Below, piece by piece: positions 1-64,000 of a stretch of 64,000 bases of DNA. Source of the DNA: Ornithinibacillus bavariensis (lineage in GTDB: Bacteria > Bacillota > Bacilli > Bacillales > Amphibacillaceae). Position 1 is the stretch's first letter. Each line of letters opens with the position of its first letter. Location: NCBI RefSeq assembly GCF_018333235.1, contig NZ_BORP01000006.1, positions 124,001-188,000 on the forward strand. The letters run 5' to 3'. The notes beneath the pieces are model-generated. The model was not told the origin of the DNA and made no database searches. It saw only the letters and a program-made list of their open reading frames with translations. The position numbers were made by a program, and so were the translations under genes.

Positions 1-127
1 CTTCTCCCTCATAGCCTTTCGCCTGATTATAAAGATCTTGCTTGTTCTCATCATCTAAAACCATACGACTGTTTAAAATCTCTAGTAATTCTAGTTTGGC
101 GGGTTTTATTCTTTCCTTAAGAATCAT
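1..127 (-). CDS. NERD domain protein, N-terminal part only
   Basis: Only the first 42 codons are inside the window; the rest lies beyond position 1. The peptide begins MILKERIKPAKLELLEILNS and ends ...QAKGYEGE at the window edge. This is the usual opening of Bacillaceae NERD (nuclease-related domain) proteins, which carry a basic Ile/Lys-rich start, a Leu-rich helix and then a K/R-GY-x-GE motif that opens the NERD fold. ATG at 127-125 is preceded on the minus strand by GAAAGG at fair spacing. It is divergent from the HtrC gene. The catalytic part cannot be seen, so the family call rests on the N-terminus alone. Confidence 0.55.
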   Translation of the reverse strand, partial: MILKERIKPAKLELLEILNSRMVLDDENKQDLYNQAKGYEGE

Positions 128-314
128 TGTTCACAACCTTTCTATTATCTCTTTAAAGGCTATTATATAAAAGGCTCCGCACAATAGCTACCAAAATTAA
201 TAAAATTCTAACAACAATGCAAATAATCAAGTGATAGATGTTTATTCCTGTTAGAAAAGCTCATAATATAAATATGATTTGGCCACTAAAGGCATTGCAA
301 AGGAGTTTAAATGT

Positions 315-1514
315 ATGGGCTATTATAATCAACATTATCCCCCAGACCCGAATAGAAAAAGAGGGAACCGCTGGGTACTCCCACTTATCATTGGCATTAT
401 TGCGGGTGCATTGTTTGTTTCTTTTATTATTCCAGGAATAGTGGATAAGGGAGATAGAACAGCAGATAATGGGGCATTACGTAATAATGACAATTCAACT
501 GATATTGGAACGAGGCAGGTTGTTTCACTAGATGTCTCAACACGGATTACCGAGATAGTGGGAAATGTTTCCCCTACCGTTGTAGGGGTTTCCAATATCC
601 AGAATCAGACAAACTATTGGGCGCAGCAGGAAGCTGCTGAGGCGGGTACTGGTTCAGGGGTGATTTACAAAAAGGATAATCAATATGCCTATATCGTTAC
701 CAATCACCATGTAATTGAGGGCGCTGATGAAATTGAAGTACAGCTGAGTGATGACTCCGTACTCAAAGCAAGGCTACTAGGAACGGATTTATTTTCTGAT
801 TTAGCAGTTTTACGTGTAGATGGAAGTAAAATTAAGAGCACCATTGATATGGGAAGCTCTGATGCACTTAAGGTTGGGGAACCAGTTATTGCCATTGGTA
901 ATCCACTAGGACTAATGTTTGCAGGATCCGTTACGCAAGGAATTGTAAGTGGAAAACAACGTACAATACCACAGGATTTTAATATGGATGGTCGTCCAGA
1001 CTGGCAGGCAGAGGTGATTCAGACAGACGCTGCGATAAATCCTGGGAATAGTGGTGGTGCCCTCATCAATATGGATGGGCAGCTTGTTGGGATTAATTCG
1101 ATGAAAATTAATCAGGAAGCGGTAGAAGGGATTGGATTTTCTATACCCATTAATACAGCGAGACCGGTAATTGATGAGTTAGAAAAGACAGGCCAGGTGA
1201 AACGGCCGTATTTAGGTGTCGAGATCTATTCATTGGACGAGGTACCTCGTTCAGAATGGGCAGAAACATTAAATTTACCAGATAATATTGAAGGTGGGGT
1301 TTACGTCTGGAGTGTAGAACCACTATCGCCAGCGGCTAAAGCTGGTATGGAGCGGTTGGATGTCATTACTGCATTAGATGGGAAGCCAATAGGTAATGTT
1401 ATTGAGCTGCGAAAGGTTTTATATCAGGAAAAAGAAGTAGGCGATCAAATTAAAGTCACCTATTATCGAAATGGTAAAAAGCTGCATTCTACCATGACAT
1501 TACGTGCACAATGA
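315..1514 (+). CDS. htrC: HtrA-family membrane-anchored serine protease (HtrC type)
   Basis: Trypsin-like protease of the DegP/HtrA family that degrades or refolds damaged proteins on the outer face of the membrane. A cytoplasmic stub with basic residues is followed by one membrane segment (about residues 24-42), then the protease domain with the triad visible as TNHHVIEG (His), SDLAVLRV (Asp) and NPGNSGGAL (Ser), then one C-terminal PDZ domain. ATG at 315 is chosen because AAGGAG (299-304) sits 10 bases upstream; the longer frame opening at 279 lacks a ribosome binding site. In Bacillus subtilis htrC lies next to rlmH at the end of the walRK operon. Here the two are separated by about 16 kb of other genes. 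Intact, about 400 residues, normal for the family. Confidence 0.9.
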   Translation: MGYYNQHYPPDPNRKRGNRWVLPLIIGIIAGALFVSFIIPGIVDKGDRTADNGALRNNDNSTDIGTRQVVSLDVSTRITEIVGNVSPTVVGVSNIQNQTNYWAQQEAAEAGTGSGVIYKKDNQYAYIVTNHHVIEGADEIEVQLSDDSVLKARLLGTDLFSDLAVLRVDGSKIKSTIDMGSSDALKVGEPVIAIGNPLGLMFAGSVTQGIVSGKQRTIPQDFNMDGRPDWQAEVIQTDAAINPGNSGGALINMDGQLVGINSMKINQEAVEGIGFSIPINTARPVIDELEKTGQVKRPYLGVEIYSLDEVPRSEWAETLNLPDNIEGGVYVWSVEPLSPAAKAGMERLDVITALDGKPIGNVIELRKVLYQEKEVGDQIKVTYYRNGKKLHSTMTLRAQ

Positions 1515-1557
1515 TAACCATTGTTTAGAGATAGAGTAAATTCTTTATGAAAATCTG

Positions 1558-1638
1558 TGCCAGGAGTCGAGATATACGTATGTATTCGCAAAAAAAGCTA
1601 AGGGAGCGATATACATACAGATACCGACTGACCTGGCA
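1558..1638. repeat. Long imperfect hairpin (81 bp)
   Basis: TGCCAGG at 1558-1564 pairs with CCTGGCA at 1632-1638. The inner arms (1567-1589 and 1605-1628) are also largely complementary around an A-rich loop. It is downstream of htrC and followed by a short T-run, so it may terminate transcription, but its length is unusual for a terminator and fits a small palindromic repeat or MITE equally well. Confidence 0.6.
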
Positions 1639-1730
1639 ATTTTTATTTGTAATAAAGAGCTTTATGAATCTCCATTAACCACAAATTTTCCCCAATGAGA
1701 CAAAAGAATGAGAGTATAATGTCCCACAAG

Positions 1731-1865
1731 TTATCCCCATTTTTAAAAAGTTATTCACATTATGTGTATAAAAATAACCGTATATCTATATTTTGTGGTC
1801 GAAAAAGGATGAAAACACAAAATACCTACGAACATTTGTGCATATGTGGATAACTTTGTGCATAA
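1731..1865. promoter_or_regulatory. Cluster of DnaA boxes
   Basis: Four nonamers match the DnaA-box consensus TTATNCACA: TTATTCACA at 1751-1759 (+), TTATACACA at 1763-1771 (-), TTATCCACA at 1845-1853 (-) and TTATGCACA at 1857-1865 (-). TTATCCCCA at 1731-1739 and a minus-strand ATATGCACA at 1838-1846 are one mismatch away. All lie in a gene-free stretch between htrC and the DoxX gene, around an A+T-rich core. DnaA-box clusters away from dnaA are known in Bacillus as sites that titrate DnaA. No dnaA gene is in the window, so this need not be oriC itself. Confidence 0.7.
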
Positions 1866-1909
1866 CCCAATAGAATACAGTTGATAATCTGTTTATAACT
1901 GAATTTTTC

Positions 1910-2272
1910 CTAAATATGCTTTTCCCGAGGCTGTAAACATAATATAAGTAAAAGAATCATAGCAACAACATCCAGTCTAGCCTGGAAGGCAAATACGAGA
2001 AGACCTTGCTCAAATAGGATTGGGAGTTTCGTTAAATAAATGGCACCTGCCATAATTACGATTAATGGAATCGCAGCTTTCTTTACATATAATCGTGCAA
2101 TGATAAGCGAACCACATCCAATTTCTGTGAGGGCAACAAAAAATGCCGTTGTACGAGGATATGGGATTTCTAAATTTAAAAAATTAACCATATCCGGTGC
2201 AAGTAGTTTCATCATACCTGAGGTAATAAAAACAAATCCAACTACATAACAAATCCAATTATCGATTCTCAT
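1910..2272 (-). CDS. DoxX family membrane protein
   Basis: A 120-residue protein with four hydrophobic segments (about 8-26, 45-62, 68-86 and 96-114) and the short loops typical of the DoxX/YphA family. The early GMMKL and the central ALTEIGCGSLII are the features used. Members are small inner-membrane proteins of poorly defined function, often linked to quinone or thiol redox chemistry. The ribosome binding site is weak. It is a single gene facing htrC convergently across the DnaA-box cluster; no operon partner is seen. Confidence 0.7.
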   Translation of the reverse strand: MRIDNWICYVVGFVFITSGMMKLLAPDMVNFLNLEIPYPRTTAFFVALTEIGCGSLIIARLYVKKAAIPLIVIMAGAIYLTKLPILFEQGLLVFAFQARLDVVAMILLLILCLQPREKHI

Positions 2273-2778
2273 TTGCCATCTAATAGACGTCTCCCCCTAT
2301 ACGATAGTGTGTCGTCCATTCAATATATGCAAAAGATAGGACAAACTTTCCTATTTTAATTTGTACCAATTTAATCTTCTTCCTCCTAAACTACTGATTA
2401 TCAAAAATATGCAATCACCAAATGATTTGAATCGAAAATGAGCTTGTCTCTTGTCCACATATCCATATGTTATGAATCTGTATAGGAAAAATATAAGTGA
2501 GTCGTTCAACATAGCAACGAACCTCTCGCCCTTTCTTTAGCATTCTAAAAACTAAATATGGTTGGGGAAATTGATTTCGCACAGGTAAGCGAGCTTCGGA
2601 TAGAAACCGATTTGTATAGAGAAATAGTCCAATCACATGACATACAAGAAATGTTCATGAAAAATGCTTGCGACAATAGTTAAATAAACTTATAATTTTC
2701 TTTATAATTTGTAAAGATGTATAGTAGATAGGAATGACCAATCCTAGAATCGATTTGATACATAAAGGAAGTGCTTGC
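2273..2778. other. Divergent intergenic region, no confident gene
   Basis: About 500 bases between the DoxX gene and the ABC exporter. A 73-codon minus-strand frame (2415-2636) opens with GTG and resembles nothing I recognise; I do not call it. The right end carries the promoter annotated separately. Confidence 0.5.
2668..2696 (+). promoter_or_regulatory. Sigma-A-type promoter for the ABC exporter
   Basis: TTGCGA at 2668-2673 and TATAAT at 2691-2696 are separated by 17 bases. The start codon of the ABC transporter follows about 80 bases downstream. Confidence 0.55.
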
Positions 2779-4494
2779 ATGTTAAAACGTTTTTTCTCGT
2801 ATTACAAGCCACATAAGCGGCTTTTTATTATTGATTTTACCTGTGCGGTATTTGTAGCTATACTGGAGCTTGCTTTTCCTGTAGCAGTACAGGAATTCAT
2901 TGATAGGCTTCTACCAACGGAAAATTGGAATATAATTGTGCTAGTAAGTATTTCCCTATTAGCTGTTTATTTATTAAGTACATTTATGCAATATATTGTC
3001 ACCTACTGGGGACATAAACTAGGGGTAAATATTGAAACCGACATGCGCCAGGATTTGTTCCAGCATGTACAAAGACAGTCCTTTCGATTTTTCGATAATA
3101 CGAAAACAGGACATATTATGAGCCGAATTACAAATGATCTATTTGATATTGGAGAATTTGCCCATCACGGACCAGAAGACTTTTTTATTGCGATTATGAC
3201 ATTTATCGGTGCGTTTGCATTAATGTTCAATATAAACTTCCACTTGTCACTAATTATTCTAGTTATTGTACCAATTCTCATATGGTTAATTACGTACAGT
3301 AATATTAAAATGAACCAGGCATGGAAATCGATGTATGAAGAGATTGCAGAAGTAAATGGTCGTGTTGAGGATGCCGTATCAGGTGTCCGTGTCGTACAAT
3401 CCTTTACGAATGAAGACTTTGAAACAAAGCGCTTCACAAAGGACAATTATAACTTTAGAAAGGCAAAGGTCGCTGCTTATAAAGTCATGGCGTTTGTTCA
3501 TTCTAATATTTACATGATGATGCGCCTGATCGTACTTGTAGTGCTTGTCGTTGGTGCATGGCTGACCTTCAATAAGCATATGTCTTACGGGGAACTTGTT
3601 AGCTTTATTCTTTTCACGAACGTTTTATTCAATCCAATCAATAAAATAAGTGCATTACTAGAATTATATCCAAAAGGAATGGCCGGGTTTAAACGATTCA
3701 CTGAAATTCTTGATACAGAACCAGATGTCCAAGATCGCAAAGGTGCGAAAGATGTGAAGGACCTGCAAGGCTTTATCTCCTTCCACAAGGTAACCTTTGG
3801 TTATGAGAAAACACAAGGGCCAGTAATTAAGGCAATGAGCTTCAATATTAATGCAGGTGAAACGGTAGCCTTCGTTGGGCCATCAGGTGCTGGAAAAACG
3901 ACCATCTCATCCTTAATACCGCGCTTCTATGATGTCGATAGTGGTCAAATTACCATTGATGGAATAGATATTCGCGATATGACAAAGCGGTCACTAAGAG
4001 AGCATATCGGAATCGTACAGCAGGATGTATTCTTGTTTACGGGAACGCTTCGTGAAAATATAGCTTATGGAAAGCTAGATGCGACAGAAGAGGAAATACA
4101 GGAAGCAGCAAGAAGGGCCCATTTGGAGGAATTTATTAATGAATTACCAGATGGCTATGAGACACAGGTTGGAGAACGAGGACTGAAGCTTTCTGGCGGT
4201 CAGAAGCAACGGATTGCAATCGCGAGAATGTTCCTGAAAAATCCACCAATCTTAATTTTAGATGAAGCAACCTCGGCACTAGATACGGAAACAGAAATGA
4301 TTATCCAGCAAGCATTAAATGAGCTTGCACAAAACAGAACGACATTAATCATTGCACACCGACTAGCAACGATTCGCAATGCAGACCGAATCATGGTTAT
4401 TACGAAAAAAGGAATCGAAGAAGAAGGTAGTCATGAAGAGCTAATTAGAAGAAATGGTGTATTTGCTAACCTGCATAAGGTTCAAATGCACTAA
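2779..4494 (+). CDS. ABC exporter, fused membrane and ATPase domains
   Basis: Half-size type-IV (MsbA/LmrA-like) ABC exporter of 571 residues that would work as a dimer to expel lipids, drugs or peptides; the substrate is not evident. The N-terminal half carries six membrane helices. The C-terminal ATPase has Walker A GPSGAGKTT, the Q-loop before DVFLFTGT, the signature LSGGQKQR, Walker B ILILDEATSALD and the switch His in IIAHRLAT. ATG at 2779 is chosen because AAAGGAAG ends seven bases before it; the frame runs further upstream (to 2734) without a ribosome binding site. It is monocistronic, bounded by its own promoter and the terminator at 4555. Intact. Confidence 0.9.
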   Translation: MLKRFFSYYKPHKRLFIIDFTCAVFVAILELAFPVAVQEFIDRLLPTENWNIIVLVSISLLAVYLLSTFMQYIVTYWGHKLGVNIETDMRQDLFQHVQRQSFRFFDNTKTGHIMSRITNDLFDIGEFAHHGPEDFFIAIMTFIGAFALMFNINFHLSLIILVIVPILIWLITYSNIKMNQAWKSMYEEIAEVNGRVEDAVSGVRVVQSFTNEDFETKRFTKDNYNFRKAKVAAYKVMAFVHSNIYMMMRLIVLVVLVVGAWLTFNKHMSYGELVSFILFTNVLFNPINKISALLELYPKGMAGFKRFTEILDTEPDVQDRKGAKDVKDLQGFISFHKVTFGYEKTQGPVIKAMSFNINAGETVAFVGPSGAGKTTISSLIPRFYDVDSGQITIDGIDIRDMTKRSLREHIGIVQQDVFLFTGTLRENIAYGKLDATEEEIQEAARRAHLEEFINELPDGYETQVGERGLKLSGGQKQRIAIARMFLKNPPILILDEATSALDTETEMIIQQALNELAQNRTTLIIAHRLATIRNADRIMVITKKGIEEEGSHEELIRRNGVFANLHKVQMH

Positions 4495-4554
4495 AAGATT
4501 TACTACTTTAGATAGGTAGTAAATTACAATAACAAGGACTTCTGGTCATAGCGT

Positions 4555-4588
4555 ATACCACCCGTGCGAACGGGTGGTATTTGTTTTT
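4555..4588. terminator. Rho-independent terminator between convergent genes
   Basis: Ten-base perfect stem ATACCACCCG / CGGGTGGTAT (4555-4564, 4571-4580), six-base loop, then TTGTTTTT. It ends the ABC exporter and can also serve the converging hydrolase gene. Confidence 0.85.
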
Positions 4589-4593
4589 ATAGG

Positions 4594-5433
4594 TTAATTA
4601 TTATCAAGAACAAATTCTAGTATGGCACGAGAGAACTCTGCTGGACTTTCCACATAAGGATGATGGCCGCTTACCAATTGCTTATAAATCCCATTAGGAA
4701 AATGGAAGCTCTCTTGATGTCTAGGCCCAACAGAATGATCAAATAACCCCGACAGCACGAAAGTAGGTACTTTCACTTTTGCTGTTAGATGTGTGAAGTC
4801 TTGGAAATATTCTTCATTGGAAAATATGTACTGCTGAAAGTCAGGCTGTGGTGAGAGAGCTTCGTCGATTATCCCAAGTCTTTGCTCATCCTCAGGTGTT
4901 TTAAACTGTAATTTATAGAATAAATTCTTTTCTATTAGCTGTTTTACAGTCGAGTAAAATGTATTTACAATATTAGAGGTATCATTAATTGGATTAAGCT
5001 TTTCTGTAATTCCTAACCATTCTTGACCCTTCAAGATCTGGTGTGTGAATGAATCTGCCATATTTAATGTAGAATTTGTTAGGATGAGTCCCTTTGTATG
5101 TTCTGGAAAACGGTGTGTGTAATTTACCGCAAGTAACCCACCAAAGGAATGCCCCAAAACATACCATTCTTCTATCTGAAAATAACTACGCACTTCTTCT
5201 ATATCCCGAATCAACCGCTCAAGGGAGTAATCACCGTTTTCAGCTAAATCAGAACGACCACATCCCCTTTGGTCTAAATAGATTATTTCCAGTTGCCCAT
5301 GAAGGAACTCACTAGTAAAATGCTGAAAGGATTTACTCCAATAGCCAGGGCCACCATGCAAATAAATGCACGGAACTCCTGCACCTTCCTTTTCTATGTA
5401 TAACGTAACTCCATCACTAGTTTTTATATGCAT
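4594..5433 (-). CDS. Alpha/beta hydrolase, proline-iminopeptidase-like
   Basis: A 279-residue cytoplasmic serine hydrolase. The oxyanion motif HGGPGYWS lies near residue 26, the nucleophile elbow GHSFGG near residue 94, a catalytic Asp in SGLFDHSV near 229 and a His in SGHHPYVES near 256, all in the usual order. HGGPG and the Asp-Gln-Arg-Gly-x-Gly motif (DQRGCGRS) are typical of the prolyl iminopeptidase group, but related esterases share them and the substrate is unknown. The start is fixed by a perfect TTAGGAGG before ATG. It probably forms an operon with the DinB gene just upstream (9-base gap). Confidence 0.85.
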   Translation of the reverse strand: MHIKTSDGVTLYIEKEGAGVPCIYLHGGPGYWSKSFQHFTSEFLHGQLEIIYLDQRGCGRSDLAENGDYSLERLIRDIEEVRSYFQIEEWYVLGHSFGGLLAVNYTHRFPEHTKGLILTNSTLNMADSFTHQILKGQEWLGITEKLNPINDTSNIVNTFYSTVKQLIEKNLFYKLQFKTPEDEQRLGIIDEALSPQPDFQQYIFSNEEYFQDFTHLTAKVKVPTFVLSGLFDHSVGPRHQESFHFPNGIYKQLVSGHHPYVESPAEFSRAILEFVLDNN

Positions 5434-5442
5434 CGTATCCTC

Positions 5443-5907
5443 CTAAAACAATCCCCTAAAAATCACATTGGCTGAGACTGGCTTCCGTCCCATTTCTCTC
5501 GCCCAAACAGATAGTTGACCAATATGATGAATCTCATGAGCGATAATATGGTGGAGAATCTCTTCCTTCGTAAATTCTCCCTCCATCCATGGAGCAGTCA
5601 CGATAGCATTCCTATTTCCAATACTTTCATTCGTAAGAAATGCCTCAATTTCATTTCGATATGTTTCGGATAGAGACTGAACCTCATCTATTGTTGAAAA
5701 ACTACTAAAATCGATGGCAATATCTTCTTTCTCCTGTATGGCACGAATCCAGCTATATTCTACATCGATAATATGTAAAAAGGTATTTAGTATATTACCT
5801 ACGCCACCGATACGCTCTTTAATCAGTTCTTCCTCTGAGAGCTGCTTACACCATTCCAGCCACTCATCCCGAACCTGCCAATTATATTGGAAAAACGTAT
5901 AAAACAT
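5443..5907 (-). CDS. DinB-family putative metal-dependent protein
   Basis: About 154 residues forming the four-helix bundle of the DinB/YfiT superfamily. The three His ligands expected for the metal site are visible in FLHIID and in HHIIAHEIHHIGQL. Members are often thiol-dependent S-transferases or stress proteins; the reaction is not known for this one. The ATG at 5907 is preferred because AGGAGG lies seven bases before it, while the upstream in-frame GTG overlaps that site. It is probably cotranscribed with the downstream hydrolase. Confidence 0.75.
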   Translation of the reverse strand: MFYTFFQYNWQVRDEWLEWCKQLSEEELIKERIGGVGNILNTFLHIIDVEYSWIRAIQEKEDIAIDFSSFSTIDEVQSLSETYRNEIEAFLTNESIGNRNAIVTAPWMEGEFTKEEILHHIIAHEIHHIGQLSVWAREMGRKPVSANVIFRGLF

Positions 5908-6022
5908 ATCCACCCCTCCTAATCAAAATAAGTTCGACATGCGTTTCCACCATTTGTCGATATTTCCCGGGAAATGCTGAATATACAATTTAAAAAAACC
6001 GTTAAAACCCGTAGCGTAGCGG

Positions 6023-7012
6023 CTATTGATTATTTAACATATCCTCTAGTTCCAGTAGATGCTCCGACAGCCATAGCATCTCGTGAACAAAGCGCTTTGG
6101 TGGTCCTTTTCTAGTATCTAGCTCTGTATCCAGCCACCATTGACTTTCCATATACCATAATAGTTTCAACGATTTTGTTAAAAGACCAGTTTCACGGGGA
6201 TGAAAATAGCGATACCCCTCTAAAAATGCCAGTGCATGGTGAACCTTGAATTGCTCGCCATCGAGTGCACCAGAAATAACGGCCCTTCCAATATCTAAGG
6301 TGAGAAAGTCATATTTCATTCTATCGAAATCAAGAATAGCAGCTAACTCATCAGGCTGGAATAAGATATTATCTACCCACAAATCACGATGAGACAGCCC
6401 AGTATGATGGGTAATAAATGCTACTGGATTAACTATTTCTAGCAGCTTCAGCTGTTGTTCGAAAATGTGTTCTAAATGGTGTTTATTCTGTGCGAGTACA
6501 TTATTACGCATGGAAGCCCAGTACGAGTATCTTACTTCTTTCTTTGGTGGTTGAAATGCCGTGGTGTGATGTACAGAGGAAAAATTGTTTTTTAAGATGT
6601 AGTGTAGCTTACCAGTATAATACCCTAGGTCAAACATCTGGCTATCTGTTAGCTTTCCAGCGTTAACAGTATTCCCCGAACAATAATCCAGTACGATAAA
6701 ATACTCCCCGCCACTAGATTGCAAGAATAAATCAGTGCCGTTAGTATGGATTTTAGGAGTTGGAAACGAATGCCGATGCAAATAATTTTGAATTTGATAA
6801 ACATGCTTTAATTCTGCAATGGAATATTTCTTCAAGCGTTCCTTATGATATTGCTTCAATAAATAGGTACCATCATTCGTCTCAACCTTCCATTTTAGGT
6901 TCAGCCAACCTTTCCGAATCGGATCAACTGCTTCTATTCTCAGTCCGAATAGTCTTTGGAAATGATGTAAAATATCCTCTTGTATTTCCTGATCGGTTAG
7001 CAGACTCCCCAT
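6023..7012 (-). CDS. Aminoglycoside-phosphotransferase-fold kinase (CotS/homoserine-kinase-II-like)
   Basis: A 329-residue protein of the APH/ChoK kinase fold. The catalytic loop LSHRDLWVDNILF (Brenner motif, catalytic Asp at about residue 206) is followed by the metal-binding AILDFDRMKYD. The upstream lysine is within YLLKQYHKE. In Bacillus, proteins of this size and type include the spore coat kinases CotS/CotI/YutH and homoserine-kinase-II-like enzymes. I cannot separate these without comparison, and no sporulation promoter was identified. The start is supported by an AAGGGTGGTG-type ribosome binding site. It is a single gene with no clear functional link to its neighbours. Confidence 0.75.
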   Translation of the reverse strand: MGSLLTDQEIQEDILHHFQRLFGLRIEAVDPIRKGWLNLKWKVETNDGTYLLKQYHKERLKKYSIAELKHVYQIQNYLHRHSFPTPKIHTNGTDLFLQSSGGEYFIVLDYCSGNTVNAGKLTDSQMFDLGYYTGKLHYILKNNFSSVHHTTAFQPPKKEVRYSYWASMRNNVLAQNKHHLEHIFEQQLKLLEIVNPVAFITHHTGLSHRDLWVDNILFQPDELAAILDFDRMKYDFLTLDIGRAVISGALDGEQFKVHHALAFLEGYRYFHPRETGLLTKSLKLLWYMESQWWLDTELDTRKGPPKRFVHEMLWLSEHLLELEDMLNNQ

Positions 7013-7105
7013 AAAATCACCACCCTTGCTCCCTATTATGTAACTATACCTGATTATCTACCCAATGACAAGAACATATGTTTGCAAAAAACCTAATGAG
7101 TGAAC

Positions 7106-7615
7106 CTAATAATCCAATTCGTATTGAATAAGCCGAGCTTCTATCCCTTTAAACCATTCACTACCATTTCTATTAATCTCTTTAAAGCCAAGCTTTTCAA
7201 GCATTCTTCTTGATCGATGATTAGTTTCATGGGTCTCTGCATGAAATACATGAATCCCCAGCTTTTTGTTAGCATAGTCCATCATTTTCTTAGAAGCTAT
7301 AAAACCAATACCCTTCCCCCATAAACTACTCTCTCCGATAGCAATTCCTAATTCTGCAGTATCTCCTACAATACAAGCTAAATCTGCATACCCAACTAAT
7401 CGCTGATCTAGTTCAATTCCCATGCGAATGAAGTCATCCTTCTTGTGATGAACACATTGCTGCCACCAATTATATACTTCATCGGGCTCTCTATTTAAAT
7501 CCCAGTCGTTAGCCAAACAAAATGCCTCATCCTTACTCCAAGCCAAGACAGAAGAATAATCTTCCAGCTTAATGGGTCTAATTTTTATGGCGGAAAATTT
7601 CTCAGCCACAACCAT
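7106..7615 (-). CDS. GNAT N-acetyltransferase
   Basis: About 169 residues of the GNAT fold: substrate side in the first half, an acetyl-CoA loop at LGIAIGESSLWGKGIG (degenerate Q/RxxGxG/A) and a C-terminal KLGFKEINRNG block typical of RimI/RimJ-type enzymes. The target is unknown. The frame extends upstream to a GTG at 7642, but that codon sits inside the transcription terminator of the preceding gene, so the ATG at 7615 (or the GTG at 7609, better spaced after AAGGGG) is the likelier start. Confidence 0.8.
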   Translation of the reverse strand: MVVAEKFSAIKIRPIKLEDYSSVLAWSKDEAFCLANDWDLNREPDEVYNWWQQCVHHKKDDFIRMGIELDQRLVGYADLACIVGDTAELGIAIGESSLWGKGIGFIASKKMMDYANKKLGIHVFHAETHETNHRSRRMLEKLGFKEINRNGSEWFKGIEARLIQYELDY

Positions 7616-7629
7616 CACCCCTTCGATAT

Positions 7630-7661
7630 AACAAAGCTGCACCTCAACCTGAGATGCAGCT
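7630..7661 (-). terminator. Terminator after the second GNAT gene
   Basis: AGCTGCACCTCA (7635-7646) pairs with TGAGATGCAGCT (7650-7661), a 12-base stem with one mismatch and a three-base loop. On the minus strand it is followed by TTGTT. It lies just after the stop at 7668 and before the next ribosome binding site. Confidence 0.7.
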
Positions 7662-7667
7662 CTCTGC

Positions 7668-8072
7668 TTATTCGCCAGACTGTCTATCGTAATTTCTCTT
7701 TAGCATGCCAGTCCCCTTCATCATGCCAAGCTTCTCATAATATGGGACCAGATCATCATCACAGCATAGGTCAATCATATACAAATGCTCGAGCTGCTTT
7801 AGCATTCTAGAAACTAATTCATTACCAATTCCCTTTTTCTGATAAGCAGGTAAGACCTCCAGTAAAGGAATATAGGCAGAAAGGACGCCGTCACTAATGG
7901 CAGTAATAAAGCCAACGACCTTGTTCTTACCCTCATCAATGGCTAATACCACATGGCTACTACCTGCTAATAATTTTAAATGTGTCCTTGCGCTAGGTGG
8001 ATTTGGCCAGTCCACAAAAAAGCCATCTACCATCGCAGTCGAAATGCCATTCATTGAATTCACATACATCAT
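7668..8072 (-). CDS. GNAT N-acetyltransferase (small)
   Basis: About 134 residues. The acetyl-CoA loop is LPAYQKKGIGNELV, matching Q/RxxGxG/A, and the C-terminal YYEKLGM motif carries the usual catalytic Tyr. Small single-domain GNATs of this form acetylate small molecules or protein termini; the substrate cannot be told. The ATG at 8072 follows GGGAG at nine bases; the longer frame to 8105 has no ribosome binding site. It is followed by its own terminator, so it is likely transcribed separately from the next GNAT gene. Confidence 0.8.
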   Translation of the reverse strand: MMYVNSMNGISTAMVDGFFVDWPNPPSARTHLKLLAGSSHVVLAIDEGKNKVVGFITAISDGVLSAYIPLLEVLPAYQKKGIGNELVSRMLKQLEHLYMIDLCCDDDLVPYYEKLGMMKGTGMLKRNYDRQSGE

Positions 8073-8182
8073 ATCTATCAACTCCCTAAATAATATGAAA
8101 AACAAGATAGGAAAATTGATAGAATCAATTATATAGCAACAAAATCAAAACCCCCTAAACGCTATAGAACAAAGTACATTCA

Positions 8183-8767
8183 CTACGCCTTTTTAACCTG
8201 CTTCAGATGCTCCACTCGATTCCAATCCTTCAGCACCCAATCGCCATTTTCCCAAGCGATTGTGGAAATACTAGTATTTTCTATTTTTTGTTTACCTAAA
8301 TCAACCTGGTCGCGAGAAACTATCTTTAGTATTCGATAGATTACTTGTCCGTGTGCAACTATCAAGATCCTTTTTCCAGCATGCTTTTCCTGTACCTTCT
8401 CAAGTCCAGTCATAATCCGCTTAGCAAATACGTCAAGCTCCTCCTGATTAGGGTAATTAAAATCAGGGTATAGCTTGGACCGTTCCTCCATCGTTAATCC
8501 TTCACCATCACCAAAGAAACGCTCCGCAAAGTCATCCATCACTTCAAATGGAAGCTGTAAATAGCTATTGATGATCTCCGCGGTTTTCCTAGCTCGCTGT
8601 AATCCACTTGAAATAACCACATCATAATCACTTGCTAAAAGCGAAGCGCCACAAGCCTCCGCTTGTCCAATTCCTTTGCTATTTAAAGGGATATCTGTCT
8701 GTCCCTGCATTCTTTTTTCCGCATTCCAGTCTGTCTCCCCATGTCTCACTAAATACACTGTAGTCAT
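8183..8767 (-). CDS. Histidine phosphatase (phosphoglycerate-mutase-like)
   Basis: A 194-residue phosphatase of the histidine acid phosphatase/cofactor-dependent PGM superfamily. The phospho-accepting His is in YLVRHGETDWN, the second Arg in SSGLQRARKTAE, the acidic residue in ERFFGDGEGL and the second His in IVAHGQVI. The size and sequence fit PhoE/CobC-like broad phosphatases rather than glycolytic PGM (about 230-250 residues). The ATG at 8767 is selected because AGGAG lies eight bases before it; the in-frame GTG at 8776 overlaps that site. Confidence 0.85.
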   Translation of the reverse strand: MTTVYLVRHGETDWNAEKRMQGQTDIPLNSKGIGQAEACGASLLASDYDVVISSGLQRARKTAEIINSYLQLPFEVMDDFAERFFGDGEGLTMEERSKLYPDFNYPNQEELDVFAKRIMTGLEKVQEKHAGKRILIVAHGQVIYRILKIVSRDQVDLGKQKIENTSISTIAWENGDWVLKDWNRVEHLKQVKKA

Positions 8768-8795
8768 ATGTGCCACTCCTGTCTAATCTATTTAT

Positions 8796-9179
8796 CTATG
8801 CATATAAATCTATTATATATGTAATGAAGCTTTCTAGCTCACCATAATAATAGTCGATTTGGTCTAGATAGTAAAAAGTGGTAGCCGTGTTTACAGCTAT
8901 TTCCTTGTCAGAATACAAATGGATCTTCTTTTCTAAGCCAATGCCAATTCCTAGCTCAATATGTGTACCCTTTCCACCTGGCAATAGCACCAAAATAACA
9001 TCGCTAGCCTTAACCGCATCCCGTTCTGTTATTCCAATCGCACGTAAATCAGCTACAGCCATTGCTCGACTATTTTTCGTCCAGTCATACGTATGAACGT
9101 GACCAGCAGCTATCAACCGATCCCGTACTCTCCGTACAATTTCTTTATTATCTAACCCTGAAGCAATGTAAAAATTCAT
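8796..9179 (-). CDS. Nucleoside 2-deoxyribosyltransferase-like protein
   Basis: A 127-residue protein with the flavodoxin-like fold of the nucleoside deoxyribosyltransferase/DUF4406 group. It opens with MNFYIASGLDN, has a central DVILVLLPGGKGTHIELGIG block (the glycine-rich turn and catalytic-Glu region) and a KIHLYS strand near the end. Such proteins cleave or exchange the N-glycosidic bond of deoxynucleosides or nucleotides. The stop codon of the upstream GNAT gene overlaps its ATG (ATGA), so the two are translationally coupled. Confidence 0.7.
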   Translation of the reverse strand: MNFYIASGLDNKEIVRRVRDRLIAAGHVHTYDWTKNSRAMAVADLRAIGITERDAVKASDVILVLLPGGKGTHIELGIGIGLEKKIHLYSDKEIAVNTATTFYYLDQIDYYYGELESFITYIIDLYA

Positions 9180-9733
9180 CGATTACCCCTCACCATTTCC
9201 CACTCATTGGCTAGTAGTCCATAAACCACAAGATCAACAAAGTGATCATATAACCATTCGCCCTGCCGAATTTGTCCTTCTATTGTAAATCCAAGGCGTT
9301 CTGGAATTTTACGGCTTTTGATATTTTCCATCGCTGCTCGAATCTCTATACGATGTAATCCTAAATTCTGGAAGCCATAATCAATCAATGCACTAGTAGC
9401 TCTTGTTATAATTCCTAATCCTTGAAAATCCTTTCCTTGCCAGTAGCCAATTACACCGGCTCGATTGGCCCAATCAAACTGGTTATATCCCATCATGCCA
9501 CAGAGCTTACCCTGATAGTACACACCTAGAATTAATCCAAGTCGCTCTTCATACGATTGCCAAGCATAGCGAATAAAATCCTTAGAATCGAGTACCGTTC
9601 TTGTTTCGTCTACCCATGGGAGCCATTCCCGTAAGTACTCTCGAGAGCGATCAGTAAGGCGAAACAGTTCATGAGCATCCTTGACATCCAATAATCTCAA
9701 CGTGATTTCTTCATCAACCGCATAAACAAACAA
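9176..9733 (-). CDS. GNAT acetyltransferase, RimJ/RimL (ribosomal-protein Ser) type
   Basis: A 185-residue GNAT close to the RimL/YdaF group that acetylates N-terminal Ser/Ala of ribosomal proteins or similar targets. Features are LRLLDVKDAHELFRL at the start, a central GVIGYWQGKDFQGLGI acetyl-CoA loop, and LGLHRIEIRAAMENIKSR followed by LGFTIEGQIRQGEW, the classic RimJ/L signature. The start is a TTG preceded by GGGAGG at seven bases. It is coupled to the deoxyribosyltransferase-like gene by an ATGA overlap. Confidence 0.85.
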   Translation of the reverse strand: MFVYAVDEEITLRLLDVKDAHELFRLTDRSREYLREWLPWVDETRTVLDSKDFIRYAWQSYEERLGLILGVYYQGKLCGMMGYNQFDWANRAGVIGYWQGKDFQGLGIITRATSALIDYGFQNLGLHRIEIRAAMENIKSRKIPERLGFTIEGQIRQGEWLYDHFVDLVVYGLLANEWEMVRGNR

Positions 9734-9837
9734 AGAATCGCCTCCCGATTTCTAACATCAATCATAACACAGTACGAATAAATTTAAGAAAATAATCTTT
9801 TTGCTTTCCTTAATTTTGTTATAATTATGATAAATTA

Positions 9838-10170
9838 TTAAAGATGAAGCGTTTTTAGTACTAAAATTAGGAGAAAAAAACCTCCAAAGACAATATAGTG
9901 CTGCCAATGATTTTTGTTGTAGATGATTCTCCCATTGATATATCGCGAAATGAGAATCAAAACAATAATAAAGAGATAAAAAATCATGGATATTGTCACA
10001 CCAACTATCTCTAGCAATGCAAAGCAAAGAAACAATGCGTGTACTGCAATGTAGAAATATAACACCTTGATTTGACTAGAAGAAAGAGATTCATGGTTTT
10101 TATAAAGCATCATAAAAGCTGCAAGTAGCATCATGATACAGTATAAGATGATAAGAATTATAGAAATCAT
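9838..10170 (-). CDS. Small four-helix membrane protein, unknown function
   Basis: A 110-residue protein with four strongly hydrophobic segments (about 2-22, 38-55, 60-77 and 90-107) joined by short basic loops. I recognise no family. A purine-rich AGGGGG site precedes the ATG. It is divergent from the MerR regulator, whose palindromic operator (10210-10223) lies between the two genes, so the regulator may control both. Confidence 0.6.
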   Translation of the reverse strand: MISIILIILYCIMMLLAAFMMLYKNHESLSSSQIKVLYFYIAVHALFLCFALLEIVGVTISMIFYLFIIVLILISRYINGRIIYNKNHWQHYIVFGGFFLLILVLKTLHL

Positions 10171-10209
10171 ATAATTTACCCCCTATCTATTTTTTTCCAC
10201 TATACAATG

Positions 10210-10223
10210 TGGGGTTAACCCCA
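10210..10223. promoter_or_regulatory. Palindromic operator, probable MerR site
   Basis: TGGGGTTAACCCCA is a perfect 14-base palindrome between the divergent membrane-protein and MerR genes, flanked by TACA and TGTA. Placement is typical for a MerR-family autoregulatory operator. Confidence 0.55.
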
Positions 10224-10249
10224 TGTAAACAAGTAAATTAGGTGATGAC

Positions 10250-10627
10250 ATGAAAATTGGACAATTTATAAAGGAAGTTGAAACAACAAAGGATACCGTA
10301 CGTCATTATGAAGCATTACATCTACTTCAGCCCGCATGGGAAAATACACATCGTATTTATGGGCAAAAAGAGGTGGAGGACTTTTTCGTTATTAAGGAAA
10401 TGCAGTCATTTGGTCTATCCTTAACCGACATTCAAGCTTTATTTCATTTAAAACGACAAAATGGTTGTGGAAATCCCACTCTTATCGAGGGTGTCATGAC
10501 AAAGCTTGAAGATATGAGAGAAAAGATAGAGGAAGAAGAGAAACAGATACAGAGGAAAAAGCATCAATTAACAGAGACGATGCAAGCAATACATTTATTA
10601 GCGGGTGATAAAAATGCCAACTTGTAA
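10250..10627 (+). CDS. MerR-family transcriptional regulator
   Basis: A 125-residue regulator. The N-terminal winged helix (MKIGQFIKEVETTKDTVRHYEAL) is the MerR signature, with the second wing in YGQKEVEDF. A long C-terminal dimerisation helix rich in Glu/Lys follows. There is no metal-binding Cys pair at the end, so it is more like a drug- or stress-sensing member. It starts a compact run with the zinc-finger protein (14-base overlap) and the methyltransferase. Confidence 0.85.
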   Translation: MKIGQFIKEVETTKDTVRHYEALHLLQPAWENTHRIYGQKEVEDFFVIKEMQSFGLSLTDIQALFHLKRQNGCGNPTLIEGVMTKLEDMREKIEEEEKQIQRKKHQLTETMQAIHLLAGDKNANL

Positions 10628-10904
10628 AAGCTGTGGAACGGAATGGGCATGGAAACAAACAGTAAAGAAAACATTCTCCAACATGAAGTGTCCACATTGT
10701 GGGGAGAAGCAATATTTAACAGCTAGGTCTAGAAAGAAAAGCAGTGTTGTCGCCTTTTTAGCTCCTTTAACGCTTCTGTTTTCTTTCATAGTTAATTTTT
10801 CATCGATTGTCACTATTATCCTGTTAATCGGATTATCTATCGTATGGTTTGGTTTATCTCCATGTATCGTTGAATTATCCAATGAGGAGGAGCCACTTTG
10901 GTAG
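10614..10904 (+). CDS. CxxC zinc-finger membrane protein (TIGR04104-type)
   Basis: A 96-residue protein of the type known as the cxxc_20_cxxc family. Two CxxC knuckles (CKSC near residue 4, CPHC near residue 25) about 20 residues apart are followed by a basic stretch and two membrane segments. Function is unknown. ATG at 10614 begins MPTCKSC, as in the family; it overlaps the end of merR. The frame can be extended to a GTG at 10605. Confidence 0.75.
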   Translation: MPTCKSCGTEWAWKQTVKKTFSNMKCPHCGEKQYLTARSRKKSSVVAFLAPLTLLFSFIVNFSSIVTIILLIGLSIVWFGLSPCIVELSNEEEPLW

Positions 10905-11638
10905 CAATAGGGACTTCAGGAGGGAACAAAATAAAGGATCAAATCAAACAAACCTTTAACCAACTAGCAAAAGTTTACGAAAAATCGATTGATACAAAGA
11001 GTTTATACAATAGCGAGTATGAAAGACCGGCAATGATGAGTCAGCTACCGGATAGCCTTCATCATAAAAATGTTCTTGATGCGGGATGTGCAGCGGGTTG
11101 GTATACCGAGCAATTGCTTGGACGAGGAGCAAATGTTGTCGCCATGGATATTAGTCCAGAAATGGTACGGACAACAAAAAGAAGAGTTGGCGAAAGTGCA
11201 GAGGTAATCTGTCAGGACTTAGAAACGAAGCTACCATTCGCAGATAATTCCTTTGACTATATTATTTCCTCCTTAACCCTGCATTACATGGAGAATTGGG
11301 ACCATCCATTTCGTGAATTCAAACGGATATTAAAGCCAAATGGAATTCTGCTTTTCTCCGTCCATCATATATTCACCGATTTGAAGCTGCGCCAGGACTA
11401 TCATTATTTTTCTACTGAACAGCTAACAGATGAGTGGAATAAAGAAGGAAAAACATATACTGTTCCGTTTTACCGGAGACCTTTACAAGCTATCATCAAT
11501 AAAACAATACAATATTTTTCTCTTCAAGAGATTATCGAACCCCAGCCTACCATGAACATGAAGGATCAGGCACCAAGGGTATATGAAAATCTCATGAAAA
11601 GTCCACAGTTTTTAATCATTAAATCAGGAAAGCAGTGA
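10898..11638 (+). CDS. Class I SAM-dependent methyltransferase (Methyltransf_11)
   Basis: A 246-residue Rossmann methyltransferase. Motif I is NVLDAGCAAGWYTE, post-I is VVAMDISPEM, motif II covers LPFADNSFDYIISSLTLHY and motif III is KPNGILLFSVHH. The layout is that of UbiE/YcgJ-like enzymes acting on small molecules; the substrate is unknown. A TTG start overlapping the previous stop by seven bases follows AGGAGG at seven bases, so translation is coupled to the zinc-finger gene. Confidence 0.8.
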   Translation: MVAIGTSGGNKIKDQIKQTFNQLAKVYEKSIDTKSLYNSEYERPAMMSQLPDSLHHKNVLDAGCAAGWYTEQLLGRGANVVAMDISPEMVRTTKRRVGESAEVICQDLETKLPFADNSFDYIISSLTLHYMENWDHPFREFKRILKPNGILLFSVHHIFTDLKLRQDYHYFSTEQLTDEWNKEGKTYTVPFYRRPLQAIINKTIQYFSLQEIIEPQPTMNMKDQAPRVYENLMKSPQFLIIKSGKQ

Positions 11639-11642
11639 GAAA

Positions 11643-12179
11643 ATGAGTAAGTTACATATTCGAAAACTAGATAATGAATTAGCGGAACTAATTTCCTTTA
11701 TGACCAATAATACATGGGATTATCATACCGATCCTAAACCAAGGAAAGAGCAAATTGAAAAAGCCTTTCGAAACGGATGGTACCAGGAAGATAGGGAAAC
11801 TTTCTGGGTTGAGCACGATAAGGACAAGATCGGATTAATCATTATTCATGATATAAGTGACACCATTCCCCTATTTGATATTCGTTTAGCAGATAATGCT
11901 AGAGGAAAGGGTTATGGAAAAATTGCAGTCAGCTGGATTGTAGACTACCTATTAAGTTTGCCAGAAAAGAAGATTAGGATTGAGGCATATACGAGAAGTG
12001 ATAATCTAGCAATGAGAAAAACCCTATCTAACTGTGGATTTGTAAAAGAAGGCTATTTAAGACAGGCTTGGGAAAATAACGATGGCAGTGTTTCAGACTC
12101 TGTTCTGTACGGAATGATACGTCATGACTGGGAAAACAAGGCTCAGACACCAATAGAATTAGATAAGTTGCCTTATTGA
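11643..12179 (+). CDS. GNAT N-acetyltransferase
   Basis: A 178-residue GNAT of the RimJ/RimL group. The acetyl-CoA loop is LADNARGKGYGKIAV (R-G-K-G-Y-G), followed by KIRIEAYTRSDNLAMRKTL and a NCGFVKEGYLRQAW block. It starts four bases after the methyltransferase stop, so the two are cotranscribed. The substrate is unknown. Confidence 0.8.
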   Translation: MSKLHIRKLDNELAELISFMTNNTWDYHTDPKPRKEQIEKAFRNGWYQEDRETFWVEHDKDKIGLIIIHDISDTIPLFDIRLADNARGKGYGKIAVSWIVDYLLSLPEKKIRIEAYTRSDNLAMRKTLSNCGFVKEGYLRQAWENNDGSVSDSVLYGMIRHDWENKAQTPIELDKLPY

Positions 12180-12344
12180 GTGGAGGATGCCAGTCACTTC
12201 TTAAAAATAGCCCGAACCTATACCTTCCAAGAAGGTATGGAAGATTGCTATGTTTGATTAAAGAAAGATGAGTACATTGCTAGAGATTAATAAGAATATA
12301 TAAGCTGAAAAACAAAATAGTAAATTACGAACTAGGAGGAACTT

Positions 12345-12884
12345 ATGAATATTAGAAAAGCAGTAATATCGGATGCTAACGGAATTGCAAAGGTTCATGT
12401 GGATAGCTGGAGATCCACGTATAAAAATATTATTTCGGATTCGTTTCTAAATAGTTTATCTTATGAAAGGCGAACCGAATTATGGGAACGAAATACTACC
12501 AGAGAAGGAAATTATGTTTTTGTTGCTGAAAGTGAGAGTGGCGAAATCGTTGGATTTGCTGATTGTTGTAAAAGAGAAAATAATCATATCGAAAACGCAG
12601 GTGACTTAACCTCAATCTACCTACTGGAGAAGTATCAAGGACAAGGGATTGGTAAGCTGTTGTTGAAAGAACTTTTCCTAAAGTTCAAGGAGCTTGGATA
12701 TAATAAAGTATTTGTTGAAGTATTAGAAGATAATAAAACACGGTACTTCTATGAATATTATGGAGCAGCCCTTGTTAGGACAGAACAAATAACGATAGGA
12801 GATGCTGAATTAAATCTACTAATCTATGAATGGGACAATCCTAATAAGGTATTGGAAAGACTACTAGGTGAAGCAAATGATTAA
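12345..12884 (+). CDS. GNAT N-acetyltransferase
   Basis: A 179-residue GNAT. It begins MNIRKAVISDANGIAKVH, has the acetyl-CoA loop YLLEKYQGQGIGKLL and ends with a FYEYYGAALVRTE motif carrying the typical catalytic Tyr. ACTAGGAGG before the ATG fixes the start. A small inverted repeat (12220-12238) lies in the gap before it. The target is unknown. Confidence 0.8.
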   Translation: MNIRKAVISDANGIAKVHVDSWRSTYKNIISDSFLNSLSYERRTELWERNTTREGNYVFVAESESGEIVGFADCCKRENNHIENAGDLTSIYLLEKYQGQGIGKLLLKELFLKFKELGYNKVFVEVLEDNKTRYFYEYYGAALVRTEQITIGDAELNLLIYEWDNPNKVLERLLGEAND

Positions 12885-13475
12885 AGAAAATTATCCATAA
12901 CTGGAAAAATTACTGCACAGAAGCCAATTTCATTAGAATAGGTTCTACTAGAAAGGCGTACCGGGTTGCGGATTATGTTGTAAAAGGTGTATTTACATCC
13001 AATTGGCAATAAGCAGTCCAAAGCAGAGTTGGATATTTATAATCAAATGGAGGAAAAAGGGTTAAGCTTTCTTTTTGCAAAGACGTTCTATGTTGATAAT
13101 CATATATCCATTCAACAATACTTTCAGCCATTAGAGCTACTTGATGGTCAATCATTTGAAATTGACCCGAAAGCAAACGTGTCCCTTATTCCAAGCATGT
13201 ATGAGGAGACATTAAGCCTATTAGATACCGAGTTTGATAGCTTTGACTTAAAGAATAGCAGTGATTATGGGTTGAATAATGCGAACCAGCTTGTTTTTAT
13301 TGATTATGGTATGAGCAAGCATTTATATGAAACAGAGTGGGTACCGTTAGCAGAAGCGGGAGTTCTTCCGCAAATTGACTTTGCCACCTGCCGTGTCTGT
13401 GGATTGGAGAAAGAACTACGGATGTATGGAGATAATGATGATGATAAACGTTGTTATGCATGTGGGAAGGAATAG
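12877..13475 (+). pseudogene. Frameshifted hypothetical protein with C-terminal CxxC pair
   Basis: The longest open frame (12987-13475, 162 residues) has no ribosome binding site and no sensible N-terminus. An upstream frame reads HNWKNYCTEANFIRIGSTRK and on to VADYVVKGVFTSNW, then stops at about 13012 exactly where the second frame continues NKQSKAELDIYNQMEEKGL. A third frame provides a plausible ATG at 12877 with GGTGAAG before it. One gene with two frame shifts explains all three. The C-terminus has CRVCGLEKELRMYG and CYACG, a likely zinc knuckle. I do not recognise the family. A sequencing error remains possible. Confidence 0.5.
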
Positions 13476-13500
13476 CATGAGTGGGATGAAAATAAAATAA

Positions 13501-13531
13501 AGGGAGCAGTTCTAAATCTAAAACTGCTCCC
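13501..13531 (-). terminator. Terminator of the bactofilin operon
   Basis: GGGAGCAGTT (13502-13511) pairs with AACTGCTCCC (13522-13531). On the minus strand the stem is followed by a T-rich tract (TTTATTTTC). Confidence 0.7.
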
Positions 13532-13568
13532 CACAATAAACGTATCCCATTATTTAAAAGTATAAATG

Positions 13569-13961
13569 CTAATTCGCAACCTTCTCCTCATGCTTATTCC
13601 GCTTTTTCCCTTTTTCTTCTCCATCAACAATAACGCTATTTCCGTTAAAAATACCGCCATCCTCAATGATAATGCCACGAGAGGTTGCACTTCCAGTTAG
13701 CTTGCCCTTTGCTTCAATTTGCACCTTCTCTGTTGTTTCTACATCGCCACGAACTTCTCCAGCAATGACGATATTTTTAGCCTTAATGCTTGGCTCGACA
13801 TAGGCATCTTTACCAATGTAGACATCCCCATTAGAAACAATTTCGCCCATTACCTTACCATCTACTCGTAAGCTAGTTGCCAAGGTGATTTTTCCTTCGA
13901 TAACCGTATCTGAACCGATAATGGTTTCAATCACTTTTTCATCCTTTTTCTTGCTAATCAT
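13569..13961 (-). CDS. Bactofilin (polymer-forming cytoskeletal protein)
   Basis: About 130 residues with the DUF583/bactofilin beta-helix, seen as repeating short beta strands (TVIEGKITLATSLRVDGKV, DVYIGKDAYVEPSIKAKNIV, DVETTEKVQIEAKGKLTGSA). Bactofilins assemble without nucleotide into filaments at the membrane and position cell-wall enzymes. The N-terminus is short and charged and the C-terminus is basic. The ATG at 13961 is selected by AAAGGAAG upstream; the longer frame overlaps the M23 gene. It is the last gene of a four-gene operon with a peptidoglycan peptidase, matching the bactofilin/M23 pairings known in other bacteria. Confidence 0.9.
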   Translation of the reverse strand: MISKKKDEKVIETIIGSDTVIEGKITLATSLRVDGKVMGEIVSNGDVYIGKDAYVEPSIKAKNIVIAGEVRGDVETTEKVQIEAKGKLTGSATSRGIIIEDGGIFNGNSVIVDGEEKGKKRNKHEEKVAN

Positions 13962-13983
13962 ATGTCGCTTCCTTTCTACTCCG

Positions 13984-14898
13984 CTATTCGATATCGAATT
14001 CCCCGTATATGTTGAAATAGTCTTTCGGATCAACTGGTTTACCATTGATGATCACTTCATAATGAAGATGTGGGCCAGTACTCCTTCCAGTGCTGCCAAC
14101 AGAACCAATGATATCGCCCTTCTTCACCTTGTCTCCAACCTCTACGTCAATTTCCATCAAATGGCCATATAACGTCTGATATGTTCCAGAGTGTTTGATT
14201 TGGATAGCATTGCCGTAACTACCGTAATACTTAGCCAAGGTCACGACCCCATCTGCGGTTGCGTATACTGGTGTCCCGTAATACCCGCGAATATCGACAC
14301 CAGTATGGAAGGAGGCCGATTGCTGTAATGGATCATTCCGACCACCAAAATCAGAGGTGATTACATTCGGATTGGTTGGCCAAGCGGTTGGGGTTGTTGC
14401 CAATTCTCCACTAACCTCATCCATTGTGGCAATTGTATCCTTATAACGCTCCAGTAGTTCAGTCGATGGCAGGAAGGTAAGCCCATCCGTTGATTCAGCA
14501 AGGCTTGTCTCATCTGCCAAAACAAGTAATCCACCACTTGGATCAACCATATTTGGTAGCTCGTCCATATAAGAACGCATTTGTTTTTCAAGCTCTGTTA
14601 ATTCCTCTAGTCGTTCTTTCGTCTGACCTGTTTCTTTCTCTAAAGTACTAACCGTCTTCTCCAGATTCTCGCTCTTAGACGTCTCCACACGTAAATGATC
14701 GGAGAGCTTGTCTATTTCTGCCTTTTGCTCAAGATTTACACTTACAAAATAAATTAGTGCCATCACTGGCACGATTGGTAGTGCAAATAGCGTATACATT
14801 AAGCCGCGGCGAATCCGGAACCTTGTCACCACTTCCCTTGCATCATTGGAAAGAATAGTGAAGGTTAGCATACGTTTTCGCTTACTTTTTCCTTTCAA
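13984..14898 (-). CDS. M23 family peptidoglycan peptidase, membrane-anchored
   Basis: About 304 residues: a basic N-terminus, one membrane helix (about 33-55), a coiled-coil region (about 55-115), then an LytM/M23 domain. Zinc ligands are visible as HTGVDIRG (His, Asp) and HLHYEV (His), with the catalytic His in LYGHLMEI, so it should be active. It cleaves cross-links in peptidoglycan outside the membrane. The TTG at 14898 follows AAAGGAG at six to seven bases and is preferred over the GTG at 14922. It lies directly between the deacetylase and the bactofilin gene in one operon. Confidence 0.88.
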   Translation of the reverse strand: MKGKSKRKRMLTFTILSNDAREVVTRFRIRRGLMYTLFALPIVPVMALIYFVSVNLEQKAEIDKLSDHLRVETSKSENLEKTVSTLEKETGQTKERLEELTELEKQMRSYMDELPNMVDPSGGLLVLADETSLAESTDGLTFLPSTELLERYKDTIATMDEVSGELATTPTAWPTNPNVITSDFGGRNDPLQQSASFHTGVDIRGYYGTPVYATADGVVTLAKYYGSYGNAIQIKHSGTYQTLYGHLMEIDVEVGDKVKKGDIIGSVGSTGRSTGPHLHYEVIINGKPVDPKDYFNIYGEFDIE

Positions 14899-14929
14899 AA
14901 CGGAACTCCTTTCTGAAACCACTTACCGA

Positions 14930-16168
14930 TTAACGCAATGTGACAATCTGTAAGTCTTGCTCCAGTAAATAAGTGATAATTGCTGGTAGTGCATCTACTG
15001 TTGCTTTTGTTTCATGAAGAAGAATAATGGAACCAGTAACATCTGTAGTCTTAATATGTTGGATAATTTTCCCGGCATTCCGAGTTTCCCAGTCTCTCGT
15101 ATCATTGTTCCATAAAACGGTTTTCTTACCGTGACTCGTGACAATACGTGTCGTCGTGTCATTCATTGCCCCGAACGGTGGTCGAAATAACGTTACCTGT
15201 TCACCAGTGATTGCTTCAATAGCCTCCGATGATTGAACTAATTCCTTTTCTTGCTTAGACTTGGAGCTTGCTGCTAAATTAGCGTGTGTCATCGAATGGG
15301 TACCAATGGAAAAACCATTTTCAGCGATATACTTCACCTGTTCAGGGTACTGCTTCACATTCGTGCCAATGGTAAAAAAGGTTCCGCCTACTCCAAACTC
15401 CTTTAAAATATCAACAATTTCACCCGTAAACTGTGAAGGGCCATCATCAAAGGTTAAAGCAACCATCCCTTTTGGTAGTTTACTAGAAATGTCTTCAATT
15501 AGTTCAACGTATGGAGTCTTATGATTCTCTACTATCGTGATGTTTTCTTTTAATAACATCGTTTTCGGCTTTTCTTTCACTTGCTCCTCTTCCAGCGATA
15601 ATGCTTTGTCCGCAGAAGGACGATCTACCCATAACGCCTCACCACTAGGAAGCGTGCTAGCACTTATCAGTATAGAATGTCCTGTATATGCAGTGAAAAT
15701 GGCAAGAACTGTGATAAGGAGAGGTGTGATTAGCCAAGAAAGCTTTCGCTTCGTTTTCGGTACACTACCATCTTTTACCTCTGATTCTAGCATTTGGCTA
15801 GCCTCTTGGCTAGTATTCTTCGCTAATTTACGAGAAATAAAAGGAAGTTTGTCTAATTCTGTTATCGCTTCCAATTGTTTTAATGCTGTCAGTGCTTCTA
15901 TGTATTGGTCTGAACAGGTGAACTCGATACGTGTACTCTGGTCCAGATAGTGTTTGGTAATACTACTTTTATTGTTATTTGTATGAAAGGAAAGTCGATA
16001 TAAATGTTCATTGGAAAAATCACTCACACGCTTCAGACTTAATGCCGTCTCGGAGTCGACCTCCCAGAAAACGTGAGCTTCCTCATCCAACTGTAGGTTG
16101 ATCTCTAAATAAAAGCTATTCTCGTATTCATGAATGCCAAGCAACTGAAGTAGCTTTAATTGATACAT
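14930..16168 (-). CDS. Polysaccharide deacetylase with N-terminal cytoplasmic domain
   Basis: A 412-residue protein. A roughly 140-residue N-terminal domain of unknown type precedes one membrane helix (about 145-165). The NodB homology domain is extracellular: motif 1 TFDDGPS, motif 2 HSMTH, motif 3 RPPFGAMND, motif 4 DTRDWE and motif 5 LLHET are all present, so the metal site is complete. It should remove acetyl groups from peptidoglycan or another glycan. The unusual cytoplasmic extension could link the enzyme to the bactofilin filament encoded in the same operon; that link is inference. Confidence 0.88.
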   Translation of the reverse strand: MYQLKLLQLLGIHEYENSFYLEINLQLDEEAHVFWEVDSETALSLKRVSDFSNEHLYRLSFHTNNNKSSITKHYLDQSTRIEFTCSDQYIEALTALKQLEAITELDKLPFISRKLAKNTSQEASQMLESEVKDGSVPKTKRKLSWLITPLLITVLAIFTAYTGHSILISASTLPSGEALWVDRPSADKALSLEEEQVKEKPKTMLLKENITIVENHKTPYVELIEDISSKLPKGMVALTFDDGPSQFTGEIVDILKEFGVGGTFFTIGTNVKQYPEQVKYIAENGFSIGTHSMTHANLAASSKSKQEKELVQSSEAIEAITGEQVTLFRPPFGAMNDTTTRIVTSHGKKTVLWNNDTRDWETRNAGKIIQHIKTTDVTGSIILLHETKATVDALPAIITYLLEQDLQIVTLR

Positions 16169-16210
16169 CGCTAATTTCCCCCCTTCTATAATGAAGGTAT
16201 TCCTTATCTC

Positions 16211-16957
16211 TTACGCTTGCTCTGTTGAACTCGTCGTTGTTTTCGGTGCAAAGCTAATAGACATCCGCTGGGTGAAGTCATTAATGGTTTGCATTAATTC
16301 ATTCTTTTCATCTACGATTTGCTGGTACTGGGAAGCATACTTTTTATTCTCGATTTCGATACTACGAATCTTCTCTTCTAGTTCATTAATCTTCAGCATG
16401 CTTTCATATTGGCTTTTCGTAGATTCTTCTTTTAGCTTTTCATATTTGTCCTGTGAGGTTTCTAGCTGATTCACAATCTGTTCATACTCCGTATTGGAAT
16501 TTTGCTGGTATTCTTTATAATCTTCTAACAATTGGTCATAGGACATCTGCTTGTTCGTTAAGCTGTTTTCTAGACCTTGAATTTCCTTATTCTTTTCATT
16601 TAAGAGCTGGTCACGCTTCTCCAAATCCTGCTTATAGCGGGTAATCATCTCATTCGCTTCCTGTAGGCGCTTCTCTACTGTGCTGTGTTTTATCTTCACT
16701 AATTGACGGTCTTTTAATAGGTTCTCCACAGCAACAATTACGTCCAGTGATACCTTGTCCTGATTTTCCTTGGAAAAAATAGATTTACTTGCAGTTTCAA
16801 GTTGATCGGCAACCTCTGGGGTAAGGGGTACCTCTTCTACGGGTGCTTGAGTGGTTTCCTTGTCTGTTATAATATTTTCCCAGGTTTCATTGGAATCTGA
16901 AGTGCGATTTCCCTTGAACCAGCCAAGCCCTTTCTTTTCAATAGTTTCCTTTGACAT
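16211..16957 (-). CDS. Coiled-coil protein, first gene of bactofilin operon
   Basis: A 248-residue soluble protein with no membrane segment. The first 60 residues are low in structure; from about 85 to 235 it is a long coiled coil with heptad Leu/Ile spacing and many Glu/Lys/Gln. I recognise no family. It is followed after 42 bases by the deacetylase and is probably cotranscribed. Together with the bactofilin it may form a scaffold for the two wall enzymes; this is a guess from context. Confidence 0.65.
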   Translation of the reverse strand: MSKETIEKKGLGWFKGNRTSDSNETWENIITDKETTQAPVEEVPLTPEVADQLETASKSIFSKENQDKVSLDVIVAVENLLKDRQLVKIKHSTVEKRLQEANEMITRYKQDLEKRDQLLNEKNKEIQGLENSLTNKQMSYDQLLEDYKEYQQNSNTEYEQIVNQLETSQDKYEKLKEESTKSQYESMLKINELEEKIRSIEIENKKYASQYQQIVDEKNELMQTINDFTQRMSISFAPKTTTSSTEQA

Positions 16958-17322
16958 GTAATCTTCCTCTCCATAGTTCTAGCAATATATTTTTGTATAT
17001 CAATGGCATTCGTGCCAAAATATAGAATACTCTTATGTTTATTGTAAATCCTTGTCGAGGAATGTCAACAAAGAATAGTAGTTTTGTAGGGTTTTGGGTT
17101 ATTTTGTAGAGGGATTTTTAGGACTAATGAATCGGAAAATCTGAACTTTATAATATATATTCATCTTGAGAGATTAATAGAATAGAAATTATTAGGCGTT
17201 TCGTCCTGAATGCGAGGACGAGAAGTGTGGGTTTTCATAGGAATAAAGTCTTGTGTAGAGTGGTAAAAATCTATAGGTTTGGTACACTATTGGTAGACAA
17301 TCCTTGAGAGGACGGAATGGAA
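16958..17322. other. Divergent intergenic region between the bactofilin operon and rlmH
   Basis: About 365 bases that must hold promoters for both directions. I see A+T-rich stretches but no hexamer pair good enough to call, and no RNA gene. Confidence 0.5.
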
Positions 17323-17802
17323 ATGAAGATTACAATCGTTTCAGTGGGAAAGCTAAAAGAGAAATACTTAAAACAAGGAATCGATGAGTATATGAAGCGG
17401 CTATCTGCTTATGCCAAGGTAGAGATTGTCGAGGTAGCGGATGAGAAGGCACCGGAGAATATGAGTGATGCGGAAATGATAGCGATAAAGCGAAAGGAGG
17501 GCGAACGAATTCTATCGCATATTGGGCAGGATACGTATGTCATTACATTAGAGATAGGCGGAAAAATGCTTAGCTCGGAACAGCTTGCAGATAAGATGGA
17601 TGAGCTTGCAACGTATGGGAAGAGTAAGCTGGCATTTGTGATTGGTGGATCACTTGGGATGAGTGAAGAAGTGCAGAAGCGGAGTGACTTTGCCCTGTCG
17701 TTTTCTAAGTTGACGTTTCCTCATCAGTTGATGCGGTTGATTCTTCTTGAACAGGTTTATCGGGGGTTTCGGATTGTTAGGGGGGAGCCTTATCATAAGT
17801 AG
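17323..17802 (+). CDS. rlmH: 23S rRNA pseudouridine-1915 N3-methyltransferase RlmH
   Basis: SPOUT-class methyltransferase that methylates pseudouridine 1915 in helix 69 of 23S rRNA. Conserved blocks include [19 protein letters not shown] at the start, [14 protein letters not shown], the SAM-knot loop [33 protein letters not shown] and the terminal RGEPYHK. Starting at the second ATG (17323) gives 159 residues, the family length; ATG at 17317 is also possible. This is the orthologue of staphylococcal orfX, and its last codons overlap the SCC attachment core. Here the same core is repeated 5 kb downstream. The stop TAG is formed at the repeat boundary. Confidence 0.95.
17782..17800. repeat. Attachment-site repeat, left copy (3' end of rlmH)
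   Basis: GGGGAGCCTTATCATAAGT, identical to 22791-22809. It encodes the C-terminal GEPYHK of RlmH and contains the TTATCATAA core seen at SCC attachment sites in staphylococci. Confidence 0.85.
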
Positions 17803-18041
17803 GTAATGATTTTATTTAAAATATAAACCCTTTATGATGAAAGGGGTAGGTTTTCTAAATCGTATACAATATTTTTTAATAAATGAAGGAATCCAATTAC
17901 TCGATTCATCTTCAGGTAGATGTGCAATGAAGGAAAATTGAATGTGCTTTTCTTTTTAGCTTCTATCTTATCAATAGACGCTGCAAGTAAGTGTCTGAAT
18001 TCCAGAGGCCCTAAGTATTCTATTAAGTCTAGGAATTCTAG

Positions 18042-18242
18042 AAGCTGTTGGCGAATGAAATCTGGGGTCACAGGTTTTATGGATGGAAACGCAATACACC
18101 TACTGTTGAGAGAGTATGGAGAATAGCAATGGCTTTGGATATGCCCTTGAAGCTATTAATTACTAGATTGAAGTTCAAAGAGGAAGGAGGTAATATGAGT
18201 AAAGAGGGTAGTAAAAAGCAATTTATTCAAAGTTTATACTAA
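18042..18242 (+). pseudogene. XRE-type regulator remnant
   Basis: The frame encodes KLLANEIWGHRFYGWKRNTP then TVERVWRIAMALDMPLKLLI, the second half of a Cro/CI helix-turn-helix (operator helix, then the R-N-T-P-T and A-x-A-L-D-x-P-L helix). The first half is missing and the recognition helix seems deleted. It sits just after the attachment repeat and before the retron, so it may be the relic of a retron- or element-linked regulator. Confidence 0.45.
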
Positions 18243-18426
18243 GGTAAGACAATTAAGTGGTTGTATAGTATAGTTTCTTTTGAGGGGAACAGGAAATAAT
18301 TGACTTTCGTGGTGAAATCGCCACGGTAATATACTAAGGTATGTCACAGTCTTATTATGCTTAATTTTTTCGCTATTTATATATGTGCTAATAGAGAGGT
18401 AGAATTATACTGCTTTCCCGCTTAAG
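18235..18426 (+). ncRNA. Candidate retron msr-msd region
   Basis: About 190 bases with no coding frame directly upstream of the retron reverse transcriptase, where the retron RNA is expected. It holds a 12-base direct repeat TATACTAAGGTA (18235-18246 and 18330-18341) and a stem CGTGG/CCACG (18308-18312, 18321-18325). I could not define the a1/a2 terminal pairing or the branching G, so position is the main evidence. Confidence 0.3.
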
Positions 18427-20204
18427 GTGGTTATTAGTAATAAAAAAAGTATGAATCCTAGTCTACTTACAGATAAAAACACCATTATAGATAAATTTAA
18501 GTCCTTGAAAGATTTTGAGGACATAGCGAATATGCTAGAGGTGCCCACCAAAGAACTATGGAACATATTGGTGGATTCAAATAAACAAAATTACAGCACA
18601 TTTGTAATTTAAAAAAGATGGAAATGATAGAACAATTTACTCACCTAAAGAGAATCTATCTATCATCCAGAAGAAATTTTCAATGATTTTGACTCTTGAT
18701 TACACTAACCACCCGAATTCACATGGCTTTATTGTAGGACGAAGTATAAAAACAAACGCATCAAAACATGTTCAGCGAAACTATATTTTGAATTTCGACC
18801 TAGAAAATTACTTTGAAAATATAAATTTTGGACGAGTTAGGTCAATGTTTACTTATTATTTTGGTTTCAATAATACTGTTTCTTCAACTCTTGCAAATAC
18901 ATGTTGCCACTATGAAGGATTTTTACCCCAAGGAGCATCAACCTCACCCATAATATCCAACATCATTTCATATAAAATGGATAGAGAGCTATCCAAACTG
19001 GCAGCAAAGAATAACTGTATATATACCAGATATGCAGATGATATTACTCTTTCTACGAAAAGCGAATTTTTACAGAAAAGAATAGCACTTATAAAAGACA
19101 ATTCCGTTAGCCTATCGAAGGAAATTAATAACATAATTAAGAAAAATGGCTTTTTAATTAATGATAGTAAGACTAGATTAAGTAGTAAATATGAACGACA
19201 AATAGTTACTGGGATTACAGTAAATAAAAAATTAAACGTGAATAGAAGATACATTCGTAGAGTCAGATCAATTTTGCATTGCATAGAGAAAAATATAGAT
19301 GATATTGAAATTGCAAAATCTATATTTAAAGAAAAATACAAGTTTCGTTAACAAAAAAATAATAGTGTTCCTGATATGTTTGATGTATTAAGAGGAATGA
19401 TCTCATACATTGGACAAATAAAGGGAAAAGAAGACGATGTATTTTTGAAGTTCGCTAAGCGATGCAACGAGATACTTAAAAATAATGTGAACTTGCAATT
19501 TCCTTTTATAAGATTGCCTATTTTCTAAAAGAAAATTTCAAGAAGATAATACATTTGTAATTGAATCATTATACTATAGTTTTTCGTTTGATGATGGCGC
19601 TAAAGATGAAATTATTGTTGAACAGGGGACGGGTTTTCTCCTAAAAGGGATTGGATTGGTTACAAATGCACACGTTTTCAAGAGTTATATTGAGATGATA
19701 GATTTTGGGGCTAAGCCTGATACAAGGATAAAAATAAATAGATCTAAGTACTCGACTAAATCATATTATGCAAAATTATTAAGTTACGACACTATTAAAG
19801 ATATAGCTATATTAGACGTAAATGGTATTGATATTAAAGGTCATGGTTTTGATTTCAACAAATCAATAGAAAAAGACCAAAAGATACAATTAATAGGTTA
19901 TCCAGATTACCGGGAAAATATGGATTCTAGTATTAAAGATGGTATTGTTCTGGGTGAAAGGTATACAGATAAATCTCGTATCGGAACAATAGAAAAACGC
20001 TTTGAAATAAGTGCTACTATTTATGGAGGTAATAGTGGAGGCCCAGTTGTAAATGAGATGAATGAAGTAATTGCAATAGCTGTAAGAGGGATAACAAAAC
20101 ATGGTGTGGTTTCTAGTGAAGTAATTCCAATTATAGATGTTATCGAACTAGCGGTGAAAGAAAAGATATATAGTATGGAAAAGGTTGAGGAAATTGAAAT
20201 CTAA
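18427..20204 (+). pseudogene. Retron reverse transcriptase fused to trypsin-like protease, broken
   Basis: Three successive frames read as one protein of about 590 residues. The first (18427-18612) is the RT N-terminus. One extra T near 18610 shifts the frame; the RT continues with the retron hallmarks NASKH (NAxxH, about 18755), catalytic YADD (19031-19042) and VTG (19205-19213). A stop at 19349 interrupts it, but the same frame continues to 19528 with RT thumb-like sequence. A second shift near 19525 leads into a protease whose triad is visible: TNAHV (His), KDIAILDV (Asp), GGNSGGPV (Ser). The protease has no start of its own; the first usable codon lies inside its His motif. Trypsin-fused retron RTs are known as anti-phage systems, but this copy should be inactive unless the lesions are sequencing errors. 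Confidence 0.8.
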
Positions 20205-20272
20205 TAGCGGTCTAATAGTGACCTTTAATACTTTACTTTAGGAAAATTATATACAAGATGGGGGGAAGTTGG

Positions 20273-21085
20273 ATGATAAGTAAGAGAACAATTCTCGTCT
20301 TTTATGATGTTTTAACTACTTTTAGTACATTGAATAGGATACAACAACTTTTTGAATCTGAGCACATATTTGAATCCGAATCACATACATCAAATTTAAG
20401 TGGTCAAAGGAGAACATTAGCAAACTCATATGTATCCACCCTTGACCTTAATAATCCGGGTGACATCAGAAAATTACTAAATATATTTGAACTGTTTTAT
20501 ATAGAAAACTCTGACAATAATTATTTTCTAGTTGATTCTTCGTGGAAGCAATTTCTAATGTTACTAGAAAGAGATGGCTTTATATTTAAAAATGGAAAGA
20601 TACATGAATTAAACGAAACGAATATTCAATTGGATGTTAATGTCTATACGAATAATTATGAAATTCCTCATGTTCAAAAGGACTGGGAAAGAGCATTAAC
20701 TCAGGCAAAAACTGACCCAGAGGATTCAATTACAGCAACAAGATCCATGCTTGAAAGTACTCTAAAGTGGATTCTTGACGATATTGGTTTGGAATATGAA
20801 GAAACAGAAAGTTTAAATCAGCTTTATAAGAAAGTGGCAAACAAACTTAAATTGTCTCCAGATCAACATGGTGAGGATATATTTAAACAAATATTAGGTT
20901 CAATAAATGGTGTAATTGGTGGATTAGGCTCTTTAAGAAATGCTTACGGTGACTCACATGGCAAAGGCAAGGTATACTATAAACCAAGTGAACGGCATGC
21001 AAAATTTGCAATCAATTTAAGCGGGACAATGTGCATCTACCTTTTGGAAACCTATTTTTCCTATAAAGAAGTGCCTACAAATTAA
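20273..21085 (+). CDS. Abortive infection family protein (Abi_C domain)
   Basis: About 270 residues. The N-terminal half is not recognised. The C-terminal half (from about residue 140) is the Abi_C region, with ATRSMLESTLKWILDDIGL and GSLRNAYGDSHGKG. RNAYGDSH fits the R-x4-6-H motif of HEPN ribonucleases, which suggests RNA cleavage as the toxic step. ATG at 20273 is used because the GGGGGAAG site lies before it; the in-frame ATG at 20258 is upstream of that site. It is intact and stands between two broken genes within the rlmH-linked insert. Confidence 0.75.
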   Translation: MISKRTILVFYDVLTTFSTLNRIQQLFESEHIFESESHTSNLSGQRRTLANSYVSTLDLNNPGDIRKLLNIFELFYIENSDNNYFLVDSSWKQFLMLLERDGFIFKNGKIHELNETNIQLDVNVYTNNYEIPHVQKDWERALTQAKTDPEDSITATRSMLESTLKWILDDIGLEYEETESLNQLYKKVANKLKLSPDQHGEDIFKQILGSINGVIGGLGSLRNAYGDSHGKGKVYYKPSERHAKFAINLSGTMCIYLLETYFSYKEVPTN

Positions 21086-21163
21086 ATAATATTATTTGTA
21101 ACAACAATTAATACTTCCATTGATATGAGGGATTGGCAAAGTGTAAAGAATTGAATAAAGTTA

Positions 21164-21205
21164 AAAAGGGACAAACTCAGGTTAATCAATAAGGATGTCC
21201 CTTTT
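21164..21205 (+). terminator. Possible terminator after the Abi_C gene
   Basis: AAAAGGGACA (21164-21173) pairs perfectly with TGTCCCTTTT (21196-21205) across a 22-base loop. The T-run is part of the stem, so strength is uncertain. Confidence 0.45.
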
Positions 21206-21226
21206 CGGATAAATCATTGCCTTGAA

Positions 21227-21520
21227 ATGTTTTATAGATTTAACGCGAATGAAGAATCTAAAAAGAAGGCTATAAACATTTTATCTGATATATTGGAACC
21301 TCTTAGAGAAGAGCTAAAGGATTTATTAAATAATGAATACGAAGTAAATAAAAATTCACATGATAAATTAATTTTTGAAGTAGTAAATCAATTTATTATA
21401 CGTCATAATAACCAGAAACAACGAACGGAATATAGTAGAGAAATATGGTATGACTGGATGATGCAGTATTATACCAGTGTAATTACCACATATTATAGAT
21501 TAAAAGAAAAGATGGGTTAA
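21227..21520 (+). CDS. Hypothetical protein, unknown function
   Basis: A 97-residue, strongly charged, helical protein (MFYRFNANEESKKKAINILS...). No membrane segment or known motif is visible. The ribosome binding site is poor, but the frame is followed after 21 bases by the HEPN gene, whose AAGGGGAAG site lies in the gap, so the two look cotranscribed. It may be a small partner of that gene. Confidence 0.5.
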   Translation: MFYRFNANEESKKKAINILSDILEPLREELKDLLNNEYEVNKNSHDKLIFEVVNQFIIRHNNQKQRTEYSREIWYDWMMQYYTSVITTYYRLKEKMG

Positions 21521-21541
21521 ATGATATAAGGGGAAGTTATT

Positions 21542-22724
21542 ATGAAACTGCATTTCGAAGATTGGTTGGAAAAACAAAATATTGATTCTGAATCAATGAG
21601 TTTATTTAGGGAATCTATAGTTTGCTATAAAGCAGGAGCCTATAGGGCGTCATTATTGACCTCTTTTATGGGTTTTTTGTCTGTAATAAGATGGAAAATA
21701 TTAAATTCTTCTAAGCCAGACAACATTCATGAGGGAGATTGGGAAAGGATAGTTTCCAATTTAAGAAATGATGATAGATGGGATACTGAAACATTAGAAT
21801 GTATTAAGAGAACAGATGCAAGAAAAGTAATTTTCTCAATATCAGATGATTTGCGAAGACAAGTTTTTTACTGGAAAGACAGAAGAAATGATTCTGCTCA
21901 TTCAAAAAGAAATAAAATAGACTATGCTCATGTTGAAACTTTATGGTTGTTTATCTCTTCTAATATGGGGAAATTTGCTGTAAATGGGAATATGGATTCG
22001 ATTTTGTTAAAGATCAAAAGGCATTATGATATTGCGTATAATTCTATAGGTAAACCTACTGATCAATTGATAAATGAAATAATGCATAGTATTGAAGAAA
22101 GTGAAATTGAAACATTTTATAGTAGGTTACACCAGTTATTTTTAGAAGAAGATAGGCATTATTGCGATGACTTTATCATTCTTATTAGCAGTGATGATGA
22201 ATCAACATTTCTACACTTTTGGAATGATCTAATACATATTAATGAAACATGGGAACGAACGGAATTTATGGTATGAGAGAATACCAAGTTATATAAATTG
22301 TTATTCGGTCTTATCAGAACTTTTTCGACATAATCTTATTGAAAAATCAGAGCATAGGGAAGTTTTCCAAAGAGTGATTAATCCCAAGTATGATAATCTT
22401 ACAGAAGAGGATATTAGATTCTTTGATCAATTTGGATATTCAGAGGTCTTTGAAAACGGTGTTTTTACTGAACGTCTAATTGATGACTTTAGATGGGGAA
22501 ACGCTAACTATAGGTTAGTAATAACATATATTAAAGTAAAAGGACTTAACGAATTAATAGTTTCGACCTTAAACAGTGTTTTTGATAAATACAAGTATTT
22601 CCCTAATACAGCACAAGTTAATCTTCATAGTTTTTTTAATGAAAATCAGGAATACAAAGATAAGTATATCGAGATTTGCACAGAAATAGGTATTACACCT
22701 ACAGACTTATTAATAAGTGATTAG
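21542..22724 (+). pseudogene. HEPN-domain protein split by a frameshift
   Basis: The first frame (21542-22276, 244 residues) has a helical domain SIVCYKAGAYRASLLTSFMG and the catalytic-type motif RRNDSAHSK (R-x4-H), typical of HEPN ribonucleases. It stops after HINETWERTEFMV. A second frame (22242-22724, 160 residues) overlaps it, has no ribosome binding site and continues WYERIPSYINCYSVLSELF as if one protein of about 390 residues had shifted near 22270. Either a recent frameshift or two overlapping genes; I favour the former. A terminator follows at 22736. Confidence 0.6.
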
Positions 22725-22735
22725 AAATAATAATT

Positions 22736-22766
22736 AAGGCGAGATAAATATTCTCGCCTTCTTTTA
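22736..22766 (+). terminator. Terminator after the HEPN gene
   Basis: AAGGCGAG (22736-22743) pairs with CTCGCCTT (22753-22760), followed by CTTTT. It lies about 25 bases before the right attachment repeat. Confidence 0.8.
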
Positions 22767-22790
22767 TAGATGCTACCTTTAAATTGATAC

Positions 22791-22809
22791 GGGGAGCCTT
22801 ATCATAAGT
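22791..22809. repeat. Attachment-site repeat, right copy
   Basis: GGGGAGCCTTATCATAAGT, identical to 17782-17800 at the end of rlmH. Here it is not part of a gene. It is followed by GAGTGCGGTT. Confidence 0.85.
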
Positions 22810-22945
22810 GAGTGCGGTTACTCTAAAACAACGTTTTTAGAAGTGAATGAATATTTGCATACTTTAGTAATGACAGTATAATAATAGAGAAAGTTAGGTT
22901 TACAATTTCTATGTATAAAGGCTTTGAGGCCTGTAAAAGAGAAGG

Positions 22946-23501
22946 GTGGTTTATAAATTGGCTTTAGCAAATGTGTATACGCAGGTTCATGGACAAGCTC
23001 CAAGTAAGTTTACTCAGCAGCATCTAAAGGATATTGGGTTTGCCTCTACCAATTATAGGGCATTTATCCCAATCTTTAAGGCATTGGGATTTCTCTCTTC
23101 TGAAGGCGCTCCAACTTCAAGATACCATGAATGGATGCCCCACAATCAAGGAGGGAAATGGGTGAGACTATAAAAGAAGCATAATCTTACCTATTTTAAT
23201 TAAGGAAAGTTTAAAAGCGCAAATAAATATCTTTGAGAGAAGTGCAGAACTTATGTGTAAAACATTTTTTGCTTTGTTGGATATAGCTGATATTAACCAT
23301 GAACAAGATAGATCGAAAGAAATCCGGAATGTGACAATAACAACTGAAATAGCTCCTAAAGATAGAGAAGAAAAGAAAGAAAGTTTTAAGGCTGTGTCTC
23401 CAAGTTTGCAATATAATATACAAATTCATTTACCAGCTCCTAAGGACATTGAAGTTTATAATGCTATATTTAAATCAATAAAGGAGCATCTCATTGGATA
23501 A
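22946..23501 (+). pseudogene. DUF5343-family protein, broken
   Basis: The first piece (22946-23173) reads LALANVYTQVHGQAPSKFTQ and continues to RAFIPIFKALGFLSSEGAPT, the conserved N-terminus of DUF5343. The last piece (about 23195-23501) reads MCKTFFALLDIADINHEQ... and ends NIQIHLPAPKDIEVYNAIFK, the conserved C-terminus. Between them the frame is lost around 23165-23200. The two ends are in the right order and close to normal spacing, so this is one gene with internal lesions. DUF5343 genes commonly occur in defence or mobile islands; their molecular function is not established. Confidence 0.65.
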
Positions 23502-24040
23502 TAATCTAAAGGCTTTGAGGGACTTTTTTTTAGAGGTTTAATATTAGAGTCGGAGGCATCAAAATTTCAAACGGCAGGTATTCAAATAGGGGCAAACTCA
23601 AATTTTACAGAAGAACAACTTCTAATAGAATCACTCTCATCTTTTAGCATAATTAGAAAGAATAATTCTCTTGAAATGGCGAGGCTTTATGCACTGTTAC
23701 ACTGTTTTGAGAATGAGATTAGGTCTTAAAAAAGAGAAACTTTAGAAGAAAAAGAGGAAGTCAATTGGTGGATTAAATTGCCAAATAAGATAAAAGGTTA
23801 TGCAGAAATGCGCCAACGAACAGCCTTAAAGGATTCATGGTTGGAGGGAGAGAAAGAGGACTTACTAGGATTTGTTGATTTTGGAATGCTAACTGAGATA
23901 AGGTTTAAACAAATAATGGATGAGCTTGAAAAGACGAGAAATTTTATTGCACATAATTAGGATGCTCTTACCGAGAGAATTTCAAAGGGTTTAAATGTAT
24001 GTAGCTGATAGGGTAATAGGTTTGTAAACTCCTTTTTACA
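23484..24040 (+). pseudogene. Swt1-like HEPN protein, broken
   Basis: Open frames in three phases read as one protein. The first is FFRGLILESEASKFQTAGIQ through MARLYALLHCFENEIRS, ending in a stop near 23727. The next (about 23728-23960) reads KLPNKIKGYAEMRQRTALKD, DLLGFVDFGMLTEI and KQIMDELEKTRNFIAHN; the last phase reads RMLLPREFQRV. RNFIAH is the R-x4-H motif of HEPN RNases. The order matches Swt1-type C-terminal HEPN proteins encoded next to DUF5343. Stops and a probable deletion after LTEI show that it is inactive. Confidence 0.6.
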
Positions 24041-24354
24041 ACTTGAATTTGGAATACTAAATTAGTAAATGTAGATATAAACCTCATTTAATAATATCAT
24101 TGCAAGCTGCATCAATAATAGATGAGCGTTTTTTACCAAGTAAATTCTTAAACATAAAATATTATTGATTTAGATTATTTATAAATATTATTTAAGGTTG
24201 TAAAAGAAGCTAAGGACCATACTTAGATGATCCAAACAGCGGAAGAATTCTTTTAGTCCAAAAAGATTAAATTAATTTAATTCTCTTTGGATTTATAAAT
24301 ATGATTCCAATAGGTAATGATAGATTTCTAAAATAATATTCATTTAAGGGGGAT
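24041..24354. other. Intergenic, with a near-palindrome
   Basis: No coding frame of note. Positions 24257-24291 form a 35-base near-perfect palindrome (TCCAAA...TTTGGA arms around TTAAATTAATTTAA), followed by TTTATAAAT; it may be a terminator for decayed genes upstream or an operator of the AIPR gene. Confidence 0.4.
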
Positions 24355-26181
24355 ATGATATTGATAACATTAACTGATGAAATAAAAGATATCGAAACTG
24401 AAATTGAAACGATAAAAAAAATTGGTAAAAAATTTTCTGAAACAATAACGAGTGATCAAGCGTTCAATATCCTTGTTTTACAATATTATTGTTTTAAGGA
24501 AAATGAACTAGAAAATATTTGGTTTGATATAAAGAGTTGCATTACTGATGGTAGCGATGATGGGGGCCTTGATTTTGTTTATTTTGATGAAGAAGAGTAT
24601 AAAGTAATAATTGGGCAAAATAAATATTCTCCAAATGTAAGTGCCCAGGAATGTCTATCAGAGATTCATAAAATTGTAAATACCATTGAAGATTTTTATA
24701 AAGGCCATACTGGAAAATATAATAAAAAAGTAAAAGAAGCCTTTCAAAATGCAATTGATAGACTTACAGATGAAACAGAAGGTAACATTGAGATTGTTTT
24801 CTCATCATTAAGCAAGTTTGATTTTGAAGGAACAAAAGAGCGAATAGGGGATTTGGAAAATAAGGTATCACAAATTGCGTTTTATGCACCGAATGATATA
24901 AACGACCTAATAGAAAAAGTTAAATCGAGTTTCGAAGTAGTTCCTGAAGATACAATTAAAATTGACAAAGCAAAAAACTGGTTAGAATACGATACTGACA
25001 AGCAAAAAGGAATGTTTATTAATGTTAGCTCACAGTCAATTTCAAGGTTATATAATAAATATAACAACAAAGGGTTATTTAATTTAAATATAAGAAGGTA
25101 TATTAAAAGTAAGAGTGTAGACGATGGTATAAATCATACTTTAAATAAAAACAGAGATGAGTTTTGGTTTTTAAATAATGGGCTTACGATAGCCTGTAAT
25201 GACTTTTCAACAGATGGAGACACGATTAGATTATATAATTTCTCAATTGTTAATGGTGGTCAAACGACAACATTAATTGGATCTTATAAGGGTAATAATA
25301 AAGAAGAGTTTTATATCCCTTGTAAAATTGTTGCGAGTAAAGAAAAAATGCGACCAGAACATTCCATGATGTTTTTCAATAAAATTGCTGAAGCTACCAA
25401 CTCACAGAAGCCAATTCAACCAAAGGATTTGAAGTCAAATGCACCAGAGATGATAAATTTACAAAGGTTATTAAAGCGACATGGTATTGGTCTGGAGATT
25501 AAGAGAGGAGAACAATTACCGAAAAACTTAAATATAAAAATCAAAAACGATATTTTTGCTCAATTAGTTTATTCATTTGTAAATCAAAAACCAGGAACTG
25601 CTAGATCAAATAAGAAATCGTTATTTAATAATAACAAGTCATATAAACAAGTATTTAGAAAAAACTACGAGCAAACTGAAAAATGGAAATTTATTATAGA
25701 CTTAATTGATTTAAATGAGCGGTTTGAAGCATTATCAAAAGAATATAAAAAGAAGGGAACAGAAGTATTCAATTCAGAAGAAGCAAATGTCTTTAGTAAT
25801 GGAAAGTATATTTTATTTGGTTTGTTTGGGGTCATCTATAGAATAATCAATGATGATATTAAGTTAGCAGAATTAAGAGAGGATACTAGTATTATAGATA
25901 GTGATGATTTTATCTATGATGGTTTTATTTCGAATTATACCAAAGATGATATTAATAATAAATTAGATTCATTGATAAAGTTTTTAGTCGGAATACTATC
26001 GACTTCATACTCAAATCAATATGAAGCTGGAAAAGTGACAAGTGTTAGTAATTTTTTTAAAACTGACAAAAAGTACTTGGAAGACGTAGTAAAAACTTTT
26101 GCTTCTATGTTGAATCGAGAGTTTTACTTAAAAGAATTAATGGAGTATGGTGAAATATTTAAAAGAAGTAAAAATAATTAA
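24355..26181 (+). CDS. AIPR-family abortive phage resistance protein
   Basis: A 608-residue protein of the AIPR family. The diagnostic middle part is visible: DEFWFLNNGLTIACNDF, then FSIVNGGQTTTLIGSY and later FNKIAEATNSQKPIQPKDLK. The N-terminal 100 residues look like a PD-(D/E)xK nuclease: acidic GGLDFVYF (Asp about 73) followed by IIGQNKY (Gln 88, Lys 90). A cleavage activity is therefore plausible but unproven. AAGGGGG is closer to optimal for a TTG at 24361 than for the ATG at 24355. It is monocistronic, intact and flanked by decayed genes. Confidence 0.8.
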   Translation: MILITLTDEIKDIETEIETIKKIGKKFSETITSDQAFNILVLQYYCFKENELENIWFDIKSCITDGSDDGGLDFVYFDEEEYKVIIGQNKYSPNVSAQECLSEIHKIVNTIEDFYKGHTGKYNKKVKEAFQNAIDRLTDETEGNIEIVFSSLSKFDFEGTKERIGDLENKVSQIAFYAPNDINDLIEKVKSSFEVVPEDTIKIDKAKNWLEYDTDKQKGMFINVSSQSISRLYNKYNNKGLFNLNIRRYIKSKSVDDGINHTLNKNRDEFWFLNNGLTIACNDFSTDGDTIRLYNFSIVNGGQTTTLIGSYKGNNKEEFYIPCKIVASKEKMRPEHSMMFFNKIAEATNSQKPIQPKDLKSNAPEMINLQRLLKRHGIGLEIKRGEQLPKNLNIKIKNDIFAQLVYSFVNQKPGTARSNKKSLFNNNKSYKQVFRKNYEQTEKWKFIIDLIDLNERFEALSKEYKKKGTEVFNSEEANVFSNGKYILFGLFGVIYRIINDDIKLAELREDTSIIDSDDFIYDGFISNYTKDDINNKLDSLIKFLVGILSTSYSNQYEAGKVTSVSNFFKTDKKYLEDVVKTFASMLNREFYLKELMEYGEIFKRSKNN

Positions 26182-26268
26182 AGACATATTCTGTAGTATA
26201 GTAAAAATTTTGGTGAAAAATTTAAGTATTACCTAGTCTTATCTTTTAAGATTTTATTCCAATTGAAT

Positions 26269-26335
26269 AAGAGGCTGGGACGATTTTCGGAGCCATATTT
26301 TCAATTATTTTTGGGTAGTTATGTCCCACCCTCTT
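26269..26335. repeat. Inverted repeat AAGAGGCTGGGAC
   Basis: AAGAGGCTGGGAC at 26269-26281 pairs with GTCCCACCCTCTT at 26323-26335 (one mismatch), with a 41-base loop. GAGGCTGGGAC-type repeats are common in Firmicutes as terminators or insertion-sequence ends. It abuts the resolvase remnant. Confidence 0.6.
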
Positions 26336-26339
26336 TGCG

Positions 26340-26605
26340 TTCTTTAAATCATAAGTGACTTTACGTAAATCTAAAATATTTCTAGCTAGTCTACCTACTT
26401 TATATACTAAAAAAATTTATCACCTAATCGAAGGTAATCCAATGCTTTTGCTAATTCCTGACGGTCGGATTTTGCACCACTTTGTTTTTACTGGAAGAAT
26501 CTATGATAACCGTATTTCTGTAGCTGCTCTACTTGAAGTTCTAAATCTTGTGCAGGTAGTAACTCCTGCATATTCTAATATTGCCATGATGTATCATTCT
26601 CCTGG
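26340..26605 (-). pseudogene. Serine resolvase N-terminal remnant
   Basis: Read on the minus strand, separate frames give MAILEYAGVTT, then QDLELQVEQLQKYGYHRFFQ, a stop, KQSGAKSDRQELAKALDYLR, and after a shift LVYKVGRLARNILDLRKVTY. This matches the resolvase/invertase catalytic domain (YARVSTxDQxLxxQ, SGAKxxRPEL, LDRLARN). The expected R-V-S-T catalytic segment is already lost. It ends at the inverted repeat and has no DNA-binding domain left. Confidence 0.7.
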
Positions 26606-26834
26606 TTGTCTATAAGTCTTATACCTTCTGTGTGTTTATTTATAGACTAACTTCAAGACAATAACAAAATAGTTTTTTTGTGTCTAAAAGTTGAAGTTTT
26701 ATACTCCATTAAATGTATGTTAAAACACTTTAAAAGTTTGATGAAAATTCAACAATCGAGTATATGAACCTATTTAAAAATTTGTACTATAATGTTCACT
26801 TTTAATAATTTAATGTAAATAAGGGGAAATAATA

Positions 26835-27725
26835 ATGATCAAGATAACTTTATGGGAGAACGCATATGATTCAATAGAGCATGGGTTGGAACATTTAGAA
26901 ATAGCTATTAATAATGATAATGCTTACGATTATAGGAGAGCTGTTTTAGACTTTTGTCATGCAGCGGAGTTGTTGTTAAAAGAGATATTATTCAGAATAG
27001 ATCCTATTTACGCGTTCGATAAGAACGATTTGTTTAAGAAATGTTTAGATCCATTGCATCCGACAATTGAAGAACTTTATTCCTGTAAGTCTTTGGAGGT
27101 GCATCCATTATGTAATGCTGTAGAAAAATATGCACCTGAATTGAAGAATGAGTATAATGCGAATCTAAATGTTTTTTCTAAAGAAGCATCTAAATTAAGA
27201 AATAAGATTCAACACTTTTGTTATGAGTCAACAGTATCGGAAATAAGAGGTACTTTATTGAAGTTAAGCTATCAGTTGTTATGTCCAGTTTTTTCTTACC
27301 TAGATACCGAGATGAAATACGACCCATTAGAGGAAAGATTGTATGAGGCATTCTCAGTGGAAAATGTATTGAGATATTATAAAGAGATATATCACCAAGA
27401 GAATAGAGATTATTCTATAGGTTGTTGTTATGCCTGTGGTTCATATGGCTTAATAATGACGTATGAAGAAGGTTATCCTACTTCTTGTGAATGTCTAGCA
27501 TGTAAGTTTACGCAGAAAGATATTCAAGTGGAAGATTATAGAATATGTCCTGATTGTGGTGGTAACTCACTTATATATTCTGAAGAACTTGATGGAGGGA
27601 TATGTCTTTGGTATAAATGTGCAAACCATAAAGATGGCGGTATAGTTATTTCCATGGAAATGTGTGATAGTTGTAATGACTATAAAATTGAAAATGTTTG
27701 TAATTGCACTGAATCAGTGGAGTAA
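26835..27725 (+). CDS. HEPN-like protein with C-terminal zinc ribbons
   Basis: A 296-residue protein. The first 170 residues are helical, with a HEPN-type ASKLRNKIQHFCYE segment (R-x4-H). The rest is Cys-rich: CCYACGSYG (about 199), SCECLACKF (about 220), CPDCGGN (about 237), CDSCNDY (about 278) and CNC near the end, giving at least two zinc ribbons. This pairing suggests an RNase-like effector that binds nucleic acid through zinc modules. I do not recognise a named family. A TATAAT box at 26788-26793 lies 42 bases before the start, and AAGGGGAAA precedes the ATG. Intact and alone. Confidence 0.65.
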   Translation: MIKITLWENAYDSIEHGLEHLEIAINNDNAYDYRRAVLDFCHAAELLLKEILFRIDPIYAFDKNDLFKKCLDPLHPTIEELYSCKSLEVHPLCNAVEKYAPELKNEYNANLNVFSKEASKLRNKIQHFCYESTVSEIRGTLLKLSYQLLCPVFSYLDTEMKYDPLEERLYEAFSVENVLRYYKEIYHQENRDYSIGCCYACGSYGLIMTYEEGYPTSCECLACKFTQKDIQVEDYRICPDCGGNSLIYSEELDGGICLWYKCANHKDGGIVISMEMCDSCNDYKIENVCNCTESVE

Positions 27726-28017
27726 CAAATGAAGTGAAAGGATTATACATATCTGAACTCGAATTTTCTTAATGAGAACTAAGTGGATTATCTAAAAAGT
27801 TATAGGTAGTGTCTTTTCAATTGGATTAATGCTTAGTGTGGCAAAGTTAGAATGCTAAAGGGGTTCAATTTAACATATTTTATGTAGTGATATATTTTTA
27901 TTTAACCAAAGAATGTTAGTTTTTTTGAACTAACGTTCTTGTGTTGTTGGAATCAGATTTTATTATGTAAGTTTAATAGATATTGGTTGGTTAAAGTAGA
28001 CTGTAAAGGATTACATA

Positions 28018-28131
28018 AATAATGTACTTAAAAAAGAATTATCTGGTTATAGATTTGTTAATAAAGAGTTAGTAAGAATCACGGCAGACGAAGAAATTAA
28101 AGAAATCGTAGAAGCAATAAGAAAACGTTAG
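28018..28131 (+). pseudogene. AbiJ-like domain remnant
   Basis: A 37-codon open stretch reads LKKELSGYRFVNKELVRITA followed by DEEIKEIVEAIRK and a stop; the frame is closed just upstream. The Y-R-F-V-x-x-x-[LI]-x-x-I-T-x-x-E-E-I pattern is typical of AbiJ N-terminal domains in abortive-infection HEPN proteins. Too short to be functional. Confidence 0.4.
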
Positions 28132-28150
28132 GAGGTGATCTTTCCTAACG
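28121..28150 (-). terminator. Terminator of the methyltransferase-Mrr gene
   Basis: CGTTAGGA (28126-28133) pairs with TCCTAACG (28143-28150); on the minus strand the stem is followed by TTTTCTTATT. Confidence 0.75.
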
Positions 28151-28173
28151 CTTAAGGTAATTGATATTAAATG

Positions 28174-30603
28174 TTAGCCCCTATTAATATCACTAATGTA
28201 ATATTTATTAGGGAAATGTTTGTTTAGCATTGCAAGAAGTTCAGAACCTTTTAATAATTCTACACCTGTCAATTTACCTTCCTGTAATCCAGCTTGTGTA
28301 TAATCAGAAGTAGTAATACAAATACCCTGAGTAAATCCGTCGGTCATTTTAACGCTGTTTAGACGTTGGATTGGTTCACTTCCAACATTACCAATCCATC
28401 TTTTCACTTGGAAAATAAACCTTTCTTGCTTGTTAGTACGTATATTCAATTTCGTTGCAACCAGATCTACTCCTCGGTCACCAGCTCCACCCATTCGAGC
28501 AACATTTTGATACCCTTCCTTAATTAGCAACTGTTTTATTAACTCTTCCAAACCGTAAGGGTCAATTGTCCTTAGATCAATCAGGTTTTCTCCATATTGA
28601 TTTTTATAGGATTCTTTTCTGATAAAGCCACGGTCTGTTTCTTCACAAAAATTTAAAAGGAGATTGTTTATATCTGCTTCTTTTGATTTTGAGTCAATTA
28701 TTTTCTCAAGTAATCCAGGGTCTCCATTGCAAAGCTTATCACTTATTTCAAAATAGATATCTTCCAAAGTGAAAAAACTGTTTTGTTTTACCAGTAGATT
28801 TTCAATAATGACAGGAATAATATCATAAAGTTTTACAAACAAGGTTTCAGAATCTTCAAGGTCTACATAGAGTTTATCTTCATCAAGGTAAACGTGATGT
28901 TTAAAATCGATCTTAAAATTATCCTTTATTATCCGCTTAACTCTTTCCTGTTGAGGAGAATTTGCGGTAGTACGATTTTTAATAACTTCACTTTCGATAT
29001 CGATTATTAGCTTACTTAAGCTATACGGTGCAGAGCTTTCTTGGATTTTCTTGTAAACAAACCTTTTAATTCTAAACTCTACATTCTTATCACCAATAAA
29101 CCAATATTTCTGGTCTTCAGGTAACTTAGTAAAGATCAAGTACATTTCTTTTGAAAGTGTGCTTTTAAAAGCTGCTTGCTTGCGTAATGTAGGGTCAGAT
29201 ATTGTCTTATCAATACGTGTTATATATTCAAACCCATTTTGTCTAGCTTTTAAAATATACTGAGAAAGCAAGTCGAAATACTTTTTCTGTCCAAGGTTTA
29301 CGGCTAATACTACAAAGCCGTTGGTATTTATGCTACTGCTAAAAGCGCCAAACATTTTGTTAATATCACTTACATGATGATCGTAATCTTTATCTCTCTT
29401 TCTGGTTGGTGCGTTTGAAACAACGATTTCTTTTTCTAGGAGTTCACCTTTTAATGCATATTTAGATTTATCAACGAAGTGATATAGCCAATCACGGTAT
29501 AACTGGTTTCGTTCCAAATAAGGAACTTGGTCGTGGTAGGGGGGATCAGTTAGAATCAAATCCACCTTATTATCCCCTGTGAAAGTTGATGACATAAAAT
29601 CGTTGTAATCAGAATTCACAAGTGTAAAACTGTTTTTTAGCCATTCACCATTTTCTTCAATATATTTTTTGTGAAACTGCTTGAATTTGTTGTACTTTTC
29701 TTCAAATAGATACCAGACATTCATTTCCTGGGCTTGTTCACGCATAACCTGATAAATATACTCAGAGCCAGAACCATATTGCGCAATCCTAGAAAGGGTC
29801 AAGCTAGCAACTAGGAAATGTTGGAGCAAATTCTTTTCGTGGCACTCTGGTAAGGATGAAATTGCTTCTTGTAATTTTAATAATGCTAATTTATTACGGG
29901 TTGTAAAATTAGTATCATATTTGTCAGCGCCAGTTCCTTTTGTAATGTTAATCCTACTATTTTCTATTAGGTTATGGCTTGGAAATTGAGAAACATCACT
30001 TTTTTCTAGGGATTTAATCTTTTGCTCATCAAATGAGTCAAACTGCTTTGTGGTATTTCCACACTCCGGACACTTATGGAGCATTATTATATTTTTTCCA
30101 TCCTTTATATCACGGTGTGCTTTAGGATTGAGATAATTGTCGGTTTCAGGGTCAAAATGAAGTTTCTTAATATAATTCTTTTTATTACAGCAACGGGTTT
30201 CGTAGAGAAAACGTATTTCTTCAAAGCATTGTTCTTTAACTTGATTAAACAACTTCAATAAACGGCCTAAATTTGCTGTTTGATAAAAAGTACTTACTAC
30301 GTCAAATGTATAGTTATCTAGTTCACTTCCATAGAATTTTTTATTACTTTCGCTAGCTGAAATGATATAAGAGCCTGAACCAATAAAAGGATCAAGAACA
30401 ATACCGTCAGAGTCAGTAAGTGTATCCATTATGATTTTTCCTATTTCGGGGGATTTCCGCCCCTTAAAATTAAATTGATTCTTTAAAAGGGTTGGTACAC
30501 TATTTTTTACATCACGAAGTTTCCTTCTTAACATCAAGGTTTTTTCAATTACCTCTGGGTCGGCTTTCGAAGCCATTGATTGGTATGAAATGTGATTCTC
30601 CAT
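28174..30603 (-). CDS. DNA methyltransferase fused to Mrr-type restriction nuclease
   Basis: A protein of 809 residues. The N-terminal half is an amino-methyltransferase with motif I DPFIGSG (71-77), a CxxC knuckle HKCPECGN (about 177) and catalytic DPPY (353-356) within LILTDPPYHDQVPYLERN. A middle region of unknown fold (about 520-680) is followed by an Mrr-like PD-(D/E)xK domain: GDRGVDLVA (Asp 713) and FQVKRW (Gln 732, Lys 734), then ICITTSDYTQAG. Both activities look complete, so one polypeptide could both modify and cut. ATG at 30603 follows GAGGGGG and lies one base after the stop of the regulator, so the two are coupled. Confidence 0.85.
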   Translation of the reverse strand: MENHISYQSMASKADPEVIEKTLMLRRKLRDVKNSVPTLLKNQFNFKGRKSPEIGKIIMDTLTDSDGIVLDPFIGSGSYIISASESNKKFYGSELDNYTFDVVSTFYQTANLGRLLKLFNQVKEQCFEEIRFLYETRCCNKKNYIKKLHFDPETDNYLNPKAHRDIKDGKNIIMLHKCPECGNTTKQFDSFDEQKIKSLEKSDVSQFPSHNLIENSRINITKGTGADKYDTNFTTRNKLALLKLQEAISSLPECHEKNLLQHFLVASLTLSRIAQYGSGSEYIYQVMREQAQEMNVWYLFEEKYNKFKQFHKKYIEENGEWLKNSFTLVNSDYNDFMSSTFTGDNKVDLILTDPPYHDQVPYLERNQLYRDWLYHFVDKSKYALKGELLEKEIVVSNAPTRKRDKDYDHHVSDINKMFGAFSSSINTNGFVVLAVNLGQKKYFDLLSQYILKARQNGFEYITRIDKTISDPTLRKQAAFKSTLSKEMYLIFTKLPEDQKYWFIGDKNVEFRIKRFVYKKIQESSAPYSLSKLIIDIESEVIKNRTTANSPQQERVKRIIKDNFKIDFKHHVYLDEDKLYVDLEDSETLFVKLYDIIPVIIENLLVKQNSFFTLEDIYFEISDKLCNGDPGLLEKIIDSKSKEADINNLLLNFCEETDRGFIRKESYKNQYGENLIDLRTIDPYGLEELIKQLLIKEGYQNVARMGGAGDRGVDLVATKLNIRTNKQERFIFQVKRWIGNVGSEPIQRLNSVKMTDGFTQGICITTSDYTQAGLQEGKLTGVELLKGSELLAMLNKHFPNKYYISDINRG

Positions 30604-30604
30604 G

Positions 30605-31144
30605 TTAATCCCCCTCATTTTTAAATAAATCACCAACACTAATGTTGAAATAGTATGCAGCTGTAACAATAAAAGTCCATGACAAGTTCCTTTGGTGGTT
30701 CCGCTTTCTTTGTAGGACATAAAAATAGTTACTTGAGTAGTTACTTTCAAAGAAGCTCTCAAATTTGTCTGGATTTTGAATGTCATGCTCAATCAAGAGT
30801 TTCAGAATGTTTTGTTTAGCAACATTCGATGGTATGAAAACATCCGGACTTTGCGGTAAAATATTATCCTCAGTAATATTTGTGGACACAAAATCTGAAA
30901 AATGAACCTTCAAGCTACTTGTTAGCAAAGTTATTTCCGCATGATGAAGCTCTGGAAGTTTTTCTTTGTAGTACCAGCTAGAAATTGTACGACAAGGAAT
31001 GCCTGTTTTTTCACTAATACTTTCAAAGAAATCTTTGTTTTTAGACCACCTATAATGTCTAATAAGAAAGTTAATATTGGTGTACACCTGTTCTTTAACT
31101 TCATCTTTTTTCATATCAACTATTTTTTTGAATTGGTAATCCAA
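30605..31144 (-). CDS. HTH regulator of the methyltransferase-Mrr operon
   Basis: About 180 residues. The first helix-turn-helix is FFESISEKTGIPCRTISSWY, as in Cro/CI-type regulators, and a second helical part ends WTFIVTAAYYFNISVGDLFK, which resembles another helix-turn-helix. It is placed like a restriction-modification control protein directly before the methyltransferase-nuclease gene. The start is uncertain: a TTG at 31144 is eight bases from GGAG; an ATG at 31114 lacks a good site. The gap to the divergent adenine methylase (31145-31324) would contain both promoters and its operator. Confidence 0.65.
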   Translation of the reverse strand: MDYQFKKIVDMKKDEVKEQVYTNINFLIRHYRWSKNKDFFESISEKTGIPCRTISSWYYKEKLPELHHAEITLLTSSLKVHFSDFVSTNITEDNILPQSPDVFIPSNVAKQNILKLLIEHDIQNPDKFESFFESNYSSNYFYVLQRKRNHQRNLSWTFIVTAAYYFNISVGDLFKNEGD

Positions 31145-31324
31145 CTGAAACACTCCAAAATTTTAAGTTGTTATCAGTTTATTTCAATTAGCAACGATTA
31201 TTTGTTACTGAGGGTGGAATTCTATGGTATGATAAATTTAAGGAGAATGATCAATACAAGGAAAATGATTTATTGTTGTCGAATTTTAAGATATAATGAG
31301 AGTTTGAAGACAAGAGGTGGAACA

Positions 31325-32590
31325 ATGAAAAATGAATTCCCAATACTTAATTATCCAGGTAGTAAGCGCAACTTGCTAAGCTTTATTGATGAATATACAA
31401 CTAGCCATATTCCGAAAGATAAGGCAGTCTTTGACATATTCGCTGGTAGTGGAGCGGTTTCATACTTTTATAAAGATAGATTTAAGGTATATGCAAATGA
31501 TTCGGAACAGTATTCATCAGTAATACTAAATGCGCTATTAAAATTTCAGCCTAAAAATAAGATTGATGAATTATTAAAAGAAATGGATCGTTTTAGCGAA
31601 TTTAATAAGCAGAAACTAATAAGTGTATATAACGATTGGATTAATAAAGAAAAAGAATTGTTAGTGTCATTAAAATTTGATGAGATCGAACAGTTTTATT
31701 TGTCTTTCCCTAATGTATGGAAGGAAAATGTGGTTTTAAATAATATGGAAGTAACTATTGAGAAGTTAAGAACACTCCCTTTTTATTGCCTTTTTACTAG
31801 TTACTATTCGGGGAATTATTTTGGCGTGTATCAATCAGTGGAAATAGACAGCATAAGGTTTGCAATAGAGGAAGCTGACTTAAATATTGAAACTAAAAAT
31901 ATGCTCCTTTCAGCATTGTTTTATGCAATGAAAGAAGCGGTTTTTAGTAAAGACGGTCACATGGCGCAGCCACTTGGATTGAGTAATAACTTGGAAAAAT
32001 TATTTAAAAGAAGAAATGTATCGATTTATGAAAAATTTGTTCAAAAGGTAACAGATTTTTTTTCTATTAGCTTTTTAACGGAGGATAAAGGCAATAAAGT
32101 TTTTAATTACACTTTTGACGAGCTGTTTTTCAATAAAATGGATTTATTTAATGATGTAGGCTTCATCTATGCTGATCCACCATATACAGATATGCAGTAT
32201 TCCCGCTATTTCCACTTGCTAAATACGTTAGTAAATTATCAGTATCCAGAAATGACAATGTATAGGGGTAATTTATCCAAGGGTCTATACACCGAAAATA
32301 GATTCCAGTCACCTTTGAGTCAGAAATCAAAGGCGATAGTTTATCATAAAAAACTTTTTGATTTTTGTAAGGATAAAAAAATTGGACTTGCATTTAGTTT
32401 TGCTTATCCTTTTGATCCGGTTAGTCAACCGACTAATCGTTATGTTCTTAACATATTCGATTTAATTGACTATGGCAAAAATGTATTTAAAGGTGATTTT
32501 CAATATTATACTCAAGACTATAATCATTCTAATAATCGCAATAGCAATTCGAAGAAGGTACTCGAATATCTATTGCTATATACACCATAG
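31325..32590 (+). CDS. DNA adenine methylase (D12 class)
   Basis: A 421-residue N6-adenine methyltransferase. Its N-terminus PILNYPGSKRNLLSFI contains the PGxK SAM-binding motif, then motif I DIFAGSGAVSYFY (37 onward) and motif IV YADPPYTDMQYSRYFH (DPPY 284-287). The order is that of alpha/D12 enzymes such as Dam and M.DpnIIA. ATG at 31325 follows AAGAGGTGG; the frame reads much further upstream but overlaps the divergent regulator without a start signal. It is followed after 17 bases by the second plus-strand methyltransferase. Confidence 0.88.
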   Translation: MKNEFPILNYPGSKRNLLSFIDEYTTSHIPKDKAVFDIFAGSGAVSYFYKDRFKVYANDSEQYSSVILNALLKFQPKNKIDELLKEMDRFSEFNKQKLISVYNDWINKEKELLVSLKFDEIEQFYLSFPNVWKENVVLNNMEVTIEKLRTLPFYCLFTSYYSGNYFGVYQSVEIDSIRFAIEEADLNIETKNMLLSALFYAMKEAVFSKDGHMAQPLGLSNNLEKLFKRRNVSIYEKFVQKVTDFFSISFLTEDKGNKVFNYTFDELFFNKMDLFNDVGFIYADPPYTDMQYSRYFHLLNTLVNYQYPEMTMYRGNLSKGLYTENRFQSPLSQKSKAIVYHKKLFDFCKDKKIGLAFSFAYPFDPVSQPTNRYVLNIFDLIDYGKNVFKGDFQYYTQDYNHSNNRNSNSKKVLEYLLLYTP

Positions 32591-32607
32591 AAAAGAGGGG
32601 ATGAAAA

Positions 32608-34227
32608 ATGGATTTATATTCACTAAAACAGAAGATTTCAGGAATAAAACCAACAAATCGTAACCCTCTTTATCAATCTCATTTGTATTGGTCACAAAAG
32701 CCGTTTAATATAAGTGATTTGCTAATTGAAGAACTTACTGAAGAAGGCGATATTGTATTCGATCCATTTATGGGTTCGGGTGTAACTGTTATAGAATCGG
32801 TTTTGCTAAACCGTAAGTCAGTAGGTGTGGAAATAAACGAACTACCAATTTTCATTGTTGATACACTGTTAAGTAAAGTAGAAGACATGGAGAGCCTAAA
32901 TAATTTTCTTAAGGAATTTGAAGAGTTTGTAGACGGACTAAACAAATATTATAAAACATGGTCAGCTGAAAATGATGATCATGGAATTGTAAAGAAAGTA
33001 ATATTTGATCGAGATTCACCATTCGCTGAACCAATAATTAAGGAAATACACTATCAGCATCAAGGAAACAGAATCAACTATATAAAAGAGCCAGATATTT
33101 TTGATGTTGAACAATTTTCTTTAAATAAAGATTATAAGTATATACGTGATTATGTGATGGTGCCAAATAGTCGTTTAGCAGTTCAAAATGAACAAAGTGT
33201 AGCTTCACTTTTTACACCAAGAGCATTATGTGTTATTGATGAAATCTTAGGGTATGAGGCTAGCTTAAACGACAGAAATTATCAGGACATAATCAGATAC
33301 GTCTTAATGAGTTCACTTCATTTGATAAAAATTACAGATTTGAAATCTAATTCTCAATGGCCACTCTGGACGCCTAGGGAAAATTGTTTAGAAAAAAACG
33401 CTATTGATGTAATTAAAAAACGAATCCGGTTATTTTATGACTCGTATGATTTTGTTGATAAAAATTTCAATGAAACAATAAAGCGAGTATCAAATTTTAA
33501 AGAACTGTCTGATGATGGAAATTACCTAATATTAAATAAAGGCACTCAGCATCTTAATAGTGATGACATTCCTGATAACAGTATAGATTTAGTCATAACC
33601 GATCCTCCATACTTAGGACAAGTGTTATATTCTGAGTATATGCAGTTATACTATCCATTTTTAGACCTAAACTTTAATCTAGAGGATGAAATTGTTATAT
33701 CCAATGCAAAGGGTAGGGATAAAGATGAAAAATCATATTTTAATTTACTTGACCAGAGCTTTGGAAAAACAACCAAAAAGCTTAAAAAGGGAAAAATAAT
33801 GTGCCTATATTTTCATGACAGTAATTTAGATGTATGGAACAGGCTAATAAATATTACGAAGAAACATGGTCTGCACTTTTTAGGACAAGTTCATGTATAT
33901 AAAAAACTGACACTTAAAAATATCCTAAGTCCTAAAAAATCACTCCAAGGGGATTCCATTTTATTTTTTATAAATGAAAAAAGAGATTACGAAGTAATTG
34001 AAGCAGAAACAATTGATGAAATAGTTGAGAATGTTGTCGCTCATGTTAAATTTGAACTTAAAAATAAAGGTTCATTAACTACAACGCAATTGATGGATGA
34101 CGGATTAATGGAATATATAATACAAAACAACTGGTTAGCTGAGCTTAGTTCAAAATATAAGAGTATTATTGATGTTTTTGAACCTTATGTTAAATGGGAC
34201 AAAGAAAAGGGTAGATGGGTTTTGTAA
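32608..34227 (+). CDS. DNA methyltransferase, second plus-strand enzyme
   Basis: A 539-residue amino-methyltransferase. NPLYQSHLYWSQKPFNISDL at the start is a beta/DUF1156-like opening, followed by motif I DPFMGSGVT (52 onward) and DPPYLGQV (332 onward). This domain order resembles the N-terminal half of the divergent fusion protein, so the two may be paralogues. A roughly 140-residue C-terminal extension has no motif I recognise. AGAGGGGATG precedes the ATG. It forms an operon with the D12 enzyme, and together with the fusion gene may act on the two strands of an asymmetric site (inference). Confidence 0.83.
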   Translation: MDLYSLKQKISGIKPTNRNPLYQSHLYWSQKPFNISDLLIEELTEEGDIVFDPFMGSGVTVIESVLLNRKSVGVEINELPIFIVDTLLSKVEDMESLNNFLKEFEEFVDGLNKYYKTWSAENDDHGIVKKVIFDRDSPFAEPIIKEIHYQHQGNRINYIKEPDIFDVEQFSLNKDYKYIRDYVMVPNSRLAVQNEQSVASLFTPRALCVIDEILGYEASLNDRNYQDIIRYVLMSSLHLIKITDLKSNSQWPLWTPRENCLEKNAIDVIKKRIRLFYDSYDFVDKNFNETIKRVSNFKELSDDGNYLILNKGTQHLNSDDIPDNSIDLVITDPPYLGQVLYSEYMQLYYPFLDLNFNLEDEIVISNAKGRDKDEKSYFNLLDQSFGKTTKKLKKGKIMCLYFHDSNLDVWNRLINITKKHGLHFLGQVHVYKKLTLKNILSPKKSLQGDSILFFINEKRDYEVIEAETIDEIVENVVAHVKFELKNKGSLTTTQLMDDGLMEYIIQNNWLAELSSKYKSIIDVFEPYVKWDKEKGRWVL

Positions 34228-34896
34228 TAAATTAGAAAAAGAAATGTCGACGTTAGGTGTCTTTTCTTATTTATACATGAATGAAAGAAATTAAAAAGGT
34301 GTCCAGCCAAACCTGTGGCCTATTATAGAAGTAAGAAAGCTCGCAAATACTGCGAGCTAAGTTAGGACATCCTTGGGTTATTTCATTGATTTATCGTGCT
34401 AAGTTCAAGCCAAGTTAAATTACAAACCATTTTACTCTATTAGAAGAAATTGCTTTATATCAAAGGTTTGACCGGGTTTATTGCTAATCATTTCGTGCAT
34501 TTTTAAGTAAATTTAATCAAATTTGAGATGTAAGGTTCAATCAGAATAACTTCTTATATAAAAAAGAATAATAGTTATTGAAAAGACAAACAGAAAACAA
34601 AGTATCATCTTCTTTATAGAAAATTTTAGAAGCATGTAATATCTTTCGGATGGAAGCATAGATTTTTAAGAGAATAGATTAATTAAAACAGCATTTGGAA
34701 TAAAATCCAAATGTTTTTTATTTACTTTCTAAGATGAACCAAATTATAGGAAGTAAAATTTAATAATCAATCAATACCTCTCTTACTAAAAAATAATAAG
34801 TTATAAATACATTAAATAAATCTCATTCTCCTAGAAGGAAATTACAAGAATTTGTTGAACTACTATTAATAGTAATAATAGAAGAGAGGTAACAAA
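34228..34896. other. Intergenic region with nested hairpin, no gene
   Basis: About 670 A+T-rich bases. AGGTGTCC (34297-34304) and GGACATCCTT (34365-34374) flank an inner perfect stem AGCTCGCA/TGCGAGCT (34338-34345, 34351-34358). Further right is the terminator at 34692. No open frame or tRNA was found; a small RNA ending at that terminator is possible but not shown. Confidence 0.45.
34692..34720 (+). terminator. Rho-independent terminator, orphan
   Basis: CATTTGGA (34692-34699) pairs with TCCAAATG (34706-34713), followed by TTTTTT. The nearest upstream gene ends 465 bases earlier, so the transcript it ends is unclear. Confidence 0.7.
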
Positions 34897-35109
34897 ATGA
34901 ACCACGACTTCGACCGATTACGATGTCCAAATTGCAAAAGATTATACAAAATGAACGATCAAGTTTTCCTAGATAATTTAAATACTGTTATTCATCAAAA
35001 GTGCTACAACCCTAATACCATTTATACTGTAAAAGATAAAGGTACCTATAAAGAGATTATAGAACGGAATCCTTTCTTTAGTGACCTAACTCCTCAGAGC
35101 TCCACTTGA
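34897..35109 (+). CDS. Small zinc-finger-like hypothetical protein
   Basis: A 70-residue protein with one CPNC knuckle (about residues 10-13) and a later HQKC (about 33-36), which together could bind one zinc ion. The ribosome binding site AGAGAGG is good. I recognise no family. Its 3' end overlaps the end of the convergent comK-like gene by 24 bases. Confidence 0.55.
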   Translation: MNHDFDRLRCPNCKRLYKMNDQVFLDNLNTVIHQKCYNPNTIYTVKDKGTYKEIIERNPFFSDLTPQSST

Positions 35110-35559
35110 CAACGATTTGATTAAACTGGTCCTTTCCAATTGCTTAAGTAATTCTAATATAGTTACATCCATCTTGATCTGATTTCCATTTTTGAATATT
35201 ACTAGAGTTTGATGGTACCGTGAGACATCCTCAACAATACTCTCTACATGATTATAAAATATCCAACCACACTTCCAATCCTTCAAGGCACGTGTTGGAA
35301 AGGCAAAAATATTTCTATAAATACTTATTGGGATAGGAACCTTTCGGCTGAACCCAGTAAGATACTTAATCGACTCCCGTCTACCTTCAAAAGAGCAAAA
35401 GTTATCCAAACAACCCCTTTTGATAATCTCAAAAGGGGTTTTCTCTATATATAAAGTTTGATCTGTTTCCATTGCAATTGTTTCATAACTAATATTATTA
35501 CTAGGCAACAGGGCCATTGTTCGTTCGTTTATTTCATAATGAGGGAGTATCCTGCTCAT
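35086..35559 (-). CDS. comK: ComK-like competence transcription factor
   Basis: A 157-residue ComK homologue. The pattern seen in Bacillus and Staphylococcus ComK is present: YEINERTMALLP near the start, the Cys-rich CLDNFCSFEGRRESIKYLTG block, PIPISIYRNIFAFPT, and WKCGWIFYNHV. ComK is the master activator of DNA-uptake genes and binds paired AT-boxes. It is shorter than B. subtilis ComK (192), lacking the C-terminal tail that adaptor MecA recognises in that species. AAAGGAAG precedes the ATG. It lies downstream of an XRE gene on the same strand, which may repress it. Confidence 0.8.
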   Translation of the reverse strand: MSRILPHYEINERTMALLPSNNISYETIAMETDQTLYIEKTPFEIIKRGCLDNFCSFEGRRESIKYLTGFSRKVPIPISIYRNIFAFPTRALKDWKCGWIFYNHVESIVEDVSRYHQTLVIFKNGNQIKMDVTILELLKQLERTSLIKSLSSGALRS

Positions 35560-35596
35560 TAAACCTATCTTCCTTTATTAGTTGAAAATTCTCTTT

Positions 35597-35866
35597 CTAT
35601 TCTTTCCTAATATCCAATCCTCTGGAATTCAATTCCTTAATGATATGATCAAAAATACGATTGATATCTACTCCTGCATTACGCAATCTTAACAGCGTTT
35701 CAATACGAGGCAATTTAACTCCTCTTTCGATTTCACCAATATGTTCAGGGCCAATGCCAGTATCTTGTGCGAATCTTTCCTGAGTGATATCCCTATCAAC
35801 CATTCTATGTTTTCTTAGTTCATTACCGAAAAGATCGGATATTAGCTTAAGCTGCTCTTTTTCCAC
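35597..35866 (-). CDS. XRE-family transcriptional regulator
   Basis: About 89 residues with one Cro/CI helix-turn-helix: ITQERFAQDTGIGPEHIGEI followed by ERGVKLPRIETLLRL. The C-terminus is a short charged helix. A GTG at 35866 is nine bases after AAAGGGA and is preferred; the frame continues to 35923 without a site. It is 37 bases upstream of the comK-like gene in the same direction, so a repressor-target or operon relation is likely. Confidence 0.75.
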   Translation of the reverse strand: MEKEQLKLISDLFGNELRKHRMVDRDITQERFAQDTGIGPEHIGEIERGVKLPRIETLLRLRNAGVDINRIFDHIIKELNSRGLDIRKE

Positions 35867-36176
35867 ATGGGCACATCCCTTTTTGTACCTAATTTTCATA
35901 GGAGTATCGGGAATGCTCCACAAACGAACGTATGGATTTTTACAAAATATGTAAATTTATTATTTCTTATTTGAGTGATTGAAAAAACTACCTAACTTGA
36001 AGTTCCTACCCGAAAATTGAATGATGAACGATTTTTATATAACAAAATTTAAACTCCCTAACATAAACCGCATTTTTTCCCGCCACATATCTAAAAGTTA
36101 GGCAATGTGACAACTTCTAACAGACAAACTATCCTTATCGTGCCGGCACACATAAAACTATGAAGGAGAGTATTGG

Positions 36177-36734
36177 ATGGATAAGGATTTCACCTTCGAA
36201 GAAATAGTTAAGCAGAATGAAAAGCGAATTTATTATCATATACACAAGCTACAGATTAGAGATCCGCATAATGAGTTCTATGTAGAGGGACTCTATGCGA
36301 TGTGGCTTGCCTATAAAAACTATCAACCAGATAAAGGACCACTAGCGACTTACTTTAATTTTACAATTCGGAATCGCTTAATTGATTTGATTCGCAGTAA
36401 GACGAGAGAACAGAAAATTAATGAGGCTTATGTACAGAAGGAAACCATTGAACAACTGGATGGAAATCGTCTGACGATTAGTAGTGTACCACTACGACCA
36501 TCTGAAGGTATTGAGGTTGCTGATACGGAAATATGGGACGAGATAAAGGAGATTTTAAGTACAAACCAGTGGAAATGGGTGAATTATTTTATTATTCAAG
36601 GGCTGTCGCAAAAGGAGATTGCGGAAAAAGAGGGAGTTAGTGTAGATGCAGTAAAGAGCTGGTCACGGGAGGCTAAGAAGAAATTACTGGCTTCCGATTT
36701 GCTTACTAGTTCCGAGGGCTTTTCAACTAAATAG
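36177..36734 (+). CDS. RNA polymerase sigma-70-family factor (small, alternative)
   Basis: A 185-residue sigma factor. Region 2 is seen as FYVEGLYAMWLAYKNYQPDK followed by TYFNFTIRNRLIDLIRSK, and region 4 as IIQGLSQKEIAEKEGVSVDA followed by VKSWSREAKKKL. No region 3 or extracytoplasmic-type anti-sigma partner is present. AAGGAGAG before the ATG fixes the start. It is divergent from the XRE/comK-like pair; small sigma factors in Firmicutes (SigH/ComX types) often drive competence genes, which makes the pairing suggestive, not proven. Confidence 0.75.
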   Translation: MDKDFTFEEIVKQNEKRIYYHIHKLQIRDPHNEFYVEGLYAMWLAYKNYQPDKGPLATYFNFTIRNRLIDLIRSKTREQKINEAYVQKETIEQLDGNRLTISSVPLRPSEGIEVADTEIWDEIKEILSTNQWKWVNYFIIQGLSQKEIAEKEGVSVDAVKSWSREAKKKLLASDLLTSSEGFSTK

Positions 36735-36783
36735 ATTCGGGTGGGGCTATCCTCACCCCTTTAATAGAAAGGGAGATATATAG

Positions 36784-37686
36784 GTGAATTATATTAAAGA
36801 GATTAATGCCTTTTATGACTTGATGGAGAGAGAACCATTGTCTGCTTCAGCGGTAAATTTATGGCATACACTAATGCACATTAACAATAAGGCAGGTTGG
36901 ATAGAGGAATTCACGGTGCCTGCTACCGTATTGAAGTTAAAGGGTGGGCTAACTGATAGTTCATTTAAAAGAGCGAGAAAGGAATTGGAAGAGCGTGGAT
37001 TAGTAAAGTGTCGTTCAAACGGGCGTAATGCGGCACCAACTTATAAAATGAAACGATTGTATAAGATGAATTGCGCTGTCTTTGGAGAAAAGACAGCAAT
37101 TGAAGAAATAGATGGGAAGCAGAAGGCAGACTACACCAAGAACCAGCAAACGGGCTATCACTTTAACCGGTTGACGAACGTTCAGCCGAACCAACAGTGG
37201 AATCCCCAAATAGACCGCCAAACGAACCTATTAAATAAACAAAAAGAAATAAAACAAAATGAAAGAAAACGAAATGAAAAAGTAGAGGTATCTGATGCGA
37301 TTGTATTTTATCAAGAGAACTTTGGAGTGGTAAGTCCATTTCTAGCGGAGGAACTATTGTCATGGATTTATGAATATGGTGATGACTTTGTCATGGAGGC
37401 GATGAAGCGAGCACTAGAACGTGGGAAGTTTACATTTGGTTATGTGAAGGGGATATTGAAATCTTGGGTAAAACAGGGGATTGAATCGGTGGAAACGTTG
37501 AAGGCTAAGGAAATAGCGATGAATAATGCGCGTAGAAGTAATTCGCATTATCACAATGCACAAAACCAAGAGGTTGTACCAGATTGGTTTTTAGAGAGGA
37601 AGCGTAAGAAAAGGATACATAAGGAAAATGTAAGTGAGGAAGACATTGTACAGATGGAGGAAATACTAAAGAAATATAAAAATTAG
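36784..37686 (+). CDS. DnaD-domain replication protein (phage-type)
   Basis: A 300-residue protein. The N-terminal winged helix (SAVNLWHTLMHINNKAGW, then DSSFKRARKELEERGLVKC) matches phage replisome organisers. A polar linker about residues 110-165 (rich in Asn/Gln/Lys) is followed by a DnaD-like domain: FYQENFGVVSPFLAEELLSW, then FVMEAMKRALERGKFTFGYV and ILKSW. These proteins help load the replicative helicase. The start is a GTG after AAAGGG. It is probably cotranscribed with the sigma factor and with the Mrr-like gene 14 bases downstream. Confidence 0.75.
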   Translation: MNYIKEINAFYDLMEREPLSASAVNLWHTLMHINNKAGWIEEFTVPATVLKLKGGLTDSSFKRARKELEERGLVKCRSNGRNAAPTYKMKRLYKMNCAVFGEKTAIEEIDGKQKADYTKNQQTGYHFNRLTNVQPNQQWNPQIDRQTNLLNKQKEIKQNERKRNEKVEVSDAIVFYQENFGVVSPFLAEELLSWIYEYGDDFVMEAMKRALERGKFTFGYVKGILKSWVKQGIESVETLKAKEIAMNNARRSNSHYHNAQNQEVVPDWFLERKRKKRIHKENVSEEDIVQMEEILKKYKN

Positions 37687-37700
37687 GGGGAGGGGATTTA

Positions 37701-38210
37701 ATGGCGAAATGGTGGATGATTAGGGCTGGGGATTATAATGAGTTGATGCAAATCTGCATTCAAGAACATGTTGAGATAGAGATGATTAAAGAAAAGATTA
37801 CTGGCCTTGACCCTTGGGAAATGCAAAAGCTTGCTGAAGGATTACTAATTGCGATGGGTTACTATACTAGAGAAAGTACCAAGGGTCCTGATGGCGGCGT
37901 GAATATTCTAGCTTATAAGGATGCGCTGGGGTTTCAACAACCAATTGTAAAGACTCAAGTGAAGCATCGAAAAAGGAAAACTTCTTCTAAAGAAATCCAA
38001 CAATTATTAGGTGCACACCCAATGGACGCAAGATGTCTTTTTATATCGACTAGTGGATATACGGCTAATGCATTACATGTTGCCAATCAATATTCTGTTA
38101 GGTTAATAGAAATGGATGAACTGTTGAGGATGGTTGTGGAGTGGTATGAGAAGATGCCTTTTGATGTCAAGGAGATGTTGCCTTTGAGGAGGGTGTATGT
38201 GCCGGAATGA
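37701..38210 (+). CDS. Mrr-like restriction endonuclease domain protein
   Basis: A 169-residue protein. LDPWEMQKLAEGLLIAMGYY, GPDGGVNILAY, KTQVKHRK and RCLFISTSGYTANALHVA give the Mrr_cat order: helix, GGxD strand, QxK strand and STSG. The usual Asp of the GGxD motif is Asn here (GGVN), while an Asp is two residues earlier; catalysis is therefore uncertain. AGGGGGAGGGG precedes the ATG. It is compact, single-domain and follows the DnaD-like gene. Confidence 0.7.
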   Translation: MAKWWMIRAGDYNELMQICIQEHVEIEMIKEKITGLDPWEMQKLAEGLLIAMGYYTRESTKGPDGGVNILAYKDALGFQQPIVKTQVKHRKRKTSSKEIQQLLGAHPMDARCLFISTSGYTANALHVANQYSVRLIEMDELLRMVVEWYEKMPFDVKEMLPLRRVYVPE

Positions 38211-38406
38211 AATAAGAATATAGTAACTAGAGATTGTTCAATGTTATTTTGTAAATATTAATCCAAATTCTTCTAATACTGATGTAAGCATGGGATAGAG
38301 TAATGGCGCTATTACTTTTAGGTAATAGGTCACACTAGAACAGTACTACAAATAACGCTTAGTTATATTATTAATTGTATGTATTTAGAAGATTAATCTC
38401 TATGTT

Positions 38407-38428
38407 AATATTCTATTAATAGAATATT
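38407..38428. promoter_or_regulatory. Perfect 22-base palindrome before the kinase gene
   Basis: AATATTCTAT and its complement ATAGAATATT around a central TA, ending 22 bases before the ATG at 38451. The position suits an operator. Confidence 0.45.
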
Positions 38429-38450
38429 ATATAAATGGGAGTGGTTTTGC

Positions 38451-38993
38451 ATGGAGTATATTTTTTTAGCTGGTGTACACGGAGTTGGCAAATCAACTTT
38501 AGGAGCAAGAATAAAAGACAAATTGAGTGTAAAATGTATGTCGGTTAGTGATTTAATAAGGAAATCTGGAAATAATCTCAAACAGGAAGATAAATATACA
38601 GCAGGAATCTCGCATAATCAAGAATTATGGAAAGAAGAATTAAAAAAGTTAAGTATAGAAGAATCTATATTATTACTAGACGGACATTTTTGTTTGCTCA
38701 ATGAAGAGGGGGAAGTTACTTCATTGCCCTTCTCTACTTTTAATAACACTAAAATGAAAAGTATTATTCTTATGAAGCATAAACCTGAGGTTTTAAGAGA
38801 GCGTCTTTTATCTAGAGATAAAGTAGATTACTCATTAGAATTAATTAGGGAGTTGCAAGAGACGGAAGTAGAAAGAGCGTATAATTACTCTAAGATTAAA
38901 AATGTTAAAATGTTTATTTATGATGAAGTTGAACCATTTAATGATTTAATAAATTTTATTAAAAAACAGGGATGTAATTATAATGGAACATAA
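38451..38993 (+). CDS. P-loop kinase-like protein
   Basis: A 180-residue cytoplasmic nucleoside- or nucleotide-kinase-like ATPase. Walker A is GVHGVGKST near the start; a Walker-B-like ILLLDGHFCLL lies at about residue 75 and the lid may be KPEVLRERLLSRDKVDY. The layout is that of AAA_33/adenylate-kinase-like proteins with unknown substrate. GGGAGTGG precedes the ATG. It overlaps the DUF3850 reading frame by 11 bases. Confidence 0.7.
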   Translation: MEYIFLAGVHGVGKSTLGARIKDKLSVKCMSVSDLIRKSGNNLKQEDKYTAGISHNQELWKEELKKLSIEESILLLDGHFCLLNEEGEVTSLPFSTFNNTKMKSIILMKHKPEVLRERLLSRDKVDYSLELIRELQETEVERAYNYSKIKNVKMFIYDEVEPFNDLINFIKKQGCNYNGT

Positions 38994-39225
38994 TTTGAAA
39001 ATAAATAAGGAGTTCTTTCCTTATGTACTTGATAGGACAAAACCATTTGAAATAAGAAAGAATGATCGTGATTTTTGCATAGGAGACATTATTTTTCTGA
39101 ATGAATGGGACGATAAAATTTTACAATTTACAGGTAGAAGTATTAGTGGCAAGATTACATAGATTACGGATTATGAGCAAAGAGAAGAATATGTTGTCTT
39201 TAGTTTTATAATAGAGTATTTATGA
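38983..39225 (+). pseudogene. DUF3850 (ASCH-fold) protein with an in-frame stop
   Basis: The frame reads MEHNLKINKEFFPYVLDRTK then PFEIRKNDRDFCIGDIIFLN, the signature of DUF3850, a small ASCH/PUA-like RNA-binding fold. After 59 codons comes TAG at 39160-39162, where family members have Tyr (K-I-T-Y-I). The same frame continues ITDYEQREEYVVFSF to TGA at 39225, restoring the normal 80-residue length. One base change would explain the stop. It overlaps the kinase stop by 11 bases. Confidence 0.6.
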
Positions 39226-39339
39226 GGTTACTTAGATAAGTTTCCTTTTTTTGTAAACTAAATAAATATAAAATTCTAAAAAGAAGGATTTCGGAGTTCA
39301 ATTGTAGAATATTGTAAAAAATATGGAAGGAGCATTCTG

Positions 39340-40398
39340 ATGGAAGATAGTTTTCTAAAGTACAATTATTTTAAAAATATTAATTTAAATGATCCTTTTT
39401 TCGATTCTTTAAAACAAGATTATGAGGAATTTGAAGACTGGTTTAGAAGCAAAGGGAACAAAAAAGCATATTACTATGAAAACAATGAAGGAATTCAAGC
39501 TTTTTTATATTTGAAAATTGAAGCTGAAGAATTAAAAGATACAGACCCACAATTCCCTTTTGAAAAAAGAATAAAGATTGGTACATTAAAAATAAACCCA
39601 CACGGAACTAAACTAGGGGAGAGGTTTATCAAAAAAGCAATAGATCATGCTGTTGATAATGATATCAAGGAATTATATGTAACCGTTTTCCCAAAACACA
39701 AAAGTCTGATAGCCCTTTTAGAAAAGTATGGTTTCACGATAAAGGGGAAAAAGAAAACAAAAAATGGCATAGAAAATATGATGTTTAAAAGGTTCGATGA
39801 ATTGACTGGTGATATAGTTAAAGACTACCCTGTTGTAAAAACTAGTAATAATAAAATATATTTATTAGGAATATATCCACAATATCATACTAAAATGTTC
39901 CCAGATTCTATACTAGATAATGAGAGTTACGATTTAGTTAAGGATGTGTCCCATACAAATAGTATCCAAAAAATATATATTTGTTTCATGAAACGTGCCG
40001 CTTCAATTAAAAAAGGTGATATAATAGTAATTTATCGAACAAAAGATGAAAAGGGGCCGGCTGAATATAGGTCAGTTGCAACATCTGTTTGTGTAGTTGA
40101 AGATAAGAAGTTAAAAAGTGATTTTAATGACTTCGAAAGTTACTATAGTTATTGTAAAAAACATAGCGTATTTAGTGATGAAGAACTTCATAAGATGTAT
40201 GCTAAGGAAAATCTTGTAGTTTTAAAAATGACTTACAACCTTGCTATGGAAAAAAGACTCATAAGAAAAACTCTTATCGAAGATTGTGGTTTGGACAGGG
40301 ATGAGTACTGGGGTATAATGTCAATTGAAGATTATCAGTTTAATAATATAGTTAAATTAGGTGGTATAAATGAAAGTTTTATTGTCAATCAAGCCTGA
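39340..40398 (+). CDS. GNAT acetyltransferase fused to ASCH/EVE-like domain
   Basis: A 352-residue two-domain protein. Residues about 40-150 are a GNAT: IGTLKINPHGTKLGERFIKK has the acetyl-CoA turn, followed by ELYVTVFPKHKSLIALLEKY and GFTIKGKK. Residues about 165-350 resemble the PUA-like ASCH/EVE fold (KIYLLGIYPQYHTKMFP, IKKGDIIVIYRT, YRSVATSVCVVED), which binds modified bases or RNA. AAGGAGC before ATG fixes the start. It overlaps the following ASCH gene by 29 bases, so the pair is translationally coupled. It is possibly a toxin-like enzyme that acetylates RNA-linked targets; this is inference. Confidence 0.65.
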   Translation: MEDSFLKYNYFKNINLNDPFFDSLKQDYEEFEDWFRSKGNKKAYYYENNEGIQAFLYLKIEAEELKDTDPQFPFEKRIKIGTLKINPHGTKLGERFIKKAIDHAVDNDIKELYVTVFPKHKSLIALLEKYGFTIKGKKKTKNGIENMMFKRFDELTGDIVKDYPVVKTSNNKIYLLGIYPQYHTKMFPDSILDNESYDLVKDVSHTNSIQKIYICFMKRAASIKKGDIIVIYRTKDEKGPAEYRSVATSVCVVEDKKLKSDFNDFESYYSYCKKHSVFSDEELHKMYAKENLVVLKMTYNLAMEKRLIRKTLIEDCGLDRDEYWGIMSIEDYQFNNIVKLGGINESFIVNQA

Positions 40399-40744
40399 AT
40401 TTGTACATAAAATATTCTCAGGTGAAAAAAAGTATGAATATAGAAGAAGTATTTTTAAACGCCAAGATGTAGAGAGTATAATAGTTTATAGTACTAAACC
40501 TGAGGGTAAAATTGTAGGGGAGTTAATAATTGACAAAATAATTGATCGAAATATTGAATTATTATGGTCAGAAACACAAGAATACTCAGGTATTAGTTAT
40601 GATTATTTTAAGTCTTATTTTCAAGATAAGGATAAGGGATATGCAATTAAAATTAAGGAAGCTATCTTGTATGATGAACCTATATCTCCTTATGATTCAA
40701 TTGATGGTTTTAAAGCTCCGCAATCATTCTGTTATATTGGTTAA
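40370..40744 (+). CDS. ASCH-domain protein
   Basis: A 124-residue single-domain protein. VLLSIKPEFVHKIFSGEKKY followed by EYRRSIF is the ASCH signature (S-I-K-P-x-F-x-x-x-I-x-x-G-x-K-x-x-E-x-R), with VYSTKPEGKIVGEL after it. ASCH proteins bind or hydrolyse modified nucleotides or RNA. GGTGG lies before the ATG, inside the end of the GNAT-ASCH gene. It closes the module with a fully overlapping arrangement. Confidence 0.75.
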   Translation: MKVLLSIKPEFVHKIFSGEKKYEYRRSIFKRQDVESIIVYSTKPEGKIVGELIIDKIIDRNIELLWSETQEYSGISYDYFKSYFQDKDKGYAIKIKEAILYDEPISPYDSIDGFKAPQSFCYIG

Positions 40745-40872
40745 ATAAAAAGGATATATTTTATACTAAGAAAATGAATTAGTCGAAATGAGTTCTTTCT
40801 TATTAGCAAAGTGTTTACTAACTATCAGAATAAAAGTTGAATATGTTATTTAACATAATCATAAGTAATTTA

Positions 40873-40906
40873 AATGGCTCAATAGGTAAGCGCCTATTGA
40901 GCCATT
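40873..40906 (+). terminator. Strong hairpin, terminator-like
   Basis: AATGGCTCAATAGG (40873-40886) and CCTATTGAGCCATT (40893-40906) form a perfect 14-base stem with a six-base loop. No T-run follows on either strand, so it may be an inverted repeat rather than a terminator. Confidence 0.5.
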
Positions 40907-41058
40907 AAGTAAGTATTAATCTAAACTTTCTATAGTATCCAACTCGTTTGAGAAACAGATTTGGTAAAAAATACTATAATGAAATTGTAATTGGTGATAA
41001 TGCATGAAAGGTAAGGGAGGTGAAGTAATATAAAAAAGACCCTCCCACCCAAGAACTA

Positions 41059-41184
41059 TTACCTCACAACCAGAATAAAAAAATCGAAATAATCGTCATC
41101 CTCATTTGCATGTAGCTTCAAATTAAAATCAGCCAAGCGGCAGTTTTCTAAAACAGCGAATAAAGTGGGAGGAATGGTTTCTAG
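41059..41184 (-). pseudogene. C-terminal remnant of a SAM methyltransferase
   Basis: On the minus strand the 41 codons before the stop read LETIPPTLFAVLENCRLADF then NLKLHANEDDDYFDFFILVVR. The H-x-N-E-D-x-D-Y-F-D pattern is typical of the end of class I methyltransferases of Bacilli. A stop codon closes the frame just upstream and no motif I remains. Confidence 0.4.
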
Positions 41185-41323
41185 CTAAATCGTATCGCAC
41201 TAAACGTTATTACAATTATGGACTAGATCGTATAGATAGCACCTTCGTATCTACAGCCTCAATTCTATTAACATCTTCCATTTCCCTGAGTATTCCGCGC
41301 CACAAATAGAAAACAATCTACCC

Positions 41324-42052
41324 CTACCCCTCCAACGGATAATTCCGCTCAATCATAAAGTTTGTCTTATCTCCGCGAAAGTAGGAACGTGAGAATTCTA
41401 TTATTTGGCCTAATTCATTTTCAGCGGTGGTTTCAATATAGAAGCATGGCAAGCCCTCTTCACAATGTAGATATGTACTAGAGCGTTCATCAGCAAAGGC
41501 AATTTCTATATGTTCAATTGTTTTTGCAATGTGAACATTAAAGTCATTCTTTAGGGAACCATACAATGATGTCTCAGCGTGTTCTTTTGTAATACCAGGT
41601 GCCACATCCCATGGTATATACGCTATTTCATATTGTGTTGGTTCGCCATTCGCTTTCCGTACTCTCTCAATTCGCTGGATAGGATCCTGTAAAGTAACAT
41701 CCAATGCTTTCACTAGAAACTCATTAGCCGGAACGACATTAATAGCGATAAGCTCAATTACTGCCTTTTTGCCTTGAACAGCTACCTGATCACTGTATCT
41801 TTTCACGGTATGGGATAGTGTTTGTTTTAGCTTTTGTTCGGCTACAAAGGTGCCTTTACCCTGCTGCCTTGTTAGGTATCCTTCTAGAGTGAGCTGATTT
41901 AAGGCGGTTCTTACTGTAGTTCTACTTACATCAAAGTCCCTACACAGCTCAAGCTCAGTAGGGATTTTCTCTCCCTTTTTATATTCATTCGATTTTATTC
42001 GATTGAGTAATTCCTCTTTTATATAAGCATGTAATGATTGGCTTTTTTCCAT
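41324..42052 (-). CDS. GntR-family regulator with UTRA effector domain
   Basis: A 242-residue HutC/YidK-type GntR regulator. The winged helix is KKGEKIPTELELCRDFDVSR then TTVRTALNQL and GYLTRQQGKGTFV; the UTRA domain starts around residue 95 (QDPIQRIERVRKANGEP) and binds a phosphorylated sugar. It is divergent from the chitobiose/beta-glucoside PTS operon, with a perfect palindrome at 42150-42173 between them, so it most likely represses that operon until the phospho-sugar appears. Confidence 0.85.
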   Translation of the reverse strand: MEKSQSLHAYIKEELLNRIKSNEYKKGEKIPTELELCRDFDVSRTTVRTALNQLTLEGYLTRQQGKGTFVAEQKLKQTLSHTVKRYSDQVAVQGKKAVIELIAINVVPANEFLVKALDVTLQDPIQRIERVRKANGEPTQYEIAYIPWDVAPGITKEHAETSLYGSLKNDFNVHIAKTIEHIEIAFADERSSTYLHCEEGLPCFYIETTAENELGQIIEFSRSYFRGDKTNFMIERNYPLEG

Positions 42053-42149
42053 TATAGTAACTCCTTAAAACTTTCTGTGTATTTTTAGTGTACAGGATAA
42101 TATAAATAATAACAATTGGTAACAAAGGACACTACAATTTCATCGCCCA

Positions 42150-42173
42150 TTCATATTGTACGTACAATATGAA
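42150..42173. promoter_or_regulatory. Operator palindrome of the GntR regulator
   Basis: A perfect 24-base palindrome (half-site TTCATATTGTAC) lies between the divergent GntR gene and the PTS operon. A looser copy with related bases lies at 42188-42216. Confidence 0.7.
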
Positions 42174-42267
42174 TATTAACACAAAATGTATGGACAATTA
42201 TAAATTTGTATGATACATTTTGAGATAAGGAAACACACGTAGTTGCTTAAATTTACGTAATTTAAAA

Positions 42268-42281
42268 TTTAAGCGCTTTCA
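42268..42281. promoter_or_regulatory. cre site for CcpA
   Basis: On the minus strand TGAAAGCGCTTAAA matches the cre consensus TGAAAGCGCTTTCA closely. It lies 27 bases before the first gene of the sugar operon, so CcpA should repress it when preferred sugar is present. Confidence 0.65.
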
Positions 42282-42307
42282 ACAAGAGCTTAAGGAGTGA
42301 ACTTGTA

Positions 42308-43630
42308 GTGACACTAAAACTAGTTATTATAGGTGGTGGGTCCAGCTATACACCAGAAATTATCGAGGGAATTATTAAACGGCATGAAAGCTTTCCAGTA
42401 ACAGATATCGTACTTGTTGATATTAAGGAGGGGGAGGAAAAGCTACAAATTATCGGGAATTTAGCATTGAGAATGATTGAGAAATCGGCGAAACCTATTA
42501 ATCTATCATGGACATTGGATCGGAAGGTAGCACTGAAAAATGCTGATTTCGTATCCACACAAATCCGGGTAGGTCGACTGGATGCGCGTGCAAAGGATGA
42601 GAGAATTCCATTGAGTCATGGCTTTATTGGTCAGGAAACAAATGGTGCTGGTGGCGTATTTAAAGCATTCCGTACCATCCCAGTGCTTATGGAGCTTGCA
42701 CAGGATGTGCATACCATTTGCCCAGATGCATGGATAATTAACTTTACCAATCCTGCTGGGATTGTAACAGAAGCGCTGTTAAAACATTCGCCACATAAAA
42801 AAATTATTGGTGTCTGTAATATTCCTTATAATATGCGCCATTCGGTTGCGGAAATTCTTCGTGTATCACCGGAGGATGTTCGTATTGAATTCGTCGGTAT
42901 GAATCATTTCGTATTTGGTCAGAAGGTATTTGTTAAGGGAATCGACCGAATCGATGAGGTTCTGGAAAAGTTAATGGAAAGTGATGGGCTTGATTATTCA
43001 CCAGCGAATATCGTTAGTCTTGGCTGGTCCAAAACGTTTATAGCGTCTACGAGGCTCCTCCCGAATCCTTATCATCAATATTATTTTCAAACGAAAGATG
43101 TGCTGGAGAAGGACCTTAAAGCCTATGAAGAACATGGCACAAGAGCAGAGGTTGTCCAGCAGCTAGAGGAATCACTTTTTGAGCTATATAAAAACCCAGA
43201 ATTGCGTGACAAACCAGTGGAATTAGAAAAACGTGGGGGCGCGTTCTATAGTGATGTCGCATGCAGTCTGATGGATTCTATCTATAATAATAAACAAGAT
43301 ATACAAACAGTAAACACCACGAATAATGGAGCTATTTCTGATTTGCCGGATGATTCGGTTGTGGAAATTAACTGCGTTATCACGAAGGACGGTCCTAAGC
43401 CAATTTCGATAGGCGCCCTACCACATAGTGTCAAAGGGGTAATTCAGCAAATGAAAGCCTTTGAAGAGCTTGTCATTCGCGCAGCAATTACGGGAGAGTA
43501 TCATGATGCATACTTGGCAATGGTCATGAATCCATTAATGAAGGATGAAAAACGTAGCAAGGTAATTCTGGATGAATTATTAGAAGCACATAAACATGAT
43601 TTACCACAATTCAAATTAAGGGGGAATTAA
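42308..43630 (+). CDS. 6-phospho-beta-glucosidase / chitobiose-6-P hydrolase (GH4)
   Basis: A 440-residue NAD- and Mn-dependent glycoside hydrolase of family 4. The Rossmann opening LVIIGGGSSYTPEIIEG, the GQETNGAGGVFKAFRTIPV loop, NFTNPAGIVTEAL and the metal-binding IGVCNIPYN and MNHFVF segments are all present. It splits a phosphorylated disaccharide delivered by the PTS. The neighbour ChbG points to diacetylchitobiose-6-phosphate, but cellobiose is also possible. The start is GTG after AAGGAG. First gene of the operon, two bases ahead of the IIC gene's ATG. Confidence 0.9.
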   Translation: MTLKLVIIGGGSSYTPEIIEGIIKRHESFPVTDIVLVDIKEGEEKLQIIGNLALRMIEKSAKPINLSWTLDRKVALKNADFVSTQIRVGRLDARAKDERIPLSHGFIGQETNGAGGVFKAFRTIPVLMELAQDVHTICPDAWIINFTNPAGIVTEALLKHSPHKKIIGVCNIPYNMRHSVAEILRVSPEDVRIEFVGMNHFVFGQKVFVKGIDRIDEVLEKLMESDGLDYSPANIVSLGWSKTFIASTRLLPNPYHQYYFQTKDVLEKDLKAYEEHGTRAEVVQQLEESLFELYKNPELRDKPVELEKRGGAFYSDVACSLMDSIYNNKQDIQTVNTTNNGAISDLPDDSVVEINCVITKDGPKPISIGALPHSVKGVIQQMKAFEELVIRAAITGEYHDAYLAMVMNPLMKDEKRSKVILDELLEAHKHDLPQFKLRGN

Positions 43631-43631
43631 A

Positions 43632-44930
43632 ATGCAAAATGTATTCAAAGCTTTTGAGAATAAGTTTCTTCCTGTTGCAGGAAGAATAGGGTCACAACGA
43701 CATTTAGTAGCAATACGTGATGGATTTGCTGCTATATTACCGTTGATTATCATTGGGTCATTAGCTGTACTTATTAATAATCTACCAATTGAACCTTTCC
43801 AAAACTTCATGGTGAATATATTTGGAGAAGGCTGGAAGGATCTTGGCGGTTATATATGGAATGGAACATTTGCAATCATCTCATTAGTTGTGGCTATAGG
43901 GGTCAGCTATAGCCTAGCAAGGTCATATAATGTGGATGCTTTAGCGGCTGCGTTAGTATCTGTTGCGTCCTTAATTATTATATCTCCAATGACGGAAGAT
44001 GGTGGAATTTCACTTCAATGGATGTCTGCAGCAGGTTTATTTGTTTCGCTTTTAGTAGCAATTGTAGCAACGGAAATTTTCAGAAGATTATCGCAGTTGA
44101 ATCTCGCCATAAAAATGCCTGATGGTGTTCCGGAAGCTGTTTCTAGATCATTTGCATCCCTTATTCCTGCCATGATTGTACTCTTTATTTTTGGGTTATT
44201 ACAGGTATTGTTCATTGATGTAATTGGTGTAAGCCTGCAAGACTTAATCTATAAGGCAATACAGGCACCATTCCAAAATGCCGCTGGTACATTGCCTGCT
44301 GTTTTGGGTATTGAATTTACCAAATCATTTCTATGGTTCTTTGGATTACATGGGTCGAATATTTTAGAGCCTGTTATTGAAGCGGCGTACCTGCCTGGAC
44401 TATTGGAGAATACAAAGCTATTTGAACAAGGCGTATCTGCACACGATGTACCATACATTATCACAAAACCATTCTTGGATGTGTTTGTTGCAATGGGTGG
44501 TACAGGTACAGGAATTTCGCTGCTAATCGCTTTATTTATAACAGTTAAGGCTAAACAAGTAAGAAGCTTAGGAAAAATGAGTGCACCAGCTGCACTATTT
44601 AATATTAATGAGCCTATCATTTTTGGATTACCAATTGTTTTGAACCCAATGTTATTCATTCCGTTTATTTTGGTACCGCTTGTGAATGTAACAATCGCAT
44701 ACTTTGCGACATCTATCGGACTTGTACCAAAAACGGTAGTTATGGTACCGTGGACCACACCGCCAATAATCGGAGGTTACTTAGCTACAGGTGGGTCTAT
44801 AGCGGGATCTATATTACAAATTGTTAATTTAGCTGTAGGTGCATTACTTTATCTACCATTCTTAAAGGTTCTAGACAGGTCAATGGCTAGGAATGTTACG
44901 AATGCTAGTACAAGTAAAAAAGTAGTTTAA
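43632..44930 (+). CDS. PTS cellobiose/diacetylchitobiose-type IIC permease
   Basis: A 432-residue membrane transporter of the Lac/Cel family IIC type, about ten helices. VAGRIGSQRHLVAIRDGFAA at the N-terminus, FGLHGSNILEPVIEA in the middle and NINEPIIFGLPIVLNPMLFI near residue 325 are family motifs; the Asn-Glu pair binds the sugar. It takes up and phosphorylates a disaccharide together with the IIA and IIB proteins encoded downstream. AGGGGGAAT precedes the ATG. Confidence 0.92.
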   Translation: MQNVFKAFENKFLPVAGRIGSQRHLVAIRDGFAAILPLIIIGSLAVLINNLPIEPFQNFMVNIFGEGWKDLGGYIWNGTFAIISLVVAIGVSYSLARSYNVDALAAALVSVASLIIISPMTEDGGISLQWMSAAGLFVSLLVAIVATEIFRRLSQLNLAIKMPDGVPEAVSRSFASLIPAMIVLFIFGLLQVLFIDVIGVSLQDLIYKAIQAPFQNAAGTLPAVLGIEFTKSFLWFFGLHGSNILEPVIEAAYLPGLLENTKLFEQGVSAHDVPYIITKPFLDVFVAMGGTGTGISLLIALFITVKAKQVRSLGKMSAPAALFNINEPIIFGLPIVLNPMLFIPFILVPLVNVTIAYFATSIGLVPKTVVMVPWTTPPIIGGYLATGGSIAGSILQIVNLAVGALLYLPFLKVLDRSMARNVTNASTSKKVV

Positions 44931-45003
44931 CGTTGACGTAAATATAGCGTCATTAGTATTTTGCATATATACGTGAATCATACACAGAATCGAGGTTAAT
45001 CAG

Positions 45004-45753
45004 ATGAAATTAATAGTAAATGCGGATGATTTTGGCTATACACGTGCGGTTACTTATGGAATAGCAGATGCCTTTAAAAATGGGATTGTTACATCAACAA
45101 CGATGATGTGTAATTCTCCTCATGTTGCTCATGCGGTGGATTTAGCGAAACAGAATCCTGATTTAGGAGTCGGTGTCCATCTAGTTCTAACGAGTGGGAC
45201 ACCAATTTCCGAAAACGTCTCTTCATTAACCGATACTAATGGAAGCTTTTATAGCCAGAATAATGTATTCGATCATGCTAAACCAGAGGATATTGAACGC
45301 GAGTGGACAGCCCAGATTGAAAGATTTTTGTCTACTGGTTTAAATCCGACTCATCTGGATAGTCACCATAATGTTCACGAGCATGCTATAGCGCTACCTA
45401 TTGCGATTGCTTTAGCGGAGAAATACGGTCTTCCACTGAGAAGGGCAATGAATGTCCCGAACTTAGATGTAGCATATAACACGGTAAAGAGAACGACATT
45501 CATGATGCGGGCGTTTTATGGAGAACAGGTGAGCTATGAAACGCTTGAGGGACAATTACGAAACGTTTCTGTGTTAGATAAAAATGAGACAGTGGAAATT
45601 AATTGTCATCCAGCATATATTGATCCTGATCTGATTTCCAAAAGTTCCTATGTTGATACACGATTGAAAGAGTATACAATCCTGACATCAGATCGAATTA
45701 AAAACTATGTAAATGAATTAGGGATTGAGCTAATTAATTATCGAATGCTATAG
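45004..45753 (+). CDS. chbG: Chitin disaccharide deacetylase ChbG/YdjC-like
   Basis: A 249-residue YdjC-family carbohydrate deacetylase. LIVNADDFGYTRAVTYGIAD (Asp pair), GVHLVLTSG, HLDSHHNVHEH (His ligands) and EINCHPAYID carry the metal site. In Escherichia coli ChbG removes one acetyl group from chitobiose-phosphate so that the GH4 enzyme can act and the regulator is induced. Its place between IIC and IIA here gives the operon a chitobiose flavour. It begins 73 bases after the permease. Confidence 0.85.
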   Translation: MKLIVNADDFGYTRAVTYGIADAFKNGIVTSTTMMCNSPHVAHAVDLAKQNPDLGVGVHLVLTSGTPISENVSSLTDTNGSFYSQNNVFDHAKPEDIEREWTAQIERFLSTGLNPTHLDSHHNVHEHAIALPIAIALAEKYGLPLRRAMNVPNLDVAYNTVKRTTFMMRAFYGEQVSYETLEGQLRNVSVLDKNETVEINCHPAYIDPDLISKSSYVDTRLKEYTILTSDRIKNYVNELGIELINYRML

Positions 45754-45835
45754 GTAGATAAATAGACTATCACCCTATTATTTTAGTGGTATAGTAGAAG
45801 ATATATCGTGAGCAGGTCAGAATTGGAGGATGAGC

Positions 45836-46174
45836 ATGCAATCATTAGAAGATATTCAAACACTATCTTTCCAAATAATTCTTCATGCTGGGAACGCTCG
45901 TTCATGTGCAATGGAAGCGATTTCCTATGCAAAAGATTATAATTTCTCAGCGGCAAGAGGAAAAATCGAAGAAGCAGAACAGGAATTTGTTCAAGCGCAC
46001 CATGTACAAACAGACCTTTTACAAAATGAGGCAAACGGAAAGAAAAATGAGGTTACGGTCATATTAGTTCATGCACAGGATCATTTAATGACAGCGTTAA
46101 CTGTTAAGGAACTAGCAAATGAAATGATTACCATGTATGAAAGAATACAACAATTGGAGGGGAAAAAATCATGA
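45836..46174 (+). CDS. PTS IIA, lactose/cellobiose family
   Basis: A 112-residue helical protein. AGNARSCAMEAISYAKDYNF and VHAQDHLMTALTVKELANEM are family blocks; the phosphorylated His is the first one in H-A-Q-D-H. It relays phosphate from HPr to IIB. The ATG at 45836 is six bases after GGAGG; the in-frame ATG at 45830 is too close. It overlaps the IIB start (ATGA). Confidence 0.9.
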   Translation: MQSLEDIQTLSFQIILHAGNARSCAMEAISYAKDYNFSAARGKIEEAEQEFVQAHHVQTDLLQNEANGKKNEVTVILVHAQDHLMTALTVKELANEMITMYERIQQLEGKKS

Positions 46175-46473
46175 AAATTCTCTTAGTCTGTTCAGCAGGT
46201 ATGTCCACATCGATGCTCGTTACAAGGATGCGAGATTCCGCTAATGAACGAAATATAGAGGTGGAAATAAATGCTGTTGCAGAGTCCCAATTAATTAATA
46301 ATCTAGAAAACCTCGATGTTGTACTAATAGGTCCACAGGTTCGATACCTTGAAAAGAAAATAAGAGAGTTCGTGGAACCAAAGGGAATTAAAGTTGATGT
46401 TATCGACCAGATGGCATATGGTATGCTCCAGGGAGATAAGGTCTTGGATCAAGCGATTGCTATGACAAATTAG
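46171..46473 (+). CDS. PTS IIB, lactose/cellobiose family
   Basis: A 100-residue IIB domain. ILLVCSAGMSTSMLVTRM carries the active-site Cys (residue 8) in the P-loop typical of the Lac family. The C-terminus DVIDQMAYGMLQGDKVL is conserved. It accepts phosphate from IIA and passes it to the sugar bound to IIC. Last gene of the operon, followed by a terminator. Confidence 0.92.
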   Translation: MKILLVCSAGMSTSMLVTRMRDSANERNIEVEINAVAESQLINNLENLDVVLIGPQVRYLEKKIREFVEPKGIKVDVIDQMAYGMLQGDKVLDQAIAMTN

Positions 46474-46503
46474 GTAAGAATAAAAGAACGATGAAGCTTC
46501 TTG

Positions 46504-46535
46504 GGCTATCGGATAACATTCGATAGCCTTTTTTT
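46504..46535 (+). terminator. Terminator of the PTS operon
   Basis: GGCTATCG (46504-46511) pairs with CGATAGCC (46521-46528), followed by seven T. Confidence 0.85.
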
Positions 46536-46739
46536 AATGCTTTTAAAATCATGGGTTCTGCCTGCGTGAGAATAGATCTTTTAGCGAAGCTTTTTTCTAT
46601 TATTACCCGTTCAAATTTGGTACAAATAAATCGTATCGATGATTAATTCTATTGAAACAATTGTAACAAACCCTGTGCGCAGGCTGTTCTAATAAGAGAA
46701 TCATCCTAGTCTAGAAGAAGTGCACGATATGTAATATCT

Positions 46740-47225
46740 TTATTCAGCTATTTCTTTTTTACTCTTTATGTGATCTATTTTCTTTATCGCACCTACAAAT
46801 CCCCTAATCGTTAATAAAGTAAAACTGACACTTCCAAAGGTATGGAGGGCTGTCCATTTTTTCCATTTAAATAGCTTGGAATTCCTCTCGAAGTACCATT
46901 GACCAATACTCATCGGAACACTAAAAATCAGACTTTTCCATAGGATTTTCTGAAGGTTATCCCTATAAGAAAGCTTCACCCATAACACACTTAAAAGCGG
47001 GAAGAACAACATGTCATACATAATATTGGTTCTAAAGATTTTTGCAAAAGGGCGTACAGGATATTCAATTCTTCTGGTCGCCACAACATAAGCATCAATA
47101 AGAGTAGAAAGAATTCCTTTAGAGAAAAAAATAACAAGGTTTTCTCTCATTTTTGGGCCTCTAAATAAAAATGGCAATGAAGCTATACACAAAGCAGTAA
47201 GTAGTCTTAGCAGTTTTTTCTCCAC
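46740..47225 (-). CDS. CBO0543-family membrane protein
   Basis: About 161 residues with four hydrophobic segments; NIMYDMLFFPLLSVLW and SVPMSIGQWYFERNSKLFKW are family-like stretches seen in many spore formers as CBO0543 proteins. Function is unknown. A GTG at 47225 after GAAGGGA is taken as the start. No operon partner. Confidence 0.65.
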   Translation of the reverse strand: MEKKLLRLLTALCIASLPFLFRGPKMRENLVIFFSKGILSTLIDAYVVATRRIEYPVRPFAKIFRTNIMYDMLFFPLLSVLWVKLSYRDNLQKILWKSLIFSVPMSIGQWYFERNSKLFKWKKWTALHTFGSVSFTLLTIRGFVGAIKKIDHIKSKKEIAE

Positions 47226-47569
47226 GTATGGCCATCCCTTCAACGGATATAATTTACTATTAAAATTACCTATCCAAGAAATATTATCCTTTAAATGTTG
47301 TCAAAAACTTTTTATTACATGGTTATAAATTAAAAGGTATTGTTCTATTACCTCTCTAAATACTCAAACAGTGGTTCACAATATCCTTACCGTTTACACA
47401 TAGTTGGATATAGTAAAGATAGTCGTATCAATTGTTCCAGACTGATATGTGGTGCGATACTGATATTGAAATTGGTTGGAAATCAACCATATATCACAGC
47501 TGTAATAGGAAAAAGATAAAAAAAATGCCTTCCATTTTTGGCTTGGAAGGTCCCCTTTTATGGTAATAG
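47226..47569. other. Intergenic; one terminator, otherwise nothing seen
   Basis: About 340 A+T-rich bases. Only the terminator of the sigma operon (47515-47550) is recognisable. Confidence 0.5.
47515..47550 (-). terminator. Terminator of the ECF sigma operon
   Basis: CCTTCCA (47528-47534) pairs with TGGAAGG (47544-47550); on the minus strand a run of eight T follows. Confidence 0.75.
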
Positions 47570-48220
47570 TTAATCTTCTTTAATTTTTTGTTTTATAAAT
47601 TCATCAATTGCTAAATTTAAATTAGCTACTAATTTATCTTGATTTTCTTTTGGTTCAATTGGATCGCCAGCCTTGAATACTCGTAATGAAGCTTCCTCTA
47701 TGTTTTGTAATAATTTTATTTCTTCTTTATCTGTTGATAAAGTGGCGAAATGTTTGGCGTAATCTGTAATCCATCTTGCGACATCTAATTGCCATAATTC
47801 TTTGGAAGGATTTTCAAAACTAGGTGGGTTAGAATTCAATTCATATTTAGCACTTATAATAAATTCTTCTACATTTTTATATTCACTACTTGGGAGAATA
47901 TCTGGATTATTTTTGTCTATATGAAAATCTGAAGCTCCGTTTGAAACTGTTTCATCAACTGTCATATTAGTTGCCAGTCCTTCTTCTTTAGAGGATAATT
48001 CTAGCTTATCTATCAGGAAATAATTCGTTCCTATGAGAAAAAGACAAGTTAAGCTAATGCTGATTATATTCATGAATATAGGTTTAACATGAATAGTTTT
48101 TTTGCTGGTAGTTTTATATAAAGACCTTCTAACATTTTCTTTATTTTTCTCGCTAAAATTTACTTCCTTTAGTACCGTACTATCCATGATTTCTTTTAAA
48201 TCATTAAATATATGATTCAT
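47570..48220 (-). CDS. Probable anti-sigma factor, membrane-anchored
   Basis: A 216-residue protein: about 45 residues in the cytoplasm, one membrane helix (about 49-70, PIFMNIISISLTCLFLIGTN) and an extracellular domain of about 145 residues with no motif I recognise. It starts inside the end of the ECF sigma gene (17-base overlap), which is the standard layout of a sigma/anti-sigma pair, and would hold the sigma factor at the membrane until a signal arrives. Confidence 0.7.
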   Translation of the reverse strand: MNHIFNDLKEIMDSTVLKEVNFSEKNKENVRRSLYKTTSKKTIHVKPIFMNIISISLTCLFLIGTNYFLIDKLELSSKEEGLATNMTVDETVSNGASDFHIDKNNPDILPSSEYKNVEEFIISAKYELNSNPPSFENPSKELWQLDVARWITDYAKHFATLSTDKEEIKLLQNIEEASLRVFKAGDPIEPKENQDKLVANLNLAIDEFIKQKIKED

Positions 48221-48767
48221 CTAACTCACCTTTTTCTAATGATTTCTGTAATTTAAGACGGGCCCTATGCAAACGAGATTTTATCGTTTGTTGACTCATA
48301 TTTAGCAACTTTGAAATTTGGTTATATGACATTTCTTCATAATAATATAAGATAATTACTTCACGATATTTAAGGGGTAATGCTAATACCTTCTCACCAA
48401 TTACTCTATTTTTTTCCAAATTCATATATTCAGTTTCAGGTGTTCTATTAGTAAAGGAAAGTTTATTGAAAATATCTGAGATAGTTATGTGTTTATAGTT
48501 CCAACTTCGAAAGTAATCCCTACATAGGTTTATGGTTATTCGGAAAACCCAAGTTTTATAGGAGGACTCATGGCGGAATACATCTAAATTTTGATAACAT
48601 CTAATGAAAACTTCCTGTGCTATATCTTCTGCTAATTGTTTCTCCTTTGTATATGTAAAAGCCAAACGCACAACATCTCTACCAAATTGGTTCATTAGTA
48701 ATTCAAGTCTTTGTTCCTTACTTAGTTCGTTGGCTTCTCCGTTCTTATTTAATTCCTCAAACATCAT
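48204..48767 (-). CDS. ECF sigma factor
   Basis: About 187 residues. Region 2 is FTYTKEKQLAEDIAQEVFIR then CYQNLDVFRHESSYKTWVFR, and region 4 is LPLKYREVIILYYYEEMSYN followed by QISKLLNMSQQTIKSRLHRA. It matches the SigV/SigW/YlaC group for envelope stress. The ATG at 48767 is seven bases from GAGAGG. An ECF-type promoter (48789-48813) sits just upstream, so the gene is likely autoregulated. Confidence 0.88.
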   Translation of the reverse strand: MMFEELNKNGEANELSKEQRLELLMNQFGRDVVRLAFTYTKEKQLAEDIAQEVFIRCYQNLDVFRHESSYKTWVFRITINLCRDYFRSWNYKHITISDIFNKLSFTNRTPETEYMNLEKNRVIGEKVLALPLKYREVIILYYYEEMSYNQISKLLNMSQQTIKSRLHRARLKLQKSLEKGELDESYI

Positions 48768-48788
48768 CCACCATCCTCTCATTTATTA

Positions 48789-48813
48789 GACGTAGTGTGG
48801 TTAATTTGGTTCC
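48789..48813 (-). promoter_or_regulatory. ECF-sigma-type promoter
   Basis: On the minus strand GGAACC (48813-48808) is followed after 15 bases by CGTC (48792-48789), the hallmark of extracytoplasmic sigma promoters. It lies about 20 bases before the sigma start codon. Confidence 0.6.
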
Positions 48814-48846
48814 ATATAATTTAGCAATTCACATTAATGATTGTAA

Positions 48847-48878
48847 AAAAAACAACGGATTATAAATTCGTTGTTTTT
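48847..48878. terminator. Terminator-like hairpin
   Basis: AAAAAACAACG (48847-48857) pairs with CGTTGTTTTT (48869-48878). It lies just upstream of the ECF promoter; with the T-run on the plus strand and the A-run reading as T on the minus strand it can work in either direction, for instance to stop the DUF1772/NmrA transcript. Confidence 0.55.
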
Positions 48879-48916
48879 AGTGAGCGAAACAGTATTTATC
48901 TTTAATTTAATGGAGT

Positions 48917-48985
48917 GAAGGACTAGGAATATTATACCTTAGTTAGGAAAAAATTTTTCTTTCCGTCAAGTGTCCTAGTCCTTTC
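48917..48985. repeat. Inverted repeat with 12-base arms
   Basis: GAAGGACTAGGA (48917-48928) and TCCTAGTCCTTTC (48973-48985) flank a 44-base loop with an inner GGAAA/TTTCC pairing. It lies 100 bases downstream of the DUF1772 gene. Confidence 0.5.
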
Positions 48986-49087
48986 ATTATAACGATATGC
49001 TTCCATAACATTTCTAGTAAATTCTTTCATTTGGCAGTTCGCGGTTGGGAATATTCCAAAATTTTTGCTTCGTTTAATTTGTTACGA

Positions 49088-49582
49088 CTAGATTCTCCAT
49101 AGTGCGAGAATAAATAATACCATAGCCGCAAGACTTGCGATTGTTCGAACATGGTTCCAGGCCTTCCAAATTACAATATATTCCTTCCATTGAGTTGCAC
49201 TTGCTGCATCCTTTACGTCTAAATTTGCTAAAGAATCGTTAAGGGGGACATTGCACACTCCTGTGACCAGAAAGCTGCCAAGAAGATATAGCAAACTTCC
49301 AGAAAGGATAAACACAACATCGGTGTCTTTCCAATTAAATAATGAGATGAGGATTAGAATAAAACTTACCACTGCCGTACCTGTAAATACGGTGAGAAAT
49401 AATCGATTGAGTACGACGATGTTTATCGATTGCATGGCTGCTATTCCTTGATGTGAGGGAAGCCGGGCGAGGGCATTCATGACAAAGGCTGAAAATGCAA
49501 AGAATGTTCCAGCAATAAGCCCTGATCCAAGAGCTGCAAACAAGGTTAGTAATGATGTGATTTTTTCAATCAAGTATTCCAC
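49088..49582 (-). CDS. DUF1772 (anthrone-oxygenase-like) membrane protein
   Basis: A 164-residue protein with four hydrophobic segments. SGLIAGTFFAFSAFVMNALA and the VCNVPLNDSL motif between helices three and four, then WKAWNHVRT, are DUF1772 signatures. The family includes fungal anthrone oxygenases, but bacterial members have no assigned reaction. It overlaps the NmrA gene by 13 bases and is under the same MarR operator. Confidence 0.75.
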   Translation of the reverse strand: MEYLIEKITSLLTLFAALGSGLIAGTFFAFSAFVMNALARLPSHQGIAAMQSINIVVLNRLFLTVFTGTAVVSFILILISLFNWKDTDVVFILSGSLLYLLGSFLVTGVCNVPLNDSLANLDVKDAASATQWKEYIVIWKAWNHVRTIASLAAMVLFILALWRI

Positions 49583-50451
49583 ACCCCAGTTGCAGCAGCA
49601 CTTTTCGCATATTCACTAAAATCTCGAGGCTCCCGGCCAAGGACACGCTGGACTCCATCTGTAGTATGAGAATTACGACCATCTAAGACTTTAGTGAATA
49701 ATTCCATCATGAGAGAGATAATATCCTCTGGAAGTTCAGCCTGCTGTAACCCATAACTAAATTGTTCCGTAGAAATATAGTGATAACGAACGTCCTGACC
49801 GCTTGCTTTGGAGATTTCTTCCGTTGCTTCAGCAAAGGTTAGTGATCTAGGTCCAGATAGTTCATAAAGCTGACCGATATGTTTAGGGTTAATAATTGTT
49901 TCAACGGCAACATCTGCAATGTCTTCAACATCTATAAAAGGCTCTTTCACGTTTGCAACTGGCAAAGCGATTATACCACTGAGCACATAGTCTAAAAGAA
50001 AATGTTCACTAAAATTTTGTGCAAACCAGCTACATCGTAGAATCGTCCAGTCTGCCCCAGAAGCTTTCAGGGCCTCCTCACTTCGCTGTGCTTCCTCTTC
50101 TCCGCGTCCAGATAATAATACCAATCGTTTTACCCCTTTTTCCACAGCTAGGTTTGCGAATGATCCAACTGCATCTGCAGCTCCTGGAGCTGCCAAATCA
50201 GGATAGTAGGTAATATAAACAGCACTTGCCCCTTCAAGAAGTGGTTCCCAACTCGCTTGATTGTTCCAATCAAAGGATGGTGTTCCTGATCTGGAAGCAA
50301 TTCGTACAGGATACCCTAGCGCAGAAAGTCTATTGGCCACGCGTCGTCCGGTTTTACCCGTTCCACCTAGTATCAAAATTGGTTTCTGATTGCCATCCCC
50401 TGTTTTCTCAAGTCTCTTTTTGTTTACATTCTCATTCTTCATTTCATTCAT
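49570..50451 (-). CDS. NAD(P)-binding NmrA-like oxidoreductase
   Basis: A 293-residue atypical short-chain dehydrogenase. The nucleotide loop is ILILGGTGKTGRRVA near residue 26 and the substrate side contains TILRCSWFAQNFSEHFLLDY, typical of NmrA/TMR proteins such as YtfG and QorB. It may reduce quinones or sense redox state. It is the first gene of a pair with DUF1772 and lies just downstream of a 19-base repeat identical to one before marR, so it should be MarR-regulated. Confidence 0.85.
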   Translation of the reverse strand: MNEMKNENVNKKRLEKTGDGNQKPILILGGTGKTGRRVANRLSALGYPVRIASRSGTPSFDWNNQASWEPLLEGASAVYITYYPDLAAPGAADAVGSFANLAVEKGVKRLVLLSGRGEEEAQRSEEALKASGADWTILRCSWFAQNFSEHFLLDYVLSGIIALPVANVKEPFIDVEDIADVAVETIINPKHIGQLYELSGPRSLTFAEATEEISKASGQDVRYHYISTEQFSYGLQQAELPEDIISLMMELFTKVLDGRNSHTTDGVQRVLGREPRDFSEYAKSAAATGVWNT

Positions 50452-50538
50452 AAAAAATTCCTCCTTATTTTTTAAAATTTTTATTTTCAGAGCTCGGTAA
50501 CTTGCAGAAGAATTTCACCACCTTTCAATCTTTATAAT

Positions 50539-50560
50539 TAGTTGTTTGTACATACAACTA
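50539..50560. promoter_or_regulatory. MarR operator, copy 1
   Basis: TAGTTGT (50539-50545) and ACAACTA (50554-50560) form an inverted repeat between the marR and nmrA-like genes. TTGTTTGTACATACAACTA within it recurs at 51048-51066. Confidence 0.7.
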
Positions 50561-50583
50561 ATTGGTTAGAAAATAAAGAATGG

Positions 50584-51015
50584 TTATTCCTTATTTTCTA
50601 ATTGATTACTAACTTGATCCAGAAGAAGAGTTAATTCATCTCCTTCTTTTTCCCCTAATATGTCTGAATAGCGACGTCTAAGATTCATCCAGCATTTGTA
50701 AATCGTTTCTTCTAGCTCTTTACCCTTTTCAGTTGTATAAATGAGCGATAATCGTCCTTCTACTTTGTTATAGATCAAATTTTTAGCAGTAAGCTTTTCA
50801 ATAAAACGTGTAATGGTAGAAGGGTTGAGATGGAGAATTTCACCTAACTCCTTTTGAGAAATTCCCTCTTTGTCATAGACAGCCATTAATAAATAAGCAT
50901 ATGTTGGCGATAAGCCACTAATTCTAAATTCTTCCTCTGCCATTTTTGCAACAATTCTACTTAGTCGATTGGCAGTAAAGTATAAACATTCCTTAAGATA
51001 ATTTTCGAGCATCAT
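50584..51015 (-). CDS. MarR-family transcriptional regulator
   Basis: A 143-residue regulator. The winged helix is ISQKELGEILHLNPSTITRF then IEKLTAKNLIYNKVEGR, as in MarR/OhrR. No reactive Cys is placed as in OhrR. It lies upstream of the NmrA/DUF1772 pair on the same strand; the same 19-base operator stands before it and before that pair, which indicates repression of both. Confidence 0.85.
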   Translation of the reverse strand: MMLENYLKECLYFTANRLSRIVAKMAEEEFRISGLSPTYAYLLMAVYDKEGISQKELGEILHLNPSTITRFIEKLTAKNLIYNKVEGRLSLIYTTEKGKELEETIYKCWMNLRRRYSDILGEKEGDELTLLLDQVSNQLENKE

Positions 51016-51047
51016 TAACCATCCCAGTCTTTAAAATAAGTTTTATT

Positions 51048-51066
51048 TTGTTTGTACATACAACTA
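51048..51066. promoter_or_regulatory. MarR operator, copy 2
   Basis: TTGTTTGTACATACAACTA, identical to 50542-50560, lies 33 bases upstream of the marR start. Confidence 0.7.
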
Positions 51067-51284
51067 TATATTGTTTTCGGAAAATTGTAAAGTACTAAAA
51101 CTTTTTTTCTGTAATTTTTTATTAACGTCATCCAACAAAATCCCATCCTGCCATCCTAAAAAGCTACCAAAGCCATGAAGATTCCAATTTTTCTTTATCT
51201 AATCTTTACATGTTATTGTTATAATTCTAGTAATGAATCCGAATTTAGAATTTTTCAATGTTATTAAAAACAGGGGTAGTTATT

Positions 51285-51968
51285 ATGAGAGAAACTATTT
51301 TGATTGTAGAAGATGAAGATATACTAAGAGAGATAAGTAAGGACTACTTTTTAGATGCTGGATATAAGGTGTTAGAGGCAAGAAATGGTACAGAGGCATT
51401 AACGTTATTTGGGAGCTTGAATGTTGATTTAGTCATTCTCGATATTATGATGCCAGAATTAGATGGCTGGACCGTCTGCAAGAAAATACGTGAAACGTCT
51501 GTAGTACCGATCATTATGCTGACAGCAAGGTCGGATGAAGAGGACACATTATTAGGATTTGAATTAGGGGCGGATGATTATGTTACGAAGCCTTTTAGTC
51601 CAAGGGTACTGCTAGCGAGAGCGAAGCGTTTGCTTACATCACAGGTAAGTCATCCATTGAGTGAAAACCATGAAGTGCTAACGAGTAATGACCTAGAAGT
51701 AGATCTCCGTTCCCATACCGTTAAAGTGGAAGGCAAGGTAATCGCATTAACCCATACCGAATTTGAAATATTAACCTACCTCATGAGAAATAAGAACATC
51801 GTCGTATCAAGAGAGCAATTGATTATCAAAATATGGGGCTACGATTATGCTGGGGATGATCGTACCATCAATACACATATCCGTAATCTACGACATAAGC
51901 TTGGCAAAAGGGCCAATCAAATCAAAACAGTTGTCCGTGCCGGATATAAATTTGAGGAAATAGAATGA
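51285..51968 (+). CDS. Response regulator, OmpR/PhoB class
   Basis: About 227 residues. The receiver domain has the acidic pair VEDED, the phosphorylated Asp in VILDIMMPE (about residue 52), TARSD and the Lys in YVTKPFSP; the C-terminal winged helix is LTHTEFEILTYLMRNKNIVV then REQLIIKIWGYDY. ATG at 51285 follows AGGGG. It overlaps the kinase gene by four bases (ATGA), so the pair is coupled. Confidence 0.92.
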   Translation: MRETILIVEDEDILREISKDYFLDAGYKVLEARNGTEALTLFGSLNVDLVILDIMMPELDGWTVCKKIRETSVVPIIMLTARSDEEDTLLGFELGADDYVTKPFSPRVLLARAKRLLTSQVSHPLSENHEVLTSNDLEVDLRSHTVKVEGKVIALTHTEFEILTYLMRNKNIVVSREQLIIKIWGYDYAGDDRTINTHIRNLRHKLGKRANQIKTVVRAGYKFEEIE

Positions 51969-53806
51969 TAAATCGTATTGTTGTAAAGCTGTTTTTACTG
52001 ACTTCTGGCTTATGCTTATTAATTTTGGCGAGCATTTTTGTTGGTCAAACGATACTGTTTAAGGATTATTATGCGAATAATAAGATGAAGCAGTTATCAG
52101 AAGCCGTCGATATGTTTAAGCTAGATTATCAAAAGCTAGAGGATGATAGGGATCGACAGGAATTAGAGCAACAGTTTTATCAAGAAAACAATGCATGGAT
52201 TGCGGTGTTAGATGAACAGGGATATATCAAAGGGACGAAGGACTTCTCTGTGAAACTGTATAATCGGTTTGTCTCTGAAAATAGCAAAATAAACTTTACC
52301 GAAGAAAGTATCTCCATACCCATCTACTATTTAGAAAACATGTATGATGACAATGAACAGATTGCTATCTTTAAAGAAAAGGAAAAACAGGTAATTGAAA
52401 TTCATGGTTTGGAAAAAGATGGCGTCATTTATCCTTATGAGCTCATTTCAAGTACGGAAGAATCACTCTATGAAGCAAAGACTCCGTTTTACATGCTAGA
52501 CGGAGGACTTGATAATGTTGATTATTGGAAGAACAATCTGCTTGCATCAGCAGTAAATAAAAATGTGGAGAATAAGGACACGGTAAAACAAATATTATAT
52601 GGACGTATTGATGAGGTACACATACCAGACGATAACAGTCTCTTATATGCCACACCACTATCAAATCGACAATTCCTCGATAGAATTAAGGGATTTCAAA
52701 TCGATTTGATTTTTGGAAATGTGGATACCACTGTACCGCAGGAATTAACCTATGAGGAAAATGGTATCAATTATCGCGTGTTAATCGATCAGGGAAAGGA
52801 CAGCAATGGAGAAACCATCTATTACTTTACGATGGCATCGCTACAGCCTATCGATGAAGCGATCGAGATGATGGAGGATTATTATATCTACATTATTATT
52901 GGTGTCATTCTATTGATATTGTTAGCAGCATTCTATTTTTCTAAAAAAATAGCAAGTCCATTATTAAAAATCAATCGTACAGCAAAACGGATAGCTAACT
53001 TAGATTTTGCCGAAAGAGTTCCCGTCAAATCGAAGGATGAGATTGGTGAATTATCGAAGAACATCAATTTTCTATCAGACACATTACATTCCTATATTCA
53101 GGCATTACAGCAGGACATCGAGAAAGAAAGGCAATTAGAATTGACTCGTAAAAATTTTATTGCCGGTGTATCACATGAATTAAAGACGCCGCTAAGTATT
53201 ATAAAAAGCTGTATCGCAATCATTGAAGATGAAGTAGCCAAAGAGAAAAAGGAATATTATTTCTCTGCGATGAATCACGAGGTTGACCGAATGGATCGGT
53301 TAATCGTTGATATGTTGGAGTTAGCGAAGTTTGAATCAGGAACCTATAAGATGAAAATGGAAGTGTTCTTCATTGATGAATTAATCAATAATGTGTATCA
53401 ACACCTGCAAATCAATGCCCAAAACAAGGAGCTAACGGTTGATGTACAGCTACAGCCCATAGAAGTTGTTGCGAATGAACATTGGATCGAACAGGTGGTT
53501 ACGAACTTCTTAGTCAATGCCATTCGCCATACGCCTGAGTCGGGACAGATTACGATTTCTACCGTCGAGGAGAACGCAACCGTTAAAGTAATGATTGAGA
53601 ATGAAGGTAAGCCAATTGATCCGAATCAATTGGAGAAAATATGGGATCGTTTTTACCAGGGTAACAAGGAGCAGCGCTCGAAGGAAGGGACAGGATTAGG
53701 ACTCGCTATATCGAAGAACATTTTAAAATTACATGATGTCGACTATGGCGTATATAATACCGAGACAGGTGTTTGCTTTTATTTTTATTTAAATAAAACT
53801 ATTTAA
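51965..53806 (+). CDS. Sensor histidine kinase
   Basis: A 613-residue membrane kinase. Two helices (about 9-29 and 297-319) enclose an extracellular sensor of about 265 residues. HAMP follows, then the dimerisation box FIAGVSHELKTPLSIIKS with the phospho-accepting His (about 404), N box NAIRHTP, and G boxes WDRFYQG and GTGLGLAISK. It should be active. The genes after it encode a deacetylase and an amidase, so cell-wall state is a plausible signal. Confidence 0.92.
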   Translation: MINRIVVKLFLLTSGLCLLILASIFVGQTILFKDYYANNKMKQLSEAVDMFKLDYQKLEDDRDRQELEQQFYQENNAWIAVLDEQGYIKGTKDFSVKLYNRFVSENSKINFTEESISIPIYYLENMYDDNEQIAIFKEKEKQVIEIHGLEKDGVIYPYELISSTEESLYEAKTPFYMLDGGLDNVDYWKNNLLASAVNKNVENKDTVKQILYGRIDEVHIPDDNSLLYATPLSNRQFLDRIKGFQIDLIFGNVDTTVPQELTYEENGINYRVLIDQGKDSNGETIYYFTMASLQPIDEAIEMMEDYYIYIIIGVILLILLAAFYFSKKIASPLLKINRTAKRIANLDFAERVPVKSKDEIGELSKNINFLSDTLHSYIQALQQDIEKERQLELTRKNFIAGVSHELKTPLSIIKSCIAIIEDEVAKEKKEYYFSAMNHEVDRMDRLIVDMLELAKFESGTYKMKMEVFFIDELINNVYQHLQINAQNKELTVDVQLQPIEVVANEHWIEQVVTNFLVNAIRHTPESGQITISTVEENATVKVMIENEGKPIDPNQLEKIWDRFYQGNKEQRSKEGTGLGLAISKNILKLHDVDYGVYNTETGVCFYFYLNKTI

Positions 53807-53999
53807 TGAAGTTAGCCGTCTAATAATTGACATAGTGTCATGCGTTGGATGGCTTATTTTTGTTGAGTTGGAATTTCTGGTGAATTGTTTTCAAAACTTT
53901 ACCTTATATTCACCTTATCTTCCTCTTATCTTTATTTCATTCCATTACGCTATGCCTAAACGGAGAGTTAATGCAGCATACGAAAGGAAGGTAAGCGAA

Positions 54000-54884
54000 G
54001 TGCTAAAGGAATACCGTCTACAAATCATTTGTGTATTTTTGATTATATTAGTTTTTTTACTAATAGATAGTAATAAACCTAAAACGGTTAGCTCGAGCGA
54101 CTATGAAACTAGTAATGAAAAATTAATAGAGGTCGATTTAGAAAATGTCATAGAGGAAGTGGAAAAGAAAACAGCTAGTGAAAATGAGAAAAAAGCAGAA
54201 CAAGATAATAAAACAGCTAATGAGAACGAGAAAGAACCAGAACAAGATAATAAAACAGAGATTACAGTTTACTTAACCTTTGATGATGGACCTAGCTCGG
54301 CGTCACATGAGATTTTGGATACGCTTCAGCAATTTAATGCAAAAGCAACATTTTTTATGCTTGAACCAGCAATGCGAGCCTATCCAGATATGGTGAAACG
54401 TATGATAAAGGAAGGGCATGCTGTCGGATTACACGGTGTTACCCATGATAGAGATAAATTCTATCAATCCGAGCAGGCTGCATTAAATGAAATGAGGACA
54501 GGGCAAGCAACACTAGAACAAATTTCCGGTGTTCGTACGCATTTAATACGTTCCCCTTTTGGTAGTGTCCCTTATTTAACAGACTCATTTCGAACGGTTC
54601 TAGAGAATGATGGATTTAAATTATGGGATTGGAATGTAGACAGCAGTGATTGGAATTTATCAGCGGATGAATATGTCCAGCATGTCATTTCCCAGGTAGA
54701 AGAGCTAGTACAGGCTGGGGGAACGCCAATTATTCTCATGCATGATCGCGGTGAAACGGCTAGTCATTTGTCCATTCTATTAAGCTACTTACAGGAGCAT
54801 GGCTATCAAACAAGCGTAATCGATGAAAGTGCAGAACCGTATAACTTTAATTGCTATAATCGCTGTTATCGGATTGGTAAATAA
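54000..54884 (+). CDS. Polysaccharide deacetylase, membrane-anchored
   Basis: About 294 residues: a short basic N-terminus, one membrane helix (LQIICVFLIILVFLLI), a 60-residue acidic linker with near repeats (KKAEQDNKTANENEK, KEPEQDNKTEI) and the NodB domain. All motifs are present: TFDDGPS, HGVTHD, RSPFGS, DSSDWN and LMHDRG. It deacetylates extracellular glycan, perhaps peptidoglycan GlcNAc or MurNAc. The GTG at 54000 is eight bases after AAAGGAAGG and starts just before the membrane helix; the frame extends far upstream without a site. It follows the kinase gene by about 190 bases. Confidence 0.87.
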   Translation: MLKEYRLQIICVFLIILVFLLIDSNKPKTVSSSDYETSNEKLIEVDLENVIEEVEKKTASENEKKAEQDNKTANENEKEPEQDNKTEITVYLTFDDGPSSASHEILDTLQQFNAKATFFMLEPAMRAYPDMVKRMIKEGHAVGLHGVTHDRDKFYQSEQAALNEMRTGQATLEQISGVRTHLIRSPFGSVPYLTDSFRTVLENDGFKLWDWNVDSSDWNLSADEYVQHVISQVEELVQAGGTPIILMHDRGETASHLSILLSYLQEHGYQTSVIDESAEPYNFNCYNRCYRIGK

Positions 54885-55215
54885 TTGGGTCGTTTTCTAG
54901 CATTGTTAGCTTTGGTAGATGATTGTCATTTGCTAGACTAGGATAATGTCTCCTTAGTTCTATTGCGTCTATTTATAAGGCAAATTAATATTTTTATCCT
55001 TCTAGTGTAGTTATTGAAATCTTAATTTTATATTTATCCTATCTTCATTTCAGCTTTACTTCACCATGTTAACCTTTGAACGATAACTAGAACAGCGGGT
55101 ATCGCCAAGTGCTTTGATTTCGAAAGAATAGAGTCCTTGAAAAATGTGAAAACTGTTGTTCTCCAGTTAAAAATGAGTGTAGCAAAAAGGTGCATAGTAA
55201 AGGGAGAGCGTATAA
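54885..55215. other. Intergenic, nothing recognised
   Basis: About 330 bases between the deacetylase and amidase genes. No gene, terminator or promoter is strong enough to call. Confidence 0.5.
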
Positions 55216-55899
55216 ATGAAAAAATGGATTGGATTATTCGTAGTTATACTAGTCGTATTGCTGTTATTTTTTACTTGGAAGGATCATCAGGAGCAGGTTC
55301 CTAAAAATGAGGAACGCATAAGCAATCAAGAAACAAAAGGATCCAGTCCTAAAACAGATAACTATAAAGTTGTGATTGATGCCGGACATGGTGGCGAAGA
55401 TCCAGGGGCAATAGGTGCTAGTGGTTCCTATGAAAAGGACTATACGTTGAGTCTGTCAAAAAAGGTTAAAGAATTATTAGCGCGAGAACCTCAGGTAGAG
55501 GTATACATGACTAGGGAGGAAGATGTTTTCCTTTCTTCTGAGACACGGGAAAGACCAAACTTTGCTAATAGCCTATCAGCCGATATATTCGTTTCCATCC
55601 ATGGGAATACATTTGATGACCCAACGGTATCTGGTACAGAAACATACTATTACCATCAGAATTCAAAATTACTAGCAAATAAAATACATCAACAATTAAT
55701 TGAGGTAACAGGATTTCGGGATAGAGGTGTGAAAAAAGAAAATTATTTTGTTTTAAAAGATACAACCATGCCTGCTGTTTTATTGGAGGTAGGCTATTTA
55801 ACAAACCCTCAGGAAGAGGAAAAGCTGTTATCGGAGCAATTTCAACAATCTGTTGCGGAAGCGATTCGTGATGGGATTATGGATTATTTAATCGATTAA
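55216..55899 (+). CDS. N-acetylmuramoyl-L-alanine amidase (Amidase_3)
   Basis: A 227-residue secreted or anchored amidase. An N-terminal hydrophobic helix (about 4-21) is followed by the catalytic domain: VVIDAGHGGEDPGAIG (zinc His), TREEDVFLS, FVSIHGNTF (second His) and AVLLEVGYLTN (Glu). It cuts the bond between MurNAc and the peptide stem. CwlD is similar in size, but the sporulation context is not shown. AAAGGGAGAG precedes the ATG. It probably works with the deacetylase upstream. Confidence 0.88.
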   Translation: MKKWIGLFVVILVVLLLFFTWKDHQEQVPKNEERISNQETKGSSPKTDNYKVVIDAGHGGEDPGAIGASGSYEKDYTLSLSKKVKELLAREPQVEVYMTREEDVFLSSETRERPNFANSLSADIFVSIHGNTFDDPTVSGTETYYYHQNSKLLANKIHQQLIEVTGFRDRGVKKENYFVLKDTTMPAVLLEVGYLTNPQEEEKLLSEQFQQSVAEAIRDGIMDYLID

Positions 55900-56270
55900 T
55901 ATTAGGATGACTGTTTTTATGGATTATATTAGAGCAACGTAGTTACCTAATACGTAAGATCCACTCAACAATCCCTCCTCACAAAATTAGTTGTAAGGAG
56001 GGATTGTTTTTGAATATTACTCTCATACATATAAAAGGTTCTATTATGTACGTTGTAAATCCCTTTTAAAATTTTTATCTCATAAATAGCAGGTTAATAT
56101 AATAGTTACTATCCTTAAAAAGACATGGAAGATAAATACACCCAAAAGGTAAATGATTTACAATACTATTAGATTATGTAATCATCTATTATGTTCAGCA
56201 TGAATGACGCGCGAAATGATTGTATACAATATTGTGTACGCGATAAAAAAATTTCTGGTAGGATGACAAA
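55900..56270. other. Intergenic after the amidase gene
   Basis: Besides the terminator at 55968 there is an A+T-rich stretch before the RlmI-like gene and a palindrome-like ATTGTATACAATATTGTGTACG around 56217-56240 that might be an operator. Confidence 0.45.
55968..56011 (+). terminator. Terminator of the amidase gene
   Basis: ACAATCCCTCCT (55968-55979) pairs with AGGAGGGATTGT (55996-56007), followed by TTTT. Confidence 0.85.
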
Positions 56271-57467
56271 ATGAAAAATAATGTTACGTTAACAGTAAAA
56301 GGTAAGTTTGCAAATAAATATAAAAGCGGTTATCCGCTCATATCAAAGGAAGCCATCCTTAATATGAACGAAGGTATGAAAGAAGGAACTATTATTCATC
56401 TTATTGATGAAAAGAACAGGTTCATCGCAAAAGGCTATTTTGGCAAACAAAACAAGGGTTACGGCTGGGTTCTTAGTCGAAATGAGAATGAACAGATCGA
56501 CCAACGTTTTTTTGTGAATAAATTGCGAGATGCGATTAACTATCGAGAGTCATTTTTTAATAGTCCGGATACGAATGCCTTTCGAGTCGTGAATGGAGAA
56601 GGCGATGGTTTAGGTGGCTTAACGATAGAGTATTTTGATGGCTACTATTTAATCAACTGGTATAGTAAAGGAATCTACCATTTTCGGGAGTATATTATCA
56701 ATGCTCTGAAAGAACTGGTTACATTTAAAGCCATATATCAAAAGAAAAGATTTGATGCCAATGGGAAATATATTGAAGAAGATGATTTCGTAGCGGGAGA
56801 AAGAGGAACGTTCCCGATTATAGTAAAAGAAAATGGCGTGAACTTCGCTGTTTACCTAAATGAAGGTGCAATGGTTGGTATATTTTTAGATCAAAGGGAA
56901 GTCAGGAAGAAAATCCGTGATGCTTATGCGAAAGGTAAGAACGTACTGAACACCTTTTCCTACACAGGCGCCTTTTCGGTTGCTGCTGCCTTAGGACACG
57001 CAGCTAAAACAACGAGTGTGGATTTAGCAAAAAGAAGCTTAAACAAGACAGTTGAGCAGTTTAGCTTAAACGGAATAGATGATGACGCACAGGATATCAT
57101 TGTGGAAGATGTGTTTCATTACTTTAAGTATGCGGTGAAAAAGCAGCTAGAGTTTGACTTGGTTATCCTAGATCCTCCAAGCTTCGCAAGGTCAAAGAAG
57201 ATAGTTTTCAGCGCTGAAAAGGACTACAAAAATCTTCTGAAGGAAGCTATTTCCATAACAAAAGATGAGGGGATTATCGTTGCGTCCACCAATTCAAGTT
57301 CTTTTAATATGAAAAAATTTAAAGGTTTTATTGATCAGGCATTCAGAGAATCAAACAGGAAATATCAGCTAGTGGAGGAATTTTCCCTTCCAAAAGACTT
57401 TAAAACAATAAAAGAATTCCCAGAAGGAAACTATCTTAAGGTCGTGTTTATAAAGAATCTGCCATAG
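56271..57467 (+). CDS. RlmI-like rRNA methyltransferase
   Basis: A 398-residue class I methyltransferase with a PUA domain (about 1-80), a central RlmI/N2227-like part with FRVVNGEGDGLGGLTIEYF and FLDQREVR, motif I NVLNTFSYTGAFSVAAALGH, VDLAKRSLNK and catalytic ILDPPSF. The B. subtilis relative is YwbD; E. coli RlmI makes m5C1962 in 23S rRNA, but RlmI-like proteins of this type are not all tested. The N-terminal PUA fits RNA binding. Monocistronic, terminator downstream. Confidence 0.85.
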   Translation: MKNNVTLTVKGKFANKYKSGYPLISKEAILNMNEGMKEGTIIHLIDEKNRFIAKGYFGKQNKGYGWVLSRNENEQIDQRFFVNKLRDAINYRESFFNSPDTNAFRVVNGEGDGLGGLTIEYFDGYYLINWYSKGIYHFREYIINALKELVTFKAIYQKKRFDANGKYIEEDDFVAGERGTFPIIVKENGVNFAVYLNEGAMVGIFLDQREVRKKIRDAYAKGKNVLNTFSYTGAFSVAAALGHAAKTTSVDLAKRSLNKTVEQFSLNGIDDDAQDIIVEDVFHYFKYAVKKQLEFDLVILDPPSFARSKKIVFSAEKDYKNLLKEAISITKDEGIIVASTNSSSFNMKKFKGFIDQAFRESNRKYQLVEEFSLPKDFKTIKEFPEGNYLKVVFIKNLP

Positions 57468-57540
57468 AAAAATGCGAATGGGATCTATCCAGTGAAGTAT
57501 TGGAAGTGGCAAGTAAATGAAGTTTAACCCGAAATAAATC

Positions 57541-57580
57541 AGCATCTTTCTTAATTGAGAGGGAGATGCTTTTTGCATTT
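57541..57580 (+). terminator. Terminator of the RlmI-like gene
   Basis: AGCATCT (57541-57547) pairs with AGATGCT (57564-57570), followed by TTTTGCATTT. Confidence 0.6.
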
Positions 57581-57966
57581 CTGATAGTTATTCAGCCTAA
57601 TTCAGCCAAACCATTTCTTGGAAATTGGAATATCTGAAAAGAGGGCAAAACAAAAAGAGTGAGGATGAGTTGCGGAAAAACGAACGGAATGTGTCAACTG
57701 CACATGTGGATGTCGTGATTGTTCCAATCTTTCGTAATGGAAACAGGGTATTTTAATCAGGTATAAGGCTGTCAGCCCGGTAATAATCCAGATGCTGTTC
57801 TTTGATTGCTATGGCTCATAAGTCTATTATTTCCACCTCCTAGAGGGATTTTCTTTAGGAAGGATAGTAACACTGTACTACCATCAGTTTCACCGTCATA
57901 AATGTGAGTATAAAAAAGTTTGATTGAAATAATAGAACGTTTTGTATCTACCTAAGATTTTTTAAC

Positions 57967-58015
57967 AAGAAAGGATGAGGTAATATTATTGCGATATATT
58001 ACTTCATCCTTTCTT
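57967..58015. repeat. Large hairpin, 20-base arms
   Basis: The 20-base arms 57967-57986 and 57996-58015 are complementary except for one base, with a nine-base loop. It could be a terminator or a small palindromic repeat. Confidence 0.6.
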
Positions 58016-58178
58016 ATATCTAATGTTGGGGGCGAAGGAAACTATTGGGAAGAGTAGAATGAGGGCTCCAGTGGTCATTTACTTCATTGTGAAGCAAAAG
58101 GTCCTTTCACGTGTTTTTATTGGTAATTACTGCTAGAATAATTAAAAAATAGACAAAACAGAGGGCAAGGGGATGTGC

Positions 58179-60455
58179 ATGGGTAAAAGTAAGTTAGGCA
58201 AGCTAGTACCTTATTATGGGTTACTAGCAATATTAATATTTTTATTTGGGATTGTTATTGGATTGACGCCTTTACAGGCACCGGATAGGGATAAGGCAAG
58301 TCCGTCGGAGGTTTCTTTTGAAAGTACTTGGGGATTTATTGAAAATATTGCACAGAAACCTCATCCGGTTGGATCAGAAGAACATGAGAGGGTAAAAAAC
58401 TATCTCATCCAAACATTAGAGGAAATGGGTTTGGATGTGGAAATACAAGACACGATAGTTCATAAACCGGAACGAGAAAGGGCAACCCGTGTTCAAAATA
58501 TCGTAACGAAAATGGAAGGTTCCGATTCCTCTGGTACCGTTATGCTTGCTGCTCACTACGATAGTACTTTCGTGAGTCCTGGTGCGAGTGATGATGGCTA
58601 TGGTGTTGCAGCATTGATGGAAACAGCTCGAATACTTCAAGATATATCCCTTAAAAATGATGTTATTATCTTAATAACAGATGGGGAGGAATTGGGGCTT
58701 CTTGGTGCAAATGCTTTTGTCAATGAACATCCGTGGGCAAAAGATGTGGACGTCGTGTTAAATTTCGAGGCAAGAGGAATTAAAGGGGCCACGGTTATGT
58801 TTGAAACGAGTGGTGGAAATGGCGCGCTTATTAAGGAGTTCCAAAAAGCAACGAGTAGCCCAGCCTCCAATTCATTTTTAAAGGAAGTATACGACGTGAT
58901 GCCAAATGGAACAGATCTAACAGAATTTGTTGGTGCTGGTATGCAAGGGTTGAATTTTGCTAGTGCACAGAGTTTTAACTCTTATCATACTACTATTGAT
59001 AGTTTAGATTTTGTTGATAAAAACACACTCATGCATCATACTACATACGCATATGAACTTGCGACTCACTTTGGAAATATCGACTTAAGCAAGATAGATA
59101 ATCAATCAGAGAAAAATGCTGTTTATTTTAATCCGGTTGCTCATACATTCGTTTCTTATTCCGATAGCCTCGTCATACCTTTATTAATCGTTACATTAAT
59201 TGGGCTTATTGCCACAGTCATTCATGGAATCAGAAGAAAGCTTGTATCTGTATTAGGAACACTAATCGGATTTCTTTTATTCTTAGTATCGCTTGCTGTT
59301 GCCTATGGTATTTCTTTATTCGCTTTAAAACTTGTCACATTTTTTGCTGAGGATGTGAGCTGGCTATTGGAATTTGACCAGCATATTGCAAGTATCTATT
59401 TAATTGGTTTTTTACTTATTACTGCGGCAGTGTTAATTCTTTTCACTTACGTCGTTCAGAAGAAAATAGGGGCATTTCAAGTTGTGATGGGGGCTTTGAT
59501 TGGATGGTTTCTATTAGCTTGTGTTTCTAGCATTCTCTTAACTGGAGCAAGTTATTTATTTGTTTGGCCATTAATTTTTAGTTTGATTGGAACGAATCTA
59601 GTATTTTGGAAAGACAGGAAGTTTTCGACTGAAAATAATGTTCTCTTGTATAGTGCTTTTCTTGTTCCAGGTATCATACTATTTACATTTTTAGTTTTTG
59701 CCATGTATATTGCGTTAACAATAACCGTCATCCATATCGTTATGACCGTTGCTGCTTTATGTCTAATGTTATTCGTACCTGTTTTTGCAAGGTTAAAAGG
59801 AAGCTGGAAATATGCGATCGGACTACTCTTACTTGGGGTCAGTATCGTAACCTATGAAACAATAGCGGTGGAGGCAACCAGTGAACATCCGATTGGAAAT
59901 CAAGTCTATTACTTGGCTGATGGGGACTTGGAGAAGGCCGTTTGGGGAATACAGACAAAGCCAGATTCCTTTACGAAACAGTTTGTAGCAGATGAATCAC
60001 AGTTCGATGAGCACCCGCTTCCATCCTTCACATTTGAGGAAATGTATACAGCAGATGCACCATACTATGATACCAATCTTCCACAATCCGAGTTAATTTC
60101 GGATGTGAAGAAAGATGGGTGGAGGACGATTACATTAGATATTGCAGCACCAAATGCAATTGCCATCGAACTTGGTACAAATAGTGATATTTCAATAAAC
60201 GAATTATCCATTAATGGTGGAGAACTACAATTAGATGAAAAGCATTACTCAAAGGAGAATCCCTATTTTATTGAGCTTTTTGGCTTAAGTAAAGGCTTTA
60301 CGATGTCCTTTACGATAAAAGCCGGGGAAAGTCTCGATTTTTATTTAATAGGTAAGACGTTTGGACTTCCGGAAGAGCATTCTTATTCGGAAAGACCTGC
60401 TAATATGACGACGCATGGGGATTATAATATGGTTTTGAAGTCTTTTCGTTATTAG
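58179..60455 (+). CDS. Membrane-bound M28-family metallopeptidase
   Basis: About 758 residues: a membrane helix near the N-terminus, an M28 (aminopeptidase-like) domain, then eight or nine further hydrophobic segments (about 330-590) and a C-terminal extracellular region. Metal ligands are visible: AAHYDSTFVSPGASDDGYGV (His, Asp) and ILITDGEELGLLGA (catalytic Glu pair). This is the architecture of the Bacillus YwaD/YfbL-like or ER-type M28 membrane peptidases. ATG at 58179 is six bases after AAGGGG. It stands alone. Confidence 0.85.
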   Translation: MGKSKLGKLVPYYGLLAILIFLFGIVIGLTPLQAPDRDKASPSEVSFESTWGFIENIAQKPHPVGSEEHERVKNYLIQTLEEMGLDVEIQDTIVHKPERERATRVQNIVTKMEGSDSSGTVMLAAHYDSTFVSPGASDDGYGVAALMETARILQDISLKNDVIILITDGEELGLLGANAFVNEHPWAKDVDVVLNFEARGIKGATVMFETSGGNGALIKEFQKATSSPASNSFLKEVYDVMPNGTDLTEFVGAGMQGLNFASAQSFNSYHTTIDSLDFVDKNTLMHHTTYAYELATHFGNIDLSKIDNQSEKNAVYFNPVAHTFVSYSDSLVIPLLIVTLIGLIATVIHGIRRKLVSVLGTLIGFLLFLVSLAVAYGISLFALKLVTFFAEDVSWLLEFDQHIASIYLIGFLLITAAVLILFTYVVQKKIGAFQVVMGALIGWFLLACVSSILLTGASYLFVWPLIFSLIGTNLVFWKDRKFSTENNVLLYSAFLVPGIILFTFLVFAMYIALTITVIHIVMTVAALCLMLFVPVFARLKGSWKYAIGLLLLGVSIVTYETIAVEATSEHPIGNQVYYLADGDLEKAVWGIQTKPDSFTKQFVADESQFDEHPLPSFTFEEMYTADAPYYDTNLPQSELISDVKKDGWRTITLDIAAPNAIAIELGTNSDISINELSINGGELQLDEKHYSKENPYFIELFGLSKGFTMSFTIKAGESLDFYLIGKTFGLPEEHSYSERPANMTTHGDYNMVLKSFRY

Positions 60456-60593
60456 TATTTAGGGTGGCAATTAAAAAGATATTTAATGTTTCGGTGATAA
60501 CAACTTTACATGATCTTTCCGCAACTGATTTTATATGGTTGATTCGTACAGACGCTTCATCCTCCACCGACATAAGAAAAACTAACACATTCG

Positions 60594-61175
60594 CTAAAGA
60601 ACAAAAGAATGTGTTAGTTTTTTAATAGTGCCATGAATTGAACGTGCTTGATTTTCCCAACGCTTCAGACTAGTATGTTCCGCATGATAGACAAGATTGC
60701 ACGTTTCTTTCAGTCCTGCGGTAACAATAACGAAGGATACTTCCAATATATCCCCATTTGTAAAAAGAACTCGCTGAACTGGCCTATCATACTTGACTTC
60801 AATTACCTTTCGATGGTTCATGATCGTGACTCCTACTAATTCAGCTTGATGTTTAAGATCCTCAATGAGTGTTCCCCAGCCTTCCGAAATATAAAAAGCA
60901 TTTCCGTTGAAAGTCCGTTGTAGTTGCCGTATGGCAGGTCCTGCTAGGTAAAGTTCGGGGTAAGGGACGTACGTGTTGGCACGGGAAATAGCAAATAACA
61001 GAAGGTGGACTAATGGATCATGAGTAGTCATCTCGGCCCATTCTTTCAAGCTAATATTATCTATCTTTTCCGTATCTATCTTATTCAACTTCAACATAAG
61101 CTTGGTCAGACTAATTTTTCCTTTTAGTGAAAACAGGTTGTTTACGAGGCGAATAGGGGGATGCCTTTGTGACAA
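60594..61175 (-). pseudogene. FAD-dependent oxidoreductase, truncated (phytoene-desaturase-like)
   Basis: A 193-residue piece: LKLNKIDTEKIDNISLKEWA, then GPAIRQLQRTFNGNAFYISE, GWGTLIEDLKHQAELVGVTI and SFVIVTAGL. This is the substrate and central FAD part of amine-oxidase/phytoene-desaturase-like proteins. The N-terminal GxGxxG dinucleotide fold (about 130 residues expected) and the C-terminal quarter are missing. No ribosome binding site precedes the first codon, so it is a fragment of a once full gene. Confidence 0.55.
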
Positions 61176-61526
61176 ACACGTTTCTCTTTTTGAAAAAAAG
61201 CAGCAGAATCTCTGTTGAATAGGCGCTTTAGTATCTTTAGTTGTTACAGGGGGGATGTCTCACTGCCTAGTTCAATCAGATTGTTTTTAGTTAGCAAATA
61301 AATCCTATGCTCGTGAAACAGTATTTATAAATCCGTATACAAAACCTACTATTCTGAGCGATAGATTTCCAAAATACTAGGAAGTTCATTTGAAAAATAA
61401 ATAGTTGTAACGTTTATAATAATTATAATATTTGGTAATATTATTTCTATATACACCTACAGGTACACTCCAGAGAGGGATATTGAATTTAGATAAAAGT
61501 TTTCCAAAAGGAGGAGTAGGATCAAA
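61176..61526. other. Intergenic; debris of the oxidoreductase gene likely
   Basis: The minus strand shows no FAD-binding motif. Nothing else was recognised except an AAAGGAGGAG site for the next gene at the right end. Confidence 0.4.
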
Positions 61527-61865
61527 ATGAATCAAGAAGTAACATCATTTATCGAAAGCCTTAATCAACCGTGGCAAGTTGAGGTTTCCAATCGACTTCG
61601 TGAATTGGTACATCAAACCATTCCTGAGGTCGAGGAGCGAATCCAGTACAAAAAGCCACATTTTCTGAAGAACGGACATTACGCAGCAGTGATTTCCCCA
61701 TCCAAAGATGCCGTAGCGTTTATGATCATGAATGCTACCGGTTTGGAAGTTCCGAAAGGATTTGAAGGACCACCTGAGCGAAAATGGCTGAAAATCCGTG
61801 AAGGCGATTCACCAGACTACGGCCTTTTAAATCAATTGCTCGAAAAGGCATCCAGTTCGCTCTAA
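61527..61865 (+). CDS. DUF1801 domain protein
   Basis: A 112-residue YdhG/YjhB-type protein. ERIQYKKPHFLKNGHYAAVI and RKWLKIREGDSPDYGLLNQL are DUF1801 hallmarks (the domain folds like the C-terminal part of iron-binding YdhG). Its biological role is unknown. AAAGGAGGAG before the ATG. Likely transcribed alone or with the next small genes. Confidence 0.75.
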   Translation: MNQEVTSFIESLNQPWQVEVSNRLRELVHQTIPEVEERIQYKKPHFLKNGHYAAVISPSKDAVAFMIMNATGLEVPKGFEGPPERKWLKIREGDSPDYGLLNQLLEKASSSL

Positions 61866-61889
61866 CGAGATTAACCGGTGGGGTACGAC

Positions 61890-62048
61890 ATGAACATAAC
61901 AACTAGGAGTGAGTTAGCTAATCCCCACCTCATTCAGATTGTCGTGGTACATCCAGAGTCTAATCAACGTTCCGATAAACTCTATCTCGAGCCTTGTCAA
62001 GAGATGGATTGCTGGTTAAAGGCATTTCGTAGCGCGTTGGATAACTGA
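61890..62048 (+). CDS. Possible 52-residue small protein
   Basis: A short frame with GTGGGG seven bases before ATG encodes MNITTRSELANPHLIQIVVV and ends CWLKAFRSALDN. I recognise no family, and it could be the C-terminal remnant of a larger protein such as a regulator. It is included because of the site and its position between two expressed-looking genes. Confidence 0.3.
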   Translation: MNITTRSELANPHLIQIVVVHPESNQRSDKLYLEPCQEMDCWLKAFRSALDN

Positions 62049-62110
62049 CTTAACAGTTATGGATAATTTTTTTAGGATAATAAAGATGAGGAAATCAAGG
62101 AGGAATTAGA

Positions 62111-62620
62111 ATGGATAAAAATCCGGTTGAACCCAATGAATTGGTACTGACCCGAGACTTTTACGCTCCACGTGAGCTTGTATTCAAGGTATGGACAGAT
62201 CCGAAGCACTTCGGTAATTGGTGGGGACCGAAAGACTTTTCACTAAACGTCGAGAAGATGGATGTACGCCCGGGTGGTATGTTTCTAGGCAGCCAGACGT
62301 CTCCAGAGGGACATGTCATGTGGGGAAAGTTCGTGTATCAAGAAGTGAACGGACCGGAAAAACTCGTGTTTGTTCAATCGTTCTCGGACGAGGAAGGCAA
62401 TACTGTTCGAGCGCCTTTTAACCCGAATTGGCCACTCGAGATTATTAACATCCTAACGCTCACGGAAGAGAATGGAAAAACTTCGCTTACCCTGCGTGGT
62501 GGTCCGTTTAATGCAACTGAAGATGAGCGTGCGGCATTTGAAGGAATGCGACCTAATTTGGAGCAAGGCTTCGAGGGTACTTTCGATCAACTCGCTGATT
62601 ACCTTGCCAGCCAGCAATAA
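62111..62620 (+). CDS. SRPBCC/AHSA1-family protein
   Basis: A 169-residue START-like protein. LTRDFYAPRELVFKVWTDPK followed by FGNWWGPKDF and VRPGGMF are the AHSA1 signature (Bacillus YndB/YdfR-like). Members bind hydrophobic ligands in a deep cavity; roles range from co-chaperone-like to stress response. AAGGAGG precedes ATG. No partner is evident. Confidence 0.82.
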   Translation: MDKNPVEPNELVLTRDFYAPRELVFKVWTDPKHFGNWWGPKDFSLNVEKMDVRPGGMFLGSQTSPEGHVMWGKFVYQEVNGPEKLVFVQSFSDEEGNTVRAPFNPNWPLEIINILTLTEENGKTSLTLRGGPFNATEDERAAFEGMRPNLEQGFEGTFDQLADYLASQQ

Positions 62621-62856
62621 AATATTATTACATCTGAAAGCACCCGGAGAGGACGGTATCAGCTGTTTACTTCGAGGTGTTTTTTACTGCAAGTCGTGGG
62701 AAGGTAAAATGATTAAGCTAATGATCCCGCAAAATGCAAATGTTAGGATTGCTGTTTTTTTTTGCCCCTTTGAGGGCTTAAAATGGTTATCCTAAAGCAA
62801 AGGTTTTACAATAGAAGATAGTTTCCAATATGAAAATGATTAGGAGCTATACAAAT

Positions 62857-64000
62857 ATGAAAAATAATAATCAAGGATTAAGGCCTTTTTTATCACTTAT
62901 TAAATCAACAAATATCCCAAAAGTCGCTTTAACTTTCGGATTAATAGGAAGTGTTATTACCACCCTTATTGGATTGGCTATACCGCTTTTGACTGGTCAA
63001 TTAGTGGATGGATTTTCATTAGAATCGTTGAGTGCGGGAATGATCATCGCCATTGCTGCCGTGTTCATTTTACAGGCAGTAACAGATGGGGTATCTTTTT
63101 ATTTACTTGCATTTGTTGGACAGAGAGTTGTAGCAAGACTACGTGAGAGTATGTGGAGTAAGCTTATCCGCCTCCCGGTACGCTATTTTGATAAGCAGAC
63201 AAGCGGAGAATCTGTTAGTCGAGTCGTGAATGATACTGGAATCGTGAAGGATTTAATTACCCAGCATTTCCCTCAATTTATTAGTGGGATCATTACAATT
63301 ATTGGGGCAGTTATTATTTTACTTATCATGGATTGGAAAATGACGTTGATCATGTTAATAGCTGTACCTTTTACAATGGCCATTATGATTCCATTAGGGT
63401 CTAAAATGTCAAAAGTATCTAGAGGACTACAGGATGAAACGGCTGCATTTTCAGGGACAATTCAACAGACAATCAGTGAAATTCGTTTGATGAAGGCATC
63501 TACTGCTGAATCCGTAGAGAAACATAAGGGAAGAGCAGGAATTAATCGATTATTTCAATTTGGATTAAAGGAAGCACGAATTACTGCCTTAATCGGTCCA
63601 TCGATGTATACCGTAATGATGATTGTTGTTGTTGTGATTATTGGTTATGGAGGAATTCGTGTTGCTGAAGGAACCATGTCTACAGGTTCACTAGTGGCAT
63701 TTTTACTATATCTATTTCAAATTATCTTCCCCATTACCTCTTTTGCGATGTTTTTCACCCAATTGCAGAAGGCTAAAGGAGCGACAGAACGAATTATTGA
63801 TATTCTTCATTTGCCTGATGAGAACGGGCAGGCTGGGATAGAGATGGATATAGCCAATCAACCTATTTTTGTATCCGATATATCGTTTGCATATGAGGAA
63901 GGAGAAACAGTCCTGCAAAAGATATCCTTTAACGCAAACCCGGGGGAAATGATTGCTTTTGCTGGTCCAAGTGGTGGTGGAAAGTCGACTATATTCGCTT
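62857..64000 (+). CDS. bmrA: BmrA-like multidrug ABC exporter, 3' end outside the window
   Basis: The first 381 codons of a half-size ABC exporter. Six membrane segments are present, and GLAIPLLTGQLVDGFSLESL, GQRVVARLRESMWSKLIRLP, VRYFDKQTSGESVSRVVNDT and EIRLMKASTAE match B. subtilis BmrA closely. The ATPase begins FVSDISFAYEEGETVLQKIS and reaches Walker A GPSGGGKST before the window edge at 64000. Start ATG is after TAGGAG. BmrA exports drugs as a homodimer. The remaining two hundred or so residues are missing only because of the window edge. Confidence 0.88.
   Translation, partial: MKNNNQGLRPFLSLIKSTNIPKVALTFGLIGSVITTLIGLAIPLLTGQLVDGFSLESLSAGMIIAIAAVFILQAVTDGVSFYLLAFVGQRVVARLRESMWSKLIRLPVRYFDKQTSGESVSRVVNDTGIVKDLITQHFPQFISGIITIIGAVIILLIMDWKMTLIMLIAVPFTMAIMIPLGSKMSKVSRGLQDETAAFSGTIQQTISEIRLMKASTAESVEKHKGRAGINRLFQFGLKEARITALIGPSMYTVMMIVVVVIIGYGGIRVAEGTMSTGSLVAFLLYLFQIIFPITSFAMFFTQLQKAKGATERIIDILHLPDENGQAGIEMDIANQPIFVSDISFAYEEGETVLQKISFNANPGEMIAFAGPSGGGKSTIFA

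Follow-up and report, generated by a model that had tools for sequence, protein, structure and literature searches.

At the 3' end of rlmH, the analysed stretch of 64,000 nucleotides from Ornithinibacillus bavariensis (the window) carries a block of 5 kb that is very probably a decayed, now non-autonomous cassette, belonging to a family that inserts site-specifically into the last rlmH codons by means of a CcrB-like recombinase. The pair of attachment (att) cores, both family-specific ends, the recombinase remnant, the place of a deletion relative to the related genome G031 and a broken retron are evident at the sequence level. The block is a further case of the SCC-like rlmH islands outside staphylococci that were published in 2023 (PMC10061031), and such elements are common in this group.

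Attachment sites at the end of rlmH

The last codons of the rlmH open reading frame (17317–17802, + strand) constitute the attachment core. The initial annotation had described an exact 19-base repeat that ends rlmH and recurs 5.0 kb further on, and we confirmed both copies on the + strand, attL at 17782–17800 and attR at 22791–22809. The 19-mer spans the final rlmH codons and the first base of the stop codon, and the repeat is limited to the att core. It occurs exactly twice in the window, with no other site at up to three mismatches, and 100 dinucleotide shuffles of the window gave a mean of 0.02 matches. The 16-base core GAGCCTTATCATAAGT likewise has only two exact copies in the whole genome, both of them these, the next best match having two mismatches and lying on another contig; the many further copies that would have spoken against an insertion were thus not encountered. 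In a position matrix derived from 26 second copies of relatives, with none taken from the window, attR is the top site of the window (33.0 bits) and attL scores 22.8 bits; the next window site reaches 14.6, and the top maximum over 10 mononucleotide shuffles is 15.0. A third att copy, sought with the same matrix as the right edge of a wider defence island, was rejected, as no candidate rose above the shuffle range. Since a TGA follows the right copy directly in the same frame, excision would leave the end codon of rlmH unchanged. The sequence following attR, GAGTGCGGTT, had been likened to that beyond SCC att sites, and Staphylococcus petrasii (L142) indeed has TGATGCGGTTTTTT after its core.

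By RlmH, the host stands closest to Paucisalibacillus and Ornithinibacillus among named hosts, then to Oceanobacillus, and it is non-staphylococcal. RlmH has one match in its own genome, and 59 of 61 genomes searched have a match. Among 80 named rlmH loci, 18 have a second att copy at most 10 kb away and 18 have a recombinase gene, intact or broken, at the left att, the two sets having L114 and L120 in common. Because 16 of the 18 loci with such a second copy lack a long recombinase ORF before its first occurrence, recombinase-less cassettes are usual among the short ones. In six of ten other congeners, rlmH has a PF07508 recombinase no more than about 1.2 kb away.

Beyond attR, a fragment matching PF00239 (26416–26550) was considered as an older Ccr gene and dismissed as a relic, by eye of a small resolvase and not of a large serine recombinase. 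A blastx comparison of 22810–42000 with the ORFs of the relatives' rlmH regions matched no recombinase ORF, and matches between the right flank and the relatives' rlmH flanks span up to 29 bases only. The flank beyond 22809 may be native chromosome or an older insertion; genes at about 36.8–38.2 kb resemble genes located at most 20 kb from rlmH in G010, G033 and G009.

Ends shared with elements of other genera

Here we use the label type C, coined in this analysis, for one family of rlmH-inserted elements. The type-C left end (17801–17890, + strand) is common to rlmH-inserted elements of other genera and has alignable flanks. The right end (22765–22790, + strand), with GCTACCTTTAAATTGATACGG before the core, is an imperfect inverted repeat of it. 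We compared 159 genomes of the family, the own genome included, from collections with one genome per species. The left-end pattern was found in 11 of them, against one for a reversed-pattern control. Window 17801–18085 is 77% identical to G082 over 304 columns. Right ends are alike in G136, G153 and G082 and weaker in G094, so that both block ends match G082, G153 and G136. The SCC-like insertion at the rlmH 3' end proposed in the initial annotation is therefore borne out by the duplicated att cores together with ends that recur in relatives. The same 5 kb at an unrelated locus of a relative would have pointed the other way; the 158 other family genomes hold short pieces of the block only, never the whole.

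An open large serine recombinase gene stands at the left end of the type-C element in three relatives (G082, G153 and G031). Of the ten other genomes with the left-end pattern, only two (G082 and G153) have such an open gene at it. At the same end, G187 and G188 retain recombinase fragments by HMM and G193 and G156 recombinase parts by tblastn; G094, G136, G023 and G129 gave no significant recombinase match there. The best NCBIfam model for the recombinases of G082, G153 and G031 is CcrB, at 297–327 bits.

Loss of the recombinase gene

The initial annotation had seen no ccr recombinase between the att copies. This has to be corrected, as a CcrB-like large serine recombinase gene has left a 3' remnant next to the left copy (17803–18083, − strand). 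Searched against the window by tblastn, the G082 protein matches 46 residues at 72% and 77 residues at 62% identity (E 1.6e-35), and the 77-residue segment continues into rlmH antisense. What is left amounts to about the last 95–100 codons, with a frame change near 17946–17949 and a stop a few codons short of the core.

The absence of the rest is explained by comparison with G031. Window 17323–18085 aligns to G031 101–879 and window 18083–18227 to G031 5633–5780, collinear and with a single gap of about 4.75 kb. The junction (18083–18085) lies at a short microhomology, ATGGA. On this alignment, the catalytic part of the recombinase went with the roughly 4.75 kb that the block has lost internally in comparison with G031, a genome that belongs to a different genus by the tool's grouping and may therefore depart from the ancestral arrangement in some details. 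The same deletion took the start of an XRE-like regulator, of which a 3' remnant is left (18084–18242, + strand); 18083–18227 shares 69% identity with the 3' portion of the G031 ORF 5425–5748, labelled XRE-like by eye. A PF07508 search of the own genome, a draft of 31 contigs and 96.7% completeness in which such a gene may fall into a gap, detected no large serine recombinase; the block is therefore probably stranded.

Cargo between the att copies

One cargo gene encodes an RT-protease of retron type XI (18403–20204, + strand), recognised by PADLOC as RT-Protease_XI with 1.2e-93 for the RT part and 1.3e-27 for the protease part. Both domains match, but the single open gene for RT and trypsin-like protease expected of this type is interrupted by at least three breaks, a frame change near 18608, a stop at 19349–19351 and a further frame change near 19512–19525. 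At the Rfam gathering threshold no family matched in 17000–36000, where the retron non-coding RNA was sought. An AbiJ-like/Abi_C protein of 275 aa is open (20258–21085, + strand; Pfam Abi_C 2.3e-23, PADLOC AbiJ 1.1e-21); a search for a homologue on plasmids gave only matches below 60% identity (191 records). Three further ORFs follow on the + strand. One of 97 aa (21227–21520) matches no family and has a DNA relative in G168 (281 bases, 74%). One of 244 aa (21542–22276), also without a family match and without a match in phages, overlaps the frame of 160 aa (22242–22724), for which family searches gave no convincing match, so that the two are possibly one frameshifted gene. None of the six ORFs scanned between the copies represented a Pol-SSB primase pair next to a helicase. 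With three open frames that match no family convincingly and a broken retron, the description of the cargo as defence-only is borne out in part only. As cargo of type-C elements varies between genomes, the window cargo may have arrived after the deletion. Any present use would rest on genes that are still open, such as the AbiJ-like one.

Recombinase genes that run through the core

In the autonomous relatives, with end types A, B and C alike, no stop interrupts the recombinase frame before or within the att core, and insertion would thus replace its last codons. Read through the right end, as in the excised circle, the frame stops nine residues from the core start in four type-C right ends out of five and in one of type A. 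Once the element is inserted, the frame enters rlmH antisense and acquires a tail from the host, 7–83 residues long from the core on (13 named loci). One could imagine that this swap of the C-terminus acts as a sensor of the inserted and excised states, which could favour stable insertion, and that the window block keeps a fossil of the arrangement, but we regard this reading as doubtful. The integrated tail was rejected as a selected feature, because its length in the antisense frame does not differ between 13 loci whose att has an intact recombinase and 65 whose att lacks one (Mann-Whitney p 0.68; 78 of 80 loci, L101 and L114 being dropped for want of a core pattern). An AlphaFold model of the L073 recombinase (13 sequences) has a mean pLDDT of 68.4 and values below 50 from residue 555 on, so a structured C-terminus is neither supported nor excluded. 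Neither the tail-length comparison nor the model gave evidence of a functional role, and a search of titles and abstracts in one open-access collection, within the terms used, returned no serine recombinase gene that reads through its own att core.

Relation to known elements

SCC and SCCmec elements of Staphylococcus share a target in rlmH, a core, terminal inverted repeats and serine recombinase chemistry. The block resembles them in target, core and terminal inverted repeats, and the recombinase chemistry would follow from homology. It has the insertion at the rlmH 3' end, exact direct att repeats and inverted-repeat ends, which are imperfect and of a family pattern; instead of a ccr gene it has a broken CcrB-like 3' remnant only, and its host is not a staphylococcus. 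Hence, of the SCC-like reading in the initial annotation, the insertion, the att cores and the recurring ends stand, whereas the absence of ccr as a design feature is not supported. Staphylococcal pseudo-SCC elements and SCC remnants (CIME) are likewise segments at rlmH that att sites bound and that lack a working recombinase. They differ in host and recombinase lineage, and in the present case alignment to a relative locates the recombinase deletion.

The rlmH islands of Bacillota called SCC-like in PMC10061031 carry a large serine recombinase and are described with Pol-SSB primase pairs, although the pair next to a helicase is there a search trait and not a trait of the whole class; composites and pseudo-SCC forms are mentioned as well. 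The block is similar in its position downstream of rlmH, its degenerate inverted repeats and its conflict-gene cargo, and its second end, which in that work is found by a match to the last ~12 bp of rlmH, matches exactly over 19 bp. In contrast to those islands it is small, has a recombinase remnant only and shows no recognisable Pol-SSB pair. In its passages on these islands, that article describes neither the type-C ends nor a recombinase gene through the att core. An att site inside an element gene is found in the integration-dependent immunity of mycobacteriophages, where integration alters the 3' end of the gene (PMC9934374). The layout is shared; in those phages, according to the same source, the gene concerned encodes the repressor, and the switch consists in the removal of a degradation tag, whereas in the rlmH-element relatives it encodes the recombinase and any functional effect is putative.

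Origin of the block

Could the cassette have been kept as a non-autonomous one, moved in trans by the recombinase of an autonomous relative, with the remnant merely providing the left att arm? The att copies and ends are well preserved despite the broken genes between them, att-bounded segments without a recombinase are common (16 of the 18 named loci that have a second att copy at most 10 kb away) and congeners do have recombinases at rlmH. We nevertheless consider this unlikely, since no recombinase was found in the own genome, the damage to retron and regulator points to simple decay, and the finding of the whole block in none of the 158 other family genomes gives no sign of spread after the deletion.

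It is highly improbable that the repeat arose as a side effect of homologous recombination or of duplicating the end of rlmH. Such an origin would be compatible with a short direct repeat taken by itself, but the restriction of the repeat to the att core, inner flanks that are family-specific ends present in other genera, and the recombinase remnant next to the left copy all argue for site-specific insertion. Nor is there more than a very slight chance that a true staphylococcal SCC jumped into a non-staphylococcal host: while target gene and position are identical and the recombinase family comes closest to CcrB, the relatives' recombinases reach 297–403 bits where the curated cut-off for CcrB is 900, matching ends occur in elements of the host's own bacterial family, and a ccr gene set is absent.

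For the decayed cassette that we favour, the following course can be proposed. The ancestor would have been intact, with a complete recombinase gene at the left end, and its insertion at rlmH would have duplicated the core. The catalytic part of the recombinase, adjoining genes and the start of the regulator may then have been lost by illegitimate deletion between short repeats, after which the remains would have decayed, still bounded by good att sites. The block is probably immobile unless such a recombinase enters the cell.

Apart from the overlap of recombinase gene and att core in its relatives, the block itself is ordinary. If functional, that overlap would offer integrases one more means of distinguishing inserted from excised DNA. 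Across the Ornithinibacillus/Oceanobacillus group, cassettes frequently dock at the end of rlmH, and the block illustrates how a cassette may become stranded there by a single deletion through the recombinase gene that adjoins its attachment site.

Results

A repeat-bounded block with a truncated recombinase gene

As the initial annotation had stated, an exact 19-base repeat (17782-17800 and 22791-22809) bounds the 5-kb block at the 3' end of rlmH; it has no further copy in the window. The left copy consists of the final rlmH codons and the first base of the rlmH stop, and the right copy is followed by TGA, in frame with the rlmH reading. By analogy, we call them attL and attR. Across the draft genome (3,473,581 bases, 31 contigs) the 16-base core has two exact copies, both located at the block; the closest other match, on a different contig, has two mismatches. 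A position matrix for att sites was derived from 26 second copies of relatives, independently of the window. It gave the right copy the highest score of the window (33.0) and the rlmH copy the second highest (22.8), whereas the next site (14.6) stayed below the top score of 10 mononucleotide shuffles (15.0). Together with 100 dinucleotide shuffles searched for the 19-mer (mean of 0.02 matches), this matrix excludes a chance origin of the repeat.

The initial annotation saw no ccr recombinase gene between the copies, yet the 3' part of a CcrB-like gene is present there. Open recombinase genes on the minus strand terminate at the left att in two relatives (G082 and G153, 58.8% identical to each other), and a third gene of this type was located in G031 via DNA similarity rather than by pattern. 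For all three, CcrB is the top NCBIfam model (314, 297 and 327 bits, respectively). Parts of the gene are retained in G187, G188, G193 and G156; in G094 and G136 the last residues alone match, with insignificant E-values, and the recombinase search of G023 and G129 gave no match. In the window, 46 residues (18083-17946, 72% identity) and 77 residues from 17949 (62% identity) match with an E-value of 1.6e-35. The second stretch lies in a different frame, contains a stop and continues beyond the core into rlmH antisense. When the window is compared with G031, rlmH through 18085 corresponds to G031 101-879, and the alignment restarts at 18083 with G031 5633-5780. The junction at 18083-18085 shows ATGGA microhomology, and about 4.75 kb of G031 is absent; the lost DNA includes the recombinase catalytic part and the beginning of a gene for an XRE-like regulator. 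The apparent lack of ccr is thus due to this deletion, which removed the catalytic part.

The cargo comprises an RT-protease gene, both parts of which match PADLOC RT-Protease_XI (1.2e-93 and 1.3e-27) and which two frame changes and one stop interrupt, an open gene for an AbiJ-like protein, and ORFs of 97, 244 and 160 aa that gave no convincing family match. The genome collection comprises one genome per species, and therefore no conspecific with an empty site, with 10 other genomes in the genus and 159, own included, in the family. The complete block recurs in none of the other 158 family members. Short matches occur in 18 of them, to the left-end/remnant DNA (G082, G031, G094, G136, G153, G187, G193), the AbiJ-like gene (G021, G094, G114, G185, G188) or the 97-aa ORF (G168); the remaining ones span about 30-65 bases. 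The window RlmH shares 89-91% identity with its counterparts in Paucisalibacillus and Ornithinibacillus, in a comparison set that may omit the own genome, with Oceanobacillus slightly behind.

Beyond the right att a variable island continues (22810-41000), with genes for an AIPR/AbiU-like protein, a methyltransferase-Mrr fusion, a D12-class methyltransferase and another methyltransferase. A matrix scan of this region found no further att copy. The island also contains a serine resolvase relic with stops (26416-26550, minus strand), by eye a small resolvase.

Element ends and the rlmH site in relatives

Certain end types recur directly after rlmH in relatives, three of which we labelled A, B and C. 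The left-end pattern of the block, CCNTAYCAYAARTAGGTA, is found in 11 of the 159 family genomes, own included (reversed-pattern control: 1). Eight of the other 10 sites lie directly behind an rlmH-like frame, whereas those of G023 and G129 appear to be placed after the right end of another element. The bases that follow it are alignable between genera. Ahead of the core, the right end GCTACCTTTAAATTGATACGG is similar to its counterparts in G136, G153 and G082, and more weakly to that in G094. Judged by sequence, both block ends are of one type, type C.

A PF07508 recombinase domain lies at most about 1.2 kb from rlmH in six of the 10 other congeners (G001, G002, G003, G007, G008, G009). The own draft genome has no PF07508 match; for PF00239 it has one full resolvase domain, which lies on a separate contig within a frame of 224 aa. 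CcrB is the top NCBIfam model for six rlmH-adjacent proteins (G001, G003, G007, G009, G029, G036) at 372-403 bits, below the model cut-off of 900 bits, with the next non-Ccr model at 144-157 bits. Among 80 named rlmH loci, a recombinase ORF longer than 500 aa adjoins the left att in 14 and a broken or partial one in four; another four have a match only at a greater distance. Of the 80, 18 have a second att copy on the same strand as rlmH, a count that covers 10 kb only and is biased to small cassettes (controls: 0.05 copies over all 80 stretches in mononucleotide shuffles, 1 on the opposite strand). In 16 of these 18, the stretch before the first such copy contains no long recombinase ORF.

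Several loci show further arrangements. In L042 (G007), three more consecutive serine recombinase ORFs (7593-12553) lie downstream of the rlmH-adjacent one, the first two without an NCBIfam match at 1e-10. G030 (C45:61082-66604) contains rlmH twice, 5 kb apart, with an altered core at the end of the first copy (GTACATCTTT) and an adjoining recombinase gene, possibly an element carrying its own rlmH. L114 (Gracilibacillus suaedae) shares this altered core, and its second att copy lies about 4.3 kb further on. Just past rlmH in L142 (Staphylococcus petrasii), two att cores about 100 bases apart, each followed by GATGCGGTTTTTT, bound a tiny segment. Type-A loci, including L120 (Gracilibacillus sp.), have short inverted repeats at their ends (TTTTTGCCTCT ahead of the right core in L120, and AGAGGCAAAAA behind the left core), which may be recombinase arms.

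The recombinase frame through the core

Reading of the recombinase frame through the core was followed in 32 loci picked for such ends or recombinases, 30 of them with a readable core (G030 and L114 without). Because the core by construction translates as [FL][MV][IV]R[FL], it is the frame upstream of it that is informative. This frame is open over at least the 80 codons examined in 19 of the 30 loci and cut earlier in 11, the window included. Where the gene is intact (13 named loci), the inserted state reads 7-83 residues from the core onward. In the circle state, where the reading passes through the right end, four of five type-C right ends (G082, G153, G136 and the window; not G094) and the type-A right end of L120 give a stop after nine residues; the two type-B elements with a second copy give one after 13 (G022) and 21 (G023). 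In types A and B, the codons for the LPL before the core vary only synonymously. It seems improbable that this overlap is functional: tails are neither longer nor shorter at loci with an intact recombinase than at loci without one, and the structure model of the C-terminus is of low confidence. The nearest case found of an att site within an element's own gene is mycobacteriophage integration-dependent immunity, as set out in PMC9934374.

Discussion

The ends, sites and relatives suggest that a CcrB-like recombinase most likely inserted the element into the rlmH core; comparison with relatives shows the subsequent deletion and decay. Since no recombinase was found in the draft genome, the block is probably stranded, although it may be mobilised in trans. 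In staphylococci, SCC remnants bounded by att sites are termed CIME. The block would work like SCC, but it is not SCC, because ccr genes are absent and the host is non-staphylococcal. PMC10061031 describes islands that lie downstream of rlmH in genera of Bacillota and whose second ends were located by a match to the final ~12 bp of the gene; degenerate inverted repeats, restriction genes, composites and pseudo-SCC forms are reported as well. The block represents a new, decayed case of such an rlmH island.
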